NCBI GenBank assembly: GCA_017445845.1
Contig: JAFSRY010000025.1
Coordinates: forward strand, 1 to 64,000
Reading direction: 5' to 3'
Length of the DNA stretch: 64,000 bases
Origin: Prevotella sp.
GTDB taxonomy: Bacteria; Bacteroidota; Bacteroidia; Bacteroidales; Bacteroidaceae
Below, piece by piece: positions 1 through 64,000 of this stretch (the first letter of the stretch is position 1; every line of letters starts with the position of its first letter). The notes below the pieces were generated by a model. That model did no database searches, was not told the origin of the DNA, and worked only from the letters and a program-made list of their open reading frames with translations. Both the position numbers and the translations under genes were made by a program.

Positions 1-91
1 AAGATTCTGTTTTAATCTCCAAATAAAAGACGAGAAAAATAGAACATTTTAACAGTTAAGGCTACCCTTTGCCGTTCGGACGTACCTATCC

Positions 92-148
92 TGTCCTGCT
101 TCACAAGGGATTTGTGAGGCAGGACATATCGACACCGATATTTTTTTC
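92..148 (+). terminator. Paired hairpins with T-run (terminator-like)
   Basis: Two consecutive inverted repeats are visible. The first arm pair is 92-106 with 112-126, fifteen pairs including one G-T, closing a five-base loop. The second is ATATCG/CGATAT at 126-131 and 136-141, followed directly by a run of seven or more T. The second hairpin has the form of a rho-independent terminator for a plus-strand gene ending left of the window. It could also belong to the right end of the IS110 element, whose boundary is not known. Confidence 0.55.
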
Positions 149-180
149 ACTTATTCCTTTGTCATCTGACAGAATTTAAT

Positions 181-188
181 TACCTTTG
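181..188 (+). promoter_or_regulatory. Bacteroidota -7 element TACCTTTG reading into the IS
   Basis: TACCTTTG at 181-188 fits the TAnnTTTG consensus of Bacteroidota primary promoters. It points rightward into the 3' end of the IS110 transposase, where no plus-strand gene exists. It may be the promoter of a gene displaced by the insertion, or a source of RNA antisense to the transposase. No convincing -33 element was identified. Confidence 0.35.
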
Positions 189-269
189 CACTCATTAAGG
201 GAAGTCGCTGGCATACGCCAGTTCTGCACTATCTCGTGTGGCTGTTGCTTTTTTGCGCAGCCACTTTTG

Positions 270-1427
270 TCAGAACAGTGCCTGTCCGTTCTCACCCACA
301 GCATTCCAGTCCACATGTTCCCCTGTAGTAGTAATACTGTCCTTCGGTCCATGTTCAAGCTCAGGGCTCCTTTTCCTTGGCGTACGCGTCGTGTCGCGCG
401 TTTCGTCATACACCTCCCCGCTCTTCCACAATGTGTAGATGAGCAACAGCAGGCGTCTCATGGCAGCAGCGACGCCTATCATCTTCTCTTTCGGATGTTT
501 CTGGCATACTCTTCCGTAGGCTGCCCGAATCTGTCTGTTATAACGGATGGCAACAAGCGCTGGCATATAGAGTGCTGCACGTATATGGGCATTGCCCTTC
601 TTGGATATACGGTGCCTGGGATCATCATTTCCGGACTGCCTTGCTTCTACGTCAAGCCCCGCATAACTTGTGAGCTGCTTGCGGTTTTCGATGAGGTGGA
701 AGCCCTCTGTCTCGGCAATGACGCACACGATGGTTGCCTCACCAAGTCCTTTGGCCGTAGCGATACGCTTCACCCTGGCTTCCAGTTCCTTGTCCTCGGC
801 GACCTTCTGCATAATGGCCTTGTCATTCTTCTCTATCAGCGTGTCGATTTCCTCAATCAGTTTCTCGCAGTTCCTGCGGACGGTTTTGGATAAGCCTTCC
901 ATGTGTCTGAGTGCCTCCAGGCGGTTTGTCACGGATGTCCTAACCTCCCAAAGGTCTGCATGGAAGCGCGTCATCTGGCGCAGTTCGCGATAGATGGCGG
1001 CAGGCGGTGACCACGCTTTCAACTTCCTGCTGACACAGCCCATCAAAGCCAGACAGCGGGCATCCATAGCATCTGTCTTTGTCTTGATGCCTTCCGATTC
1101 GCAGAACTGGCGTGCCTTGTTGGGCAAGACCACATAGACAGTCTGGCCAATCTTGTGAAGGTGATATGCCAGATGCTCGTAATAGACGCCTGTAGGCTCC
1201 ATGAGATAGGTCAGCGAATATCCTTTTATGGCTTCTTTGCGGCTCCACCTGACCATCTGGTTAAAACCTGATTTCGTGTTGGCGAAGTTGATACTTTTCG
1301 TACAGCAGCCCTCGTCGCTCGCCCTGTCATACATATACAGGCAGGCGGTGAACTTGTCCTTTGAGATGTCAATACCGACGCACTGCCGGAAAAACTCTCC
1401 CATTGTCATCTGTGAATTTGGCTTCAT
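270..1427 (-). CDS. IS110-family transposase (DEDD recombinase)
   Basis: This 385-residue protein has the IS110 architecture. An N-terminal RuvC-like DEDD domain carries Asp20 in VGIDISKDKF, Glu77 in YLMEPTGVYYE, and Asp119 and Asp122 in KTDAMDARC. A middle coiled-coil-like region follows, then a C-terminal Tnp domain with Ser265 in ARQSGNDD ahead of ISKKGNAHIRAAL. In characterised IS110 enzymes the DEDD site and a C-terminal serine act together, guided by a bridge RNA, to excise and insert the element. All expected catalytic residues and both domains are present, so it looks intact. The start is the ATG that opens the conserved N-terminus; a start a few codons later cannot be excluded. No passenger gene is present. 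Confidence 0.93.
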   Translation of the reverse strand: MKPNSQMTMGEFFRQCVGIDISKDKFTACLYMYDRASDEGCCTKSINFANTKSGFNQMVRWSRKEAIKGYSLTYLMEPTGVYYEHLAYHLHKIGQTVYVVLPNKARQFCESEGIKTKTDAMDARCLALMGCVSRKLKAWSPPAAIYRELRQMTRFHADLWEVRTSVTNRLEALRHMEGLSKTVRRNCEKLIEEIDTLIEKNDKAIMQKVAEDKELEARVKRIATAKGLGEATIVCVIAETEGFHLIENRKQLTSYAGLDVEARQSGNDDPRHRISKKGNAHIRAALYMPALVAIRYNRQIRAAYGRVCQKHPKEKMIGVAAAMRRLLLLIYTLWKSGEVYDETRDTTRTPRKRSPELEHGPKDSITTTGEHVDWNAVGENGQALF

Positions 1428-1439
1428 CTTGATAGTTTT

Positions 1440-1721
1440 AAAGGGTTAATACTAATATTAGACTATAGCCAAATCTTCTTCGACTTTACTCTTATCGGAC
1501 ACTGCATCGCCCAGTGACGTGCTTCGATTCTTTGTCCAGACTCTAAAGATTTTAAAAGGAGGACGGTGAATCTCTTAAATACGATATGGCACAGGGCCCA
1601 CCTAGTTTCGCATCTTCTCGTCCTCCACGGCCACAATCTCTAGCAAAACTACAAAATCATGACCGCATATCCTAAATAATGGGATGTTTTAACATCTTAC
1701 ATTTAGAACATTATCTATAGT
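1440..1721 (-). ncRNA. Candidate IS110 bridge RNA / transposase leader
   Basis: The stretch between the likely minus-strand promoter (-7 at 1735-1728) and the transposase ATG has no ORF but strong structure. GGAGGACG at 1558-1565 pairs perfectly with CGTCCTCC at 1619-1626, closing a loop of about 53 bases. A second hairpin, CACTG/CAGTG, lies at 1500-1516. IS110-group elements are known to encode, in this leader, a structured bridge RNA with internal loops that base-pair to target and donor DNA. Position and structure match that role; which loop positions pair with DNA cannot be assigned from one copy. The exact ends are inferred. Confidence 0.5.
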
Positions 1722-1727
1722 CGGGTG

Positions 1728-1756
1728 CAAAGGTAAGAGTTTCGCACTTGCTCAAC
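1728..1756 (-). promoter_or_regulatory. Promoter for IS110 leader and transposase
   Basis: On the minus strand TACCTTTG (1735-1728) fits TAnnTTTG, with TTG at 1756-1754 about 17 bases upstream as a possible -33 element. Transcription would start near 1721 and read the structured leader and then the transposase. The -33 side may lie in flanking chromosomal DNA, so expression may depend on the insertion site. Confidence 0.45.
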
Positions 1757-1765
1757 TTATTGAAG
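1747..1765. repeat. 19-bp sequence shared with 44043-44061
   Basis: The minus-strand sequence CTTCAATAAGTTGAGCAAG occurs here and again exactly, on the plus strand, at 44043-44061. Both copies lie a few tens of bases after a stop codon (galM and typA). It appears to belong to the short intergenic repeat vocabulary of this genome rather than to either gene. Confidence 0.5.
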
Positions 1766-1799
1766 CTAAGTCGTTAAAGTCTGTGAATGTCTCAGATGT

Positions 1800-2957
1800 T
1801 TACTTGACGAAGAACTTGTAGATGCAGACGTGGTGATAGTTCTGACCGGGCTCCAGCACTGTTGTGGGGAAGGTAGGCTGGTTGGGGCTGTCAGGATAGT
1901 GCTGTGTCTCGAGGGCGAGCGATGCGCGGTGGTTGTAGGCCTTGCCTTGCTTACCGGTCTTTGTGCCGTCGAAGAAGTTTCCGCCATAGAACTGAATGCC
2001 AGGCTCGGTGGTATAGACTTCGATGCCCCGTCCGCTCTGCGGCTCATAGACGACGGCAGCCAGCTCGGGCTCGGCGGTCTGACCTTTGTCGAGCACCCAG
2101 TTGTGGTCGTAGCCACGGCAGTTGCGGAACTGTTCGAATTCTTCCTGTGTGTAGTCGTCCTTGATACGTGCACCGATCTCGATGGGCTCGCGGAAGTCCA
2201 TGGGAGTGCCTTCTACGTCGGCCAGCTCACCGGTGGGGATGAGGGTAGCATCAACGGGTGTATACTTCGATGCGAAGATCTGCATCTGGTGGTCGTTGAT
2301 GGTTCCTTCGCCTGCACCGTGGAGGTTGAAGAAGGAGTGGTGGGTGAGGTTGAGCACGGTGGCCTTGTCGAGCACCTTGGCGTCGTGGGTGACGACAAAC
2401 TCGTTGCTGTCGTTGAGTTCATAGGTCATGGTGACTTCGAGGGTGCCTGGATAGCCCATTTCTCCGTCGACGGATGTATACTTCAGCACGAGCTTCTCAT
2501 CGCCCTGCTGCTCGGCATCCCACACAACCATGTCGAAGCCTTTGTCGCCTCCGTGGAGGGAGTTGGGACCGTCGTTGACGGGCACTTGATACTCAACGCC
2601 GTTGAGGGTGAACTTACCATCCTTGATGCGGTTGCCATACCGGCCGATGGTGGCTCCGAGGAAGCGCTCGCCGTCGTAGTTCACATACTGGTCGAGGGTT
2701 TCATGTCCGAGCACGATGTCGGCATAGTTGCCGTCGCGGTCGGGAGTGAAGAGTTCAACGACACGGCCACCGAAGTTGGTGACGGTCATCTCCAGACCAT
2801 TGGCGTTCTTCAATGTGTAGAGGTCTACCTGCTTACCGTCTACTTCTGCCTGGAAGTCTGCACGGTTCACCTGTGAGAGACCAGCCTGCTTGGCTTCTTT
2901 CGTGGCACAGCCGGCCATCATGCCGACAGCCATCAGCATCAAAAATACTTTTTTCAT
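1800..2957 (-). CDS. galM: Aldose 1-epimerase (galactose mutarotase), lipoprotein
   Basis: This 385-residue aldose 1-epimerase interconverts the alpha and beta anomers of hexoses such as galactose or glucose. The start at 2957 gives a clean lipoprotein signal, MKKVFLMLMAVGMMAGC, so the enzyme is probably exported and anchored by Cys17; upstream in-frame codons to 3005 would bury it. Family motifs are present: NFGGRVVELFTPDR, GATIGRYGNRI, NSLHGG, a His in LTHHSFFNL and a C-terminal PEPGIQFYGGNF-like segment containing the catalytic Glu. Exported mutarotases are common in Bacteroidota and are thought to equilibrate sugars released outside the cell. It lies downstream of the M23 peptidase on the same strand, with about 70 bases between them. 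Confidence 0.92.
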   Translation of the reverse strand: MKKVFLMLMAVGMMAGCATKEAKQAGLSQVNRADFQAEVDGKQVDLYTLKNANGLEMTVTNFGGRVVELFTPDRDGNYADIVLGHETLDQYVNYDGERFLGATIGRYGNRIKDGKFTLNGVEYQVPVNDGPNSLHGGDKGFDMVVWDAEQQGDEKLVLKYTSVDGEMGYPGTLEVTMTYELNDSNEFVVTHDAKVLDKATVLNLTHHSFFNLHGAGEGTINDHQMQIFASKYTPVDATLIPTGELADVEGTPMDFREPIEIGARIKDDYTQEEFEQFRNCRGYDHNWVLDKGQTAEPELAAVVYEPQSGRGIEVYTTEPGIQFYGGNFFDGTKTGKQGKAYNHRASLALETQHYPDSPNQPTFPTTVLEPGQNYHHVCIYKFFVK

Positions 2958-3026
2958 TGTTGTCTTTTTAGGTTTTTGAATTATTGAATGTTTACTTATC
3001 CTCATGCGTTACCTCGCAAAAAAATC

Positions 3027-3992
3027 CTACGAATATCGCAGGATTTGTCCGGGGCGGAGCGTTGCCGTCTTCTTGATGCCGTTGAGGCGACAGAGGCGGT
3101 TGACGGTGGTATGGCGCTTGCGGGCAATGGCCGAGAGGGTCTCGCCCTTCTTCACCTTGTGGTATTGCTTGACAGCGTTGCTTGCCGACGATGATGCCGA
3201 CTCCTTGGCAGGTTTGAAGGCGGGAGCCACGTCGCCACGCACCATCTCGGGTGTATAGCCGCCGTTGCCCATCTTTCCACGAAGCTTCGTAGCCTCGGCT
3301 GACTCGTCGGAATAGTTCTGCTTGCTATAGGTATAGAAGTCGCCGGTGATGTCCTGCATACGGAAGTCGAACATCAACGCAGGGTTGATGGGCACACCGT
3401 TGAGCAGCGTCTCGAAGTGGAGGTGGGAGCCCGAACTACGGCCTGTGCTGCCGCCCAGTCCGATGACGTCGCCTGACTTCAGTTCCTGACCTTCCTTGAC
3501 GAGTTGCTTCGACAGGTGACCATAGACGGTCTCCAATCCGTTGGGGTGGCGAACGACGACATACTTTCCGTAGCCCTTACGGTCGTATTTCACGATACGC
3601 ACCTTTCCGCCGAAGGCCGAACGGATGCTGTCACCGGTATAGACCTTGATGTCAAGGCCTTCATGACGGCGGCCCCAGCGGGGTCCGTAGTTACTGGTCA
3701 CGACGCGGCTCGGCGTCGGCATGGTGAAGTCGCGCAAGTCAATGCGGAAGTTGTCGGGAAGAGAGGCGGCACGATTGTGCACACCCGTATTCTCAAATGT
3801 GTCATAGAGGTCGGCAGCCACGGTCATGGCCACTTCTTCATCAATGACGCGCTGAAGACTCAAGGTGTCGACGGCCCTTGCCTTACGGTCGATGGGAGCC
3901 TGGCGCGCCAGCAGGTCTTGGGCTGTGGCGTTGTGGGCAGCGAGGGTAAGGATTGCCGCTATAGCGATGGTTCGTAAGTTCTTTATACACAT
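3027..3992 (-). CDS. M23 metallopeptidase with C-terminal LysM domain
   Basis: The 321-residue protein begins with a Sec signal peptide (about residues 1-24, ending NATAQ). A LytM/M23 zinc peptidase domain spans about residues 95-210, and a LysM peptidoglycan-binding module about residues 273-318 begins YHKVKKGETLSAIA. Zinc and catalytic residues are visible: His110 and Asp114 in RRHEGLDIK, His159 in VYGHL, and His190/His192 in SHLHFE. A periplasmic endopeptidase cutting peptidoglycan cross-bridges is the likely role. Because both HxxxD and HxH are intact, it is probably active rather than an EnvC-like regulator. It is divergent from the PagL homologue and has its own promoter at 4036-4043. 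Confidence 0.92.
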   Translation of the reverse strand: MCIKNLRTIAIAAILTLAAHNATAQDLLARQAPIDRKARAVDTLSLQRVIDEEVAMTVAADLYDTFENTGVHNRAASLPDNFRIDLRDFTMPTPSRVVTSNYGPRWGRRHEGLDIKVYTGDSIRSAFGGKVRIVKYDRKGYGKYVVVRHPNGLETVYGHLSKQLVKEGQELKSGDVIGLGGSTGRSSGSHLHFETLLNGVPINPALMFDFRMQDITGDFYTYSKQNYSDESAEATKLRGKMGNGGYTPEMVRGDVAPAFKPAKESASSSASNAVKQYHKVKKGETLSAIARKRHTTVNRLCRLNGIKKTATLRPGQILRYS

Positions 3993-4035
3993 AAAAAATA
4001 AGCTTTAGGGTGACCCTTTTGGGGTATAATCGTTG

Positions 4036-4043
4036 CAAAGTTA
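4036..4043 (-). promoter_or_regulatory. -7 element for the M23 peptidase
   Basis: TAACTTTG on the minus strand (4043-4036) fits TAnnTTTG and lies 44 bases before the peptidase start. It is back to back with the plus-strand promoter of the PagL homologue. Confidence 0.5.
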
Positions 4044-4084
4044 GCAAAAAATGACTGTCCAGACAAACCAATTAACAGTTTTTA

Positions 4085-4116
4085 TTGATTTTTCTCAAAA
4101 AAAACCGTTATCTTTG
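4085..4116 (+). promoter_or_regulatory. Promoter for the PagL homologue
   Basis: TTG at 4085-4087 and TATCTTTG at 4109-4116 are separated by 21 bases and fit the Bacteroidota -33/-7 pattern. The ATG at 4150 is 33 bases downstream. Confidence 0.55.
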
Positions 4117-4149
4117 CACAAATTTTTAGAAGACACTCAGGGATACCGC

Positions 4150-5427
4150 ATGAAGAAGATTGTTTTTTCTTTCGTCAGACCTTTCATTTCAAAGAGCCTT
4201 TCTACGTCATTGGTTCTCTCGCTGGCTGCCCTGCCGACGTTGGCAGGAGTCCTGCCCGACACGCTTTCTGACGGCAGGCAGAAGTCACAGTTGTCAGTAG
4301 CCGTCGCTACGGGATGGGGCTATCTGGCGCCGAAAGGCGACCACAACAAAGCTGTCATGAAGACACACGACGTGGGATACCTCGACTTCCGGCTACAGTG
4401 GAAGTCAAACAAGAATGATGCCTACGAGCGCGCCTACAACCACCCGACGGTAGAGGCGGGCCTGCTGCTGGGCGACTTCACCCATGTCCATCTGCAAGGC
4501 CCTGAGACGCCTTATGCAGGTAAGGTCGGCCGCGAGTTTGCCCTCTATGGCGGCATCCGCTATGACTTCTGGCAACGGGGCGACTGGAGCGCCGGAGTGA
4601 ACCTGCAGAACGGCATCGCCTACTTCACCGAGCGTTTCGACGAGAACACGAATGCCGACAACTGGCTCGTCGGGGCACCCCTGTCGGTATATATCAGTGC
4701 CGGTGCCTACCTGCAATATCGGTTTGCACCGCAGTGGCGGGCGTCGTTAGGCATCGACTTCAAGCATGTCAGCAACGGAACGATGAGCCGGCCCAACCTC
4801 GGTGCCAATACTTTCGGACCGATGCTGATGGTGGCAAAGGATATTGAGCGGAAGAATGCTTCAGCAACACAAACCGACGGACAACCGGCAGCCGGAGAAG
4901 GACCCGCCGACCACTTCTCCCCTACCCTCTATCTCGAGTTGTCGGCAGGAATGGCCGGCAGCACCTTGCGCGACCAGTTCTCAACCTATCACTCCAACCA
5001 CCATCCGCTCTATGGCTCCTTCCTGGCGATGGCGGCACCGATGTACCGCTATCATCAGACGATGGCATCAGGACTTGAAGTAAACTACGGCTACTGCACC
5101 TATGCCGACCATATCCGCTATTACGATGAACTCAACGGCTACGGAGGCTATGACTATTCGCGGCACATTCTGGGAGCCGGCTTCCGCCATGAGTTCTTCT
5201 ATCGGCATGTGTCACTGCACATGGGTGTCGGCATGTATCTCTACCGACACATGGGACACACCGCCGACACGGCCGACGGCGGCAGCTATCAGACCGTCGG
5301 CGTCAGATACAGCATCCCGGCCACCGACGACCGGCTGTTCATCGGATATAACGTCAAGGCCCATAACTTCTCGAAAGCCGACTGTATGCAGTTCAGTATA
5401 GGCTACAGGCTGTCCAACCAGAAATGA
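4150..5427 (+). CDS. PagL-type lipid A 3-O-deacylase / acyloxyacyl hydrolase family
   Basis: This 425-residue predicted outer-membrane beta-barrel starts at MKKIVFSFVR with a signal peptide of about 32 residues. The segment around residues 200-225 holds His206, Ser208 and Asn209 in DFKHVSNG followed by RPNLGANTFGP, which matches the catalytic His-Ser neighbourhood of PagL lipid A 3-O-deacylases. Alternating aromatic and polar strands run to a C-terminus ending in a typical strand (FSIGYRLSNQK). It is about twice the length of Pseudomonas PagL, as is usual for Bacteroidota members annotated acyloxyacyl hydrolase. The likely role is removal of an acyl chain from lipid A at the outer membrane. 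The start is chosen over 4051 because the upstream codons overlap the promoter. Confidence 0.75.
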   Translation: MKKIVFSFVRPFISKSLSTSLVLSLAALPTLAGVLPDTLSDGRQKSQLSVAVATGWGYLAPKGDHNKAVMKTHDVGYLDFRLQWKSNKNDAYERAYNHPTVEAGLLLGDFTHVHLQGPETPYAGKVGREFALYGGIRYDFWQRGDWSAGVNLQNGIAYFTERFDENTNADNWLVGAPLSVYISAGAYLQYRFAPQWRASLGIDFKHVSNGTMSRPNLGANTFGPMLMVAKDIERKNASATQTDGQPAAGEGPADHFSPTLYLELSAGMAGSTLRDQFSTYHSNHHPLYGSFLAMAAPMYRYHQTMASGLEVNYGYCTYADHIRYYDELNGYGGYDYSRHILGAGFRHEFFYRHVSLHMGVGMYLYRHMGHTADTADGGSYQTVGVRYSIPATDDRLFIGYNVKAHNFSKADCMQFSIGYRLSNQK

Positions 5428-5443
5428 CACCGAACTAAAGAAT

Positions 5444-7039
5444 ATGACCATTTCTCATCATTTCACTCGTATAATACATTATATTATATTAGAGGTACTC
5501 TTGCTGTCTGCAGCATCCTGTTCTAAGTCTCCCAGCCATTATGTCATTGGCGTTTCGCAATGTTCGGAAGATATTTGGAGGGATAAATTAAATGACGAGC
5601 TGCGCATGGCCTGCTATGCCCATGAGAATGTAGACCTGCTCATCGCGTCAGCTAATGACAACTCTGAAAGGCAGATGAGGCAGATTAACGACTTCATTGA
5701 CCAGCATGTCGACTTACTCATCATTTCACCCAACCAACTATCCACCATCTCTTCGGCTATTGAGCGTGCCGGACGTAAGGGCATTCCTGTTATTCTCTTC
5801 GACAGGAAGAGCGACACCGATTACTTCACAGCTTTCATCGGTGCCGACAACTACGAGATGGGGCGTACGATAGGTGAGTATATGGCAGCCAAAATGGATG
5901 GTCATGGCAATATAATAGAGATACAAGGACTGAAAGGCTCTTCGCCCGCCATTGAGCGCCATAACGGATTCCTAAATGCCATCAGCCACTATCCAGATCT
6001 TCACCTGTTGGCTTCCCTTGAGAGCGACTGGACCGAGGAAGGGGGCAGGAGAGCCATGGAGGCCTGGCTGCATGGACAGGGTAATTCTCAGACGATAAAC
6101 CTCATTTTTGCCCAAAACGACCGTATGGCTGTAGGAGCCCGCAAGGCCCTCGTCACCAGCCGGCATGATGCCAACAAGCCACTCTTCACAGGTATCGACG
6201 GACTTCCTAATCAGGGAGGGGGACTCGAACTCGTTCGCGATGGTATCCTTGCCGCCTCTTACATTTATCCGACAGGAGGAGATCAGGTCATCCAGTTGGC
6301 TATGAGCATTCTTCAAAACAAAGCATATGAAAAGGAAAACTATCTCGAGACGGCTCTTGTTACACGCGACAACGCCTCCGTCCTACTGATGCAAGCCAAA
6401 GAAATCCAGCGTCAAGCGCACAGCCTGGAGGCTATTCATGTGATGGCAGGACGTTATGCCACACAATATTCCTTACAAAGAATCGTTCTCCTTCTGCTGG
6501 TTGCAGTGGTCACTATCTTGCTTGCGTCAGCAGTCATTCTGCTTCGGCTTTATCGGGCAAAGACGCTTCTGAACCAACAGCTTGAACAACGTAACAAGGA
6601 CATTGAACTGCAGAAAATGCAACTCGAGAAAAGTCACGAGACCGAGCGACAACTTACAGACACTTTGAAACAAATCAGCAAGACACAGTCACCCTTTATC
6701 TCGAAACTGCGAGGGGCCGTCATCATGCATCTTTCGGAACCGGACTTCAACGTGATTCAACTGGCTGATGAGATGGCGATGAGCAGAGTGCAGCTATATC
6801 GCAAAGTAAAGGCACAGACTGGTCTCGCTGTTGTGGAATTTATCCGTAATGTCAGACTGGAGCAAGCTCGTCAGCTCTTCGAACAAACAGACCTTAATGT
6901 CTCGCAAGTCGCCGACCGGACTGGTTTCTATACGTTACAGTATTTCATCAAGTGTTTCCGAGAAGAGTATGGACTGACGCCCAAAGATTTTATTAAAAAG
7001 TGCCACCAACAACATCAGAAACCGGAAAGCAAGGAATAA
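5444..7039 (+). CDS. Transmembrane sensor-regulator: sugar-binding domain fused to AraC HTH
   Basis: The 531-residue protein joins an extracytoplasmic and a cytoplasmic domain. Residues 1-26 are a hydrophobic signal or anchor ending in a lipobox-like SAASC. Residues 33-325 form a type I periplasmic-binding fold of the ribose/LacI kind (VIGVSQCSEDIW, NQLSTISSAI, FIGADNYEMG). Residues 347-368 are one membrane helix, residues 372-412 a likely coiled coil, and residues 423-518 an AraC-type double HTH (FNVIQLADEMAMSRVQLYRK, GFYTLQYFIKCFREEYG). It has no kinase or receiver domain, so it resembles a one-component version of the hybrid two-component sensors that control glycan loci. A sugar bound in the periplasm would change DNA binding inside. 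The next genes encode fructan enzymes and paired direct repeats lie just downstream, so it probably regulates them. Confidence 0.88.
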   Translation: MTISHHFTRIIHYIILEVLLLSAASCSKSPSHYVIGVSQCSEDIWRDKLNDELRMACYAHENVDLLIASANDNSERQMRQINDFIDQHVDLLIISPNQLSTISSAIERAGRKGIPVILFDRKSDTDYFTAFIGADNYEMGRTIGEYMAAKMDGHGNIIEIQGLKGSSPAIERHNGFLNAISHYPDLHLLASLESDWTEEGGRRAMEAWLHGQGNSQTINLIFAQNDRMAVGARKALVTSRHDANKPLFTGIDGLPNQGGGLELVRDGILAASYIYPTGGDQVIQLAMSILQNKAYEKENYLETALVTRDNASVLLMQAKEIQRQAHSLEAIHVMAGRYATQYSLQRIVLLLLVAVVTILLASAVILLRLYRAKTLLNQQLEQRNKDIELQKMQLEKSHETERQLTDTLKQISKTQSPFISKLRGAVIMHLSEPDFNVIQLADEMAMSRVQLYRKVKAQTGLAVVEFIRNVRLEQARQLFEQTDLNVSQVADRTGFYTLQYFIKCFREEYGLTPKDFIKKCHQQHQKPESKE

Positions 7040-7046
7040 AGATTTT

Positions 7047-7095
7047 TGTTACATTTTATAGTTTATATGTTACATTTGAACAAAATGTTGCATAT
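7047..7095 (+). promoter_or_regulatory. Paired direct repeats, candidate AraC-type operator
   Basis: TGTTACATTT occurs exactly at 7047-7056 and 7068-7077, start to start 21 bases, two turns of the helix. A degenerate third copy (TGTTGCATAT, 8 of 10) lies at 7086-7095. Tandem half-sites about 21 bases apart are typical of AraC-family binding. They lie upstream of the promoter for the fructan genes and directly after the AraC-type regulator gene. Confidence 0.6.
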
Positions 7096-7109
7096 AATGA
7101 ACGTTTTGT

Positions 7110-7142
7110 TTGCAGTTAACAACATAACTAATAGTATTTTTG
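7110..7142 (+). promoter_or_regulatory. Promoter of the fructan-utilization genes
   Basis: TATTTTTG at 7135-7142 matches TAnnTTTG, with TTG at 7110-7112 as -33, 22 bases upstream. Transcription would start near 7149, with the lipoprotein ATG at 7183. The candidate AraC half-sites end 14 bases upstream of the -33, a position suited to activation. Confidence 0.6.
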
Positions 7143-7182
7143 CATCGGAATTATAACAAAAAAACTACACAAAGTATAAAGT

Positions 7183-8708
7183 ATGAAAAAGAACCGATTA
7201 CTATTTCTTTTTGTTGCAACATCTGTGCTAAGCCTGACTGGCTGTAGCGATGAAACTAAAGACATCATCATCAAGGCCGACACCCTGACAATGGACAACT
7301 TCTCAACCGGATATGATATATCACTGGCAAAGAGAAGGACTTGGGCATTACATGGTCGTGGGCACTGCTGCCCGAGGGCATGGAGATGGATGTCACCGTG
7401 CTTCGTGAGGGACAACCGTATACCCACGAACTGACCCGAGCCACAAGTATCGAGCAGAAGAACATTGAGACCAACGTACGTTTTGATTATCTGTTCCGTC
7501 TCTACGACGGCAACCGATATAGTGATGCCATTCTCAAAAGCTACACCCGCGAAGGGGCTTCGGCCCTGACAGATGTTGCCGCCTATCAGCAAGAGGGAGC
7601 CGATGGGTATGAGGCTCTGCTTACATGGTCTTCTCCCTTCGATGCCACACAGATTGTCATCAAGGGTTCCTGCGCCAATAAGAACATTGAAGAAACGATC
7701 GACGGTAAGGCCGACCGATACCTCGTCAAAGCCGTTGAGGAAGGTGACGAGTGGACATTTTCCCTGACAGCCTGCAACGAGAAGGGCAATGCACTCCCTG
7801 TTGTGACGACGCTCAAGGTCGGTCGCCAAAAGGTAGCATTCCTCAGTTTCTACCCCACCCCCGACCAACTTGTTGCCGAGGGCGACGATGACGAGGCTTC
7901 TGCTTGGCTATGGTTCCACGAAACTTATCCTAATAGCCGCTTCCTTTATGCCGGCGACATCAAATCAAAGGCTGACCTCGATGATTTGCGGGTGTTGTTC
8001 TATATCCGTGACCTGGACACTGGAACTGAGAACGATGTCTGGAACCAACCTCAAGTAATCAAGGAAGCCACTCCTGCTATTACAGAGTGGTATCGAGAAG
8101 GTGGCAATCTGGTGCTCTGGCAACATGCCGTAACCTTCATCACGGACCTTGGGCGAATCGACCGGCAACTGCTCCAGAAGAACGACCGGCGTATCACCAT
8201 CGGAAATGGATCATGGAATCAGGGGCAGTGGTATATGGCCGTGCAGATTAACCCAGGTAGCTATTTTGTGGAAGATTTCTCAGGACACCCTTTATATAAT
8301 AATGTGGATATCCGTCCGTCAGGACGTTCGAAGTATATTACCGTGAAGGGACCTGCATGGACTGAAGACCACAACTGCTGTTTCTTCAACATTCCCAATC
8401 GGCTTACCGGATTAAGCGACCAGGACCCTCGATGTTACGATGAATTGACAGAGACCTATGGTATCTATCCTCTTGCCGTATGGGACTCGCAGATTGATTG
8501 GGTCAGCCAACTCAACGTATGGGAAGCCCGCCAAGGCAACACCGACTTCAAGGGCACTGTACTCTGTGTAGGCAACGGAGGCCTCGAGTTCTCTTATAAG
8601 AATGCCGACGGCACGCCCGATAAGAGTGCCTGCCCGAAAAACTCTCCTTTCCAGGCCACCGTCCTGAAAATTGCCAAGAATGCCGTTGAATACCTCAAAA
8701 CCCGCTAA
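7183..8708 (+). pseudogene. DUF4960-like surface lipoprotein of fructan loci, frameshifted
   Basis: The gene begins with a lipoprotein signal (MKKNRLLFLFVATSVLSLTGC) and reads to about 7328 in one frame. The rest, from KEKDLGITWSW onward, lies in the next frame and continues to 8708. Splicing the frames gives a coherent product of about 508 residues, and loss of one base near 7327-7331 (for instance one A from a GCAAAA run) explains it. The frame-2 part can open only with TTG at 7341, which would lack the signal and is unlikely to be a real start. The long C-terminal part (KVAFLSFYPT, WYREGGNLVLWQH, GNGSWNQGQW) resembles the DUF4960 lipoproteins found beside GH32 genes in Bacteroides. They are presumed surface fructan-binding proteins; that family assignment is from memory. 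The break could be a real lesion or a sequencing error. Confidence 0.7.
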
Positions 8709-8712
8709 AAAT

Positions 8713-10239
8713 ATGAAGAAGTTTTTTGCTTTTGCCGCCTTCCTGCTGATGGTCAGCTGCGGCGACACTGACTATAACCTCATCTACGAAGAGCCAGAAC
8801 ATCGTGAAGGTGAGAGCATAGAGATTGGTAAGACCACTGAGGACGAAGATACATGGTATCGTGAGCCGATGCGACCCCAAATTCACTTCACTCCGGCTAA
8901 GAACTGGATAAATGATCCCAACGGTCTGGTCTTTGCCGACGGCATCTGGCATCTCTATTACCAATACAACCCTTATGGCCACGACTGGGGAAATATGTCG
9001 TGGGGCCATGCTACGTCGACAGACCTCTTCCACTGGAAGGAGCAGCCAGTTGCCATAGAGCCAGACCAACTGGGCTACATTTACTCAGGTTCTGCAGTTT
9101 TAGACAAGGACAACACAGCCGGCTTCGGTGCCAATGCCATCGTGGCTATGTATACGGCCCATGGTGCCCACGAGCAGCAATGCATTGCCTATAGCACAGA
9201 TGGCGGCATGACCTTTACGAAATATGAAGGTAACCCTGTTATCCGTAACACCACTCATGGTGACTACCGCGACCCGAAGGTCGTCTGGGACGATGCCACG
9301 TCGGCATGGTATTGCATCTTTGCACTCGGAGGCGAGCACTCGGCACAAATCTGGAAGTCGACAGACCTGAAGCAATGGACACTATGCTCCACGTTTACTG
9401 CATCACAATGGGCTGGCTGTAACCGAGGTGTATGGGAGTGTACAGACCTCTTTCCTGTCACTTATAAGGGAGAACGCAAATGGGTGATGACAGTAAATGT
9501 CAGTGACGGAGGCCCTGTGCTCGGCTCTGGTACGATGTACTTTGTCGGAAAGTTTGACGGCCGCCGCTTCACCCCAGAGCGTTACAACTATCCTTTATGG
9601 GAAGACCACGGTATGGACGACTATGCCTCTGTCACATGGAGCAACACAGGCAGTCGGCTGGTGTGCATCGGATGGATGAACAACCAGGCCTATTCCGGTG
9701 CCTATCCTGTGTCACCTTGGCGAAGCTGCATGACGTTGCCTCGCGAAATGGTGCTTGAGGAATACAATGGCCAGCCGTTGCTGAAGACCACCATTGTCAA
9801 GGAGATTGAGGGTATTGCCGATGGCTGGCAGACTGTTGCCTCCCGTAAGTTGGATGTCAAGGATGCCTACCAGCTGAACGTCACCGTCGACATGTCTGCC
9901 GACTGCGACATCCTGCTCTCCAACGCCCATGGCGAGGAGTATGGGCTTCATGTGGACAGCCAGCGACGCGACATAGTTATCAACCGTGGTGCAAAGACAG
10001 GTCTGACCGACTTCTCCGGCAACTTTCCCATTACTTCCATGCGCTCGTCGCTCTTTACAGACCATCAGCAGGTGACGCTCTGCATCTATGTTGACCAATC
10101 GAACGTGGAGGTAACGACCGACGACGGTTCTGTCATCATGTCAACTCTCGTTTTCCCGCAGAGCCTCTACGATCAGGTTGTCATCAGTGGTCAGAAGGCC
10201 AAAGCACAGGTGCGCAATCTGCGGCGCGTGTGGGAGTAG
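8713..10239 (+). CDS. GH32 fructan hydrolase (levanase/inulinase type), lipoprotein
   Basis: This 508-residue GH32 enzyme has a lipoprotein signal (FLLMVSC, lipidated Cys16), so it probably acts at the cell surface. The three catalytic signatures are visible: nucleophile Asp68 in NWINDPNGL, transition-state stabiliser Asp187 in DYRDPKV, and acid/base Glu242 in WECTDLF. A five-bladed propeller is followed by a C-terminal beta-sandwich. GH32 enzymes cut beta-fructosides (levan, inulin, sucrose); endo versus exo action cannot be told from the motifs. It starts five bases after the stop of the frameshifted lipoprotein and is clearly in the same transcript. The start at 8713 is preferred over 8671 because it opens the signal peptide. 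Confidence 0.93.
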   Translation: MKKFFAFAAFLLMVSCGDTDYNLIYEEPEHREGESIEIGKTTEDEDTWYREPMRPQIHFTPAKNWINDPNGLVFADGIWHLYYQYNPYGHDWGNMSWGHATSTDLFHWKEQPVAIEPDQLGYIYSGSAVLDKDNTAGFGANAIVAMYTAHGAHEQQCIAYSTDGGMTFTKYEGNPVIRNTTHGDYRDPKVVWDDATSAWYCIFALGGEHSAQIWKSTDLKQWTLCSTFTASQWAGCNRGVWECTDLFPVTYKGERKWVMTVNVSDGGPVLGSGTMYFVGKFDGRRFTPERYNYPLWEDHGMDDYASVTWSNTGSRLVCIGWMNNQAYSGAYPVSPWRSCMTLPREMVLEEYNGQPLLKTTIVKEIEGIADGWQTVASRKLDVKDAYQLNVTVDMSADCDILLSNAHGEEYGLHVDSQRRDIVINRGAKTGLTDFSGNFPITSMRSSLFTDHQQVTLCIYVDQSNVEVTTDDGSVIMSTLVFPQSLYDQVVISGQKAKAQVRNLRRVWE

Positions 10240-10295
10240 GATTAAGTAAATGAGGAATGGAATAATTCAACACATTATTAACTAAAATAAATTTT

Positions 10296-12725
10296 ATGAA
10301 AAAGTTTCTTTCTCTGGCAATATTCGTGCTGACAGCACTGACTGCCCAGGCTCAGCTTATTGACAAGCAGAATCCATATCTTTCGACGTGGATGCACAAT
10401 CAGGATTCGTATGTCGTTGACGCCATGGTCTTCAACGATGGTGTGGTTTGGAATGATTATGCAAGCAACGGCGGGCAGTCAGGTGTTGTTCTTGGGACTC
10501 CGCCTGCTGATGCTAATGGCAACGAATGGTTTGCCCTGGGCTATACCCTGACAGACTTTAGTGATGAAATATCATGGAGTGAGCGGATGGCTCCTTTCGG
10601 AATGGGAACATGGGCAGGAGACAATATCCTGGCTGATCTGTATTTCCGTCGGACGTTCACCTTGGATGGTCCCATTGAGGGACCTGTGGTTCTGGCTGGA
10701 GCCATCGACGATGGTCCTGCAGAGGTCTATGTCAATGGCGTGCTGATTGCAAAGGTTGAGGATGCCAACCCCGACTGGAGCGAGAGTTGCATGTGGATAC
10801 TTACCAATGAGCAGAAGGCAGCACTGAAAACCGACGGTTCTGAGAATGTGCTGGCCATGCACGTCCATAATGACTGGGGTGGTTCTAATGCTGATGCCGG
10901 TCTTTACCCGGGTAACAAGCCGTTGCCAATCCTCATCACCCACAAGTGGGCGTCACAGCTGAACAATATCACAGCCCTCGACCTTTTCAACGACGGTAAG
11001 CGAGAGCTCTTCCTTGCCGGTCGTGACGACAACTTCGGCAACCGCCACATGTGGCTGCTGCGCAATATCGGCGGGGAGTGGACAGAGATAGAAAACCCGC
11101 TCAACTGTGCTGACCATCCGGCTTATAATGTCTGCGACTTCAATGGCGACGGCAATATCGACCTCGTGCTCTTCGAGGATAACCTGCCCAATGCGGATGA
11201 GATTGCCAACAACTCCTATTACAACAGCAAGGGCATCTACCTTGGCAATGGCGATGGCACATTCACCCAACTGCCAGTGGCGGTGGTCGACGAATATGAA
11301 TATCTTCCGGCTAACTTTGGTGAGCCTTTCGTCAATGTCTATCAGTTGCGCTCAGGAGCCGTTGCCGACTTTAATAACGACGGACTGTTGGATATCGTCG
11401 GTATTGGTCGTGACCAGAACAATGTGGTGCTCCTTAACAAAGGCATTGAAGGCGACGAGGTGAAAATGCAGCCAATCTACTTTGACGACGGTATTAACGA
11501 AGGCTACAGCAACGAGCAACGCGGACGTTCGTTCGACGGAGGTTTTGTCATGCCGGCAGACTTCGATGGCGATGGCTTCGACGACTTTATCGTCTCGGCC
11601 AACAACTGGGACTATCGGCAGAACATCTATGAACTTGGAGACATGGAGCGCTTTACCGAAGTCTACCTCAATCGTGAGAGAGGAACCAAGTGGGAGCGTA
11701 CTTATTGGGGAAAAGACAATCCGTCTGTCTATAATGGCGGCCTGGCAATAGCCGACTTTAACAACGATGGCAAACTTGATGTTTATGTTTCGGGCGACGG
11801 CGGATTCTTCCCGGGCACTCCCAAGGCTATCGAACTGACGGGTCGGGATAACGAAGGTTATTGGGAGCGGGCCATCATGTGCATCAATGATGGAACGGGG
11901 CATTTCTCCCCCTTGTCACCCGAAGCCTTCGAACCTCTACATATCCGCGGACTGAATTCTGTGGCTAATGTGGCTCATGGATACGATTGGAACGGCGACG
12001 GCCTTATTGATGTCGCTCATCAGGGATGGTGTCCCGACCTTGGCGTGCAGACAGGATTCATCTGGACGGCTAATGGCGACGGCACCTTCAGCAAGAATAT
12101 CCAGTATCCAGGCGGATCAGAGTCATCGACGGCTTTTACCGACTGGGACGGCGATGGCATTAAAGACCTGATTACCATCGGCTACTGTGCCGACCGCAAC
12201 TATGTCAGTCATACTTATAACGACGGACGCAATTTCATAGTCATACAAGGAGAGACGGCCATTCCCGAGGTGGCATCACCTCAATCTGTAGAGGTGACAC
12301 TTGCTGACGGTGTGGTTACAATCAGCTGGACACCCGCAGCCGATGCGCAGCCAAATACAACTTACGAGTTGTATATCCAGAAAGCCGATGGCACGCTGCT
12401 TGGTAACTGTCGTGCTTACGTCACCGGCGAGTGGGAGGGACTAAGAAAGTGTGAGGAACCAGGCAACCAGGGAACCTCCACGAAGAAAGACTACCTGCTG
12501 CCCGACGGCACCTATACCATCGGTGTACAGGCTGTTAACGGACAATACTACGGTTCTGCCTTTGCCACGACAACAGTCAGCATTGAGGGTGGCGTAGTGA
12601 CCGGAATCTGGGATGTGACACCCGTACAACCTTCCACATCCCGCTACAATGTTCAGGGGCAGCGTGTCGACGCTGTTTATCGCGGCTTTGTCATTGAAAA
12701 CGGAAAGAAAGTTTTTCGCCGTTAG
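10296..12725 (+). CDS. Secreted FG-GAP/VCBS propeller protein with sugar-binding-like N-domain
   Basis: The 809-residue protein has a signal peptide (about 1-19). A jelly-roll domain resembling GH2-type sugar-binding modules follows at about 85-215 (YFRRTFTLDG, AEVYVNGVLI). At least seven calcium-loop repeats of the FG-GAP/VCBS kind then appear, such as DFNGDGNIDLVL, DFNNDGLLDIVG, DFDGDGFDDFIV and DWDGDGIKDLIT, predicting a beta-propeller. A fibronectin III-like module (about 665-765) and a short basic tail ending YNVQGQRV...NGKKVFRR close the protein. No catalytic site is evident, and binding of glycan at the surface is an inference from context. The C-terminal 150 residues are strikingly similar to those of the protein at 53557-55413. 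A hairpin terminator follows at 12747-12774. Confidence 0.8.
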   Translation: MKKFLSLAIFVLTALTAQAQLIDKQNPYLSTWMHNQDSYVVDAMVFNDGVVWNDYASNGGQSGVVLGTPPADANGNEWFALGYTLTDFSDEISWSERMAPFGMGTWAGDNILADLYFRRTFTLDGPIEGPVVLAGAIDDGPAEVYVNGVLIAKVEDANPDWSESCMWILTNEQKAALKTDGSENVLAMHVHNDWGGSNADAGLYPGNKPLPILITHKWASQLNNITALDLFNDGKRELFLAGRDDNFGNRHMWLLRNIGGEWTEIENPLNCADHPAYNVCDFNGDGNIDLVLFEDNLPNADEIANNSYYNSKGIYLGNGDGTFTQLPVAVVDEYEYLPANFGEPFVNVYQLRSGAVADFNNDGLLDIVGIGRDQNNVVLLNKGIEGDEVKMQPIYFDDGINEGYSNEQRGRSFDGGFVMPADFDGDGFDDFIVSANNWDYRQNIYELGDMERFTEVYLNRERGTKWERTYWGKDNPSVYNGGLAIADFNNDGKLDVYVSGDGGFFPGTPKAIELTGRDNEGYWERAIMCINDGTGHFSPLSPEAFEPLHIRGLNSVANVAHGYDWNGDGLIDVAHQGWCPDLGVQTGFIWTANGDGTFSKNIQYPGGSESSTAFTDWDGDGIKDLITIGYCADRNYVSHTYNDGRNFIVIQGETAIPEVASPQSVEVTLADGVVTISWTPAADAQPNTTYELYIQKADGTLLGNCRAYVTGEWEGLRKCEEPGNQGTSTKKDYLLPDGTYTIGVQAVNGQYYGSAFATTTVSIEGGVVTGIWDVTPVQPSTSRYNVQGQRVDAVYRGFVIENGKKVFRR

Positions 12726-12746
12726 TAGCGAATTATTTTAATCATG

Positions 12747-12774
12747 GGCGGGGCAATAAAACAGCCCCGCCTTT
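12747..12774 (+). terminator. Rho-independent terminator after the FG-GAP gene
   Basis: GGCGGGGC at 12747-12754 and GCCCCGCC at 12764-12771 form a perfect 8-bp GC stem with a nine-base loop, followed by TTTCGTTATT. It ends the 7183-12725 transcript; the second GH32 gene starts 29 bases after it, so partial read-through is likely. Confidence 0.65.
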
Positions 12775-12802
12775 CGTTATTAATATGAGATAATGTGAAG
12801 TA

Positions 12803-14461
12803 ATGAAGAATTTATTATTAGTTTTTCTGCTATTGGCAGCAATGCCGGCAGAGGCCGCAGAGGTAAAGGTCAAGGTTACCAGCCGATACCTCAACTTCCC
12901 CGTCTCTCAGCGGGTCGACCGCCATGCGATGCGCCTTGCAGTCGATGGAAAGGAGCAGTGCCGCTTTGTTGTCAGGCTGACCGCCGGTGCCCCCGACTAC
13001 TGGGTGTTTCAGGATGTCTCGGAATACAAAGGACTGACGCTGACCCTCACCTTCGACGGCCCTGAGGATGCCTTGGCTAAAGTCTATCAAGACGATACCT
13101 ATCCCGGCGAGGAGACCATCTACGAGGAGACTTATCGGCCACAGTATCACTTCACGACGCGACGTGGATGGATCAACGACCCCAACGGCCTCGTCTACGA
13201 TCGGTCGCGCGAAGAATATCACCTGTTCTATCAGCATAACCCCTTCGAACGCGATTGGGAGAATATGCACTGGGGCCATGCGGTGTCGAAAGACCTCCTG
13301 CACTGGCAGGAACTGCCCGATGCTCTCCACCCCGACACCATCGGCACCATCTTCTCCGGCTCGGCATGGATGGACTACGACAATGCCGCCGGCTTCAACA
13401 TCCCTGCCCATAAGGACAAGCGGGGCCGCATCATCCGTCCTGAACAGGTCGCAATGATTGTCTATTACACCGCCGACCACCCCAGCAGTCAGCGGCAGTG
13501 CATGGCCTATAGCCTCGATGGCGGCCGCACGTTCACTAAATATGAAGGAAATCCTGTCATCGACTCGCATGAGCGCTGGAAGAGCCACGACACCCGCGAC
13601 CCGAAGATTTTCAAGTATGGCGACCATTATGTCCTCGTACTCAACGAACGTGACGGCCACACCATTTATAACTCTACAGACTTGAAGCACTGGACTCCCA
13701 TGAGCCATATCGAGAGTTTCTGGGAGTGTCCCGAACTGTTTGAGTGTTCTCCCGGGCAATGGGTTCTCTGGGGAGCATCGGGAACGTATATGATAGGGCA
13801 TTTCGACGGATATACGTTTACACCGGCGACACCGAAACTGATGAACCTCAACGGGTCGGCCTATGCCGCACAGTGCTTCAACCAGCTGCCAGAAGGAAGC
13901 CAACCCATCAAAATGGCATGGGGACGCATCTCCTTCCCCGACATGTCCTTCAACGGCTGTATGCTACTCCCTCAGACACAAGAGATAAAGGAGACATCGC
14001 AAGGACCGAGGCTCTACTCCTATCCTATACCGGAAACCGAACAGCTCTTTTCGAAAGTTCTTGACAGGACGGACCTCTCCCAACAGGAAGCCAACACGCT
14101 GTTGAAGCCCTTTGATGGCAACGACGTGCTACGCATCAAGGCAACTCTCCATCTGACCTATGCCACCGATGCCTCCCTGCGGTATCGAGGACAGAAACTA
14201 TTTGACTATGACTTGAACGGCAACCGGCTACAGGGAGAGTTCTACTATCCCCTGTCCCCCAACAACCAACAGCCAACAGCCACCACCGACATCACCCTCG
14301 ACCTCTATGTCGACCGCGCCATTGTTGAAGGCTATGTCGATGATGGAGCCTTCTCTTATTCTTTCCAGCGCGATGTCAAGAGGAGCGATGCCGAGGGATA
14401 TGCTTTCCACGGCAATCAACTCCAGATAAAACACCTCGAAGTCTACACGTTGAAAAGGTGA
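12803..14461 (+). CDS. GH32 fructan hydrolase with N-terminal DUF4980-like domain
   Basis: This 552-residue secreted enzyme carries a signal peptide (1-18, ending AEAA) and an N-terminal beta-domain of about 95 residues of the kind called DUF4980 in Bacteroidota GH32 proteins. The GH32 core has nucleophile Asp126 in GWINDPNGL, Asp266 in DTRDPKIF and Glu308 in WECPELFE. The cleavable signal lacks a lipobox, so unlike the first GH32 enzyme it is probably periplasmic or soluble. The likely role is to complete breakdown of imported fructo-oligosaccharides to fructose. No fructokinase or fructose transporter lies nearby. It converges on the GH43 gene, with a large inverted repeat between them. Confidence 0.93.
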   Translation: MKNLLLVFLLLAAMPAEAAEVKVKVTSRYLNFPVSQRVDRHAMRLAVDGKEQCRFVVRLTAGAPDYWVFQDVSEYKGLTLTLTFDGPEDALAKVYQDDTYPGEETIYEETYRPQYHFTTRRGWINDPNGLVYDRSREEYHLFYQHNPFERDWENMHWGHAVSKDLLHWQELPDALHPDTIGTIFSGSAWMDYDNAAGFNIPAHKDKRGRIIRPEQVAMIVYYTADHPSSQRQCMAYSLDGGRTFTKYEGNPVIDSHERWKSHDTRDPKIFKYGDHYVLVLNERDGHTIYNSTDLKHWTPMSHIESFWECPELFECSPGQWVLWGASGTYMIGHFDGYTFTPATPKLMNLNGSAYAAQCFNQLPEGSQPIKMAWGRISFPDMSFNGCMLLPQTQEIKETSQGPRLYSYPIPETEQLFSKVLDRTDLSQQEANTLLKPFDGNDVLRIKATLHLTYATDASLRYRGQKLFDYDLNGNRLQGEFYYPLSPNNQQPTATTDITLDLYVDRAIVEGYVDDGAFSYSFQRDVKRSDAEGYAFHGNQLQIKHLEVYTLKR

Positions 14462-14462
14462 A

Positions 14463-14557
14463 AAAAGCCCATCCCAACAACTCCCCTCGGGTTTCCGCCC
14501 CTCGCGAAACGAGGGGAGTTGGAGGGGACCAGAGGGGAGTTGTTGGGATGGGCTTTT
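14463..14557. repeat. Perfect 26-bp inverted repeat element between convergent genes
   Basis: Arms 14463-14488 and 14532-14557 are perfect inverted copies of 26 bases, with A-rich and T-rich outer ends that make it a bidirectional terminator. Inside lies a second GC-rich hairpin (CCCCTCG...CGAGGGG). The right arm overlaps the GH43 stop codon by two bases. The arm length and nested structure exceed an ordinary terminator and suggest a palindromic repeat element. Confidence 0.75.
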
Positions 14558-15536
14558 ATTTACTCTTGAACTTTGTCTTCCCTACCCCTTCAAAGGTAAT
14601 CTTGACGGGTTCGATGGTGCCGTCGGGGCGGAAGGTCAGGCGGTCGACACAGGTGACACGATGGTTGCCGTCGGTCTCGCCGAGCGGACGACGGTGGTAG
14701 ATGATGTAGTATTCATCCTTGCCCTTTGCCTTGACGACCGAGTGATGGCCTGCTCCCGTTGCCACCTGCGGATCCTGCTGCAGGATGGTGCCGATGCGTT
14801 CGAAGGGTCCGAAGGGTGAGTCGCTGATGGCATAGGCCAAACGATAGTCGGGACCCGTCCATCCACCTTCACTCCACATGAAATAATACTTTCCGCCACG
14901 CTTCAGCATGAAGGGCCCCTCGACATATCCTTTCGGTGTCACTTCCTTATACATCTCGCCGTCGTCGAAGGGTCGCAGCGACAACAGGTCGTCACTGAGG
15001 CGGGTGATGTTACAATGTCCCCATCCGCCATAATACATATAGTACTGTCCGTCGTCATCGTGGAAGACATACTGGTCGATGGGCTGCGCACCGTTGATGA
15101 TATGGCCGATGAGGGGTTTGCCAAGGGCATCCTTGTAAGGGCCTTCGGGCCGTTGGGCTGTGGCGACGCCGATGCCGCCTATCTCCCCTTCGTGCACGTC
15201 GTTGGCACCGAAGAAGAAGTAATAGGTGCCGTCCTTCTCGATGACCGACGGAGCCCACATGGCCATGTGGGCCCACTTCACGTCGGCTGACGTCAGCACG
15301 TTCTCATGCTTCGTCCAGTTGACCAGGTCTTTCGTCGAGAAGGCATCGAAGTGCAACTGCTCCTTGTAAGGTGCCGAATAGGTCGGGAAGACCCAACACT
15401 CCTTGCCATAGACGATGCCTTCCGGGTCGGCATACCAACCGTCGGCAATGGGGTTTCCACTCGTTTTCTTTTTCTCTTGGGCCTGGGCTCCCGTCGTCAG
15501 GGTAGCCAGCAAGGCCAGCAGCAACAGTTTTTTCAT
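14556..15536 (-). CDS. GH43-family glycosidase
   Basis: The 326-residue secreted protein has a signal peptide (1-20, GAQAQ) and a five-bladed propeller of the GH43 type. The three acidic residues of the family are visible: base Asp37 in WYADPEG, pKa-modulating Asp154 in PIDQYVF and acid Glu206 in GYVEGPF. GH43 enzymes release arabinose, xylose or galactose from plant polysaccharides; the subfamily and substrate cannot be fixed here. It is followed by no other gene on its strand and preceded by an esterase gene 41 bases upstream. The pair could therefore be co-transcribed, as expected for a decorated xylan or arabinan substrate. Confidence 0.88.
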   Translation of the reverse strand: MKKLLLLALLATLTTGAQAQEKKKTSGNPIADGWYADPEGIVYGKECWVFPTYSAPYKEQLHFDAFSTKDLVNWTKHENVLTSADVKWAHMAMWAPSVIEKDGTYYFFFGANDVHEGEIGGIGVATAQRPEGPYKDALGKPLIGHIINGAQPIDQYVFHDDDGQYYMYYGGWGHCNITRLSDDLLSLRPFDDGEMYKEVTPKGYVEGPFMLKRGGKYYFMWSEGGWTGPDYRLAYAISDSPFGPFERIGTILQQDPQVATGAGHHSVVKAKGKDEYYIIYHRRPLGETDGNHRVTCVDRLTFRPDGTIEPVKITFEGVGKTKFKSK

Positions 15537-15577
15537 TGTTTATGGATTGTTTTTCTTTTCTATCGTTTATTCAAGAG

Positions 15578-16543
15578 TCATTGTCCCTCGGTCATTTCAC
15601 GAAAGCTGTCCTCAATGGTTTTCGTGGCGGGTGCCTTGTCGGGCCGCTCTTCGGTGGTATCGACATGCAGCTGCTGTTTCTTGTCGAGCACACGATGGAG
15701 GAAGTCTGTCATCTCGTTACGGGCTTCCTCCTGCCAGTAGACACCGGCGATGACATGCCCCTGCTTATCGTAGCGATGCATCTGTGTAGAAACGCCCATC
15801 GCCTTCAGCTGAGGCATGTAGTAATCGGGTCCGAAGGTGCCGAAGGTGTCGCCCAAGAGCACTTTCCCATAGGGCACCAGCTCGTCGTTGGTACCATGAA
15901 AGGCCAGGAACGGACAGGGCTTACGCTGCCAGACGAGTGTATCGGCATCTTGCAGCCAGATGCCACCGGCACACGGTATGACGGCAGCATACCGGAAGTC
16001 CTCGGGCAGTAGCGACGTTGCCAGCGTGTCTCGGTTGCACAAGAGGTATTCGGCGGTCACGCTGTTGATGGCACCAGCCGATGAGCCACTGATGACGATG
16101 CGGCTTGTGTCCACCTGCCATTCCTGCGCATGATTGATGACGAAGCGGGTGGCATCGTAGAGGTCTTCGATGCCCATGCGGATGGCACCGCCATAGCTGG
16201 CAGCAAAGTTGGTCGAGTCTATCTTCACACCCTGTTCTTTCAGCTTTCTGATGCCAAGCCGATAGTCGATGCCTATGGCCACATAACCTTTACGGGCAAA
16301 ATGTTCGAGCAGCGGACGGCCGTCTTCACGCTTGCCGCCCTCCCATGCACCCCCGTAGGAGAAAATGAGCACAGGACGAAGGGTGTCGGCATCCAGCGTG
16401 TCGGTATAGACATCGAGCCGCAACACCTGACCATCCTTCTCTGCATAGTCGAAGGTTTCCCTCTTATAGTCCAGCGTGCAGGCTGTCAGACAGACAAGAC
16501 AACCCACCAGCGTCAGCAATAGTATTTTTCTCTTCATCATCAT
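15578..16543 (-). CDS. Alpha/beta-hydrolase esterase, lipoprotein
   Basis: The 321-residue protein has a lipobox (VCLTAC, Cys22) and an alpha/beta-hydrolase fold. The nucleophile elbow is GSSAG with Ser155, the acid is probably Asp220 in HGTNDELVP, and the His is His263 in YDKQGHV. SYGGAW at 62-67 supplies the oxyanion hole, as in the esterase/lipase (HGG-like) group. It is probably a surface or periplasmic carboxylesterase removing acetyl or similar groups from glycans, an inference from its place just upstream of the GH43 gene. Three consecutive Met codons open the frame, so the start may be 16543, 16540 or 16537. Confidence 0.8.
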   Translation of the reverse strand: MMMKRKILLLTLVGCLVCLTACTLDYKRETFDYAEKDGQVLRLDVYTDTLDADTLRPVLIFSYGGAWEGGKREDGRPLLEHFARKGYVAIGIDYRLGIRKLKEQGVKIDSTNFAASYGGAIRMGIEDLYDATRFVINHAQEWQVDTSRIVISGSSAGAINSVTAEYLLCNRDTLATSLLPEDFRYAAVIPCAGGIWLQDADTLVWQRKPCPFLAFHGTNDELVPYGKVLLGDTFGTFGPDYYMPQLKAMGVSTQMHRYDKQGHVIAGVYWQEEARNEMTDFLHRVLDKKQQLHVDTTEERPDKAPATKTIEDSFREMTEGQ

Positions 16544-16647
16544 TTAAAATAGTTTAGCCCGTGCAAAATAAACAAATATTTTTTATACTACCAAGAAAAA
16601 ACGCACCAATTTTTCCCGCTCCTGATGGCGTAAGCTACTGAGATAAG

Positions 16648-16690
16648 GCAAGGAGGGTGAGCTGAATCGGCTCACCCTCCTTGCTTTTAT
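16648..16690. terminator. Terminator hairpin downstream of glnN
   Basis: Arms 16648-16662 and 16670-16684 form a perfect 15-bp stem with a seven-base loop. It begins two bases after the glnN stop codon on the minus strand. The plus strand continues with TTTT, so the tail is better in that direction, but its position makes it the glnN terminator. Confidence 0.65.
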
Positions 16691-18876
16691 CGGATAAACA
16701 GTAGTTCACGATATTTGGGCAGTGTCCATAGTTCGTCAGAGACGACCAGTTCGAGTTTGTCTATTTGATGACGTATCTCTTCCATTTTCGGTGCCACCGT
16801 GTCGTAGTAGGCAATGGCGCGAAGGTGCTCTGAGTCGATGCGGTTGGCCACGCGACGGGCCTCGACGAGTTCTTCTACGCCTGTTTCGATGGCCTGTGTC
16901 CGTTCGGCTATCTCACGGATAATCTTCTTGTTGCGGGCGGTCAGCATGTCGGCTTCTTCCTTCGGGAAGATTGAGAACATGTTCTGGACGTTCTTTGCCA
17001 ACTGGCTTTGGTAATGGGTGGCAACGGGCACGATGTGGTTCATCGTGATGTCACCCAACACGCGGGCTTCTATCTGTATCTTCTTTGTGTAAGTTTCCCA
17101 CTTTACTTCGTTGCGGGCGGCAAGCTCGTTGCGTTTCATGACGTTCATGCGTTCGAACATCTTCACGGAGTCTTCGTCAAGATAGCGTTCGAAGACGCGC
17201 GGACAGGCATTCTCGGTGTCGAGTCCACGCCGTGCAGCCTCTGCCTTCCATTCTTCAGAGTATCCATTACCGTCGAAGTGGATGGGTTTGCAAGTCTTGA
17301 TGTCTTCACGGACGACGCTTATGATGGCTTCAAGTTTATCCATGCCGCCGCTGATGAGTTTGTCTGTCCGCTGCTTAAAGTCGGAGAGTGCCTCGGCGAC
17401 GGCGGTGTTCAGCACAATCATGGCGGCGGCACAGTTGGCTTCGGAACCCACGGCACGGAACTCGAAGCGGTTTCCGGTGAAGGCGAAGGGTGAGGTGCGG
17501 TTGCGGTCGGTGTTGTCGATGAGCAGTTCGGGTATTTCCGGTATATCCAACTGCATACCCTTCTTGCCGGCTACGGTGAAGAGTTCGCCCCGTTCGGCAT
17601 TCTCTATCTTTTCCAACAATTCACTGAGCTGTTTGCCAAGGAACGAGGAGATGATGGCTGGCGGTGCTTCGTTGGCTCCGAGCCGGTGGGCATTGGTAGC
17701 CGACATGATGCTGGCCTTGAGGAGTCCGTTATGTTGCCATACGCCCATGAGGGTTTCTACGATGAAGACGACGAAGCGGAGATTGTCTTCGGGTGTCTTG
17801 CCGGGTCCGTGGAGCAGGATGCCCGTGTCAGTGGCGAGACTCCAGTTGTTGTGTTTTCCCGAACCGTTGATGCCTGCAAAGGGCTTTTCGTGGAGTAGCA
17901 CGCGGAAGCTGTGCTTTCGTGCGACACGCTTCATGAGTTGCATGAGCAACATGTTGTGGTCGATGGCCAGGTTGGTTTCTTCGAAGATAGGGGCGAGTTC
18001 GAATTGGTTGGGTGCCACCTCGTTGTGACGGGTCTTACAGGGTATGCCAAGTTCGAGGGCTTGTATCTCAAGGTCTTTCATGAAGGCCTGCACGCGTTCG
18101 GGGATGGCACCGAAATAGTGGTCGTCCATCTGTTGGTTCTTGGCGGAGTCGTGTCCCATCAGGGTGCGCCCGGTAAGCATCAAGTCGGGTCGTGCCGAGT
18201 AGAGGCTTTCGTCGACGAGAAAATATTCCTGTTCCCATCCGAGGTTCGAGTGGACTTTCTTTACGTCAGGGTAGAAAAGTCTGGCCACGTCGGTTGCCGC
18301 CACGTTGACGGCATGGAGGGCACGCAACAGCGGAGCCTTATAGTCAAGGGCCTCGCCCGTGTAGGAGATGAATATGGTGGGAATGCAGAGGGTGTCGTCG
18401 ACGATGAAGACGGGGCTTGTGGGGTCCCAAGCAGAATAGCCGCGAGCCTCAAAGGTGTTTCGGATGCCGCCTGATGGGAACGAGGAGGCATCGGGTTCCT
18501 GCTGCATGAGCAGTTTGCCTGAGAACTCTTCCATCATACCACCCTGTCCGTCGAACTCCACGAAGGCATCATGCTTTTCAGCTGTACCCTCGGTAAGGGG
18601 TTGGAACCAGTGGGTATAGTGGGTGACTCCGTTTTCGTCGGCCCACTGCTTCATGCCTTTGGCCACAGCGTCGGCGATGGAACTGTCCAGTCGCGTACCG
18701 TTGTCGATGACGTCGATCAGTTTTTCATAGACTTCGCGCGGCAGGTATTTATACATTTTCTGACGGTTGAAGACATTCTTTCCGAAATATTCCGACGGCC
18801 GTTCCGACGGTGTCGGTACGTCAAGCGGTTTTTTCTTATAGGCCTCAGCTACGGCTTCAAATCTTAAATTTCCCAT
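16687..18876 (-). CDS. glnN: Glutamine synthetase type III
   Basis: The 729-residue protein is of the length typical of GSIII, much longer than GSI or GSII, and makes glutamine from glutamate, ammonia and ATP in the cytoplasm. Diagnostic segments include VDDTLCIPTIFISYTGEALD, the Glu-bearing GWEQEYFLVD, CKTRHNEVAPNQFELAPIFE, the glycine-rich HEKPFAGINGSGKHNNWSL and NRTSPFAFTGNRFEFRAVGS. GSIII is the common form in Bacteroidota. It is a single-gene unit with its own -7 element (18908-18901) and terminator. Confidence 0.96.
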   Translation of the reverse strand: MGNLRFEAVAEAYKKKPLDVPTPSERPSEYFGKNVFNRQKMYKYLPREVYEKLIDVIDNGTRLDSSIADAVAKGMKQWADENGVTHYTHWFQPLTEGTAEKHDAFVEFDGQGGMMEEFSGKLLMQQEPDASSFPSGGIRNTFEARGYSAWDPTSPVFIVDDTLCIPTIFISYTGEALDYKAPLLRALHAVNVAATDVARLFYPDVKKVHSNLGWEQEYFLVDESLYSARPDLMLTGRTLMGHDSAKNQQMDDHYFGAIPERVQAFMKDLEIQALELGIPCKTRHNEVAPNQFELAPIFEETNLAIDHNMLLMQLMKRVARKHSFRVLLHEKPFAGINGSGKHNNWSLATDTGILLHGPGKTPEDNLRFVVFIVETLMGVWQHNGLLKASIMSATNAHRLGANEAPPAIISSFLGKQLSELLEKIENAERGELFTVAGKKGMQLDIPEIPELLIDNTDRNRTSPFAFTGNRFEFRAVGSEANCAAAMIVLNTAVAEALSDFKQRTDKLISGGMDKLEAIISVVREDIKTCKPIHFDGNGYSEEWKAEAARRGLDTENACPRVFERYLDEDSVKMFERMNVMKRNELAARNEVKWETYTKKIQIEARVLGDITMNHIVPVATHYQSQLAKNVQNMFSIFPKEEADMLTARNKKIIREIAERTQAIETGVEELVEARRVANRIDSEHLRAIAYYDTVAPKMEEIRHQIDKLELVVSDELWTLPKYRELLFIR

Positions 18877-18900
18877 AGTGCAATCTTATATAGTCTGGTA

Positions 18901-18908
18901 CAAAGTTA
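18901..18908 (-). promoter_or_regulatory. -7 element for glnN
   Basis: TAACTTTG on the minus strand (18908-18901) fits TAnnTTTG and stands 25 bases before the glnN ATG. No clear -33 is seen. Confidence 0.5.
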
Positions 18909-18933
18909 CTAATCCAAAGCCCCACTTCATTTC

Positions 18934-21471
18934 TCATTCCTCACTCCAGCTGTCGTTCTGCTGTTCGTCTTGCGGCTGCTCGCCTTCAGGTCCTTCGGGC
19001 TTTTTGTTGTTGGATCCGAAGTTCCATGTGAGGGTGAAGATGACATTTCGTCCGCCCCGACGGAAGAGCTGGTGGCGTTGGAAGGTCTCTGAAGAGGTGT
19101 AGTTTCGGAAACGGCGGGAGTTGAGCAGGTCGCGGCAGTTGACGGAGAGTACGAGTTTCTTCTGGAAGAAGTTCTTCCTCATGCCAAAGTCGATGTCGTA
19201 ACTGGCCTTCCGATATCCCTGTGAGATCGCTTGGCGTGAGCGGTATCGTCCGCTGAGTTGCATGGATACGTCGTAGGGCAGGATGACTGAAGCCTGCATT
19301 CTGGCATTCCAAGTGAAACTGTGCTGGGGTTCTCCGTTGACGGTCTGCCCGTCGATGTGGTATTGGAAGCCGTCGAGGTGATAATAGTATGCGTTGATAT
19401 TCGTGGAAAGGTCAAGTATGCGGAACAGTTTGTTTTTCACTGTTGCCTCCAAGCCTGAACTCTGGCTTTTTGCCACGTTCTTGTGTGTCTGATACATGGT
19501 GTTATCGGCCGATGATATCCAATTGATGCGTTGCATCACGTCGGATGTAGGCCTATAGTAGGCAGAGATGAGCATAGAGTGCTCGGTCCAGGTGCGGAGA
19601 TAGTTGAACGAGAACGAGTTAGAGAACTCAGGTGTCAGTTCAGGGTTGCCGAATGATACGCGGGTAGCATCGCGTGTGTCACGGAAAGAGTTCAGCTGTC
19701 CGCCCCACGGTCTGCGCAGTCGACGCGTGTAGTTGAGTTGCAGCTGGTCGTTGGGCGTCAGCTGATAGGATGCGAAGAGCGAGGGGAACAACTGGAAGTA
19801 GTCCTTTTGGAAGGGTGTGACGGGCGTTGTTTGTTGTGCGATGGCTGTGGGTAGCAGGCCGTTGCGTGCCTGTTCTTGCCGCCAGTCGAGGCTTTCGGTG
19901 TTTACCTTCCAGTATTCTCCGCGCAAGCCTCCCATGAGTCCGAACTTACCGAAGTTATAAGTCAGCGTCGTATAGAGGGCATGGAGGTCCATGTCGTAGA
20001 TGAACCGGTTGAAGTAGTCGGGGTCGGTGCTTGACGAATAGGGCGTCTGGTCGTTTTCGATAAAGGTGGTCTGTGGTGTGTTCTCGTGCGAGAAGCGTCC
20101 CTGATAGCCTGCCTGCACCTTGAACTGTTCGGTGATGGGGTTCTCATAGTCGGCTTTCACCTCGTAGTTGCGGTTGTTGATGCGCATGTCACGGTTCTGC
20201 ACTTCTTCCCTTTCCCATGCTACTGATGAAATGGTCCCGTCATCAAGCCGGTAGTCATCGATGACATCGCGATAGACATCGTCATCGTTGTTGCGCCATC
20301 GTCCCCCGCTGAAGGTTACGTCGAGGAAATGTCGTCCGTCCTCAGAGAAATGGTGTTGCCAGTTGAACTCACCATGCAGCATGTGCATGTGTCCGCCGGA
20401 AGTGGAGCCTCGAGTGAGGGTATGTGTGATGGCATCGCCTACTCCGTAGACATAAGGTGTCGTCGACCAATTGCGTCGTCCGCCATGCATCATCATACCC
20501 GACAGTGTCAAGTCGTCGCGCTTCGTAGCGTGCCAGGTGAGGCCTGCCCGAGAGAAGAGATTGTTGCCTTGGTTGGTCGACCGCGAGGCATAACGCTGCC
20601 ATTCGTTGTTGAGTGGGCTGGTCTGCTCGCTTTCCGACTTACCGACGTTCTTACGATGGCGATAGCCTACATTAAGATAGGCATCGATAAGACTCGAGTT
20701 GTAGTTGATATTGAAACTGCCGTTAGCCCCGCCACGGGTGGTGCCGCCAGCCTGCACGGAGCCGTAGTAGCCAGGCTTGCGGTCTTTCTTCAGCACGATG
20801 TTGATGATACCGGCAGAGCCTTCTGCAGAGAACTTCGCCGAAGGGTTGTCGATGACTTCTATGCGCTCGATGCTCTCCGCCGGCAGCTGCTGGAGTATTT
20901 GCGCGCGGTTGTCGGCGGTGAGTCCGCTGGCTTTTCCGTTGATCCAAACCTCCACGCTTTCGTTGCCTCGCAGTGAGATGTTGCCGTCAGTGTCGACCTC
21001 GACGCTGGGGATGTTCTCCAGGACTTCCGATGCCGACTGTCCTGCATTGGCAATGTCTTGCGAGACATCGAACGACTTTCGGTCGACTTCCAGCCGCATT
21101 GATGACTGCTGGCCGGTGACGGTCACTTCCTTGAGCATCTTCGCATCTTCCGACATATAGAGCTGTGTGAAGTGTACATTGGGCTTGTCACGGGTGATGT
21201 CGAAGTTCCTTGTGAAGGTCTTATAGCCCATCATGGTGAGTGTCAGCATGTAGCGGCCTTCTTTGAGGTTGTTCACGACGAAGGCTCCTTCAATGTCAGA
21301 GGTGGCGCCTCCGACAAAGTCGTTGCTACCCTGACGGGACACTTTTACGCTGACGAAGCTCAAGGCCTCGCCGGTTGTCTTGTCCGAGATATGACCACGC
21401 ACCATTCCCTGCGCATTCGCAGCCAATGTTGCCATCAGCAGGAATGTCATCGTCATCAGTCGCTTCATCAT
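18934..21471 (-). CDS. TonB-dependent receptor-like outer-membrane beta-barrel protein
   Basis: The 845-residue protein has a signal peptide (about 1-20, LAANAQG) and a carboxypeptidase-regulatory-like beta-sandwich at about 23-110 (VRGHISDKTTGEALSFVSVK). A plug domain follows at about 140-230 (VEVWINGKASGLTADN, SAGIINIVLKK), and then a long outer-membrane barrel of the OMP_b-brl_3 group. It has no SusD partner and its tail is acidic (EGEQPQDEQQNDSWSEE), so it does not look like a SusC nutrient importer. Barrel proteins of this group have no firmly known substrate; metal or peptide uptake is possible. The start could be either of two adjacent Met codons. Confidence 0.85.
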   Translation of the reverse strand: MMKRLMTMTFLLMATLAANAQGMVRGHISDKTTGEALSFVSVKVSRQGSNDFVGGATSDIEGAFVVNNLKEGRYMLTLTMMGYKTFTRNFDITRDKPNVHFTQLYMSEDAKMLKEVTVTGQQSSMRLEVDRKSFDVSQDIANAGQSASEVLENIPSVEVDTDGNISLRGNESVEVWINGKASGLTADNRAQILQQLPAESIERIEVIDNPSAKFSAEGSAGIINIVLKKDRKPGYYGSVQAGGTTRGGANGSFNINYNSSLIDAYLNVGYRHRKNVGKSESEQTSPLNNEWQRYASRSTNQGNNLFSRAGLTWHATKRDDLTLSGMMMHGGRRNWSTTPYVYGVGDAITHTLTRGSTSGGHMHMLHGEFNWQHHFSEDGRHFLDVTFSGGRWRNNDDDVYRDVIDDYRLDDGTISSVAWEREEVQNRDMRINNRNYEVKADYENPITEQFKVQAGYQGRFSHENTPQTTFIENDQTPYSSSTDPDYFNRFIYDMDLHALYTTLTYNFGKFGLMGGLRGEYWKVNTESLDWRQEQARNGLLPTAIAQQTTPVTPFQKDYFQLFPSLFASYQLTPNDQLQLNYTRRLRRPWGGQLNSFRDTRDATRVSFGNPELTPEFSNSFSFNYLRTWTEHSMLISAYYRPTSDVMQRINWISSADNTMYQTHKNVAKSQSSGLEATVKNKLFRILDLSTNINAYYYHLDGFQYHIDGQTVNGEPQHSFTWNARMQASVILPYDVSMQLSGRYRSRQAISQGYRKASYDIDFGMRKNFFQKKLVLSVNCRDLLNSRRFRNYTSSETFQRHQLFRRGGRNVIFTLTWNFGSNNKKPEGPEGEQPQDEQQNDSWSEE

Positions 21472-21643
21472 ATATATAATAATGTGTATCGTTTTTTGTT
21501 CAGTCTATGTCATTGAAAACAGTCTCTCTACCTTAAAGACTCGTGAATATGATGTCGAAGCAGGGCCAGCGTTTTTTGACTTCTCCGAAGTCTTTCATCC
21601 TTTTATAAAAGGAACTTCTAAACAATCTGTTATTGCCCACAGC

Positions 21644-22399
21644 TTAAATATCGAGATCGAGTTCTACGGGACAGTGGTCGGAGCCGTAAATGTCGGTATG
21701 GATAAGGGCTTCGGCGATATGTGACCGCAAGCGCTCGGAAGTGATGAAGTAGTCGATGCGCCATCCTGCGTTCTTCTGCCGTGCCTGGAATCGGTAAGAC
21801 CACCATGAATAGGTGACCTGCCCGGGATGTAAGGCTCGGAAGGTATCTACGAAACCTTCACTGAGCAGTTGGGTCATTTTCTGTCGCTCCTGGTCGGTAA
21901 AACCAGCATTCATGCGGTTTGTCTTCGGGTTTTTCAGGTCAATCTCCTCATGGGCCACATTGAGGTCTCCGCAGAGAATGACGGGCTTCTTCGTGTCGAG
22001 TTGCTTGAGGTAGGCTCGGAAGTCGTCTTCCCAGGTCATCCGGTAGTCGAGTCGTTTCAGTCCGTCCTGCGAATTGGGTGTGTAGCAGCACACGAGATAG
22101 AACTGGGGCATTTCGAGTGTGATGACGCGCCCCTCGTGGTCGTGTTCATCTTTTCCGATGCCATAGGCAACGCTGACTGGCTGATGGCGGCTGTAGATGG
22201 CGGTGCCTGAATAGCCTTTCTTGTCGGCATAGTTCCAATACGACTGATAGCCTTCGAACTGCAGGTTGAGTTGCCCTTCCTGCATTTTTGTCTCCTGCAG
22301 ACAAAAGAAGTCGGCATCGAGGGTTTTAAAGGTATTGGCAAAGTCTTTACCGACAACGGCTCGCAGACCGTTTACATTCCATGAAACCAGTTTCAGCAT
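21644..22399 (-). CDS. xth: Exodeoxyribonuclease III / AP endonuclease
   Basis: This 251-residue protein of the Mg-dependent exonuclease III family repairs abasic sites and blocked 3' ends. Motifs run in order: VSWNVNGLRA, CLQETKMQ (metal-binding Glu), SGTAIYSR, CGDLNVAHEEIDL (catalytic Asp-Asn), TYSWWSYR and the C-terminal SDHCPVELDL with the catalytic Asp-His pair. Length is normal. It lies 172 bases upstream of the receptor gene and 42 bases downstream of the small lipoprotein gene, all on the minus strand. Confidence 0.96.
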   Translation of the reverse strand: MLKLVSWNVNGLRAVVGKDFANTFKTLDADFFCLQETKMQEGQLNLQFEGYQSYWNYADKKGYSGTAIYSRHQPVSVAYGIGKDEHDHEGRVITLEMPQFYLVCCYTPNSQDGLKRLDYRMTWEDDFRAYLKQLDTKKPVILCGDLNVAHEEIDLKNPKTNRMNAGFTDQERQKMTQLLSEGFVDTFRALHPGQVTYSWWSYRFQARQKNAGWRIDYFITSERLRSHIAEALIHTDIYGSDHCPVELDLDI

Positions 22400-22441
22400 A
22401 TTCTATCTTTTTACGTTCTTAAAGTCTTTCGTGTCAGTTTC

Positions 22442-23092
22442 TTATTGGAAGGGGATGATGCAGTTGACCTTTGTGGCAACATTGTTGGCATCGACGATGC
22501 TGACGAGAACAGCTCCGAAGAAGCTGCCACGGTCGAGTCGCACCATCTGTGAATAGACGGTGGAATAGCCGATGAACTGGTCGGCAAACTCGATGGTTAC
22601 ATATTTTTCCTTTTCACCTTCTCCTTCGCCGTAGGTGAACTTGACGATGTTGGAAGCGTTGGGAATGGTGAGATTAAAGAAGTAGGATGATGCCTCGTAG
22701 AGTTCCTTGATGACGGTATTTCCTGTGGAATACTTAAAGACGACAGGCTGTTGGCCGACGAGGTCGAGTGCTTCCTTGACCAGGTCGGATTTGACATAGT
22801 TTCGGAGGATGTTGACGGGGAAGTTGACGCAGGTGACAGTAGAGTCGCTGGCATTCACTTCCCATTTGACCTGAGCCGAGTCGGTCTTCTGCGTATTGGC
22901 ATTGGTGAAGTAGAGATAGTTCTCGTAGTTGCCTTCGAGTTTCTTCATCAAGTCTTTCTGCTGGGTTTCGGTGAGTTGCAGATAGTGGTAATCTGCATTC
23001 TGGTTGTTGTCGTCATCGTCGTTGATGCACGATGACAGCGATGCTGTCAGCAGGGCAGCCATCGCAATAGCTATAGTCTTAATTGTTTTCAT
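22442..23092 (-). CDS. Small lipoprotein, DUF4840-like
   Basis: The 216-residue protein has a lipoprotein signal (LLTASLSSC, Cys22) followed by an acidic linker (INDDDDNNQN). The mature part shows mixed beta content with no catalytic motif. Its pattern, with LTETQQKDLMKKLEGNYENYLYF near the N-terminus, resembles Bacteroidota lipoproteins grouped as DUF4840; I recognise it only at that level. It sits between xth and folE on the same strand with short gaps, but no functional link is evident. Confidence 0.6.
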   Translation of the reverse strand: MKTIKTIAIAMAALLTASLSSCINDDDDNNQNADYHYLQLTETQQKDLMKKLEGNYENYLYFTNANTQKTDSAQVKWEVNASDSTVTCVNFPVNILRNYVKSDLVKEALDLVGQQPVVFKYSTGNTVIKELYEASSYFFNLTIPNASNIVKFTYGEGEGEKEKYVTIEFADQFIGYSTVYSQMVRLDRGSFFGAVLVSIVDANNVATKVNCIIPFQ

Positions 23093-23132
23093 TTTTCTGT
23101 TTGTTTTTTTAAAATTAGGTGTCAGCTGGGAG

Positions 23133-23711
23133 CTACCCTCTGATGAGGTTCATGAACTCCTCGCGTGTCTTGGCCTGATTAAAGGCTCCGCAGAAGTCAC
23201 TGGTGGTGGTGATGCTGTTTTGCCTTTCGACGCCCCGCATCTGCATACACATGTGCCGGGCTTCGATGACGACCATGACGCCGAGGGGCCGCAGCGTCTC
23301 GTTGATGCAGTCTTTGATCTGTTGTGTCAAACGTTCCTGCACTTGTAGACGATGGCTGAAGATGTCGACGACACGGGCAATTTTCGAGAGTCCTGTGATG
23401 CGTCCGTTGGGGATATATGCCACATGTGCCTTGCCATAGAATGGCAGCATGTGGTGTTCACACATGGAATAGAAATCGATGTCCTTGACGATGACCATCT
23501 GGTTGTATTTCTCTTCGAAGAGGGCATCGGTGAGCACTTTCTTGGGGTCTTGATAATAGCCGCGCGTCAGCACCTGCATGGCTTTTGCCACGCGCATGGG
23601 TGTCTTCAGCAGTCCTTCGCGCTCGGGGTCTTCGCCGAGCAGGGTGATGATTTCTCTATAGTGTTCCGCCAGGACGTCGAGGCCCTCGCGGTAGTTGTTG
23701 TCTTCTGTCAT
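23133..23711 (-). CDS. folE: GTP cyclohydrolase I
   Basis: The 192-residue enzyme converts GTP to 7,8-dihydroneopterin triphosphate, the first step of folate synthesis. Zinc ligands are visible as Cys and His in [13 protein letters not shown] and Cys in [10 protein letters not shown]. The GTP-binding region includes [17 protein letters not shown] and [11 protein letters not shown]. It starts six bases after the stop of the upstream SPOR gene, so the two are co-transcribed. The order DoxX-like, tpiA, SPOR, folE is one I recall from other Bacteroidales. Confidence 0.96.
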
Positions 23712-23717
23712 GGGTTA

Positions 23718-24344
23718 TTAATACTGGACCGTTATCTTGCCTTTGATGATGGAGGCTTCTGTATAGCCTTGACGGCGCAGTTCCTGAAGGACTTTCGCAG
23801 CCTCTTCATTGCTCCGGAAGTTGCCGACCCGGCATATCCAACGGGGTGAGTAGAAATGGACGTAGACGGGCAATTCGGGGAATAGTGCCTTCACTTCAGC
23901 TCCTATCTGTTGTGCCCGTTGCTTGTCGGCTCGTGAGTTTCCGCCGGCATAGACCTGCACGCGGTAGCCGTCGACCTTGGTGGCATTGGCCAGGAGCTTC
24001 TTGCTGTTGTCGATGGCAATGGTGTCATGGCCTTCTTCGACGGAGGTCTTTTGTTGTTTGTCTTTCTTTGTTGCCGAAGCCTTTGGCGGTTTGTTCTTTG
24101 GGGTATCAGCATGAGCCGGTTTCGACGATATGGCATCATGACCGTTGACCAAGAGGTCGATGTCCTTACTTTGGACGACGGTCACCGTACCTTCACCGAC
24201 TTTATGCTGCTGCAGATGCTCCATGAAGGTCTGGGCACCGGCGCTGACACTAAACAAAACGGGACAAAGGACAATGAACAGAGTGGCCATTGTCCGTTTG
24301 ATGCTATTGCTTTGTGCAATGATATTTTTCAAAACTACAGCCAT
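23718..24344 (-). CDS. SPOR-domain periplasmic protein
   Basis: A C-terminal SPOR domain (about 75 residues; VDGYRVQVYAGGNSRADKQRAQ ... PRWICRVGNFRSNEEAAKVL) binds denuded septal peptidoglycan in known members. A hydrophobic export segment (TLFIVLCPVLFSVSAGAQ) precedes a Lys/Pro-rich linker. The start is uncertain. MAVVL at 24344 is chosen because it keeps the basic residues before the hydrophobic segment; 24380 and 24290 are alternatives. Part of the signal region lies inside an inverted repeat element (24261-24363), so its N-terminus may be a recent acquisition. It follows tpiA closely and is probably in its operon. Confidence 0.75.
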   Translation of the reverse strand: MAVVLKNIIAQSNSIKRTMATLFIVLCPVLFSVSAGAQTFMEHLQQHKVGEGTVTVVQSKDIDLLVNGHDAISSKPAHADTPKNKPPKASATKKDKQQKTSVEEGHDTIAIDNSKKLLANATKVDGYRVQVYAGGNSRADKQRAQQIGAEVKALFPELPVYVHFYSPRWICRVGNFRSNEEAAKVLQELRRQGYTEASIIKGKITVQY

Positions 24345-24363
24345 GTTCGTTGTCCTTTGTCCG
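24261..24363. repeat. 20-bp inverted repeat within the SPOR gene 5' end
   Basis: Arms 24261-24280 and 24344-24363 match in 18 of 20 positions as inverted copies and enclose about 63 bases. A nested GGACAATG/CATTGTCC pair lies at 24268-24275 and 24288-24295. The arms are built from the words GGACAA and AATGAAC, like other elements in this window. Confidence 0.55.
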
Positions 24364-24389
24364 CATTTATTCATGAGCACTCTATGCGC

Positions 24390-25148
24390 TTATTTCCAAG
24401 CGTCGATGATGCCGCGGAAGTCGGCAGCCTTCAGTGAGGCTCCGCCAATGAGACCACCGTCGATGTCGGGTTTTGCGAAGAGCTCGGGGGCATTGGAAGC
24501 CTTGCATGAGCCACCATAGAGGATGCTGGTGTCGTCGGCAACAGCCTGTCCGTACTTCTCAGCAACGATGCTGCGGATGTAGGCATGGATTTCCTCGGCC
24601 TGCTCGGCAGTGGCGGTCTTGCCGGTACCGATGGCCCAGATGGGTTCGTAGGCAATGATGATGTTCTTGAACTCCTCTTCACTGAGGTTGAAGACGCTGC
24701 CTTCGAGCTCAGCCTTGACGACTTCGTTCTGCTTGCCGGCTTCGCGCTCTTCCAGGCTCTCACCGATGCAGAAGATGACCTTCAGACCGTTCTTCAGTGC
24801 CAACAGCACCTTTTCTTTCAGTGTCTCGGGGGTCTCCTTGTAGTATTCGCGACGCTCGGAGTGACCGAGAATGACATACCGGGCACCGGTCGACTTGACC
24901 ATTTCGGCGCTCACTTCACCCGTGAAGGCTCCCTTTTCCTTGTCGGCGCAGTTTTCTGCTCCAAGGCCGATGACTTCCTGATTGAGGAAGCTGGCGATGC
25001 TTGCCAGATGGATGAAAGGTGTACAGATGACAACATCGCAGTTGGGTTTTTCAGCGGTGAGTGCGTCGTTGAGTTCCTTGGCCAGTGCAAGGCCGTCCTG
25101 CAGGTTCATGTTCATTTTCCAGTTGCCTGCTACAATCTTCTTTCTCAT
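24390..25148 (-). CDS. tpiA: Triosephosphate isomerase
   Basis: The 252-residue TIM-barrel enzyme interconverts dihydroxyacetone phosphate and glyceraldehyde 3-phosphate in glycolysis. Catalytic residues are clear: Lys in VAGNWKMN, His in [11 protein letters not shown] and Glu in [12 protein letters not shown], with loop 6 and the phosphate-binding [12 protein letters not shown] also present. The start at 25148 ([13 protein letters not shown]) matches the family; upstream codons to 25199 overlap the promoter. Its own -7 element (25204-25197) indicates it begins a transcript that continues into the SPOR gene and folE. Confidence 0.97.
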
Positions 25149-25196
25149 TTTTTTGTTTCTTTTTATTGTTGTTGTGATAATACTTATTTTCGCGTG

Positions 25197-25204
25197 CAAA
25201 GTTA
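25197..25204 (-). promoter_or_regulatory. -7 element for tpiA
   Basis: TAACTTTG on the minus strand (25204-25197) fits TAnnTTTG and is 49 bases before the tpiA ATG. Confidence 0.5.
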
Positions 25205-25379
25205 CTATTTTTTTTCGTATTTTGGAAATATTTTTTGCATGTTTTGTTCCTACCCGAAAAAAAACACGCAGAAGTCAACGATTCCTGCGGGAAAGGTCTT
25301 CTGTATCAGCCGTTTCTGCTTATCGGCAGGGGGAAAGCACTGACTTCGTCCGGCCGATAGTTTCTATCGGGATTTGTAC

Positions 25380-25467
25380 CTGTGCTTGGAAAGGCTATTA
25401 CCTCACACAGGTAACAGGATTATCTCACACAGGTAACAGGATTATCTCACACAGGTAATCCGATTAC
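25380..25467. repeat. 22-bp-period tandem repeats, copy 1
   Basis: Four contiguous units of 22 bases fill 25380-25467. Units two and three (25402-25423, 25424-25445) are identical, the fourth shares its first 13 bases, and the first is divergent. The core is CACACAGGTAACAGGATTAT. The same period and core recur at 41291-41400. The whole gap 25149-25496 holds the tpiA promoter, this array and nothing else I can support. Confidence 0.7.
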
Positions 25468-25496
25468 CTCTTTGAGGTACAAATAAGGGGTCTTGG

Positions 25497-26915
25497 CTAT
25501 GGCTGATCCGATGCTGTTTTCCGTGCCTCCGATTTCATTGTCTTGCGCCGTACCCAATGGGTCCAAGCCCAGGTGCGGTCGGCAAGGGTGAGGAGGAACA
25601 GGGGCAGCACGAACCAGAGGAAGAGCGAGACCACCTTGCGCGTGACGGAGGTCGTGGCAAGCTGTCCGAAGGGCTGTTGCTCAAGGGGGTATGAGGTTTG
25701 GCCTTGCTCGATGACGGGCAGGGCGTTGTGGCTCCATTTTTGCTGAATGACGCCGTCTTTGAGGAGCAGCAGCCCGGGATTACTTCTGACAATAGTCTTC
25801 AGCGTCACCTCGTCAGTGGTAAGGAAGGGGTATTCGGCTCCTGTGCGGTCTTGCCACTCCATGCGGGCTGCGTTGCCGCTGGCCGTGAGGCAATAGAAGG
25901 GATAGCGATGCTCCTGTGCATACTCGTAGAGTTGTTCGATGTCGCCGAAGTGACGGTCGGAGGCTGCCTCAAGATGCGGGGCCACCAAGAGGAAGGTATA
26001 GCCGCGTCGCGAGATGATGTCCTCCGTGAGGTCGTTGCCCTCGGCATCTTCCATCGTGAGGTCGTGGATGGGCGGCACGAAGCCTTGACGTGTCTGAACG
26101 GTACGGGCGTCGACGAAGGTCCATGTGGAGTCCGGGTAGTCATCGAGCGTAAACTCCTTGCGCTGTCCGTCCTTTTCCATAATGAACGTGGTCTCGAATT
26201 CGGGTTGCTCGGCATCGTCGGGGATTGCCATCGCCTCGGCTATGTCGGTTCCCACATGATAGGGGCGGAAGTCGAACAGCGGAAGTGTGTAGAGGCAATA
26301 GAGGCTGACGAAGACGATAAAGAGAATGGTGTAGTGGACAACAATCCACTGATTGGTTTCCGAGATGAGGCGCATCATACGCAAAGGCCATAAGGCAGCG
26401 ACGACGGCACAGGATAGGAGAAGGATGTTTTTCCAGAATGTCTGCCAGTTGGTGAGGTGAACGGCATCGCCGAAACAGCCGCAGTCGCTGATGGGGTTGG
26501 CAACGGCCAACCATAGTGTCAGCAAGGTCATTATGATCATCAGTACGACCGTCAGCCTCGTGACGAGACGCCGCTGAATGACAAAGAGCAGGCAGATGCC
26601 CAGCGTGAACTCCAAGGCTGAGAGTCCGACGGAAAGGGTGAGCGTAACCCAATCGGGCAACAGACGCTCGAGGCTGAGGGCTGTCAGGTAGTCGTGGATT
26701 TTATATTGCGTGCCCAATGGGTCGACAGCCTTGACAAAGCCTGAGAAAATCAGCACTCCTGCCAATATCAGCCGGCAGATATTAACGGATATAAATGAGA
26801 AATGGGAAATGAAAAATAAAGAATGGGCCCCGACTGCGGCAGGGGTCACTTGCCCTTCATTCGTTGAGGGTTGCTGCTGTTCACTTGGCTTCATTTCCCA
26901 TTCCTCATTCTTCAT
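25497..26915 (-). CDS. DoxX/MauE-like membrane protein (BT_3928 family)
   Basis: The 472-residue protein has four membrane helices in its first half (about residues 48-175: ICRLILAGVLIFSGFVKAVDPLG, LSALEFTLGICLLFVI, VLMIIMTLLTLWLAV, ILLLSCAVVAAL), as in DoxX/MauE proteins. NPISDCGCFGDAV is a cysteine pair typical of redox-linked members. Another helix, an extracytoplasmic thioredoxin-like part (YCLTASGNAARMEWQD, SNPGLLLLKDGVI) and a final helix near the C-terminus follow. Its place between a DUF1599 gene and tpiA matches other Bacteroidales. Residues 1-45 are odd: they are encoded by an inverted repeat element and do not look like a natural signal region. It overlaps the DUF1599 stop by 11 bases. 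Confidence 0.75.
   Translation of the reverse strand: MKNEEWEMKPSEQQQPSTNEGQVTPAAVGAHSLFFISHFSFISVNICRLILAGVLIFSGFVKAVDPLGTQYKIHDYLTALSLERLLPDWVTLTLSVGLSALEFTLGICLLFVIQRRLVTRLTVVLMIIMTLLTLWLAVANPISDCGCFGDAVHLTNWQTFWKNILLLSCAVVAALWPLRMMRLISETNQWIVVHYTILFIVFVSLYCLYTLPLFDFRPYHVGTDIAEAMAIPDDAEQPEFETTFIMEKDGQRKEFTLDDYPDSTWTFVDARTVQTRQGFVPPIHDLTMEDAEGNDLTEDIISRRGYTFLLVAPHLEAASDRHFGDIEQLYEYAQEHRYPFYCLTASGNAARMEWQDRTGAEYPFLTTDEVTLKTIVRSNPGLLLLKDGVIQQKWSHNALPVIEQGQTSYPLEQQPFGQLATTSVTRKVVSLFLWFVLPLFLLTLADRTWAWTHWVRRKTMKSEARKTASDQP
26793..26910. repeat. Inverted repeat element supplying a protein N-terminus
   Basis: Arms 26793-26813 and 26890-26910 match in 19 of 21 positions as inverted copies. They consist of repeated words such as AAATGAG, AATGGG and AAATGAA. 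The inner part has a small CCCC/GGGG hairpin (CCCCGACTGCGGCAGGGG). The element covers almost exactly the first 40 or so codons of the DoxX-like gene. Confidence 0.6.
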
Positions 26916-27456
26916 TCAATTTGATGGCTCCGAAGACGGCATAGTTGATGATGTCCATATAGTTGGAGTCGATGCCTTCACTGACAAGGGTGACGCCGCC
27001 CAGGTCTTCCATCTCCTTGATGCGCTGGAGCTTGGTGAGGATCAGGTCGGTATAGGAACTGACACGCATTCCGCGCCACGCCTCATCGTAGTCGTGGTTT
27101 TTACGAAGCATCAACTCGAGGGCTTCCCGAGCGTGGCTGTCGTAGAGGGCGAGGGCCTCGTCGGGTGTGAGGTCTACTTCATCGACAAAGCCTCGTTCGA
27201 GTTGGATGAGCCCGACGATGCCATAGTTGATGAGGGCGATGAACTCGGGACGGATGCCTTCGCCGACAAGACTCTCCTTCTTGATTTCCAGCGAACGGAT
27301 GCGCTTGGCCTTGATGAAAAGCTGGTCGGTGAGCGACGATGGCCGCAGGATGCGCCATGAGGCACCATAGTCGTGGAGTTTCTTTGAAAAGAGCGTCCGG
27401 CACTCGGCCATAACGCTCTTAAACTCTTGTTCTGTATGGTTTTCTGTCATTGCCAT
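26905..27456 (-). CDS. DUF1599 protein with internal duplication
   Basis: The 183-residue soluble protein consists of two related halves. KLHDYGASWRILRPSSLTDQ ... INYGIVGLIQLE (about 26-88) matches KNHDYDEAWRGMRVSSYTDL ... INYAVFGAIKLN (about 118-181). Each half keeps a H-D-Y...W motif and an acidic, helical body, consistent with DUF1599 annotated as a nucleotide-modification-associated domain. The biochemical role is not established. It sits 14 bases from lpxA and overlaps the next gene, so it is transcribed with them. Confidence 0.8.
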   Translation of the reverse strand: MAMTENHTEQEFKSVMAECRTLFSKKLHDYGASWRILRPSSLTDQLFIKAKRIRSLEIKKESLVGEGIRPEFIALINYGIVGLIQLERGFVDEVDLTPDEALALYDSHAREALELMLRKNHDYDEAWRGMRVSSYTDLILTKLQRIKEMEDLGGVTLVSEGIDSNYMDIINYAVFGAIKLNEE

Positions 27457-27470
27457 ATCGTTCTTTTGAA

Positions 27471-28253
27471 CTATATCTTGCCAATGATGCCCAGCTGGGT
27501 ATGATTGATGAAGTTCGTTATGTTCTGAATCTCCTGGCTGTCAGGCACCTGTTCCTTAATCTGAAGGACGGCATCGAAGACGGAGTTCTGACCGTTGAAC
27601 ACCAGACGATAGGCATTGGCGATGTGCTTCTGAACCTTCTCGCCGATGCCGTAGGCTGTCATCATCGTCGTGTTGGGACCGCCATAGGCGACGGGGGCAC
27701 CGCCGGCAATGATGTAGGGCGGAATATCTTTCGAGAAGGTTGTGCCAGCCTGCACCATCGAACCTTCACCCACACGGGTCTTGGCGTTGGCGATGACCGA
27801 TGAGGAGAAGATGACACCATTGCCAATCTCACAGTCGCCGGCAATCTTGGCACCATAGCCGAAGACGCAGTTGTCGCCGACCTTCGTGTCGTGACTGATG
27901 TGGACACCCTCCATAAGGAAGTTGCCGTTTCCGATGCGGGTCTGGCCGCCGGTGTGCGTGGCACGGTTGATGACGACATTCTCACGGATGACATTATTGT
28001 CGCCGAGCACACACTCGCTTTTCTCTCCACGGAAGTTGAAGTCCTGCGGAAGGGCTGCGATGACTGCCCCCTGATGCACCTTGTTGCCGTTGCCCATGCG
28101 GGTTCCGTTGAGGATGCTCACAAAGGGAAAGATGATGCAGTTGTCACCAATGACGACGTCGTCCTCGATATAGACGAACGGGAATATCTTACAATTGTTG
28201 CCGATTCGCGCCTTGGGCGATATTTCAGCTTTGGGACTTATTTCACTTGCCAT
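27471..28253 (-). CDS. lpxA: UDP-N-acetylglucosamine acyltransferase LpxA
   Basis: The 260-residue enzyme transfers a hydroxyacyl chain from acyl carrier protein to UDP-GlcNAc, the first step of lipid A synthesis. The N-terminal two thirds is a left-handed beta-helix of hexapeptide repeats (ISPKAEISPKARIGNNCKI, VIGDNCIIFPF). His-bearing segments typical of LpxA (GNKVHQGAVIAALPQDFNF, GVHISHDTKVGDN) and a helical C-terminal part are present. Length is normal. The gap behind it (28254-28326) contains only short AT-rich repeats. Confidence 0.95.
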   Translation of the reverse strand: MASEISPKAEISPKARIGNNCKIFPFVYIEDDVVIGDNCIIFPFVSILNGTRMGNGNKVHQGAVIAALPQDFNFRGEKSECVLGDNNVIRENVVINRATHTGGQTRIGNGNFLMEGVHISHDTKVGDNCVFGYGAKIAGDCEIGNGVIFSSSVIANAKTRVGEGSMVQAGTTFSKDIPPYIIAGGAPVAYGGPNTTMMTAYGIGEKVQKHIANAYRLVFNGQNSVFDAVLQIKEQVPDSQEIQNITNFINHTQLGIIGKI

Positions 28254-28268
28254 AATTCTTCTTTTTTA

Positions 28269-28304
28269 ATTAGTAATTAGCCATTAGTGATTATGATTAC
28301 TAAT
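28269..28304. repeat. AT-rich inverted repeat between lpxA and the efflux operon
   Basis: ATTAGTAAT at 28269-28277 and ATTACTAAT at 28296-28304 are perfect inverted copies within a stretch built of ATTAG/CTAAT words (28266-28322). It separates two minus-strand units and may form a weak hairpin. Confidence 0.4.
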
Positions 28305-28326
28305 TTCCAACTACTCATTACTATTT

Positions 28327-29727
28327 TTATTCTGCTCCGCCACCGAGTGCCTGATAGAGACTGACGACGGCCTGCATCTTGTTGAAGTCGTCGGTAATCT
28401 TGGAAATCTGGGCATTGAGCAGCGTCGACTGAGCCTGTATCATCTCAAGATAGGTTCCGCCACGTTGGTTGAAAAGCGTGGTGGCGGTGTTCAGATTGGT
28501 CTCAAGGGCCTTTATCTGGCGGGCCTCAAGGTCGGCCTTCTCCATCGACGAATTGTATTGGACAAGGGCATTACTCACTTCGCTACCGGCCTTGAGAACG
28601 GCCTGCTGCCAGGTGTTATATGCCTGTTCATACTGCATCTTCGCCACTTTCAAGCCAGCCACGATCTGTCCGTTCATGAAGATGGGCTGCACCAGGGAAC
28701 CGACGACACTCAGCATCCATTTTCCGGGATTGACAATCATGCTGCCGGCGGAATTGGTAAAGGTGCCGTTGGGGGTGATGGTAATGCTCGGATAGAAGCG
28801 GCTGCGGGCAGTCTCAACGCCATAGAAGCACTGTGCCAGCTGCATCTCGGCGGCATGGACGTCAGCACGGTTGTTCAACAGCTGAAGACTGATGCCGGCT
28901 GACAGATTGGTGGGCAGCGACTGGTTCTCGAGTCGGCCGCGCCCGATCGTCTGGGCTGGCTGGCCAAGAACCAGCGAGAGAGAGTTCTCTACCTCACGCA
29001 TCTGGCGCAGCAGGTCTACCTTCTGGGCTTTCACCGAGAGATAGTTGGCCTCGGCACTGGTGACGGCAGCTTCGGTATAGCCCTGACGGCTGCCCTTGAA
29101 CTCTTTCATCAGGTTCCAAGTCTTCTCGGTCAGGTCTTCCATTCCGTTGATGACTTCCATCTGGGCATCAATCATCATCAGCGTATAGTACATATTGGCT
29201 ACACCCGAGATGATATTGGTCTTGACAACGGTCTGATAGTCCTTGGTGGCTAGCAGCTGCATCTGTGCAGAACGCTTCTGGGAAAGGATGCGGCCGAAGA
29301 GGTCGATATTCCATGAGGCTGCGATGGGCAGCTGATAGGTCTTTGTGGGTTTGTTGCCGTCCCACGAGGCAATGGTTCCCTGGGGAGTGAAGGTGATCTG
29401 CGGCAGGAAGGCCAGCTTGGCCACCGTGAGCTGCGTCTCGACCATCTTCACGTTCAGGGCCGCATTCAACAGGTCGGGGTTGTTGTCGAGGGCCTGCTGG
29501 ATCAGCGACTGCAACTGCGGGTCGGTGAAGACCTCTCGCCAAGGCATCTTGCCGAAGGAAGTGGTATCGCTGACGGCCAACGTGTCGGTGAGCGACAGAG
29601 GATCGCGGACAATGCCCTGCATATTCACCTCCGGACGTTCATATTTTCCATAAAGGCTCTTACAGCCTGTGAGGGTCACGGCTGCAAGGCCTAATATAAG
29701 GATGTTTATTTTGCTTCGGGTAATCAT
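28327..29727 (-). CDS. Outer-membrane efflux lipoprotein (OprM/TolC type)
   Basis: The 466-residue protein begins with a lipoprotein signal (ILGLAAVTLTGC); the start at 29727 is chosen for that. Two tandem outer-membrane-factor repeats (each a long alpha-helical hairpin with beta-barrel strands) are visible as LQSLIQQALDNNPDLLNAALNV and LLNNRADVHAAEMQLAQCFYGV. It forms the trimeric exit duct of the RND pump encoded just upstream. A gap of 33 bases separates the two genes and all three pump genes share one strand. Confidence 0.93.
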   Translation of the reverse strand: MITRSKINILILGLAAVTLTGCKSLYGKYERPEVNMQGIVRDPLSLTDTLAVSDTTSFGKMPWREVFTDPQLQSLIQQALDNNPDLLNAALNVKMVETQLTVAKLAFLPQITFTPQGTIASWDGNKPTKTYQLPIAASWNIDLFGRILSQKRSAQMQLLATKDYQTVVKTNIISGVANMYYTLMMIDAQMEVINGMEDLTEKTWNLMKEFKGSRQGYTEAAVTSAEANYLSVKAQKVDLLRQMREVENSLSLVLGQPAQTIGRGRLENQSLPTNLSAGISLQLLNNRADVHAAEMQLAQCFYGVETARSRFYPSITITPNGTFTNSAGSMIVNPGKWMLSVVGSLVQPIFMNGQIVAGLKVAKMQYEQAYNTWQQAVLKAGSEVSNALVQYNSSMEKADLEARQIKALETNLNTATTLFNQRGGTYLEMIQAQSTLLNAQISKITDDFNKMQAVVSLYQALGGGAE

Positions 29728-29760
29728 AATATCTAATTCCAATTACTCATTCCTAATTAT

Positions 29761-32700
29761 TTATTCTTCTACTTGATAGTCCTTAGGTACGACGCCGTGG
29801 GCATACTGGGCCAGTTCGGCTGCCACCTCTTCATTGGTCTCGGATTCGAACTTCATCGGACGGAACTTCTCTTGAAGCGACTCGAAGATGACAAACAGGG
29901 CCGGCACCACGAAGACCTGGCACAACGTACCTATCAGCATACCGCCGACGGCAGCGGCTCCCAGCGTCTGGTTACCGTTCTTACCGACACCCGAAGCAAA
30001 CATCATCGGCAACAGACCGATGACCATTGCAAGCGATGTCATCAAGATAGGACGCAGACGGGCAGCAGCACCCAGCACGGCCGACCATGAGATGGCCATA
30101 CCGAGTTCACGGCGCTCCAAGGCATACTGCACAATCAGAATGGCATTCTTTGCCAACAGACCGATGAGCATAATCAACGAAATCTGCATATAGATATCGT
30201 TGGCATGACCGAAGAGCTGAGTAAACAGGAAGGCTCCTGCCAGTCCGAAAGGTACGGACAGGACGACGGCCAAGGGCAGTATATAGCTCTCGTACTGAGC
30301 CGACAGGATGAGGTAGATGAACAGAAAGCACAACACGAAGATAAGTGCTGTAGAATTGCTCGAGGCTGCCTCGGAACGTGTCAGACCTGAGTAGTCGTAG
30401 GTATAACCGGTGGGCAACGTCTGGGCAGCCACTTCCTCAACAGCCTTGATGGCCTCACCCGTTGAATAGCCGCCGGCAACGGTCGCCGTGACATTGATGG
30501 AGGTGAAGAGGTTGAAACGGTTGATGTTGGAAGGACCATAGACGCGCTCCAGATGGCAGAACTCGTTGATAGGTGCCATTCCCGCGGGCGTGCGTACATA
30601 TATATTATTAAGACTCTCGGAAGTCATGCGCGTGGCCGGATCACCCTGAACCATCACACGATAGAGCTTACCGTAAGCATTGAAGTTAGAGGCATAGAGA
30701 CCACCATAGTAACCCTGCAACGTCGTGAGTACAGTGCGAGGCGACAGCCCCGACTGCTTACACTTGGCTACGTCGACATGAATCATATACTGCGGATAGC
30801 TCGGGTTGTAGGAGGTCATTGCCATCTGTATCTCCGGGCGTTTGTTGAGTTCTGCCAGATAGTCCTTCACAATGCCGAAGAACTTCGTCAGGTCGCCACC
30901 CGTACGGTCCTGCATCACCAGCGAGACACCGGAGTTGGCTGAGAAGCCGGGAATCATTGGCGGAGCAAATGCCAGTATCTGGGCATCCTTAATCTGAGCT
31001 GTCTGCTTGTAAATCATACCCAACACCATCGTGGCATCATAAGGATTGACGAAGAAGCGGTAGAAACCGTCGCCCTGCCAAAGGCCGGAAAGCTTCCAGA
31101 AGAAACCGCGCTGACGCTCTGAGAAGGGTTTCAGCTTGATGATGAAGGTGGCCTGGTCGGAACCGGCACCGGCAATGAAGTTATAACCTTGTATCTGCTC
31201 ACGGCTGAGAATGGCTGGATTGGCAGCCAACATGGAGTCTACCTGGTCGATGACCTGACGGGTGCGGGCCACAGAGGTGGCAGGGGGCATCGAAACAGTA
31301 CAGAAGAGCGTTCCGGTATCTTCGTCGGGAACCAGACCGGTCTTCGTCGTCGTCATTGTCGTTGCCAACACGGCAATACCGACAACGACGGCTATAGCCG
31401 TTAAGACAGGCTTGCGAACCAGTTTCTCAACGCCCTTCTTATATTTGCCCAACACTTTGTCGTAGGCTGTATTGAAAGCAGCGTGGAAACGGTCAATGCG
31501 CGACATCTTCACTTCATGACCGTCCTTGTCGTGGGGCTTCAGGAAGATGGCACAAAGGGCCGGCGACAGCGTCAAGGCGTTCAGAGCCGAGATAACGATG
31601 GCGACAGCCATCGTCACACCGAACTCACGATAGAAGGTACCGCTGGTACCCCCGATGAACGACACCGGAATAAACACTGCCGACATCACCAGCGTAATGG
31701 AGATGATGGCTCCCGATATTTCGTTCATCGCATCGATAGAGGCACGGAGAGAGTTCTTATAACCCTGGTCAAGCTTGGCATGGACGGCCTCGACAACCAC
31801 AATGGCATCGTCGACCACAATGGCAATAGCCAAAAGCAACGCTGACAGTGTCAACAGGTTAATGGAGAAGCCGAATATCTTCAGGAAGAAGAACGTACCG
31901 ACCAGCGACACCGGCACGGCAATCAGCGGGATGAGCGTCGAGCGGAAGTCCTGAAGGAAGAAATAGACCACAAGGAACACCAGGAACAGCGTCATGAACA
32001 GCGTGAACACCACTTCTTCGATACTGGCATAGAGGAACTCCGTGACATCGTAGTTTATCTTATAATACATGCCCGGGGGGAAGAGCTTGGCTTGTTCCTC
32101 CAGTTCCTTCTTCACGCTGACAGCAATCTGGTTGGCGTTTGAGCCGGCAATCTGCTGAACCATACCCATTACGGAGGGCAGGTTGTTATTCTTCATCGAC
32201 ACACTATACTGCAGTCCGCCCAGTTCAATCTCTGCCACGTCCTTCAGCTTCAACGTGTTGCCATAGGCATCGCTCGAGACGATGATGTTACCGAACTCTT
32301 CGGCACTCTTCAGACGTCCCGTATAACGCATGGCATACTCAAAGGAAACATCCGAACGCTCACCAAACGTACCCGGAGCAGCCTCAACGTTCTGTTCTGC
32401 CAGAAGGCCAGTGATGTCAGAGGGCATGAGGTTGTACTGCTTCATCACGTCGGGCTTCAGCCAGATACGCATTGAATAGGTCTTCACACCAGGGCTCTGC
32501 ACGTCACCGACACCCTGAATACGCTTCAGGGCAGGAACAACGTTGATATTTGAATAGTTTGTCAGGAACTCGTCATCATAGCGGCCATCCGAGGTCAGCG
32601 TATACATGATGACCTGTGAGGTCTGACGCTTCATCACCGTCACACCGATCTGAGTAACCTCGGCAGGCAGCAAAGCCTGAGCCTGGCTTACTCGGTTCTG

Positions 32701-33021
32701 CACGTTGACGGCACACATGTCGGGGTTCATGCCCTGACGGAACAGTATGGAGATGCTCGCCGAACCACTCGATGCAGACGAGCTCATATAGTCCATGCCT
32801 TCCACACCGTTGATACTCTCTTCAAGCGGTGCAAGCACGGAGTTCTTCACCGTTTCGGCATCGGCACCGGGATAGCTGGTGAAAACAACGACAGTAGGCG
32901 GTGCGATGTCAGGATACTGCTCGATAGGCAGTGTGGCAAGTCCGATGAAACCAAGGATGACGATGACCACGGAAATCACCGTCGAAAGCACCGGCCGCTT
33001 TATAAAGTTTGTAAAAGTCAT
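29761..33021 (-). CDS. RND multidrug efflux transporter (AcrB/MexB, HAE1 type)
   Basis: The 1086-residue inner-membrane pump has the RND plan: helix 1 (VLSTVISVVIVILGFIGLA), a periplasmic porter domain, helices 2-6 with the proton-relay Asp pair in AIAIVVDDAIVVVEAV, a second porter domain and helices 7-12. Motifs such as GVEGMDYMSSSASSG and the helix-7/8 region VLCFLFIYLILSAQYESYILPL are clear. It exports hydrophobic drugs, bile acids or similar compounds in exchange for protons. It lies between adaptor and outer-membrane factor in one operon; no local regulator gene is present. Confidence 0.96.
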   Translation of the reverse strand: MTFTNFIKRPVLSTVISVVIVILGFIGLATLPIEQYPDIAPPTVVVFTSYPGADAETVKNSVLAPLEESINGVEGMDYMSSSASSGSASISILFRQGMNPDMCAVNVQNRVSQAQALLPAEVTQIGVTVMKRQTSQVIMYTLTSDGRYDDEFLTNYSNINVVPALKRIQGVGDVQSPGVKTYSMRIWLKPDVMKQYNLMPSDITGLLAEQNVEAAPGTFGERSDVSFEYAMRYTGRLKSAEEFGNIIVSSDAYGNTLKLKDVAEIELGGLQYSVSMKNNNLPSVMGMVQQIAGSNANQIAVSVKKELEEQAKLFPPGMYYKINYDVTEFLYASIEEVVFTLFMTLFLVFLVVYFFLQDFRSTLIPLIAVPVSLVGTFFFLKIFGFSINLLTLSALLLAIAIVVDDAIVVVEAVHAKLDQGYKNSLRASIDAMNEISGAIISITLVMSAVFIPVSFIGGTSGTFYREFGVTMAVAIVISALNALTLSPALCAIFLKPHDKDGHEVKMSRIDRFHAAFNTAYDKVLGKYKKGVEKLVRKPVLTAIAVVVGIAVLATTMTTTKTGLVPDEDTGTLFCTVSMPPATSVARTRQVIDQVDSMLAANPAILSREQIQGYNFIAGAGSDQATFIIKLKPFSERQRGFFWKLSGLWQGDGFYRFFVNPYDATMVLGMIYKQTAQIKDAQILAFAPPMIPGFSANSGVSLVMQDRTGGDLTKFFGIVKDYLAELNKRPEIQMAMTSYNPSYPQYMIHVDVAKCKQSGLSPRTVLTTLQGYYGGLYASNFNAYGKLYRVMVQGDPATRMTSESLNNIYVRTPAGMAPINEFCHLERVYGPSNINRFNLFTSINVTATVAGGYSTGEAIKAVEEVAAQTLPTGYTYDYSGLTRSEAASSNSTALIFVLCFLFIYLILSAQYESYILPLAVVLSVPFGLAGAFLFTQLFGHANDIYMQISLIMLIGLLAKNAILIVQYALERRELGMAISWSAVLGAAARLRPILMTSLAMVIGLLPMMFASGVGKNGNQTLGAAAVGGMLIGTLCQVFVVPALFVIFESLQEKFRPMKFESETNEEVAAELAQYAHGVVPKDYQVEE

Positions 33022-33055
33022 GTTGTATTTCGATTAGACAATTTACTGATATAGT

Positions 33056-34267
33056 TTATTTCTTACCGCTCATCATGTTGATGAAGCCCTTGGCGGAAGA
33101 CTGGTTCTCACCGAGCTTAATAGCATCGGATATTTTTTTCTCATACTGAGCCTCGCTGATGGGGACGATTTCCTGTCCGTCGGTCAGCTTCGTGATGCCA
33201 TTGGTCACATAACGGTCGCCAACCTGCAGTCCGCCAGTGACAATGAAGTTGTTGCCGTCATCCTGCGGATCGACAGTAATCTCGGTATAGGTGACTTTAT
33301 TGTCCTGACCCACCAGATAGACAAATTTCTTGTCCTGAACCTGCATGACGACGCTCTGCGGAATAATGACAGCATTCTCGGCTTCATGAGGAATGACGAC
33401 GGAAGCAGAGGCTCCGCTCTGAAGCAGACGATCGGGGTTCTCGAAACGGGCGATAAACTGAACGGTACCTGTTGCGGCATCAATGACACCACTGGCCTTC
33501 GTCACCTTACCCGGATGGTTATAGATGCTGCCGTCCTTCAGCTGAAGCTTCACGTCGGGAAGTCGCTGAATGGCTGCATTCAGGTTGCCAGCCTCTTTGG
33601 TCATGCCCAACACAACGGCCTCGGGCAGCGAGAAGTAGACCTCCATGGAACTGATGTTGGCGACGGTCGTCAGCGGCTGAGGACTCGAAGCACTCACCAG
33701 CGCACCAACCTTGAACGGAATGGTTCCGACGACACCGGCAGCCGGACTCTTCACATAACAGAAACTCAAGGCTTCCTTGGCTGTTGCCAGTCCGGCTTCT
33801 GCCTGGGCTAATGCTGCCTGAGCAGTGGCATAGGTGTTTTCCGTGGCCGACATCTCAAACTGGCCGATGATATTCTTCTCGAAAAGATCCTTGTTGCTTT
33901 CGTAAGTCAACTTTGACGTATTCAACTGGGCCTGAGCCGTATTCACGGCAGCCTGAGCCTGACGGACGGCAGCCTGCTGCGTCGCATTGTCAATAACAAA
34001 GAGCAGCTGACCGGCGCCGACCGTCTGACCTTCCTTCACACAAATCTGAGTAAGGAAACCCGAGGTCTTCGGACGGATTTCAACATCCTGAACGCCCTTC
34101 ACGGCGGCCGGGTAGGTCGTCTGCATTGCAGCTGTCTGGCCTTCAATAGTCCTCACGGGGAACTCATTATCACCGAAATTGGGCAAACCGCCACGGTTGC
34201 CGCCACCACCGCCGCAAGACACCATCAGGGCTGCTGCGGCGGCCATCATAATAATCTTCTTTTTCAT
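33056..34267 (-). CDS. RND efflux periplasmic adaptor (AcrA/MexA type)
   Basis: The 403-residue lipoprotein (signal MKKKIIMMAAAAALMVSC) has the membrane-fusion order: a lipoyl half (VEIRPKTSGFLTQICVKEGQTVGAGQLLFVID), a coiled-coil hairpin rich in Ala and Gln (about 90-165), the second lipoyl half, a beta-barrel (VYFSLPEAVVLG) and a membrane-proximal domain. It bridges pump and outer-membrane duct. As first gene of the operon it has two possible -7 elements upstream. A run of five Gly after the lipobox is a flexible tether. Confidence 0.94.
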   Translation of the reverse strand: MKKKIIMMAAAAALMVSCGGGGGNRGGLPNFGDNEFPVRTIEGQTAAMQTTYPAAVKGVQDVEIRPKTSGFLTQICVKEGQTVGAGQLLFVIDNATQQAAVRQAQAAVNTAQAQLNTSKLTYESNKDLFEKNIIGQFEMSATENTYATAQAALAQAEAGLATAKEALSFCYVKSPAAGVVGTIPFKVGALVSASSPQPLTTVANISSMEVYFSLPEAVVLGMTKEAGNLNAAIQRLPDVKLQLKDGSIYNHPGKVTKASGVIDAATGTVQFIARFENPDRLLQSGASASVVIPHEAENAVIIPQSVVMQVQDKKFVYLVGQDNKVTYTEITVDPQDDGNNFIVTGGLQVGDRYVTNGITKLTDGQEIVPISEAQYEKKISDAIKLGENQSSAKGFINMMSGKK

Positions 34268-34730
34268 ACTTAACATACCTATTTATTTTATTTTTATTCC
34301 TTATATATAACCGCTTTGAGTGTGCAAAGGTACTAAAAACAGAATTATGAACGCTACTCTATTTTAGTTAATTCGCAATAATTAACGAACGTTTGCTAAG
34401 TGTTTACACCGCATACGCTGAGGACGGTGCAAAAGTACTACATTTTTTCAAAACTCCAGTAACCACAGCCCAAACTGGCAAAAGACAGCGAAATATGGGA
34501 CAGCCTATATGTATTTATGTTTTTTTAACACAAAAACTGACACTGCAACCTTAAAAATTAAAAAAAAATAGTTACTTTTGCAAAACTTTAGTAAGTTGCA
34601 TCACTGTGAAGTGACATAAAAAATATAATGTCGCGAGACAGTTGCACCCTATTACTACGAAATAATACAGATAAAATCATTTTATAAAAGTTATAAATAA
34701 TTTGAATCCTTAAACGTAAATGTAAAAGCA
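34268..34730. promoter_or_regulatory. Divergent control region, efflux operon / SusC-SusD
   Basis: This 463-base gap has no credible gene. Minus-strand -7 elements for the pump are TACCTTTG (34332-34325) and TACTTTTG (34437-34430). A plus-strand -7 for susC, TACTTTTG, is at 34573-34580, giving a leader of about 145 bases. An imperfect palindrome centred at 34390/34391 (TTAACGAACGTTTGCTAA, two mismatched pairs) resembles LacI-family operators. The remainder is AT-rich without other recognisable signals. Confidence 0.5.
34573..34580 (+). promoter_or_regulatory. -7 element for the 34.7-kb susC
   Basis: TACTTTTG fits TAnnTTTG. The ATG of susC is 151 bases downstream, leaving a long leader in which regulation by RNA would be possible, but no defined structure was identified. 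Confidence 0.5.
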
Positions 34731-37700
34731 ATGAAAAAGGAAAATTGTTTTCGACTCTCTATGAGAGCTTGCATGACAGCCCTGCTCATGTTGTTTGCAG
34801 TGGCTCTCCATGCACAGAATGTGACTGTGAAGGGTTCTGTTACTGACACCACCGGTGAAGCCGTCATTGGCGCCACGGTGAAGGTTGCGGGAACCAATAC
34901 AGCCGTTGTGACCAACGTAGAAGGACTGTTCACCATTGTGGCACCTTCTAACGGCAGTCTTGAATTCTCGAGCATTGGCTACCAGTCTAAGGTAGTTCCT
35001 ATTCAGGGTAAAATGTCTATTGACGTTGTCCTTGCCGACGATGCACAGACAATGGACGAAGTCGTTGTTACCGCCCTCGGTATGAAGCGCCAGGCCAAAG
35101 CCCTGGGTTATGCCATGACGGAACTCAACGGCGACGAACTCAATGCCAACCTCATCAACCCTGTTCAGGCTCTGCAAGGTAAGGCTGCCGGTGTTGAAGT
35201 GACTTCTTCTGATGGCGGTATGTTCGGTGCCTCGAAAATCTTGATTCGTGGTGCTTCGACGCTGAACAAGAACAACCAGCCTATCTATGTCATTGATGGT
35301 GTCATTCTCGACAACGACATTATCGAGAACAGTGCCGACTGGGCACATGGTGATGCCAACTATGGTACTGAGCTCAAGAACCTCAACCCCGACGACTTCG
35401 AGACGGTGTCCGTGCTGAAGGGTGCTGCTGCAACGGCCCTTTACGGTTCACGCGGTCTGAATGGTGCCGTGGTGATTACCACCAAGAGCGGAAGAGGCAA
35501 GAAGGGACTCGGTATCGACTTCACGCAGACCTTCGGTTTCGACAAGGTAACCCATCAGCCCGACCTGCAGAACGAATTCGCCGAGAGTTGGTTCCTTTGC
35601 TCCTCTCCCACGAGCGGTTTCTGGGTGAACGACCTCTATTGGAACAATTCCGACGGTTATCCTTCTTATAAGGTTCTGAGCAACTATGGTGAGATGGGAA
35701 CCGCTTTAGGTCCTTCCTTCGATTTCATCAAAAACAATGCCAAGGACGGCTTGATGGAAATGTACGATGGCAAACTCTACACACCGGGTGCCTACAAGAA
35801 CAACTTCAAGGATGCCTATGACACCGGTTTCCTGACCAACACCAATATTGCTGTTTCCGGTGGCAATGACCGCACATCGTTCTACACCTCCATGTCTTAT
35901 CGTTACAACAACGGTACGCTGCCCAACAACGACTTCTCTCGTTTGAGCCTGTTGGCCAAGGCCAGCCACAAGATTACTGACAACGTTGAACTGGAAGCCA
36001 GCATCAACTTTGCCACCTCTAAGCCCCGCAACGCACAGCCCAACATCGGTGAATACTTCATCGACGGTACCTGGGACCGCATGTACGATGCAAAATACTA
36101 TCGCGACAAGTATAAGGGCTCTCACGGCGGTCTGGCACAGACCAGCTATGGCGACGAGTATGGTTACGTCATCGGCCGTGGCATCTGGTGGGGCATCTAC
36201 GAAAACAACTACTACCAGAAAGAGACTGTGGTCCGTCCTGACTTGAAGCTCACATGGGACTTCACACCTTGGCTGAAGTGGGTGACCGAAGCTAACTATA
36301 ACAACTATTATGTAGAGGCTGAGAACAAGCGTCCCGGCGATGGCTACTACAATCAAGGCGGCTCCTACAGCATTTCTCAGGAGCGCAAAGAGCAGATCAA
36401 TGCCAACACCAACCTCATGGTTGACATGGACCTTGACGAGGATTTCCACCTGAACGGTTTCCTGCGCTATGAAATCTATAACGGCCGCAAGTCGGCAATA
36501 AGCGCCAACACCAAGGGTGACTTCATCGTTCCCAACCAGTACTTCCTCAACAATGGTTCTGAAGGCTACAATGCCTCTGCAAGGATTTCCCAGACGAAGA
36601 CCATCCAGTCAGTAGCCGGTCAGATCGGACTCAGCTGGCGCGACCAGGTTTACTTCGACGTGACAGGCCGTAACGACTGGTCATCGTCGCTCGTCTATGC
36701 CGACGGCCATGGCAGCTACAGCTACTTCTATCCTTCAGTCAACGCATCGTGGCTCATCACCAACACCTTCCGCGAGGATCTGCCCCAGTGGCTCAGCTTC
36801 TGGAAAGTGCGTGCATCCTATGCACAAGTTGGTAACGACACCACGCCGTACTACATCAACTCCGCCTATGGTCTGGAGAGCTACACCAACAAGTATGGCA
36901 AGCCCTTCTCCACTACCGTATCCTCCACGACTTATAGCCAGGACCTGAAGCCCGAGCGCAAGAAGTCATGGGAACTGGGTACCGACATCCGCTTCCTCGA
37001 CAACCGTATCGGTCTTGACTTCACTTACTATAAGGAGAACACCGTCGACCAGATCATGACCGTGTCCATTCCTTCCGTTTCGGGTTACAACAATGCTCTG
37101 ATCAATGCTGGTAACATCCAGAACAGCGGTATTGAAATCGCCCTGAACACGACGCCCGTCATGACCAAGGACTGGCAGTGGGATTTGAACTTCACCTTCA
37201 CGAAGAACAACTCAAAGATTGTTGAGCTTTCCGACCTCTGCACCAACTATATCAGCCTTGAGGGTAACCCCGACTACGGTAACTTCCGTGTTGGTTCTGT
37301 CGCCAAGGTGGGTGGCACCTACGGTATGCTGATGTCCGACTCTGCTCCACTCATTGATGAAGAGTCAGGACTGAAAGTACTGAATACAAGATTCTACAAT
37401 GCCGGTTATGGCTCACCTTACTACCAGCGTGCTGGTAAGGTAGAAGAAGTGGGCAACTCCGTTCCCGACTTCCTGGGTTCTATCAACACCTCGCTGCGCT
37501 ATAAGAACTGGACGCTCAGTGCCAGCTTCGATGCCCGCTTTGGCGGTAAGGTTGCCTCTTATGGTTCCCACTACGGCTACGCTTACGGATACACCAAGAC
37601 TTCTCTTGACGGACGTGAAGGCCACGGTGGCCAGCACTACGTTTCCGGCTTTGACAATATCGAATATAACGATGGTGTCATTCCCGTTGGTATCGTCCAG

Positions 37701-38132
37701 AAAGGTTCTACCATTCTGCAGCCCGACGGCTCCATGTATACTGTCGGTACCGGTCAGTACCAAAGCGGTGAGACCTGGGAAGAACTTGTTAAAGCAGGCC
37801 ATGCTGAATATGTACATGCCGGTGGTTGGATTTATCTCTCCCAGCAGTGGGGAACATTCGTTCTTGATGACCTGTGGTTCAAGACTCTGAATTACATTGC
37901 CTTCCGCGATTTGTCTCTGAGCTATCGCTTCGACAAGAATATTGCCAGCAAGGTTGGTTGCCGCAATCTCAGCCTGACCGCTCAGGCCCACAACCTCGGC
38001 TACCTTCTGAACACCATGCCTAACCATGAGAACCCCGAAGCCGTTGCCGGTACCACAGCCGCAGAATTCCGTCTTCGTCAGTTCTCTGGCATCACTACCA
38101 GTTTCACCTTTACATTGAAAGCAACATTCTAA
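34731..38132 (+). CDS. SusC-family TonB-dependent glycan transporter (first pair)
   Basis: The 1133-residue protein has a signal peptide (to about residue 29, ALHAQN), a carboxypeptidase-like domain (VTVKGSVTDTTGEAVIGATV) and a TonB-box region (MDEVVVTALGMKRQ). A plug with the SusC signature (FGASKILIRGASTLNKNNQP, LYGSRGLNGAVVITTKSG) and a barrel of about 22 strands ending FTFTLKATF complete it. It would import an oligosaccharide or other large ligand with the SusD partner encoded 22 bases downstream. No glycoside hydrolase, kinase or regulator is adjacent, so the ligand cannot be inferred from context. Confidence 0.95.
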   Translation: MKKENCFRLSMRACMTALLMLFAVALHAQNVTVKGSVTDTTGEAVIGATVKVAGTNTAVVTNVEGLFTIVAPSNGSLEFSSIGYQSKVVPIQGKMSIDVVLADDAQTMDEVVVTALGMKRQAKALGYAMTELNGDELNANLINPVQALQGKAAGVEVTSSDGGMFGASKILIRGASTLNKNNQPIYVIDGVILDNDIIENSADWAHGDANYGTELKNLNPDDFETVSVLKGAAATALYGSRGLNGAVVITTKSGRGKKGLGIDFTQTFGFDKVTHQPDLQNEFAESWFLCSSPTSGFWVNDLYWNNSDGYPSYKVLSNYGEMGTALGPSFDFIKNNAKDGLMEMYDGKLYTPGAYKNNFKDAYDTGFLTNTNIAVSGGNDRTSFYTSMSYRYNNGTLPNNDFSRLSLLAKASHKITDNVELEASINFATSKPRNAQPNIGEYFIDGTWDRMYDAKYYRDKYKGSHGGLAQTSYGDEYGYVIGRGIWWGIYENNYYQKETVVRPDLKLTWDFTPWLKWVTEANYNNYYVEAENKRPGDGYYNQGGSYSISQERKEQINANTNLMVDMDLDEDFHLNGFLRYEIYNGRKSAISANTKGDFIVPNQYFLNNGSEGYNASARISQTKTIQSVAGQIGLSWRDQVYFDVTGRNDWSSSLVYADGHGSYSYFYPSVNASWLITNTFREDLPQWLSFWKVRASYAQVGNDTTPYYINSAYGLESYTNKYGKPFSTTVSSTTYSQDLKPERKKSWELGTDIRFLDNRIGLDFTYYKENTVDQIMTVSIPSVSGYNNALINAGNIQNSGIEIALNTTPVMTKDWQWDLNFTFTKNNSKIVELSDLCTNYISLEGNPDYGNFRVGSVAKVGGTYGMLMSDSAPLIDEESGLKVLNTRFYNAGYGSPYYQRAGKVEEVGNSVPDFLGSINTSLRYKNWTLSASFDARFGGKVASYGSHYGYAYGYTKTSLDGREGHGGQHYVSGFDNIEYNDGVIPVGIVQKGSTILQPDGSMYTVGTGQYQSGETWEELVKAGHAEYVHAGGWIYLSQQWGTFVLDDLWFKTLNYIAFRDLSLSYRFDKNIASKVGCRNLSLTAQAHNLGYLLNTMPNHENPEAVAGTTAAEFRLRQFSGITTSFTFTLKATF

Positions 38133-38154
38133 CCTTATAAAAAAAGCAAAGAAT

Positions 38155-40095
38155 ATGAAACTCAATAAATTTTTCATTGCAGGAGCCATGGCCGCAGCAC
38201 TCATGATGAACCTCAGCTGCGCCGATGACTATACTGAGTTGAATCAGGATCCTGCCAACGTAACGAAGACCCTTCCGGAAGGTCTGCTGACGGCTGCCAT
38301 CAACAATTTCCAGCCCAACGACTATCTGCTTTGGTTCTATAACGTTCAGTATTTCACCCGTTGGGACCAGATGGGTATGCCTGGCGGTGGCTTTGCTGAC
38401 GACTTCACTGCCCAGGCTGAATCAGGCGGACAGGGCGGCCAGTACATTAACACGCTGAAGTATCGTAACCGTATTCAGAACTACATCAACGAAACAGGTG
38501 AGGTCGAAAACAACGGCTATCTCGCAGCCACAGGCATCATGACCATCTACCTCGGCATCTTCGATACCGACATGTATGGCTCCATCCCCTACACCGAGGC
38601 CTGCCATTACGACGACAAGGGCATCCTCACTCCGAAGTATGAGACCGTGGAAGAACTCTACAACCTCTGGTTGAAAGAACTCGACGAGTTTATCACCATG
38701 CTGAAGGCCGACAACCTCTCGGGCGTTACCCGTCAGGATGCTGCTTATGGCTGCAACTGGTCGAAGTGGGCTAAGCTGGCTAACTCGCTGAAGCTGAAGA
38801 TTGCCGTTCGCCTCTACAACAACGATCCGCAGAAAGCACTCGCCATTGCAGAAGAGGCTGCCAGCAACTCTGCCGGTCTCATCACCGACATCGAGGATGA
38901 CTTCCGCTTTGCCAAGGCTACCGACTATGCATCGGGCAATGCCGACCACGTCTATGGCACGGGCAACAGCCTGAGCACTATCTATGCCACGAGCAACGTC
39001 TTCAACTACATGCTCGATGCAAAAGACCCCCGCATCCGCTTCATCTTCACCAAGAACTCATTCAACTCGAAAGTTGTGCAGAGCTTCATTGACAATGGCA
39101 AGTATGACGACCTGCCCAGTGCCGTGAAGGCCAACGTGGTGCTTGATGGCAATGGCAACTTCAAGGAATGGGGTGGCATGGGCGAACCTTGGGTGCGCTA
39201 CACGGCTCTTCCCGTTCAATATAACCCCAGAGCACAGCACGATGCCGGTCTGTTGAGCGATGAAGAGTACGAGGAATACTGGAATCCGGGCATCCGCTAC
39301 CAGATTTCCATTGGCGAAAACCAGCGTTCTTATAACCCCTGGAGCTCCTATACTAACGAGCTGCGCCGTGGTCGCATTGACTTCCAGCTGCCTACCGCTA
39401 TGACCGTAGAAGATGATGGCTCTGTGAACATGAACGTCATTCAGGATACCGACGACAACCCACTCTATATCATGTATCTCGGTGCCGGTGAGGTGAACCT
39501 CTACATGGCCGAGTTTGCCCTGCTGAAGGGTGGCAACATCGGTGGCAAGTCTGCTGAGGCCTGGTATGAGGCTGGCGTGCGTGCTTCTGTCGAAGAGTTC
39601 AATGCCCTTGCCAAGGACAACAAGATTCCTTACTATGGAACGAACTATGGATATGATGAGACCGACAAGCCGATTGACCTCGTTGACGGTGAAATCGATG
39701 CCATGCTTGCTACGGACAACGTAAAGCTCACCGGCAGCACTGCCGACAAGCTTGAGAAGGTCTACCTGCAGCTTCTCATCCACTTCAGCGAGCAATGCGA
39801 TGACCAGTTCGTTACGGCACGTCGTTCGGGCTATCCGAAGGTAGGCTCTACGCTGCTTCCCTTCGAGCAGTTCCCGGGTGTCGCCCTTTCGGCTATTCCT
39901 CGCCGCTTCGTCATCTCAGAACCGCTGGTAACCGACATTATGTACGACATCAAGGTTGCTGCCTACAAGGCACAGGGCTTTGAACACCTCGGCACCACCA
40001 GCCAGGGTAACCAGTACAACAGCGGCAACGCTCCTCTGAACACCGAGCGCGTCTGGCAAGACAAGAACGCTCCGCAGTGGGGTTCTCCGAAATAA
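38155..40095 (+). CDS. SusD/RagB-family surface glycan-binding lipoprotein (first pair)
   Basis: The 646-residue lipoprotein (ALMMNLSC, Cys22) has the helical TPR scaffold of SusD-like proteins, with the typical opening DYTELNQDPANVTKTLPEGLL and SKWAKLANSLKLKIAVRLYN in the middle. Its pattern fits the SusD-like group that pairs with longer SusC proteins. It caps the SusC barrel outside the cell and helps capture ligand. A 12-bp hairpin follows at 40139-40173. Confidence 0.93.
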   Translation: MKLNKFFIAGAMAAALMMNLSCADDYTELNQDPANVTKTLPEGLLTAAINNFQPNDYLLWFYNVQYFTRWDQMGMPGGGFADDFTAQAESGGQGGQYINTLKYRNRIQNYINETGEVENNGYLAATGIMTIYLGIFDTDMYGSIPYTEACHYDDKGILTPKYETVEELYNLWLKELDEFITMLKADNLSGVTRQDAAYGCNWSKWAKLANSLKLKIAVRLYNNDPQKALAIAEEAASNSAGLITDIEDDFRFAKATDYASGNADHVYGTGNSLSTIYATSNVFNYMLDAKDPRIRFIFTKNSFNSKVVQSFIDNGKYDDLPSAVKANVVLDGNGNFKEWGGMGEPWVRYTALPVQYNPRAQHDAGLLSDEEYEEYWNPGIRYQISIGENQRSYNPWSSYTNELRRGRIDFQLPTAMTVEDDGSVNMNVIQDTDDNPLYIMYLGAGEVNLYMAEFALLKGGNIGGKSAEAWYEAGVRASVEEFNALAKDNKIPYYGTNYGYDETDKPIDLVDGEIDAMLATDNVKLTGSTADKLEKVYLQLLIHFSEQCDDQFVTARRSGYPKVGSTLLPFEQFPGVALSAIPRRFVISEPLVTDIMYDIKVAAYKAQGFEHLGTTSQGNQYNSGNAPLNTERVWQDKNAPQWGSPK

Positions 40096-40138
40096 AAGAC
40101 ATTACTCAATGGAGTTCGCTCCGTTGTAATCACCGACA

Positions 40139-40173
40139 TTTAGGGGGTAGGCAACTATTGTCTACCCCCTAAA
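40139..40173 (+). terminator. Hairpin after the first susD
   Basis: TTTAGGGGGTAG at 40139-40150 and CTACCCCCTAAA at 40162-40173 are perfect 12-bp inverted copies with an 11-base loop. The expected T-run is missing (AACTAAAAAAAT follows), so termination efficiency is uncertain and the next gene may still be reached. Confidence 0.5.
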
Positions 40174-40275
40174 TAAACTAAAAAAATCATTGATTCTCCC
40201 CTCTCCGTCGAATGACGGATGCTTCATTCAGCAAAGGGGGGCTGCCATGAACGGGCACCAGATACTTATAATAAT

Positions 40276-40962
40276 ATGCGAAAACTACTTATCATTGCCT
40301 TTATGGCATTGGCAACTGTTGCTCAGGCGCAGCAGAAACGTGTGTATTTCTTCTCTGACTTTGTAGACACGAAGATTACCTATAAGGGAGGCGCACACTA
40401 TAGGGTGAAGGCCAACTACGACATTGCCAACATGAAGATGATGTACATGCAGGGCGATGAACTTATGGAGCTCACCAGTCCGCAGCTTGTTGACACCATC
40501 TACACCGACGGCTATGCATGGGTTTACAAAGACCGGCGTTTCTGTCAAGTTGTCAACACCGATGGCGGCCATCGGGTGCTTGTAGGCTGGAACCTCGTAA
40601 AGGTCCACCAAGGCTACAAGGGTGTGTATGGCATCTCGCAAGTGCCTGCCAGAAAGGTTGAACTGTCAGGTGACTTCGGTATGGGAAATATTGCCGGTGA
40701 GAATGGTGGTATGTACAATGGTTCATTTGGCACCAACGACGAGGATGACAGCGGCCGCAACCTTGATGTGTGGAAAGAAAAGAACCGTAGTACCTACTAT
40801 TTCGAAAAGGACGGCCGTGAATACTCCTTGAGGGGTCTGAAGAGCGTCTATAAGGCTTTCCCCGACAAAAAGGCCCTCATCAAGCAGTTCGTCCGTGAAC
40901 ACAAACTCGATCCGATGCGGGCAGAAGACTTCCTGCAAATCATCGACTTCATCCTGAAATAG
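40276..40962 (+). CDS. Secreted protein of unknown function
   Basis: The 228-residue protein has a clear Sec signal (MRKLLIIAFMALATVAQAQQ) and no lipobox. I recognise no family. The mature part has a beta-rich first half (RVYFFSDFVDTKITYKGGAHYRVKANY), a Gly/Asn-rich middle (FGMGNIAGENGGMYNGSFGT) and a helical, basic C-terminus (SVYKAFPDKKALIKQFVREHKLD). It lies 180 bases after susD, beyond a hairpin, so co-transcription is doubtful. The start at 40276 is chosen for the signal peptide. Confidence 0.7.
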   Translation: MRKLLIIAFMALATVAQAQQKRVYFFSDFVDTKITYKGGAHYRVKANYDIANMKMMYMQGDELMELTSPQLVDTIYTDGYAWVYKDRRFCQVVNTDGGHRVLVGWNLVKVHQGYKGVYGISQVPARKVELSGDFGMGNIAGENGGMYNGSFGTNDEDDSGRNLDVWKEKNRSTYYFEKDGREYSLRGLKSVYKAFPDKKALIKQFVREHKLDPMRAEDFLQIIDFILK

Positions 40963-41004
40963 ATGGTCGCTTCTTTTCACAAAGTGACCGCAACATTACA
41001 TCTA

Positions 41005-41192
41005 AGTAATCGTTAAAAAATAACTTGGTACGATTTTGGACCCTATTTTTTTATGGATGCGATACCTCACCTTTTTGCCTCTTTTCGTGCTGTTCATCGG
41101 TCACATAGCCCGCTATGCTCCCTCTTCTCAACACGAAAATAGTCTAAAAATCTGAGATAAAATCGTACCAATTTATTTTTTAACGATTACTA
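41005..41192. repeat. 188-bp hairpin element with 33-bp terminal inverted repeats (MITE-like)
   Basis: Arms 41005-41037 and 41160-41192 are inverted copies with one mismatch in 33. Inside are further inverted pairs (TTTTCGTG/CACGAAAA, CATAG/CTATG), so almost the whole 188 bases can fold into one long stem. No ORF is present. It looks like a miniature inverted-repeat element or a large palindromic repeat. No clear target duplication is seen at its edges. Confidence 0.7.
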
Positions 41193-41290
41193 AAAGGCAT
41201 TTTATAGCTATCTGACGATGGCGAAAGGCTGCTTCGGAAGAGACGATGCTGCCGAAGGTGACAGCCGCTTTTTTCTATCGACAAGGGCAT

Positions 41291-41400
41291 CTCACATTGG
41301 TAATGGGATTATCACACACTGGTAATCCCATTATCTGTGCTTGATAACAGGCTTTCCAAGCACTGATAACAGCATTACCAATGCTTGTTAAGGGTAGCAA
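41291..41400. repeat. 22-bp-period tandem repeats, copy 2
   Basis: Five contiguous 22-base units fill 41291-41400; the first two share CACTGGTAAT-like cores and the last three diverge progressively. Core words TCACACTGGTAA and GGGATTAT match the array at 25380-25467. It lies in the 665-base gene-free gap 40963-41627 together with the 188-bp element and the hairpin before rpsO. Confidence 0.65.
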
Positions 41401-41489
41401 TGTAACTTATTGAATATAAAAAAGTTACAAAATCAACTTTTCACTCCTGCCTTTCGGCATGAGGAGGACGGGGAGAAAATGTATAAAAC

Positions 41490-41560
41490 CAACGAATTCT
41501 ACTCATTTGGCAAACCGGCAACCGGCGGGTTGCCTTATGTCCAATAGGTAGAATTCGTTG
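41490..41560. terminator. Hairpin downstream of rpsO
   Basis: CAACGAATTCTAC (41490-41502) and GTAGAATTCGTTG (41548-41560) are perfect 13-bp inverted copies enclosing a second hairpin (GGCAACC/GGTTGCC). On the minus strand the stem is followed by GGTTTTAT, so it can serve as the rpsO terminator. A smaller GGGGCA/TGCCCC hairpin lies between it and the gene. Confidence 0.5.
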
Positions 41561-41627
41561 CTGTAAAGCCTTGGGGCATTCCTGTGCCCCGCCTTGACTT
41601 GTTGTCCGCAGACAGAGTCTCTCGCGA

Positions 41628-41897
41628 TTACTTACGCAGACCGAGGGCCTTGATGATGGCGCGGTAGCGGTTGATGTCGCGGTCGTAGAGGTACTTCAGC
41701 AGGGCACGACGCTTACCGACGAGGATGGTCAGCGAACGGGCGGTGACGTGGTCCTTGTGGTTCTGCTTGAGGTGCTCGGTGAGGTGCTTGATACGATAGG
41801 TGAACAGGGCAATCTGGCTTTCAGCTGAACCGGTGTTCTTGGCGTCGCCGCTGTACTGCTCGAAGATCTCTGCCTTCTTGGCTTTCTCTAAATACAT
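41628..41897 (-). CDS. rpsO: 30S ribosomal protein S15
   Basis: The 89-residue protein matches S15 over its full length: KAEIFEQYSGDAKNTGSAESQIALFTYRIKHLTEHLK followed by HVTARSLTILVGKRRALLKYLYDRDINRYRAIIKALGLRK. It binds 16S rRNA early in assembly of the small subunit. A -7 element (42028-42021) gives a leader of about 115 bases, long enough for the autoregulatory RNA structures known for rpsO in other bacteria, though none is proven here. Confidence 0.97.
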   Translation of the reverse strand: MYLEKAKKAEIFEQYSGDAKNTGSAESQIALFTYRIKHLTEHLKQNHKDHVTARSLTILVGKRRALLKYLYDRDINRYRAIIKALGLRK

Positions 41898-42208
41898 AAT
41901 TTAATAGTGTTTTGATTAAAAGAGTTTTTTGCCATTACATCGCGTCTGACGGTGTCGTCGCCTTTAATCGGAGCGGCAGGCCCGTCGGCGGATGCATCGG
42001 AGTTTCCGAATTAGCGGCTGCAAAGGTACGAAAAAAAGTGTAAAGACGAAAGAGAATAGTGAAAAATTTTATTTTTGGGGTGGTTTTTCTTCAAAAAAAT
42101 CTTGTTTTATGACATGAAATGTATTTTTATCCCATAAATTCTTCATTCTACTTTCTTCATTCTTCTTTTTTCTTTGTAATTTTGCAGCCACAAAAGATAA
42201 AACAGATT
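41898..42208. promoter_or_regulatory. Divergent promoters of rpsO and typA
   Basis: The 311-base gap holds a minus-strand -7, TACCTTTG (42028-42021), for rpsO and a plus-strand -7, TAATTTTG (42177-42184), for typA, 25 bases before its ATG. Between them, 42138-42170 is built of ATTCTTC words like other intergenic repeats here. No gene is seen. Confidence 0.5.
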
Positions 42209-44008
42209 ATGCAGGATATCAGGAATATAGCGATTATCGCTCATGTAGACCACGGCAAGACGACGCTCGTGGACAAGATGATGCTCGCCGGAAAGCTTTT
42301 CCGCGAGGGACAGGACGACTCTGGTCAGGTGCTCGACGCCAACGACTTGGAGCGCGAGCGCGGCATCACCATTCTTTCGAAAAATGTCTCCATCAACTGG
42401 AAAGGTACAAAAATCAACATCATCGACACTCCGGGACACGCTGACTTCGGCGGCGAAGTGGAGCGCGTGCTCAACATGGCCGATGGCTGTCTGCTCTTGG
42501 TCGATGCCTTTGAAGGCCCTATGCCGCAGACGCGCTTTGTCCTTCAGAAGGCGTTGCAGATTGGACTGAAGCCCATCGTCGTAGTGAACAAGGTGGACAA
42601 GCCCAACTGCCGTCCCGAAGAGGTCTACGAGATGGTGTTCGACCTGATGTTCTCGCTCAACGCCACGGAAGACCAGCTTGACTTCCCCGTTGTCTATGGC
42701 TCTGCCAAGCAGGGCTGGATGGGCGAAGACTATAACACGCCTACCGACAACATCGAGTACCTGCTGGACAAGATTGTCGAGGTCATCCCAGCTCCGAAGC
42801 AGCTGGAGGGCACGCCGCAGATGCTCATCACCTCGCTCGACTATAGCAGCTATCTCGGACGTATCGCCGTAGGCCGCGTCCATCGGGGCGAACTGCTCAA
42901 CGGCATGCAAATTACCATTGCCCACCGCGACGGCACGATGGAGCGCACGAAGATCAAGGAACTACATACCTTCGAGGGCATGGGCCACCAGAAGACCGAC
43001 CGTGTCGGCTCCGGCGACATCTGTGCCGTCATCGGCCTCGACCGCTTTGAGATTGGCGACACCATCTGCGACTTGGAAAACCCGGAGGCACTGCCGCCCA
43101 TCGCCATCGACGAGCCCACCATGTCGATGCTCTTCACCATCAACGACTCGCCCTTCTTCGGAAAGGAAGGCAAATACTGCACTTCGCGCCACATCAACGA
43201 CCGACTGCAGAAGGAACTCGAGAAGAACCTTGCCCTGCGCGTAAGACCTTTCGAGGATGCCACCGACAAGTGGGTGGTGTCGGGACGTGGTGTCCTCCAC
43301 CTCTCGGTGCTCATCGAGACCATGCGCCGTGAGGGCTATGAGCTGCAGGTCGGACAGCCGCAGGTCATATATAAGGACATCGACGGCCAGCGTTGCGAGC
43401 CTATCGAGGAGCTCACCATCAATGTTCCCGAGGAGTTTGCCTCGAAGATGATTGACATGGTGACGCGCCGCAAGGGTGAGATGACGTCGATGGAGAGTCA
43501 GGCCGACCGCGTGAACATCGAGTTCGACATCCCCTCGCGCGGCATCATCGGCCTGCGCACCAACGTCCTCACCGCCTCACAAGGCGAAGCCATCATGGCC
43601 CACCGCTATAAGGAATACCAGCCCTACAAGGGCGACATCGAGCGTCGTGTCAACGGTTCGATGATTGCCCTGGAGACGGGCACCGCCTATGCCTATGCCA
43701 TCGACAAGCTGCAGGACCGCGGAAAGTTCTTCATCGATCCGGGCGAAGAGGTATATCTCGGTGAAGTCGTCGGTGAGCATGTCCACGACAACGACCTCGT
43801 CATCAATGTCTGCAAGGCCAAGCAGCTGACCAATGTCCGTGCCTCGGGTACCGACGACAAGGCCCGCATCGTGCCGAAGGTGCAGATGTCGCTGGAAGAA
43901 TGTCTCGAATACATCAAGGCCGACGAATACGTCGAAGTAACGCCAAAGTCCATCCGTATGCGCAAGGTCATCCTCGACCACGACCAGCGCAAGAAGGCAA
44001 ACAAATAA
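42209..44008 (+). CDS. typA: Translational GTPase TypA/BipA
   Basis: The 599-residue ribosome-associated GTPase helps 50S assembly and translation under stress. GTPase motifs are intact: G1 AHVDHGKTT, the switch region around [10 protein letters not shown]3 DTPGHADF and G4 NKVDK. EF-G-like domains III and V and the TypA-specific C-terminal domain ([30 protein letters not shown]) follow. The start at 42209 ([19 protein letters not shown]) matches the family; upstream codons to 42119 lie in the promoter. A strong hairpin ends the transcript. Confidence 0.97.
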
Positions 44009-44042
44009 GGCATTTTCAACTTTCGGAAGTCAATGAAGTTAA

Positions 44043-44061
44043 CTTCAATAAGTTGAGCAAG
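44043..44061. repeat. Second copy of the 19-bp shared sequence
   Basis: CTTCAATAAGTTGAGCAAG is identical to the minus-strand sequence at 1765-1747. It is preceded by GAAGTTAA, giving an AAGTTAACTT palindrome, and lies between the typA stop and its terminator. Confidence 0.5.
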
Positions 44062-44073
44062 AGAACCTGCTAT

Positions 44074-44148
44074 AAGTAAAAGCCCTGCACCCTCCCGAAG
44101 GGGGAGACTTCTTCGAAGTTCCGGTGCGGGGCTTTTACTTTTTTCTTT
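44074..44148 (+). terminator. typA terminator
   Basis: Arms 44074-44091 and 44123-44140 form an 18-bp stem with one T-G pair, enclosing two small hairpins. The stem is followed by a T-rich tail (TTTTCTTTTTT). It resembles the other long-armed terminators in this window. Confidence 0.7.
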
Positions 44149-44282
44149 TTTCCTTTGCTGTCTTGTTTTTTCTTCGTACCTTTGTCGACAAATTAATAAT
44201 CCCTAAAATCCGCAACTTTTAGGATAAATGATAATGATGTTGCTTATTGTGCTGCTGCCATGTGGCTGTTTCTTTTCCTCTG

Positions 44283-45290
44283 CTACCTGACGTTTTTGAT
44301 TGACTCACGCTTGACGATGGTTGGGCTCATGAGGAGCTGCACGTCGGGCAGTGTCTTGTTGTCTATCTCCTTCATGAGCAGTTTGACGGCGGCTGTGCAG
44401 ATACTGTCGATGGGTTGCGCCATGCGCGTGATGGGCGGGTTCATGAAGTCCAGATAGCTGTTGTCGTCGAACGAGATGAGCGAGATGTCCTGCGGGATGC
44501 GCTTGCCCACTTCGCGCAGGGCCTTGATGGCTCCCAGCAGGATGGAGTTGTTCAAGGTGAAGATGGCGGTGGGCGGTTCGGGAGCGTGGATGCATATCTT
44601 CGTCTCGACATATCCGTTCTGTATCGAGAAGTCGTCGCCGCTGACGGTGAGGTTCACGTCGCCGGCTTCGGCAGCGGCATCGATCACTCCCCTGACGCGT
44701 TCTTGCGTGGTGATGGCCGACAGGACACCTTGTATGCAGTGGATGTTGCGGTGGCCCATGCCGATAAGCTGCTGCATGGCCATCTTGGCACCCTCGTAGT
44801 TGTTGGTGGAGATATACGACAGACCTGCGTCGTTGAAGTAGCGGTCTATCTGAATGAGGGGCACGTGTCTGGCCACCTCCTGCAGGTTTGCCGGGTCAGG
44901 CGAGCAGGGAGCGATGAGAATACCGTCGACGTTCCTGTCCAAGAGGGTGTCGAGTGCCTTGCGCTCCAGATCCGTGTTTTCCATCGAGGCGAGCACCGAG
45001 ACCACATAACCGTACTTATACGCCTTGTCGATGATGACCGCCGAGAGGTGGCCGAAGAACGAGTAGTTGATGTAGGGCACGATGAGTCCGATGGACTTTG
45101 TCGTCTGATTGCGCAAATTTTGCGCAATCACGTTCGGCCTGTACGCCTGTTCTTCGCACGCCTGCAGGATGGTCTGCACCGTCGTGGCACTGATACGGTA
45201 ATCCTCGGCCTTTCCATTCAGCACGCGGGATATGACGGCCTTTGAATAGCCTGTCGCCCTTGCTATATCTTCAAGTGTTGTTCTGCTCAT
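44283..45290 (-). CDS. LacI-family transcriptional regulator of the adjacent PUL
   Basis: The 335-residue protein has the LacI plan. An N-terminal HTH with hinge helix (TTLEDIARATGYSKAVISRVLNG ... YRPNVIAQNLR) is followed by a type I periplasmic-binding core of about 270 residues (IGLIVPYINYSFFGHLSAVI, GILIAPCSPDPANL, ISFDDNSYLDF). The start at 45290 opens the HTH; upstream codons to 45350 lie in the promoter. It is divergent from the ribosyl-type PUL, and a perfect 16-bp palindrome overlaps that PUL's promoter, so it most likely represses it until a sugar such as ribose binds. A weaker site in its own leader (GCAATCGTTTCC, 45327-45316) suggests autoregulation. Confidence 0.93.
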   Translation of the reverse strand: MSRTTLEDIARATGYSKAVISRVLNGKAEDYRISATTVQTILQACEEQAYRPNVIAQNLRNQTTKSIGLIVPYINYSFFGHLSAVIIDKAYKYGYVVSVLASMENTDLERKALDTLLDRNVDGILIAPCSPDPANLQEVARHVPLIQIDRYFNDAGLSYISTNNYEGAKMAMQQLIGMGHRNIHCIQGVLSAITTQERVRGVIDAAAEAGDVNLTVSGDDFSIQNGYVETKICIHAPEPPTAIFTLNNSILLGAIKALREVGKRIPQDISLISFDDNSYLDFMNPPITRMAQPIDSICTAAVKLLMKEIDNKTLPDVQLLMSPTIVKRESIKNVR

Positions 45291-45347
45291 ACCTGATAAA
45301 GTGCAAAATTGACGGAAACGATTGCTTATTTCGCGCGTATTACGCTG

Positions 45348-45355
45348 CAAAATTA
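45348..45355 (-). promoter_or_regulatory. -7 element for the lacI-type gene
   Basis: TAATTTTG on the minus strand (45355-45348) fits TAnnTTTG. The operator-like GCAATCGTTTCC lies downstream of it at 45327-45316, inside the leader. Confidence 0.5.
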
Positions 45356-45428
45356 CGGATAAAACATGAAAAATTCATTTTTTTCTGTTTTTTTTTGCAT
45401 TTTATTTGTTAGTTTCACTTAAAATAAC

Positions 45429-45451
45429 TAACTTTGCACAAACGTTTGTGC
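45429..45451 (+). promoter_or_regulatory. PUL promoter overlapped by perfect LacI-type operator
   Basis: TAACTTTG at 45429-45436 fits TAnnTTTG. GCACAAACGTTTGTGC at 45436-45451 is a perfect 16-bp palindrome with the CG-centred AACGTT core typical of LacI/GalR operators. It shares one base with the -7 element and covers the expected transcription start, so repressor binding would block initiation. The leader then runs about 110 bases to the ATG at 45562. Confidence 0.75.
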
Positions 45452-45561
45452 TACAATATTTTCTTTTCAGTCTGTAAAAAGACCTCGAAAAAAAATCGCT
45501 TAAATATATATATAAGGTACGCGCGAAGAATATAAAACTCATACAACCCTAACTATTGCGA

Positions 45562-46997
45562 ATGAAACCTTTTAAGTCACACCTAAGAATGTCATATATA
45601 TATATATATATGCAGCGTTTAGTTTTGGGGCCTGTCAGGAGGATTTAGACCTTACTGTCAGCCAGCCTCATGCCACAGACTCTTCTCGGGAGATTGTTTT
45701 CCGTGATTTCTCACCCAAAGAAGGTGCCGTCCGAACCCAATTCTACATCACCGGCAGCAATTTCGGCACCGACCCCTCAAAGATTCATGTCAGCATCGGC
45801 GGTCGCGAGGCCAAGGTCATCGGAGCCAACGGCCAGACCATCTACTGCATGGTACCGAAGCGTGCCTACAGCGGCGAGGTGAAGGTGAGCATCGAGGATG
45901 CCGGGGGCAACGTGGTGGCCTCCCACGTCTTCGACGACACCTTCGACTACCACAAGAAGACCACCGTGGGCACCCTCATCCGCAAGGTCGACGAGCGCGG
46001 ACTGGGCTTAGGCAACATCGCCGGTCCCATCGAAGAGGCTGCATTCCAGACGGGAGCCTTCCTGCGATACAACTATAAGGAAGGCGAATACGACGAAATC
46101 ATCTGCGGCGGCTGGAACAGCGGCATCCACATCGTCGACTTCATGAAAGGTACTTTCGACCTGCTCATCCCCTATCAGCACACGCAGATGCGCACCTTCG
46201 ACTTCACCGCCGACTGCGACACGCTGCTCATTCCCGACGACAACTACGACGCCTACAGCAACGCCCTGCCCAACATCTACTATTCCGTACGCAGCGAGGG
46301 CTTCGGGCGGCTACGCCCTTATCACTACGGTCCGTGCGCCTTCGGCGTGCTGTCAACGCCCGACCATCATCTGTTCTATTCCACCTGGAACCGTGGTGCC
46401 ATCGTCAAGGCCAACGGCACCTATAACGCCGCCACGAAGCAGTGGGAGGACAAGACACTCTTCGAGGTGGCCACCTTCATGCGTGCCGGCAATGGTATGC
46501 GTATGCACATGATCCTCCATCCGTCAGGCAAATTCATGTATATCCTCGGCCCCGCCATGATGGCCATACTCAAGTCGGAGTATGATGCCCAGAACCACGA
46601 GTTCCTCTACCCCACGGTACTCTGCGGTGCCCCCGAGGCCAGCGGCTATGTCGAGGCCACGGGCAGCATGGCGCGTTTCAGCCAGTTCCTGCTGCAAGGC
46701 GTCTTCGTGAAGAACCGCGACTACGAGCGTCAGGGCAAGGAGGACATCTACGACTTCTACCTTTCCGACCCCTACAACCACTGCATCCGCCGCATTACAC
46801 CCGAAGGTTCCGTCTCGCTCTTTGCCGGTCGCAGCAACTCAACGGCCGACGGCAGCATCTTTGGCTACGTAGACGGCGACCCGCTGAAGGAAGCCCGCTT
46901 CTGGCAGCCTCAGGGCATCACCTACGACGAACGCAACGAGACCTTCTACGTGGCCGAGTGGGACAATCACTCGCTCCGCTATATCACAACCGAATAA
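45562..46997 (+). CDS. IPT/TIG surface lipoprotein, out of frame at an (AT)9 tract
   Basis: The body of the gene reads in one frame from about 45612 to 46997, with an IPT/TIG Ig-like domain (FSPKEGAVRTQFYITGSNFG, KIHVSIGGREAKVIG) and then an NHL-like propeller (EIICGGWNSGIHIVDF, YDFYLSDPYNHCIRRIT, EARFWQPQGITYDE, FYVAEWDNHSLRYIT). That frame has a stop at 45573 and no start codon before 45849. The only good start, ATG at 45562 (MKPFKSHLRMSYIYI), runs in another frame to a stop within 70 bases. The two join if one AT unit is lost from (AT)9, giving a lipoprotein signal ...SYIYIYAAFSFGAC. Proteins of this kind just before susC are surface glycan-binding proteins. As assembled the gene is off; it may be phase variable. 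Confidence 0.75.
45594..45611. repeat. (AT)9 microsatellite in signal-peptide codons
   Basis: Nine AT units lie inside the codons for the hydrophobic core of the lipoprotein signal. Eight or eleven units keep the ATG at 45562 in frame with the IPT/TIG domain; nine units do not. A shorter (AT)5 run is present in the leader at 45504-45513. Confidence 0.85.
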
Positions 46998-47016
46998 AAC
47001 CATCTACGCAGTCCTT

Positions 47017-50000
47017 ATGAAAAGAGTATTCCTCATCCTCACCCTGCTGACTGCCGTCATAGGCACTCATGCACAGGATATACAGTTGACGGGAACCGTC
47101 GTCGACGAGCAGAAAGTCCCCCTCGTGGGTGTCACGGTCGCCATTAAAGACCAGCCGGGCATCGGTGCCATCACCAACATCGACGGGGTCTTCACGATGA
47201 AGACGCCCGCCCATGCCACCCTCATCTTCAGCTACATCGGCTTTGAGAAACAGCAGATTGACCTGAAGGGGCGCACGTCGCTGCTGGTCGTCATGGAGGA
47301 GAGCCGCGAGACCGTCATCGACGAGGTGACCGTCACCGGCCTTGGCAACCGCAAGAAGATTACCGTCACCGGTGCCGTGACCACCGTCGACCCTTCCGTG
47401 CTGAAGACTCCTACGGCCAGCCTGGCCAACGCCCTGGCCGGCAACGTGCCGGGCATCATGGCCATGCAGACAACGGGTAAGCCCGGCGACAACGTCTCTG
47501 AGTTCTGGATTCGCGGCATCTCCACCTTCGGTGCAGGCTCCAGTGCCCTGGTCCTGGTCGACGGCTTTGAGCGCGACCTCAACGAAGTCAACGTCGAGGA
47601 CATCCAGTCGTTCTCCGTATTGAAAGACGCCTCCGCCACCGCCATTTACGGTTCACGCGGTGCCAACGGCGTCGTGCTCATCACCACCAAGCGCGGTGCC
47701 GAAGGGCAGGTGCGCATCAATGCCAAGGGAGAATATTCGTACAGCTTCCGCACCATGACACCCGAACTCATCGACGGCGTCACCTATGCCCGCATGAAGA
47801 ACGAGGCACTGACCACCCGCAACCAGGAACGGGCCTACAGCGACGACATGCTGGCGCTCATCGGAAACGGACTCGACCCCGACCTGTTCTCCAACACCAA
47901 CTGGATGGACCTCATCCTCAACGACGGTGCCCCCACCTACCGCGCCAACTTCGATGTCAGCGGCGGCGGCTCGCTGGCCCGCTACTACCTCTCCGGTTCC
48001 TACGTCGAAGAGGGCGGCATCTACAAGGTAGACCGCGAACAGAAGAAAGACTATAACACCAATGCCGACTACCACCGATGGAACTATCGCATGAACGTCG
48101 ACGTGAACATCACCAAGACCACGCTGCTCAGCCTCGGCGTGTCGGGGTCGCTCGACAAGAAGAACTCCCCCGGCGGATGGAACGAGCACATCTGGAGCTC
48201 GGTGATGGGGCAGGACCCCATCTCCATCCCCATCGTCTATTCCAACGGCTACATCCCTGCCACCGGCGTTGCCAACCGCCAGAACCCCTGGGCCCTCATC
48301 ACGCAGTATGGCTATGAGGAATACTGGCGCAACCGCATCCAGACCACCGTGAACCTCAAGCAAGACCTTGACTTCATCACCCCCGGCCTGGTGTTCTACG
48401 GACGCTTCGGCTTCGACAACTCCAGCACCAACAGCAACGACCACAACAAGCAGCCCGAGACGTGGATGGCCCAGCGGCTGCGCGACAGCGAGGGCAACCT
48501 GGTATTCACCAAGATGACCAACGAGGTGCTGATGTGGATAGAGTCGCACTCCTACGGCGAGCGCAAGGAGACGCTGGAAGCCGAGTTGCACTGGGACCGC
48601 ACGTTTGCCAGGAACCATAAGGTGGGAGCCGTGCTGAAATATTCCGTCGACAAGACGGTCAACACGTCGGAGAACACCAGCAACACCTACATCCAGAACA
48701 TCGACCGCCGTCACCAGGGACTGGCCGGACAGCTCACCTACGGCTACAAGATGCGCTACTTTGCCGACTTCAACTTCGGCTACAACGGCTCGGAGAATTT
48801 TGCCAAAGGCCACCAGTTCGGTTTCTTCCCCGCCGCCTCGGCCGCATGGAACATTGCCGAAGAACCCTGGGTGCAGGCACATGCCCCGTGGATGGACATG
48901 CTGAAGGTGCGCTACAGCTACGGCAAGGTGGGCAACGATTACATGACCGTGCGCTTCCCCTATCAGCCGTCGTTCAAGACCTCTGCCGCCTACGGCTACG
49001 ACTACCGCGATTTCGTAACCGGCAACGAAGCCGTCGACCCGCGGGCCATCGGCTCGTCAGGCGGTCTCTACGACGGTCTGACCTACGCCGTAGCCGCCTC
49101 GAAGGATGTCACCTGGGAAGTGGCCAAGAAGCACGACCTCGGCGTCGACTTCGCGCTGCTGGGCAACAAGGTCAGCGGCACCGTCGACCTCTTCTCCGAA
49201 CGCCGCGACGGCATCTACATGACGCGCAACTACCTGCCCGCCATCATCGGCCTGACAAACCTGAACAGCCAGCCTGCCGCCAACTTCGGCTCCGTCAGCT
49301 CGCAAGGTTTCGACGGCAATGTGGCCTTCAACGAGAAGATGGGCAAGGTAGACGTCACCCTGCGTGCCAACATGACCTACAGCAAGAACAAGATAGAAGC
49401 GTACGACGAAGAGATGAGCCGCTACCCCTACCGCATGTACAGGGGCTTCCGCGTCAATCAGGCCCGTGGTCTCATTGCCGAAGGACTCTTCACCTCCTAC
49501 GACGAGATACGCGACAGTCCGCTGCAGACCTTCGGCGACTATGCGCCCGGCGACATCAAATACAAGGACGTCAACGGCGACGGACTCATCGACGACAACG
49601 ACGTCGTGCCCATCGGAGCCACCACCAAGCCCAACCTCATCTACGGCTTCGGTGTCTCGGCCCTGTGGAAAGGTTTTGATGTCAACGTCCACTTCCAGGG
49701 GGCAGGCAAGTCCACCTTCTTCATCAACGGCTACGGCGTGCGCCCCTTCAGCGGCAGCGACTGGGGAAACATCCTGACCGATGTCGTCGGCAACTACTGG
49801 TCGCTGGGCGTCAACGAAGACCCCGATGCCCGCTATCCGCGACTCACCTACGGCAACAACAGCAACAACTACCGCAACTCCACCTTCTGGCTGCGCGATG
49901 GCTCCTACCTGCGTCTGAAGACCCTTGAGATAGGCTACACCCTTCCACGGAAGATGCTCTCGAAGGCACATATCACCAATCTCCGCGTCTACGGCATGGC

Positions 50001-50118
50001 CACCAACCTGCTCACCTTCTCGAGCTTCAACCTGTGGGATCCCGAAATCGGCAGCTCTACGGGGCAGGAATACCCCCTTTCGCGCGTGTTCACCCTGGGC
50101 TTCACCGTGGGACTGTGA
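47017..50118 (+). CDS. SusC-family TonB-dependent transporter (second pair)
   Basis: The 1033-residue protein has a signal peptide (to about residue 19, GTHAQ) and a carboxypeptidase-like domain (DIQLTGTVVDEQKVPLVGVTV). A TonB-box region (VIDEVTVTGLGNRKK), a plug with ISTFGAGSSALVLVDGFERD and IYGSRGANGVVLITTKRG, and a barrel ending FTLGFTVGL follow. With the SusD protein encoded 61 bases downstream it should import the ligand of this locus, proposed here to be a ribose-containing compound. It starts 19 bases after the IPT/TIG gene, so the two share a transcript. The gene is conspicuously rich in C- and G-ending codons. Confidence 0.95.
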   Translation: MKRVFLILTLLTAVIGTHAQDIQLTGTVVDEQKVPLVGVTVAIKDQPGIGAITNIDGVFTMKTPAHATLIFSYIGFEKQQIDLKGRTSLLVVMEESRETVIDEVTVTGLGNRKKITVTGAVTTVDPSVLKTPTASLANALAGNVPGIMAMQTTGKPGDNVSEFWIRGISTFGAGSSALVLVDGFERDLNEVNVEDIQSFSVLKDASATAIYGSRGANGVVLITTKRGAEGQVRINAKGEYSYSFRTMTPELIDGVTYARMKNEALTTRNQERAYSDDMLALIGNGLDPDLFSNTNWMDLILNDGAPTYRANFDVSGGGSLARYYLSGSYVEEGGIYKVDREQKKDYNTNADYHRWNYRMNVDVNITKTTLLSLGVSGSLDKKNSPGGWNEHIWSSVMGQDPISIPIVYSNGYIPATGVANRQNPWALITQYGYEEYWRNRIQTTVNLKQDLDFITPGLVFYGRFGFDNSSTNSNDHNKQPETWMAQRLRDSEGNLVFTKMTNEVLMWIESHSYGERKETLEAELHWDRTFARNHKVGAVLKYSVDKTVNTSENTSNTYIQNIDRRHQGLAGQLTYGYKMRYFADFNFGYNGSENFAKGHQFGFFPAASAAWNIAEEPWVQAHAPWMDMLKVRYSYGKVGNDYMTVRFPYQPSFKTSAAYGYDYRDFVTGNEAVDPRAIGSSGGLYDGLTYAVAASKDVTWEVAKKHDLGVDFALLGNKVSGTVDLFSERRDGIYMTRNYLPAIIGLTNLNSQPAANFGSVSSQGFDGNVAFNEKMGKVDVTLRANMTYSKNKIEAYDEEMSRYPYRMYRGFRVNQARGLIAEGLFTSYDEIRDSPLQTFGDYAPGDIKYKDVNGDGLIDDNDVVPIGATTKPNLIYGFGVSALWKGFDVNVHFQGAGKSTFFINGYGVRPFSGSDWGNILTDVVGNYWSLGVNEDPDARYPRLTYGNNSNNYRNSTFWLRDGSYLRLKTLEIGYTLPRKMLSKAHITNLRVYGMATNLLTFSSFNLWDPEIGSSTGQEYPLSRVFTLGFTVGL

Positions 50119-50128
50119 AGGAGTGTTG

Positions 50129-50149
50129 AGCGTTTAGCGTTTAGCGTTT
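50129..50149. repeat. Three tandem AGCGTTT heptamers
   Basis: AGCGTTT is repeated three times without a gap between the second susC and susD genes. It is one of several short-period repeats seen after stop codons in this window. Confidence 0.6.
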
Positions 50150-50179
50150 TTATTAATATGATTACTAATATAATTAAGT

Positions 50180-52267
50180 ATGAATAAGAAACCACAAATT
50201 ACGATGACTGGGTCGTACATCCATGCTGCAGCGACCTGCTGCGCCGTGCTGGCAGGACTCCTTGTCATGTCGGGATGCACCGGCTATCTTGATGAGGAAA
50301 AGTACTTCCGCGACCTGCAGACAGAAAAGCGCATCTTCTCGAAGAAAGACTACAGCGAACAGTGGCTGGCGGCCTGCTACAACATGCTGCTGGGCGACAA
50401 CCTCGAAGCCGAGGCCCACCGCGTCAACTCCGTCACCAACTTCTCTGACGACATGGTGTTCAACGAAGGTCTGAACGAAGGCCGGCGCGGCTCCCTCTTC
50501 CGCAGCTGGAAGCTCGGCGAGTATCAGTATATTCAGGAAGAGATGAAGTATTTCTGGCGTTCGTGGCAATTGTCATACGCCGGCATCCGGCAGGCCTCTA
50601 TCCTCATTCACAACATCGACATCAACGAGGAACTGACCCCCGCCGAGATTACCGACATGAAGGGTCAGGCCCGTTTTGTGCGAGCCTACCTCTACTGGCT
50701 GCTGCTGAAGAAGTACGGTCCCTGCCCCATCATGCCCGACGAGGGTGCCGACTACTCGCTCTCCTACGAAGAAATTTCCTATCCGCGTATGCCCTACGAC
50801 AGCGTGGCCAATTACATCGCCCGCGAGATGGAGCAGGCCGCCCGCGAACTGCCCATGACGCGGACCGTCATCGGGGCTGGCCGACCCACACGCGGTGCCG
50901 CCCTGGCCCTGCGCGCCAAAGTGCTCATCTACGCCGCCAGCCCCCTGGCCAACGGCAACGCAGAGATGGCCGACTTCACCGACAACAACGGGCGTCCCCT
51001 GATTTCGCAGACTTATGACGAGCGCAAGTGGGCACGCGCTGCTGCTGCCTGCCGCGACCTCATCGACTATTCCGAGCAGAACGGGCAGCTCTATCAGCTG
51101 CACATCGCCTACAAGGTGGAAAATTCCACCGACTACGCCTACCCCCAGACCATCGAGCCTCCCTACCATCCCGAGTACTCCGAGAAGAAATTCCCCGACG
51201 GCTGGGCCGACATAGACCCCTTCGAGTCCTACCGCTCGGAGTTCAACGGCGACGCCCTCGTCACGCAGTGCAAGGACATCATCTTCTCCCGCGTCAACAA
51301 CGTCCGCGACAATGGCAGCACCGCAAGTATCGCCAACAACACCCGTCTGGCCTCCCACCAGCTGCCAGCCTCCTGCGGTGGATGGAACTGTCACGGACTC
51401 ACCCAGAAGCAGGTCGATGCCTACGCCATGGCCGACGGCACTCCCTTCGACACCGAGCACCGTCCCACAGGCTTCACCACCGCCGCCAATGCCGCCAGCC
51501 ATCCCTACGACCACCTGGGCAACAACGTCAGTATGCAGTACGCAAACCGCGAGCCACGCTTCTACGCCTCCGTCGGCTTCAGCGGCGACTATTGGGCCTG
51601 CACCAGTGCCAACAATCAGGCCAACCGCAACGTGCAGGTGTTCTACTATCGAGGACTGATGGACGGACGGCAGAATGCTTCCGAACGTTGGCAGCTCACA
51701 GGCATCAGCATGAAGAAATACGTCAACCCCGCCGACTGCATGGTTGACGGCGGCACCATGCACGTCGAGGTGGAACCTACCATCCGCTACGCCGACATCC
51801 TGCTACTCTACGCCGAAGCCCTCAACGAGCTCACCACCTCCCACCAGATGCCGTCGCTGAGCGGACAGACGTACACCGTCAGCCGCGATGAGACCGAGAT
51901 GCGCCGCGCCATCAAGCCCATCCGCATGAGAGCCGGCGTCCCAGAGTACGCTCCCGAGGTGTTTGCCGACCGCGACCTGCTGCGCCGTGCCATCAAGCAC
52001 GAGCGGCAGATAGAATTCCTCGGTGAGAGCCAACGCTACTACGACCTGCGCCGCTGGAAGGATGCGCCACAGGAAGAGGGCACGCCTATCTACGGCTGCA
52101 ACGTCAACATGAACAGCGCCCATGCCGCCCAGTTCTACGTGCCCACCCGCATCACCGACGTGCAGTCCAACTTCTCGCCGCGCATGTACTTCTGGCCCGT
52201 ACTGAAGTCAGAGCTGCGCCGCAACGCCAACCTCACCCAGGCACCCGGATGGGAAACGTATGATTAG
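50180..52267 (+). CDS. SusD/RagB-family lipoprotein (second pair)
   Basis: The 695-residue lipoprotein (LLVMSGC) has the SusD helical scaffold: GYLDEEKYFRDLQTEKRIFS, YAGIRQASILIHNID, KGQARFVRAYLYWLLLKKYG and the C-terminal HERQIEFLGESQRYYDLRRWKD that is typical of RagB/SusD. It binds ligand outside the cell and gates its partner SusC. A start at MTGSYIH, eight codons in, is possible but the longer form keeps a basic n-region. Confidence 0.95.
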   Translation: MNKKPQITMTGSYIHAAATCCAVLAGLLVMSGCTGYLDEEKYFRDLQTEKRIFSKKDYSEQWLAACYNMLLGDNLEAEAHRVNSVTNFSDDMVFNEGLNEGRRGSLFRSWKLGEYQYIQEEMKYFWRSWQLSYAGIRQASILIHNIDINEELTPAEITDMKGQARFVRAYLYWLLLKKYGPCPIMPDEGADYSLSYEEISYPRMPYDSVANYIAREMEQAARELPMTRTVIGAGRPTRGAALALRAKVLIYAASPLANGNAEMADFTDNNGRPLISQTYDERKWARAAAACRDLIDYSEQNGQLYQLHIAYKVENSTDYAYPQTIEPPYHPEYSEKKFPDGWADIDPFESYRSEFNGDALVTQCKDIIFSRVNNVRDNGSTASIANNTRLASHQLPASCGGWNCHGLTQKQVDAYAMADGTPFDTEHRPTGFTTAANAASHPYDHLGNNVSMQYANREPRFYASVGFSGDYWACTSANNQANRNVQVFYYRGLMDGRQNASERWQLTGISMKKYVNPADCMVDGGTMHVEVEPTIRYADILLLYAEALNELTTSHQMPSLSGQTYTVSRDETEMRRAIKPIRMRAGVPEYAPEVFADRDLLRRAIKHERQIEFLGESQRYYDLRRWKDAPQEEGTPIYGCNVNMNSAHAAQFYVPTRITDVQSNFSPRMYFWPVLKSELRRNANLTQAPGWETYD

Positions 52268-52294
52268 TAAGAGAACCCATAAATAACATACACT

Positions 52295-53302
52295 ATGAAG
52301 ACATTAGCCAAAGCCATTTGCGCCCTGACCATCATCGCCTCGCTGACGGCCTGCAACGACGAATGGAAAGACGAACTATACGAACAGATGGTGTCACTCA
52401 AGTCGCCCGACAACAGCGAGGGCGTCTACGACATCTATCTGCGCTACAGCGACAGCGGTGAAGCCACCTACCGGCTGCCGGTCATCATCAGCGGCACGCG
52501 CGACAACGACCGCGACTATGACGTGCGCATCAGCGTGGACAACGACACGCTGACCCTCTTCAACCGCGAGAAATACCTCGACCGCACCGACCTCTACTAC
52601 CGACAGCTGGAGGCAGACCACTACAGCCTGGGCAACGGCCACTGCCACATACCGGCAGGCAGCAACACCGAGCCCTTCGTCATCACCTTCAACCTCAGCG
52701 GCATCGACTTCGTGGACAAGTGGATACTACCCTTGAAGATAGTGTCCGACCCCGCCTACGTCATCAACACCTACAAAGGACGCGGCAAGGCCCTGCTCAA
52801 CATCAACCTCTTCAACGACTTCTCCGGCACCTACTCGTCGACGGCCATGAACATCTACTTCCAGGGAGAGAACACCTCGCCCAGCGTCGTTGACAAGCGT
52901 ACGGCTCGCGTCGTCGATGCCAACACCATCTTCATGTACGCAGGAGTAACATGGGAAGAAGACATCGACCGCCGCGACTACAAGATGCTCATACACTTCG
53001 GCGAGGGCACGCCCGACGAAGAAGGCAACATCACAGGAGCCCTCACCCTCGAAGCTGCCGACCCCGCCAACCCCATCGCCCTGCGGGCCACCGGAGAGTG
53101 CACCTACGAGATCCGCCGGGTGGCCGACCCGCAGAAGCCCTATCTCATGCACTACTACGTGGTGCTGCACCTCAACTACACCTATCAGGACATCACCACC
53201 AACCCCGACTCACCCATCACCTACCGCGCCACAGGCTCGATGACGATGGAACGCCAGATCAACACCCTCATACCCGATGAAGACCAGGCCGTGCAATGGT
53301 AG
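52295..53302 (+). CDS. Surface lipoprotein of the DUF1735/DUF4361-like SGBP type
   Basis: The 335-residue lipoprotein (IIASLTAC, Cys20) follows susD by 27 bases. Its first half (VYDIYLRYSDSGEATYRLPVIISGT, YDVRISVDND) has the Ig-like pattern of DUF1735/DUF4973 domains and its second half (NLFNDFSGTYSSTAMNIY, NPIALRATGECTYEI) resembles DUF4361. This combination is a common third gene in SusC/SusD loci, where it acts as an extra surface glycan-binding protein. No enzyme motif is present. Family naming is from general resemblance. Confidence 0.7.
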   Translation: MKTLAKAICALTIIASLTACNDEWKDELYEQMVSLKSPDNSEGVYDIYLRYSDSGEATYRLPVIISGTRDNDRDYDVRISVDNDTLTLFNREKYLDRTDLYYRQLEADHYSLGNGHCHIPAGSNTEPFVITFNLSGIDFVDKWILPLKIVSDPAYVINTYKGRGKALLNINLFNDFSGTYSSTAMNIYFQGENTSPSVVDKRTARVVDANTIFMYAGVTWEEDIDRRDYKMLIHFGEGTPDEEGNITGALTLEAADPANPIALRATGECTYEIRRVADPQKPYLMHYYVVLHLNYTYQDITTNPDSPITYRATGSMTMERQINTLIPDEDQAVQW

Positions 53303-53333
53303 ACATTATTATTCGACTTTCCGAAGTAGTTAA

Positions 53334-53492
53334 GTAGTCAGAAGTTAAGAAGTTAAGCCAAATGTCTGTAGGCAGAAACAAGCGAAAAGAGTAATGGCTT
53401 AACTTCAGTCCGAAAGGACGAGCGAAGCGAGACTCCGGCTTTGCCGCCTGAGCACCTACTGGAGCGCAAGAACTTCTTAACTTCTTGACTAC
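53334..53492. repeat. Inverted repeat element with GAAGTTAA arms
   Basis: The left arm at 53334-53355 (GTAGTCA then repeated GAAGTTAA words) pairs with CTTCTTAACTTCTTGACTAC at 53473-53492 apart from one unpaired base. A third TTAACTTC at 53399-53406 can pair with the left arm instead. The inner part has a GTCC/GGAC hairpin. It lies between the SGBP and FG-GAP genes and may form alternative hairpins in the PUL transcript. Confidence 0.6.
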
Positions 53493-53556
53493 AAGAAAAA
53501 CAGAACGAACGCGAAACTTGAGCATTATTATATTTAACCCTTTAAACAACACAGCT

Positions 53557-55413
53557 ATGAAAAAATGGTTTACAACAGCCGCTCTCACGCTGACGGCCAC
53601 CGCCGCCCTTGCACAGGGAGCACAGACACTCGAGACCATCGTCTCGCAAACACAATGGGGAACCCAATGGGGAAACATGGTGCCCATTGACATGATGAAC
53701 AACGGACAGATGCAGGTGCTCACCGGTGCCGCACACGTATGGGGCAACGAAGCCCCCTTCGCCACCGTCCTGATGAAGGATGGTGACAACTGGGTGGAGA
53801 TCGCACCTTTCAGCACGGCCAACGACCGCCCAAGCTATTCCGTCTGCGACATGAATGGCGACGGCATCATGGACGTTGTCGTCTCTGAATCCCTCAACAC
53901 TGCTGGGACCCAGGGTATCTTCCTCGGACGCGGCGACTGCACCTTCGAACGTGCCGAGATAACCATCGTCGACGCAGAAGAGGGACTGCCTGCAAACTTC
54001 GAAAACCCCTTCAGCAACTTCGCATTCATACAGAACTCCTTCGTGGCCGACTTCAACAACGATGCCCTGCCTGACATCGTAGGCATCGGAAACAACGAAA
54101 ACTACGTCGTGCTGCTCAACCAGGGAGACCTGAAATTCAAGCCCGTCTACTTCGATGCCGGAACAGAGTACGGAGGTAACGGACACCAGATGTGGCAGAC
54201 CTGCGTAGCCGTGGCCGACCTGAACAACGACACCTATCCCGACATCGTGGCGTCCTTCTGGAAAATTAACGTAGGAGGCGGACAAGGCCACGACCGCGAA
54301 TGCTTTACCGAAGTCTACCTGAACGACGGAACAGGCACACACTTCACCCGCACCTATCTTGCTGACACCACCGTCAGCTCGTGCAACGGAGGCGTTGCCC
54401 TGGGCGACCTCAACAACGACGGATTCATCGACATGGTCATCAACGGCAACGGCGGCCTCTATGCCGGAACACCCTATGCCATCGAGGAAACCGGCAACGA
54501 CTATACCGCCGTCTGGGACCAGGCACACGTATGCCTCAACGACGGCACTGGCCACTTCAAGCTGGCATCGAAGGAAGACTTTGACCGTCCCCGCGTCCGC
54601 CCCTATAACAGCGGACAGAACATCATCAGCCTCTTCGACTGGGACGGCGACGGACAGCTCGATATCGTATTCAACGGACATACGCCCGAAGACGGTACCA
54701 ACGTATGGGATGCAGGCTACTGCACCGGTTATGTATACCTGAACAACCAAGACGGTAAGCCCGGCAAGTTCGCCCGTAAATACTACTATGCAGGAGGTTC
54801 CGAAGGCTCATGCTGCCTGATGGACTGGGACGGCGACGGAAAGAAAGACATCCTCGCCACCGGCTATCTGCGCTGCGATAAGTTCGGCGACATCATCAGC
54901 CGCAGCTTCTCCGTCTCGAAAAACAACGAGGCAAGCACCCCCGCACCCGCTGCCCCCGGCAACCCCAAGGCAACCGTAGAAGCCAATAAGGTGACGCTCA
55001 GCTGGGAGGCTTCCTACGGCGCACCCGCCAGCACCACCTACGAGCTATACATCAAGAACGCTGAAGGCACACTGCTCGGCAACTGCCGCGCCTATATCGA
55101 AGGCGAGAACGAGGGACTGCGCAAGACTGAAGCCTTCGGCAACCTCGGCACCAACAAGACCATCACCTACACACTGCCCGACGGCAGCTACGAGTGGGGT
55201 GTGCAGGCCGTCGACGGACGCCGCACAGGCTCAAAGTTCGCAAAAGGCAACTTTACCATTGTCGCAAACGGCATTCAGGAACGTCAGATGGCAGAGACCG
55301 CACAGAGCGTCGCAAGATACAATGTTGCAGGTCAGCAGGTTTCAGCCCGCATGAAAGGCGTGCAAATAGAAAAACTTGCCGATGGAACGATTAGAAAAGT
55401 TGTTAATAAATAA
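53557..55413 (+). CDS. Secreted FG-GAP/VCBS propeller protein of the PUL
   Basis: The 618-residue protein has a signal peptide (1-20, AALAQG) and at least six FG-GAP/VCBS calcium loops (DMNGDGIMDVVV, DFNNDALPDIVG, DLNNDTYPDIVA, DLNNDGFIDMVI, DWDGDGQLDIVF, DWDGDGKKDILA), predicting a beta-propeller. A fibronectin III-like module (KVTLSWEASYGAPASTTYELYI) and a tail ARYNVAGQQV...RKVVNK end the protein. Compared with the homologue at 10296-12725 it lacks the N-terminal jelly-roll, but the C-terminal region is nearly the same (YELYI.....GTLLGNCRAY). It may bind glycan or scaffold enzymes at the surface; no active site is visible. A strong terminator follows. Confidence 0.8.
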   Translation: MKKWFTTAALTLTATAALAQGAQTLETIVSQTQWGTQWGNMVPIDMMNNGQMQVLTGAAHVWGNEAPFATVLMKDGDNWVEIAPFSTANDRPSYSVCDMNGDGIMDVVVSESLNTAGTQGIFLGRGDCTFERAEITIVDAEEGLPANFENPFSNFAFIQNSFVADFNNDALPDIVGIGNNENYVVLLNQGDLKFKPVYFDAGTEYGGNGHQMWQTCVAVADLNNDTYPDIVASFWKINVGGGQGHDRECFTEVYLNDGTGTHFTRTYLADTTVSSCNGGVALGDLNNDGFIDMVINGNGGLYAGTPYAIEETGNDYTAVWDQAHVCLNDGTGHFKLASKEDFDRPRVRPYNSGQNIISLFDWDGDGQLDIVFNGHTPEDGTNVWDAGYCTGYVYLNNQDGKPGKFARKYYYAGGSEGSCCLMDWDGDGKKDILATGYLRCDKFGDIISRSFSVSKNNEASTPAPAAPGNPKATVEANKVTLSWEASYGAPASTTYELYIKNAEGTLLGNCRAYIEGENEGLRKTEAFGNLGTNKTITYTLPDGSYEWGVQAVDGRRTGSKFAKGNFTIVANGIQERQMAETAQSVARYNVAGQQVSARMKGVQIEKLADGTIRKVVNK

Positions 55414-55434
55414 GATTTAAGTTCTCTTTCTTCA

Positions 55435-55475
55435 GGTTGTTTGGGCGGAGACCCGCCCAAACAACCGTATTTTCG
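55435..55475 (+). terminator. Terminator after the FG-GAP gene
   Basis: GGTTGTTTGGGCGG (55435-55448) and CCGCCCAAACAACC (55453-55466) are perfect 14-bp inverted copies with a four-base loop, followed by GTATTTTCG. It probably separates the binding/import half of the PUL from the enzyme half, leaving unequal expression. Confidence 0.75.
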
Positions 55476-55496
55476 TTCAAGTTGACAAGTAGACGA

Positions 55497-55520
55497 GTTA
55501 TTAGTTAACGAGTTAATAAC
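55497..55520. repeat. Short inverted repeat before the GH127 gene
   Basis: GTTATTA (55497-55503) and TAATAAC (55514-55520) are inverted copies in a stretch of GAGTTA/TTAAC words that resembles other gaps in this window. Confidence 0.4.
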
Positions 55521-55546
55521 TAAAAAAAAACTATAGAACTAAAAAG

Positions 55547-57943
55547 ATGAAAAACCACATCATTGCAATTGCCATCCTGTTGCAGTTGGCCGTCGGAATG
55601 GCAGGTCAGAACGAGCCGAGTAAGGCTCAGGAGAATGTGAGAACGCTCTTTCCGCTGGATGAGATTCGCGTGACGGATGCCCAGTTTCTGCATATTCAAG
55701 AACTGAACCATCAGTATCTGCTCACGTTGGAGCCCGACCGCCTGCTGTCGAATTTCCGCAGGGAGGCTGGACTGACACCGAAGGCCCGGCCTTATCCTGG
55801 ATGGGAAGATGGCCGGGGCGGTCTGCTGGGCCATATGATGGGGTTCTATCTGTCGTCCATGTCGATGATGTATCAGACAACGAAAGACGAGGCCATTGCC
55901 GACCGACTCCGCTATGCTGTGGCAGGTCTGGCAGAGTGCCAGAAGACCCACGGTGACGGTTTCCTGTCGGCCACATTGATGGGGCGACACCTGTTTGAGC
56001 GCGTTTCGACCCACGACTTCACGACGGACGCTGCCCACATCAACGGCGTGTGGGAGCCAACGTACGTCATCAACAAACTGATGCTCGGTCTCTACGACGC
56101 ATATGCATGGGCTCACATCAATCAGGCCAAGGATGTGCTCATCGGAGTAGCCGACTGGTTCGGACAGTCGGTAATGGACCATCTCGACCACGAGGAGATG
56201 CAGAAACTGCTATTCTGCGAGCACGGCAGCCTGAACGAGTCGTATGTAGACGTATACAGGCTGACGGGCGACCACCGCTACCTGGCCTGGGCGCAACGGC
56301 TGAACGACGAAAAGATGCTCCTGCCTCTACAGGAAAACCGCGACATCCTCAACGGTTGGCATGCCAACACGCAGATTCCAAAATTTACGGGCTTCAACAG
56401 CATCTACCGCTATACAGGCGATGAAAACCTCTACAATGCAGCCCGCAACTTCTGGAATATCGTAACAGGCAAGCATACTTGGGTGAACGGTGGCAATAGC
56501 ACCGGCGAACACTTCTTTGCCGAGGACCAGTTCAAGACGCGTGTCACCAACGACGTAGGACCGGAGTCTTGTAACTCGGTGAACATGATGAGGCTGACGG
56601 AAAGTCTCTACGAAACGGATGGAAGGATGGACCGCATCGACTACTACGAGCGGGTGCTCTACTCGCACATCATTGCTAACTACGACCCTGTGGAAGGCAT
56701 GTGCGTCTACTATACGCAGGTTCGCCCCGGCCACTACAAGCGTTATCCGACGAAGTACGAGTCGTTCTGGTGTTGTGTGGGTACGGGTATCGAGGCTCCC
56801 GGCAAGTTTGGTAAAATGATCTATGCCCACGACAGCGAGACGCTCTATGTGAACATGTATCTGGCTTCGGAGCTGAACTGGCAGGAGCGTGGTTTCAGAC
56901 TGACGATGGAGTCGGGTTTCCCCGATGAAGACCATGCCCGGATGGTGGTGAGCACGAAGGGCGTGCGGCAGGCTATCGCCCTGCGCGTGCCGAAATGGGT
57001 GACGCCCGGCTCGTTCACGGTGAAGGTGAACGGCCACCGGCAGCGGACAGCCGTCGTCGACGGTTACGTTCGTCTGAACCGCACGTGGAAGAACGGCGAT
57101 CGCATCGACGTAGACTTCAAGCCTGAGCTGCGTCTGGAGTCGGTGCGCGGCACCGACCGCTACGAGGCCTTCGTCTACGGCCCCGTTGTCCTGGGTGCCA
57201 GTCTGCCCAACGTCAACCTGACCGACGAAGACGGTCCTGACTGGCGTATGCCCCACGGCCAACAGGCCCACGAGCGCATTCCCATGAGCGAGGCTCCCAT
57301 CCTCTACGGCAGCACGGAAGACATTCTCCGCCACACCAAGCGTGAGAAAGGGTCAGAGCTGAAGTTTGTCTATCAGGCCGATGGCGAGCAGCCGGTGACG
57401 CTGATTCCCTATAACCGCATCCACTTCACACGCTATGCCATGTACTTCCTCCATGCCAACGACAAGGCCGACTACTATCAGACGATGGCCGACGGCAGCA
57501 AGTATGAGGACCACGATGCCGAGCTGAACGGCGCGGCAACGGACTATGTCATCATCGGCGACGGAGCGTCAGAGCAGGCTCACGCCATGCAGGAGGTAGA
57601 CAGCTATTGCATGAGGGTGACACTCAACAAGATGTTCCGTCAGGCCCGTGGCGGCGGCTACTTCATGTATGAACTGAAGGGAGAACCCGGCAAGGCGTGC
57701 ACGCTCTATCTGGGTCACCGTGTGATGGACAACGAGGGTTATGCCTTCGACGTGAAAGCCAACGGCCGCATCGTGAAGTCTTACGACAGTGCGGGCAGCA
57801 CACCCGTCACCAGCTACAAGGCCGACCGCATTGCCATCCCTGCCGAACTGATGACCGACGGCCGTGTGACCATCAAGGTGGAAGCCCGCTGTATGCAGCA
57901 GTCGACAGAGATATTCGACCTTAAACTGTTGAAAGATTTTTAG
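55547..57943 (+). CDS. GH127 glycosidase (beta-L-arabinofuranosidase family)
   Basis: The 798-residue secreted protein has a signal peptide (1-20) and a GH127 (alpha/alpha)6 barrel. The cysteine-zinc site of the family is complete: Glu340 and Cys342 in GPESCNS and Cys409-Cys410 in ESFWCCVGTG, corresponding to the Glu, Cys and Cys-Cys of the characterised arabinofuranosidase HypBA1, where one Cys is the nucleophile. Beta-sandwich domains follow in the last 330 residues. Known GH127 members release L-arabinofuranose, but the family is broad. In this locus a furanoside such as ribofuranoside is also conceivable, which is inference. A small AT-rich inverted repeat (55497-55520) precedes it. Confidence 0.9.
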   Translation: MKNHIIAIAILLQLAVGMAGQNEPSKAQENVRTLFPLDEIRVTDAQFLHIQELNHQYLLTLEPDRLLSNFRREAGLTPKARPYPGWEDGRGGLLGHMMGFYLSSMSMMYQTTKDEAIADRLRYAVAGLAECQKTHGDGFLSATLMGRHLFERVSTHDFTTDAAHINGVWEPTYVINKLMLGLYDAYAWAHINQAKDVLIGVADWFGQSVMDHLDHEEMQKLLFCEHGSLNESYVDVYRLTGDHRYLAWAQRLNDEKMLLPLQENRDILNGWHANTQIPKFTGFNSIYRYTGDENLYNAARNFWNIVTGKHTWVNGGNSTGEHFFAEDQFKTRVTNDVGPESCNSVNMMRLTESLYETDGRMDRIDYYERVLYSHIIANYDPVEGMCVYYTQVRPGHYKRYPTKYESFWCCVGTGIEAPGKFGKMIYAHDSETLYVNMYLASELNWQERGFRLTMESGFPDEDHARMVVSTKGVRQAIALRVPKWVTPGSFTVKVNGHRQRTAVVDGYVRLNRTWKNGDRIDVDFKPELRLESVRGTDRYEAFVYGPVVLGASLPNVNLTDEDGPDWRMPHGQQAHERIPMSEAPILYGSTEDILRHTKREKGSELKFVYQADGEQPVTLIPYNRIHFTRYAMYFLHANDKADYYQTMADGSKYEDHDAELNGAATDYVIIGDGASEQAHAMQEVDSYCMRVTLNKMFRQARGGGYFMYELKGEPGKACTLYLGHRVMDNEGYAFDVKANGRIVKSYDSAGSTPVTSYKADRIAIPAELMTDGRVTIKVEARCMQQSTEIFDLKLLKDF

Positions 57944-57987
57944 GGTGTGTTCTATTTCAATACGTCATGTATAAGAAATAATTTAGA

Positions 57988-60972
57988 ATGCTAATCACTG
58001 TCTCGTCTGTTAGTTTGTCTAAAAAAATACAGCCGGCAAGGTTGCTTCTCGCCATTGTGCAGTTCTTCCTCTTGCCTGGCCATGTGTCTGTGGCTACAGC
58101 ACAGACGCTATGCATCAACGAGGTGATGTCGGCCAATATCGACGAAGTGCTGTCGCCGGCTGTCAATTTCGACGGGTGGATTGAGGTCTTCAACAAGGGC
58201 AGTGTGCCTTTGAACCTTACGGGGCTATGGTTGAGCGACGATGCTGCCCATCCTAAGAAATGGCGCATCGGCAGTGGTTTCTCCGCAGTTGCAGCCCAGG
58301 GCTTTGCCACCATCTTCTTCGACCACAATGACATCGACGGCCGTCAGGCTCCTTTCAAACTCGATGTCGACGGCGGCACCCTGTTGCTGAGCAATCAGGT
58401 AGGCGGCCTGATAGACCGTGTTGACTACCCTGCGGCCGTACCCCACATGGTCTACGCCCGTCGCTCCGACGGTGGCGACCAGTGGGGGATGACGGCCACG
58501 CCGACACCAGGTGGCTCAAACCGTCGGGCTGTCTTCGCCTCGGCGCAGGCGGAGGCTCCGCAGGTGAGCCTGGACGACCAGCTATTCACGGGGTCACTGA
58601 CCGTAAGGGTGACGGTGCCCAAAGGAGCCACGCTTCGCTATACCACCGACGGCTCGCTTCCCACCCTTACCAATGGTGCGACGAGCACCGACGGCGTCTT
58701 TACGTTCGTTCCCACCCGGTGTTTCCGCTTCCGCTGTTTCAAGGAAGGCCTCCTGCCCAGCGAGGTGGTGACGCGCAGCTATATACAGGCCAACAAGGAT
58801 TATACTACGGGGCGCGTCCTCTCCGTCGTCACCGACCCACGCTACCTTTACGACGACCAGATAGGCATCATGGTGAAGGGCAGCAACGGTCGCACGGGCA
58901 ACGGACAGGCTGAGCCCTGCAACTGGAATATGGACTGGCAACGTCCGGCCCACTTTTCGCTCCTCGACACATCGGGACACGAGGTTTTCAGTCAGGACGT
59001 GAACATCCAGATGTGCGGCGGATGGAGCCGTGCCTACGAGCCTCACTCCTTCAAGCTGAAGGGCAACAAGAAGTATGGACAGGGCAAGACGCTCGACTAT
59101 CCGTTCTTCACGGCAAAGCCCTACATCAGAAACCGTACGCTGCAAGTGCGCAACGGCGGCAACGACAACTACTGCCGGCTGAAGGATGCGGCCCTGCAGA
59201 CCATCATCCAGACCTCGGGGATTGATATCGACGTGCAGAGCTACGAGCCCGTGCATGTGTTCCTGAACGGGAGATACACCGGCACGCTGAACATGCGCGA
59301 GCCCAATAACAAGGACTTCGTCTTTGCCAACTACGGATGGGACGACGACGAGATAGACCAGTTTGAGATGTCGCCCGACTCGGGCTATGTGCAGAAGTGC
59401 GGTTCGAGGGAGTCGTTCCAGCGCCTCTACGACCTGACGAGCCAGGCTGCCGACGAACAGACATGGAACGAAATCGTCAGCCGTGTCGATATCGACGAAT
59501 ACATCAACTACATGGCCATGCAGCTCTATCTGGGTAACGACGACTGGCCCCGGAACAACCTGAAGGGCTTTGCCCGCAAGGATGGCGGACGCTACCGCTT
59601 CGTATGCTACGACCTCGACATGGCCTTCAACCGTTCTTCGAGCATGTTCACCCACTTCGCCCAGATGCAGACGTGGACCTTCGACTGGCTGTTCGACCGG
59701 CTGACACGGCTGACGAAAGAGATCGAGATGGTGACCATCTTTCTCAACCTGCTGCAGAACGATGAGTTCCGCCGGCGTTTTGCCACCGTCTTCTCGCTGA
59801 TGGGTGGCAGCGTGTTCGAAGCATCGCGCTGCGAGGCTGTCGTCGACTCTCTGGCGGCCCGTGTGCGGCCGATGATGGTGCAGGGAAACACACAGCCCGA
59901 CCCGACGGCCCAGACGCTGAAAGATAAGCTCAGAGACCGCATGCCTAAGATGATGAAGGCCCTGCACGACTTCCAGCCCATGCAGCTCGGCGAGACCATC
60001 CTCAGGACGCTGACGCTGCAAAGCCGGCAGAGGGGAGCCCGTCTCTATCTCAACGGCGAACTTATCCCGACAGGCTATTTCAACGGACAGGTGTTTGCTC
60101 CCGCAAAGGTCAGCGCAGAGGCACCGGCGGGCTATCGCTTCAAGCACTGGGAGGAGCTTCGCAGCGGCCATGTATACTCTTCGCAGCCTATGGTGCAGCT
60201 GCAGGCGTCCGACCTCAGCCTCGTGGCCGTCTTCACGCCCGATGAAGCCCTCGGCGGCGACTTCATGCCCGTCGTCATCAACGAGGTCAGCGCCGGCAAC
60301 GACGTTGCCGTGAGCGACTACTTCAAACGCAGCGACTGGATTGAGCTTTACAACCGCACGTCCCAGCCCGTTGACATAGCAGGCTGGCGGCTGTCGACCG
60401 ACGGCGGGCATGGGTACATAGCGCAGGGCGACGGGGTCGCCTCGACCATTATTCCGCCCTACGGCTTCTGCATCGTGTGGTGCGACCGTCGGGAGCCGCT
60501 GTCACAGCTGCACTGCGGCATCAAGCTTCCCGCCGCCGGCGGCAGTGTAGAACTGACAACGGCCGACGGCATGCGGAGCGACATCCTGCACTATACGGCC
60601 CACGACGGCAACGCCTCCGTAGGCCGCAGCCCCGACGGTGGCGATAGGACGTATGTCTTTTCGCTGCCCACCATCGGCAAGCCAAACCTCAGAAACAGCT
60701 ATGCACAGGCATGCGGAAACGTCCCTGCGGCTCTCGACCGAACCATCGGGGCACAGAAGGCAGAGCTGACGGTGCTGCCCGGACGGCTCATCGTCAGACA
60801 CAACGGCCACAGCCCCCTCACGGTTGCCCTATACGCCATTTCCGGCATCCGGCTCTGGACGGCAACCATCCCTGCCGACGAGCAATACGCCGAGTTCAGC
60901 ACGAACAGCTTCCCACCGGGATGTTATATTCTCCAAATGGGAGATGAGAAAACAAAAATCGTTACGAAGTAA
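57988..60972 (+). CDS. Secreted CotH-kinase protein with two lamin-tail domains
   Basis: The 994-residue protein has a long signal peptide (about 1-38, SVATAQ). A lamin-tail domain follows at about 42-155 (CINEVMSANIDEVLSP, DGWIEVFNKGSVPLNLTGLWLSDD), then a chitobiase-C-like Ig module (VRVTVPKGATLRYTTDGSLPT). The CotH-type kinase domain at about 290-610 has VHVFLNGRYTGTLNMREP, NDDWPRNNLKGF and the metal-site-like FVCYDLDMAFN. A second lamin-tail domain lies at about 757-880 (PVVINEVSAGND, RSDWIELYNRTSQPVDIAGW), followed by a C-terminal beta module. CotH of Bacillus phosphorylates coat proteins; Bacteroidota relatives have unknown targets. Only one start is reasonable. Confidence 0.82.
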   Translation: MLITVSSVSLSKKIQPARLLLAIVQFFLLPGHVSVATAQTLCINEVMSANIDEVLSPAVNFDGWIEVFNKGSVPLNLTGLWLSDDAAHPKKWRIGSGFSAVAAQGFATIFFDHNDIDGRQAPFKLDVDGGTLLLSNQVGGLIDRVDYPAAVPHMVYARRSDGGDQWGMTATPTPGGSNRRAVFASAQAEAPQVSLDDQLFTGSLTVRVTVPKGATLRYTTDGSLPTLTNGATSTDGVFTFVPTRCFRFRCFKEGLLPSEVVTRSYIQANKDYTTGRVLSVVTDPRYLYDDQIGIMVKGSNGRTGNGQAEPCNWNMDWQRPAHFSLLDTSGHEVFSQDVNIQMCGGWSRAYEPHSFKLKGNKKYGQGKTLDYPFFTAKPYIRNRTLQVRNGGNDNYCRLKDAALQTIIQTSGIDIDVQSYEPVHVFLNGRYTGTLNMREPNNKDFVFANYGWDDDEIDQFEMSPDSGYVQKCGSRESFQRLYDLTSQAADEQTWNEIVSRVDIDEYINYMAMQLYLGNDDWPRNNLKGFARKDGGRYRFVCYDLDMAFNRSSSMFTHFAQMQTWTFDWLFDRLTRLTKEIEMVTIFLNLLQNDEFRRRFATVFSLMGGSVFEASRCEAVVDSLAARVRPMMVQGNTQPDPTAQTLKDKLRDRMPKMMKALHDFQPMQLGETILRTLTLQSRQRGARLYLNGELIPTGYFNGQVFAPAKVSAEAPAGYRFKHWEELRSGHVYSSQPMVQLQASDLSLVAVFTPDEALGGDFMPVVINEVSAGNDVAVSDYFKRSDWIELYNRTSQPVDIAGWRLSTDGGHGYIAQGDGVASTIIPPYGFCIVWCDRREPLSQLHCGIKLPAAGGSVELTTADGMRSDILHYTAHDGNASVGRSPDGGDRTYVFSLPTIGKPNLRNSYAQACGNVPAALDRTIGAQKAELTVLPGRLIVRHNGHSPLTVALYAISGIRLWTATIPADEQYAEFSTNSFPPGCYILQMGDEKTKIVTK

Positions 60973-60990
60973 TCCATAAAACATATCATC

Positions 60991-62505
60991 ATGAAAAGAA
61001 ATCCATTCTTAGCAGTATGCATCATGCTCTTCGCCTTGTGTGCAGAGTCGCTTGCGGCCCGCGGGACGGCCGACGTCGTTATCAGCAAAGCTACGTTGAT
61101 GGACAAAATCAAGGGAGGGTGGGCCGCACAGACCATCGGTTGTACCTATGGCGGACCGACAGAGTTCCGCTATCAGGGACGCACCATCGCCGACTCCATC
61201 CCCATCAGCTACGAGCCGGGCTATGTCAGGCAGAACTACGACAACCATCCTGCCCTCTACGACGACATCTACATGGACCTGACGTTTGTCGACGTGTTTC
61301 AGCGGCTCGGCACCGAGGCTCCCGTAGACTCGCTGGCCAAGGCCTATGCCGATGCACCCTATCCGCTGTGGCACGCCAACCAGTGCGGCCGCTACAACCT
61401 GCACCGCGGCATCGCTGCTCCGCAGAGCGGCCACTGGCGCAACAATCCTCATGCCGACTGCATAGACTTCCAGATTGAGGCCGACTTCGCCGGACTGATG
61501 TCGCCGGGCATGCCGCGCTCAGCCACACGCTATGCCGACCGCGTCGGACACATCATGAACTATGGCGACGGATGGTACGGCGGCGTTTACGTGGCCAACA
61601 TGTATTCACTGGCCTTCATCTCGTCGGACATCAGCTACATCGTCCGTGAGGCCTTGAAGAGCATACCGGCGAAGAGCCAGTTCCGTCAGTGCGTCAGCGA
61701 TGCCATTGCCTGGCACGACCTCTACCCCGACGACTGGCGCAAGGCCTGGCGACTGCTCGAAGATAAATATGCCGACGAGCGAGGCTGCCCCGAAGGAGTG
61801 AAGAAACCGCTCAACATCGACGCCAAGATCAATGCCGCATACGTGGTGCTCGGACTGCTCTACGGGCAGGGCGACTTCGGGCGGACGCTGGAGGTCTCAA
61901 CCCGCTGCGGACAGGACAGCGACTGCAATCCGGCCACGGCAGCCGGCATCCTCGGTACGATGATGGGCTACAGTCAGATACCCGAACAGTGGCTGGCTAA
62001 CATCCGTGAGGTGGAAGATCGCCCGTTCTGCTATACCGACATCTCGCTCAACAAAGCCTACCGGATGAGCTTCGAACAGGCGTTGCAGGTCGTCTGCCGT
62101 GACGGCGGACGCATTGACGGCGACCGCATCGTCATCAAGACGCAGAAACCCAAGCAGGTGCGCTACGAAGAGTCGTTCAGAGGATTGCGCGTGGCAGAGG
62201 TCCGACCGATGAATCTGGCTGAAGCCGGACAGGTGGGCACGCTGACGTTCACGGGAAGCGGCATCGTCATGAGCGGCTACGTAGAGTCGAAAGACGACAA
62301 CTACGTTGCCAGGCTCGCCGTCAGCATCGACGGCCAGCCAGCCGAGGAGTGGCTGCTGCCGGTCCGATACCACGACCGCAACTACGAACTGTTCTGGAAC
62401 TACGGCCTGAAGCAGAAGACCCATTCCGTCAGCCTGGAGTGGCTCAACCCACAGGACGGCACCCGCATCCTCTGCCGAGATCTCATCTCGTATGAAAAGG
62501 AATAA
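60991..62505 (+). CDS. Secreted ADP-ribosylglycohydrolase-family protein
   Basis: The 504-residue protein has a signal peptide (1-22, ESLAARG) followed by an ARH-fold domain. Two binuclear magnesium motifs are recognisable: Asp91-Asp92 with Asp96 in LYDDIYMDLTF, and Asp309/Asp311 with Asn313 in GQDSDCNPATAAGILG. The last 130 residues form a beta module (GTLTFTGSGIVMSGYVESKDD). ARH enzymes hydrolyse bonds to the anomeric carbon of ADP-ribose, but exported Bacteroidota members may act on other ribosides. It starts 19 bases after the CotH gene and precedes ribokinase, which argues for release of ribose for phosphorylation. Confidence 0.85.
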   Translation: MKRNPFLAVCIMLFALCAESLAARGTADVVISKATLMDKIKGGWAAQTIGCTYGGPTEFRYQGRTIADSIPISYEPGYVRQNYDNHPALYDDIYMDLTFVDVFQRLGTEAPVDSLAKAYADAPYPLWHANQCGRYNLHRGIAAPQSGHWRNNPHADCIDFQIEADFAGLMSPGMPRSATRYADRVGHIMNYGDGWYGGVYVANMYSLAFISSDISYIVREALKSIPAKSQFRQCVSDAIAWHDLYPDDWRKAWRLLEDKYADERGCPEGVKKPLNIDAKINAAYVVLGLLYGQGDFGRTLEVSTRCGQDSDCNPATAAGILGTMMGYSQIPEQWLANIREVEDRPFCYTDISLNKAYRMSFEQALQVVCRDGGRIDGDRIVIKTQKPKQVRYEESFRGLRVAEVRPMNLAEAGQVGTLTFTGSGIVMSGYVESKDDNYVARLAVSIDGQPAEEWLLPVRYHDRNYELFWNYGLKQKTHSVSLEWLNPQDGTRILCRDLISYEKE

Positions 62506-62521
62506 AGTTGACGAGTCAACT
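62506..62521. repeat. 16-bp palindrome after the ARH gene
   Basis: AGTTGACGAGTCAACT is a perfect palindrome with seven-base arms and a two-base centre, starting one base after the stop codon. The GTTGAC word recurs as AAGTTGAC twice at 63506-63521 after the ribokinase gene. It may act as an RNA hairpin or protein site; the repeat nature suggests the former. Confidence 0.5.
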
Positions 62522-62586
62522 AAAAAGCTAAGCTTTCATGAGAACTAATAGAAGTCAGTGACTTTCGAAATATACACGTAAGGAAA

Positions 62587-63507
62587 ATGAAACAGAAAGA
62601 AAACATCATCGTCGTAGGCAGTGCCAACACAGATATTGTCATCGGCGTCGAGCGCTTTCCGAAGCCGGGTGAGACGATTGCCGGTCACGGCTTCCTCACC
62701 AACCGGGGTGGGAAAGGAGCCAATCAGGCTATGGCGGCAGCGCGGCTGGGCGGCAGCGTCGCCTTTGTCGGCAAGGTAGGCAACGACGACTACGGACGTC
62801 AGACCATCGAAGCCCTGAACGACGAAGGCATAGACACACGCTACATGCTGACAACCGACGAAACTCATTCGGGCGTCGCCGTGATTACCATCGACGGCCA
62901 CGGAGAGAACAGCATCATTGTCGACGGCGGTGCCAACATGCAGCTTTCTGCTGCCGACATCGAGGCGGCGGAAGAGGTGTTCAGAGACGCAGCCATCGTC
63001 CTGCTGCAGCTGGAAACGCCCGTCGACGCACTGACGGCAGCCGCACGACTAGCCCACCGGCACGGAGCATACGTCGTGCTGAACCCCGCACCGGCTCCGA
63101 AGTCACCGCTGCCCGAAGCACTCCTGAGCCATGTTGACCTGCTCATTCCCAACCAGACCGAAGCCGAGCTCTTCTGCGGCTATGCCGTCGACAGCATGGA
63201 CACCGCAGCCAAGGCCATCAGCGACCTGCGCGAGAAGGGCATCAGGCAAACCATCATCACGATGGGAGGCCAGGGAGCCGTCGTAGGCATTGAGGCCGAA
63301 CACGTGGCAGCCTACCCGACAACCGTCGTCGACACGACGGCAGCCGGCGACACCTTCTGCGGAGCCTTGTGCTCGGCACTCGTGCGAGGCTCGTCGCTCA
63401 AGGAGGCAGCCGACTTCGCCTGTCGGGCCGCATCGGTGACCGTCAGCCGCATGGGAGCACAGCAAGCCATGCCCAGACTTGAAGAAATTGAGGCTATGAG
63501 TCTGTAA
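62587..63507 (+). CDS. rbsK: Ribokinase (PfkB family)
   Basis: The 306-residue cytoplasmic enzyme phosphorylates D-ribose to ribose 5-phosphate. PfkB signatures are clear: the N-terminal GFLTNRGGKGANQAMAAARLG and the C-terminal DTTAAGDTFCGALCSAL with the catalytic Asp. VVGSANTDIVIGVERFPKPGET is typical of ribokinases rather than fructokinases. It connects sugar imported by the last gene of the window to the pentose phosphate pathway and is the best clue to the substrate of this locus. Confidence 0.93.
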   Translation: MKQKENIIVVGSANTDIVIGVERFPKPGETIAGHGFLTNRGGKGANQAMAAARLGGSVAFVGKVGNDDYGRQTIEALNDEGIDTRYMLTTDETHSGVAVITIDGHGENSIIVDGGANMQLSAADIEAAEEVFRDAAIVLLQLETPVDALTAAARLAHRHGAYVVLNPAPAPKSPLPEALLSHVDLLIPNQTEAELFCGYAVDSMDTAAKAISDLREKGIRQTIITMGGQGAVVGIEAEHVAAYPTTVVDTTAAGDTFCGALCSALVRGSSLKEAADFACRAASVTVSRMGAQQAMPRLEEIEAMSL

Positions 63508-63521
63508 GTTGACAAGTTGAC
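63506..63521. repeat. Tandem AAGTTGAC octamers
   Basis: Two adjacent copies of AAGTTGAC overlap the ribokinase stop codon, another short-period repeat at a gene end. Confidence 0.5.
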
Positions 63522-63548
63522 ATCTAAATAACTAAAAACCAAATAAAT

Positions 63549-64000
63549 ATGTTTATCATCAACAGTTATGCCCTTGCCGTGGTGCTCTGCGTAGTTACCA
63601 TGCTGTGCTGGGGCTCCTGGGGAAACACCCAGAAGCTGGCAGCCAAGAGCTGGCGTTATGAATTGTTCTATTGGGATTATGTCATCGGCATCGTGCTGTT
63701 CTCCCTGCTGATGGGGTTCACACTCGGCAGCCACGGCGACGCCGGGCGCCCCTTCGTGAGCGACCTGCAACAGCTGGCACCAGCAGCCGTTTGGAGTGCC
63801 CTGCTCGGGGGCATCATCTTTAACGCATCCAACATCCTGCTGAGCACCTCCATATCGCTGGCAGGCATGTCGGTGGCCTTTCCTATAGGTGTCGGTCTGG
63901 CACTGGTGCTGGGTGTCTTCAATACCTACCTCTTTGCGCCCAAGGGCAACCCCGTGATGCTCTTCGCAGGAGTGGCATTGGTGGTGCTCGCCATCATCTT
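63549..64000 (+). CDS. GRP-family sugar transporter (RbsU/GlcU-like), cut by window end
   Basis: An open frame from ATG at 63549 runs past the window edge; about 150 residues are visible. It shows several membrane helices (LAVVLCVVTMLCWGSWG, YVIGIVLFSLLMGFTLG, WSALLGGIIFNASNILL, VAFPIGVGLALVLGVFN, VMLFAGVALVVLAIIF). CWGSWGNTQK near the N-terminus is typical of the glucose/ribose porter (GRP) family of the drug/metabolite superfamily. It would move ribose or a similar monosaccharide across the inner membrane. It directly follows ribokinase, as expected for a ribose uptake pair. Confidence 0.85.
   Translation, partial: MFIINSYALAVVLCVVTMLCWGSWGNTQKLAAKSWRYELFYWDYVIGIVLFSLLMGFTLGSHGDAGRPFVSDLQQLAPAAVWSALLGGIIFNASNILLSTSISLAGMSVAFPIGVGLALVLGVFNTYLFAPKGNPVMLFAGVALVVLAII

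What the first reader, a model, noticed from the sequence alone, without database searches (positions are those of the whole stretch)
45562..45640. (AT)9 tract in signal-peptide codons: probable phase-variable surface glycan-binding lipoprotein
Seen: ATG at 45562 opens MKPFKSHLRMSYIYI, then (AT)9 at 45594-45611 leaves it in a frame that stops at once. The IPT/TIG protein body lies in the frame reached if one AT unit is removed, producing a continuous lipoprotein signal ending FSFGAC. Known: slipped-strand change of short repeats switches surface genes in many pathogens, while Bacteroides mostly uses DNA inversion. Inference: the first PUL gene is switched on and off by AT repeat number, altering surface binding without touching SusC/SusD. 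The repeat itself codes the hydrophobic core, so it may also tune the signal's strength.
Basis: partly seen in the sequence, partly recalled or inferred. Interest (0 to 1): 0.85.

Follow-up and report, generated by a model that had tools for sequence, protein, structure and literature searches.

The report
Probable AT-repeat switch in lipoprotein gene
The first gene of a gut-type bacterium's sugar-use cluster carries a slippery nine-unit AT repeat in its export-signal codons that puts the otherwise intact gene out of frame in this assembly, so it looks like an on/off switch caught in the off position, though only read or strain data could prove that it switches.

Summary
ATG 45562 is followed by (AT)9 at 45594-45611 and reading stops at TAG 45646-45648; the IPT/TIG-NHL lipoprotein body is open in another frame (45576-46994). 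No other run in this 2.46-Mb, 75.5% complete assembly reaches six AT units; 16 of 398 genus genomes, this one included, hold (AT)9.

The body looks alive: no second lesion, codon-position GC like its neighbours', promoter and palindromic operator upstream, SusC 19 bases downstream. None of 39 distinct homologues has a dinucleotide run of five units near the start.

A new comparison: 13 other secreted-protein genes in congeners (LptE, SusD, SusC-like, GH26, T9SS plug and others) carry (AT)6-8 inside the signal peptide, all 13 readable in frame (one only from a GTG start). A Tyr-Ile signal core is thus ordinary; the window's longest copy is the one clear out-of-frame case (L132 unresolved). Best reading: an AT-coded signal peptide that grew long enough to slip, caught OFF; switching is plausible, not shown. 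Rivals: recent plain frameshift, assembly miscount. The claim that SusC/SusD are untouched is unsupported: the broken gene heads the operon, so polarity is possible. No reads or second strain could be examined.

The parts
44283..45290 (-). LacI-type regulator, divergent (ATG taken at 45290; the ORF list gives a TTG at 45350)
   Evidence: Pfam LacI and Peripla_BP_3; start read from the sequence
45405..45436 (+). Bacteroides-type promoter TTTG-N20-TAACTTTG
   Evidence: Pattern match; 6 such matches in the window against 0.36 expected from shuffles; consensus recalled
45436..45451 (.). Perfect 16-base palindrome GCACAAACGTTTGTGC, likely operator of the LacI regulator
   Evidence: Script scan; role inferred
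45504..45513 (+). Second, shorter AT run (5 units) in the leader
45562..45648 (+). Reading from the ATG as sequenced: 28 codons and TAG
45594..45611 (+). (AT)9 tract, in the signal-peptide codons
45612..45635 (+). End of the lipoprotein signal, AAFSFGAC, in the body frame (Cys codon 45633-45635)
45576..46997 (+). Open body frame of the IPT/TIG-NHL lipoprotein (P0001), with its stop
47017..50118 (+). SusC-like TonB-dependent receptor
   Evidence: Pfam Plug, CarbopepD_reg_2
50180..52267 (+). SusD-like protein
   Evidence: Pfam SusD_RagB, SusD-like_3
52295..53302 (+). DUF4973/BT_3987-like protein
   Evidence: Pfam
53557..55413 (+). FG-GAP repeat protein
   Evidence: Pfam
55547..57943 (+). GH127 (beta-L-arabinofuranosidase family) protein
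   Evidence: Pfam
57988..63998 (+). CotH/lamin-tail protein, ADP-ribosylglycohydrolase-fold protein, ribokinase and start of a permease; perhaps part of the same locus

Best explanation
The gene codes a surface lipoprotein (IPT domain plus NHL-repeat body) at the head of a SusC/SusD locus that a LacI-type regulator probably controls. Part of its signal peptide is written as alternating TAT/ATA codons, a Tyr-Ile core also seen in other secreted proteins of the genus. Here the tract has grown to nine AT units, long enough to gain or lose units by slippage in replication. With nine units the ATG is out of frame and translation ends after 28 codons: the sequenced state is OFF. Gain or loss of units would bring start and body into one frame, so a population should hold ON and OFF cells. 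Shown: tract, frames, intact body, rarity, in-frame counterparts elsewhere. Inferred: slippage, a mixture of states, the effect on glycan capture, and a possible lowering of SusC/SusD in OFF cells by polarity.
For: Longest AT run in the assembly, no other reaching six units; absent from shuffles; rare in the genus, 16 of 398 genomes. Body open over 473 codons with TIG and NHL domains above cut-off and full-length matches to solved proteins; codon-position GC within the range of six neighbours. The homologues scanned, 39 distinct, have no dinucleotide run of five or more units from -300 to +450, so the tract is this lineage's own. Tyr-Ile signals of 6-8 units are in frame in 13 of 13 recognised cases in congeners, so a Tyr-Ile core can serve as a signal and the lost frame is new here. 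Precedents for dinucleotide switches: (TA)9-11 at hifA/hifB (PMC2651432, passages) and CT repeats in the oipA signal region (PMC10564699, passages).
Against: One assembly, apparently a metagenome bin (103 contigs, 75.5% complete; 'bin' is inferred): unit number in single molecules is unknown. No second genome of the species was found. MutS and MutL are present, which should slow dinucleotide slippage. No sign of a genome-wide repeat strategy: (CT)6 absent, and 11 of 15 runs of G8 or longer lie inside ORFs that stay open through them. 13 in-frame AT signal peptides elsewhere show that such a tract need not be a switch. In oipA, repeat number alone did not predict ON or OFF (PMC10564699). The protein departs at 19 of 96 columns invariant in 13 homologues, the most of any row, though it is also the most distant row.
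Confidence: 0.5

Rival explanations
1. Recent plain frameshift: an in-frame AT-coded signal peptide slipped once, the OFF allele rose by drift or selection in this strain, and the gene is on its way to a pseudogene; switching is of no consequence.
For: Frame is lost in the only genome seen. Two of 39 homologues also have frames that end before the end of the match, without a repeat near the start (L084, L087), so loss of such genes happens. MutS and MutL present.
Against: No second lesion in 473 codons; codon-position GC as in neighbours. A very young pseudogene would look the same, and the lesion sits in the one tract able to revert.
Confidence: 0.22
2. Assembly or consensus miscount: the real dominant allele keeps the frame and the contig is one unit off.
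For: Repeats are where assemblies err (recalled); the assembly is fragmented; all 13 recognised AT signal peptides in congeners keep the frame.
Against: 18 bases fit well inside a short read (recalled); the PUL genes scanned are otherwise long and open. The read technology is unknown, and seven other gaps over 250 bases in the ORF tiling, up to 665, were not examined for broken genes.
Confidence: 0.22
3. The nine-unit gene is expressed anyway, by slippage of RNA polymerase or ribosome on the AU repeat or by a rare start codon such as ATA within the tract.
For: The body frame is open for 19 codons upstream of the Cys; slippage on repeats during expression is known in general (recalled).
Against: No ATG, GTG or TTG lies in the body frame between the TAA and the Cys. 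The leader folds no better than shuffles (z 0.28, 121 of 200 shuffles at least as stable), so no stimulating structure is seen. A start within the tract would give a signal without the positive n-region.
Confidence: 0.06

Closest known systems
Helicobacter pylori oipA: CT repeats in signal-peptide codons (PMC10564699, passages)
   Same: Dinucleotide tract inside the signal-peptide codons of a surface protein; unit number sets the frame; early stop when OFF
   Different: CT not AT; an outer-membrane porin-like protein, not a lipoprotein of a SusC/SusD locus; variation between isolates is shown there and not here
Haemophilus influenzae hifA/hifB (TA)9-11 (PMC2651432, passages)
   Same: TA/AT dinucleotide of the same length range, surface structure
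   Different: Promoter tract that changes spacing, not frame
DNA-inversion phase variation of SusC/SusD and capsule loci in Bacteroides (PMC11868660 and PMC12632263, passages)
   Same: Bacteroidales surface glycan systems made variable between cells
   Different: Recombinase and inverted repeats; here a repeat tract and no invertase needed. I did not search the window for invertible repeats
IPT/TIG-NHL proteins of solved structure 3tc9, 4hw6, 3kya
   Same: Sequence relatives over nearly the whole body (E 6.1e-70, 3.8e-58, 1.5e-53)
   Different: Entry names are hypothetical or guessed functions; repeats in their genes were not looked at

Membership tests
Simple-sequence contingency locus (translational phase variation) | Tract at or above the length used for such catalogues (six dinucleotide units) | tested here: met
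   Nine units; cut-off from PMC6321876
Simple-sequence contingency locus (translational phase variation) | Tract within the coding start so that unit changes shift the frame | tested here: met
Simple-sequence contingency locus (translational phase variation) | Rest of the gene intact in another frame | tested here: met
   473 open codons with domains over cut-off
Simple-sequence contingency locus (translational phase variation) | Unit number differs between cells or isolates | not testable with these tools
   No reads; no second genome of the species found
Simple-sequence contingency locus (translational phase variation) | Reversible change of expression | not testable with these tools
   Needs an experiment
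oipA-type signal-peptide switch | Dinucleotide tract in signal-peptide codons | tested here: met
   Alignment with homologues places the tract in the signal region
oipA-type signal-peptide switch | CT unit in a Hop-family protein | tested here: not met
   AT unit; IPT/TIG-NHL protein
IPT/TIG-NHL lipoprotein of SusC/SusD loci | TIG and NHL domains over Pfam cut-off | tested here: met
   TIG 49.1 bits against 20.9; NHL 23.3 against 20
IPT/TIG-NHL lipoprotein of SusC/SusD loci | Next to SusC and SusD | tested here: met
   19 bases to SusC, then SusD
IPT/TIG-NHL lipoprotein of SusC/SusD loci | Binds a glycan at the cell surface | not testable with these tools
   Inferred from context only
Decayed pseudogene | Further stops or loss of coding signature in the body | tested here: not met
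   No stop; GC by codon position as in six neighbours. A very young pseudogene is not excluded

The most novel reading that the evidence does not exclude
Tyr-Ile signal peptides written as AT repeats are a standing reservoir of contingency loci in this Prevotella-like genus: secreted-protein genes sit in frame at 6-8 units, and now and then one grows past the slippage threshold and becomes a switch. In the window the switch sits at the head of a LacI-controlled SusC/SusD operon, so slippage sets not only the lipoprotein but, by polarity, the whole locus, splitting the population into users and non-users of one glycan.
Probability: 0.2. Interest if true: 0.65.

Novelty: new member of a known kind. 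Interest (0 to 1): 0.45.

Why it matters
Phase variation in gut Bacteroidales is known mainly as DNA inversion; the two reviews consulted (PMC11868660 and PMC12632263, passages only) name inversions for this order and no repeat-slippage case in the passages shown. A slippage switch at the head of a glycan-use locus would add a second route, one that inversion-finding software would not see. The set of in-frame AT signal peptides in congeners gives a ready list of loci in which to look for length variation in existing metagenomes.

Tried and rejected
RNA structure around the start as attenuator or frameshift element: not supported, the leader folds as its shuffles do (z 0.28). Genome-wide repeat strategy: (CT)6 absent; G8 or longer gives 21 overlapping matches in 15 runs, the longest 11 bases, 11 of the 15 inside an ORF of 120 aa or more that stays open through the run and four not. 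Mutator state: MutS and MutL found over cut-off. Other (AT)9-or-longer tracts as precedents: one tract looked at in each of the 16 genomes (some genomes hold more, not looked at); none but the window's lies in recognisable signal-peptide codons; three abut a start codon (L090, L103, L104) and one lies within two bases of a possible one (L100). Closer orthologues: two draws of about 400 genus genomes (the matching genomes are the same) and one scan of GTDB species genomes gave nothing above 45% identity, so unit number could not be compared within the species. The decay test by invariant columns is inconclusive because the window protein is also the most distant row. L132 (six AT units, a 245-codon frame without Pfam match on either strand) could be a second out-of-frame case and is unresolved. 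Paper searches for repeat-driven phase variation in Bacteroidales, Prevotella or SusC contexts listed no case in this order in the rows shown: 25 of 88 papers; 20 of 42; 9 of 9; 15 of 158; 4 of 4; 2 of 2; 15 of 27; 12 of 2,719, a poor search since none of the 12 holds the slippage term. The library is open-access only. A Prevotella intermedia paper (PMC5608340, passages) tells of DNA inversion and frameshifts in hsdS genes, not of repeat slippage. The reversed-pattern control shows about as many chance-like tracts (I did not tally it exactly), so I claim no enrichment of AT tracts near ATGAAA.

Full report
What is there. At 45562 an ATG opens MKPFKSHLRMSYIYIYMQRLVLGPVRRI and stops at TAG 45646-45648; nine AT units fill 45594-45611. 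In another frame, open from 45576 to 46994, lies a 473-codon reading (P0001) whose start...YIYIYAAFSFGAC, looks like a lipoprotein signal end and whose body has an IPT/TIG domain (PF01833, 5.6e-13) and an NHL repeat (PF01436, 23.3 bits against a cut-off of 20). It matches solved structures over nearly its whole length (3tc9, E 6.1e-70, residues 35-470). In the body frame there is no ATG, GTG or TTG between the preceding TAA and the Cys, and the next ATG is 45849 inside the IPT domain. So, by ordinary starts, the gene as sequenced makes no exported protein.

Is it chance? None of 100 dinucleotide-preserving shuffles of the window has even seven AT units. In the assembly (2,457,347 bases, 103 contigs, 75.5% complete) seven units occur only here. 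Five units match at 14 places; 13 are single matches, so none of those reaches six units, and the fourteenth is this tract of nine. One of the thirteen is in the leader of the same gene, 45504-45513. In the genus, 16 of 398 genomes have a run of nine or more, this one included. I looked at one tract in each: apart from the window's none is in recognisable signal-peptide codons; three abut a start codon (L090, L103, L104) and one lies within two bases of a possible one (L100).

Where it sits. The gene heads a locus: divergent LacI-type regulator, promoter TTTG-N20-TAACTTTG at 45405-45436, perfect palindrome GCACAAACGTTTGTGC at 45436-45451, the lipoprotein gene, SusC 19 bases on, SusD, a DUF4973/BT_3987-like protein, an FG-GAP protein and GH127; a CotH/lamin-tail protein, an ADP-ribosylglycohydrolase-fold protein, ribokinase and a permease follow on the same strand. 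Control of transcription (LacI) and of frame (AT tract) would thus be separate layers. An ORF tiling of the window leaves eight gaps over 250 bases; one is this gene's start, and the others, up to 665 bases, were not examined for further broken genes.

Relatives. In 398 genus genomes 53 (own included) have a match to P0001, the best other one 45% identical, on a contig of the same length as Leyella lascolaii khD1 NZ_LT556049.1 (L035/L072). The draw gave no closer one. A scan of species genomes gave 17 loci, 38-44% identical over the best segment, in Bacteroides, Leyella and Prevotella. I read the 5' ends of 26 and 17 loci; four are in both sets, so 39 distinct genes. In none is there a dinucleotide run of five or more units from -300 to +450; runs of four appear at L046 and L073. 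Two of the 39, L084 and L087, have frames that end before the end of the match, so lost copies exist without any such tract. Of the first 26, 24 show a lipoprotein-type Cys; L046 was given a start too far upstream and L024 looks like an ordinary secreted protein. The window's signal core is less hydrophobic than the mean (1.47 against 2.35, SD 0.51, n = 25, lowest 1.19) and has 3 Tyr where the 25 have 1 between them. I read this as shaped by repeat growth at the DNA level more than by protein needs (inference).

A better control. I searched the 398 genomes for ATGAAA followed within 8-38 bases by six or more AT units: 42 genomes, 43 tracts once registers are merged. All 43 were looked at (30, one). 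Thirteen, besides the window's, lie in the signal peptide of a gene: an Mfa2-like protein (L128), DUF3256 (L130, eight units), T9SS plug (L134, seven), a SusC-like receptor (L144), a POTRA protein (L150, seven), LptE (L152), a zinc metallopeptidase (L155), a secreted protein without Pfam match (L156, seven), an M28 peptidase (L158), SusD (L160), GH26 (L161, L163) and a DUF5686 protein (L162); the rest have six units. All 13 are in frame, L162 only if it starts at GTG. L158 begins MKSLHTLLYIYIAAFCLASC, much like the window's signal. The remaining tracts are in apparently non-coding DNA, antisense to a gene (L145, cobS), in genes without a signal peptide there (three look like tsaD, recalled), upstream of a start, or unclear; L132 could be a second out-of-frame case and is unresolved. 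So a Tyr-Ile core written in AT units is ordinary coding; what is special in the window is the length, nine, and the lost frame.

Dead, switching or misread? The body carries no second lesion, and its GC by codon position (0.56/0.41/0.79) falls within the range of six neighbours, so it is not an old pseudogene. It departs from residues invariant in 13 homologues at 19 of 96 columns, more than any other row, but it is also the most distant row, so this does not decide. MutS and MutL are present, so no mutator state is seen, and slippage should be slower than in a mutator. The tract exceeds the six-unit cut-off used for dinucleotides in a Campylobacter study (PMC6321876, passages); (TA)9-11 controls fimbriae at hifA/hifB (PMC2651432, passages); and CT repeats in signal-peptide codons switch oipA of Helicobacter pylori, although there the repeat number alone did not predict the state (PMC10564699, passages). 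I put a working switch caught OFF at 0.5, a recent plain frameshift at 0.22, an assembly miscount at 0.22, and expression by another route at 0.06.

Novelty. The mechanism is a known kind. The setting, a glycan-use lipoprotein of a Bacteroidota genus, was not found in the rows shown by the paper searches made (open-access library only). It would be a new member of the contingency-locus kind, closest in layout to oipA but not of its family.

Noticed in passing
L128, L130, L134, L144, L150, L152, L155, L156, L158, L160, L161, L162, L163 (coordinates): Thirteen secreted-protein genes of congeners with (AT)6-8 inside the signal peptide, in frame: a possible reservoir of slippage-prone signals.
   Followed up: partly
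L123:1483-3006 and L116:147-1559 (own genome, contigs C94 and C73): Runs of eight C (or G on the other strand) inside the signal-peptide codons of two other secreted proteins of the same genome, both in frame (MKMNVLPPPAMRNITLFMLALAALTAC and MKNTIKFFMALTLMVIIGGG).
   Followed up: no
L107:3-1511 (own genome, contig C11): Run of eight C directly after an ATG, followed by a run of A, before a second possible start.
   Followed up: no
L090, L103, L104, near 1501-1518; L100 near 1500-1518: AT runs of nine or more units lying directly before a start codon (L104 begins MKPRIIALYLPQFHPIPEND), where length could alter translation start.
   Followed up: no
window 55547-63998: GH127, an ADP-ribosylglycohydrolase-fold protein, ribokinase and a permease follow SusC/SusD: the target may be a furanose-rich (arabinose or ribose) glycan.
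   Followed up: no
L084 and L087: Two Bacteroides homologues of the lipoprotein whose frames end before the end of the match.
   Followed up: no
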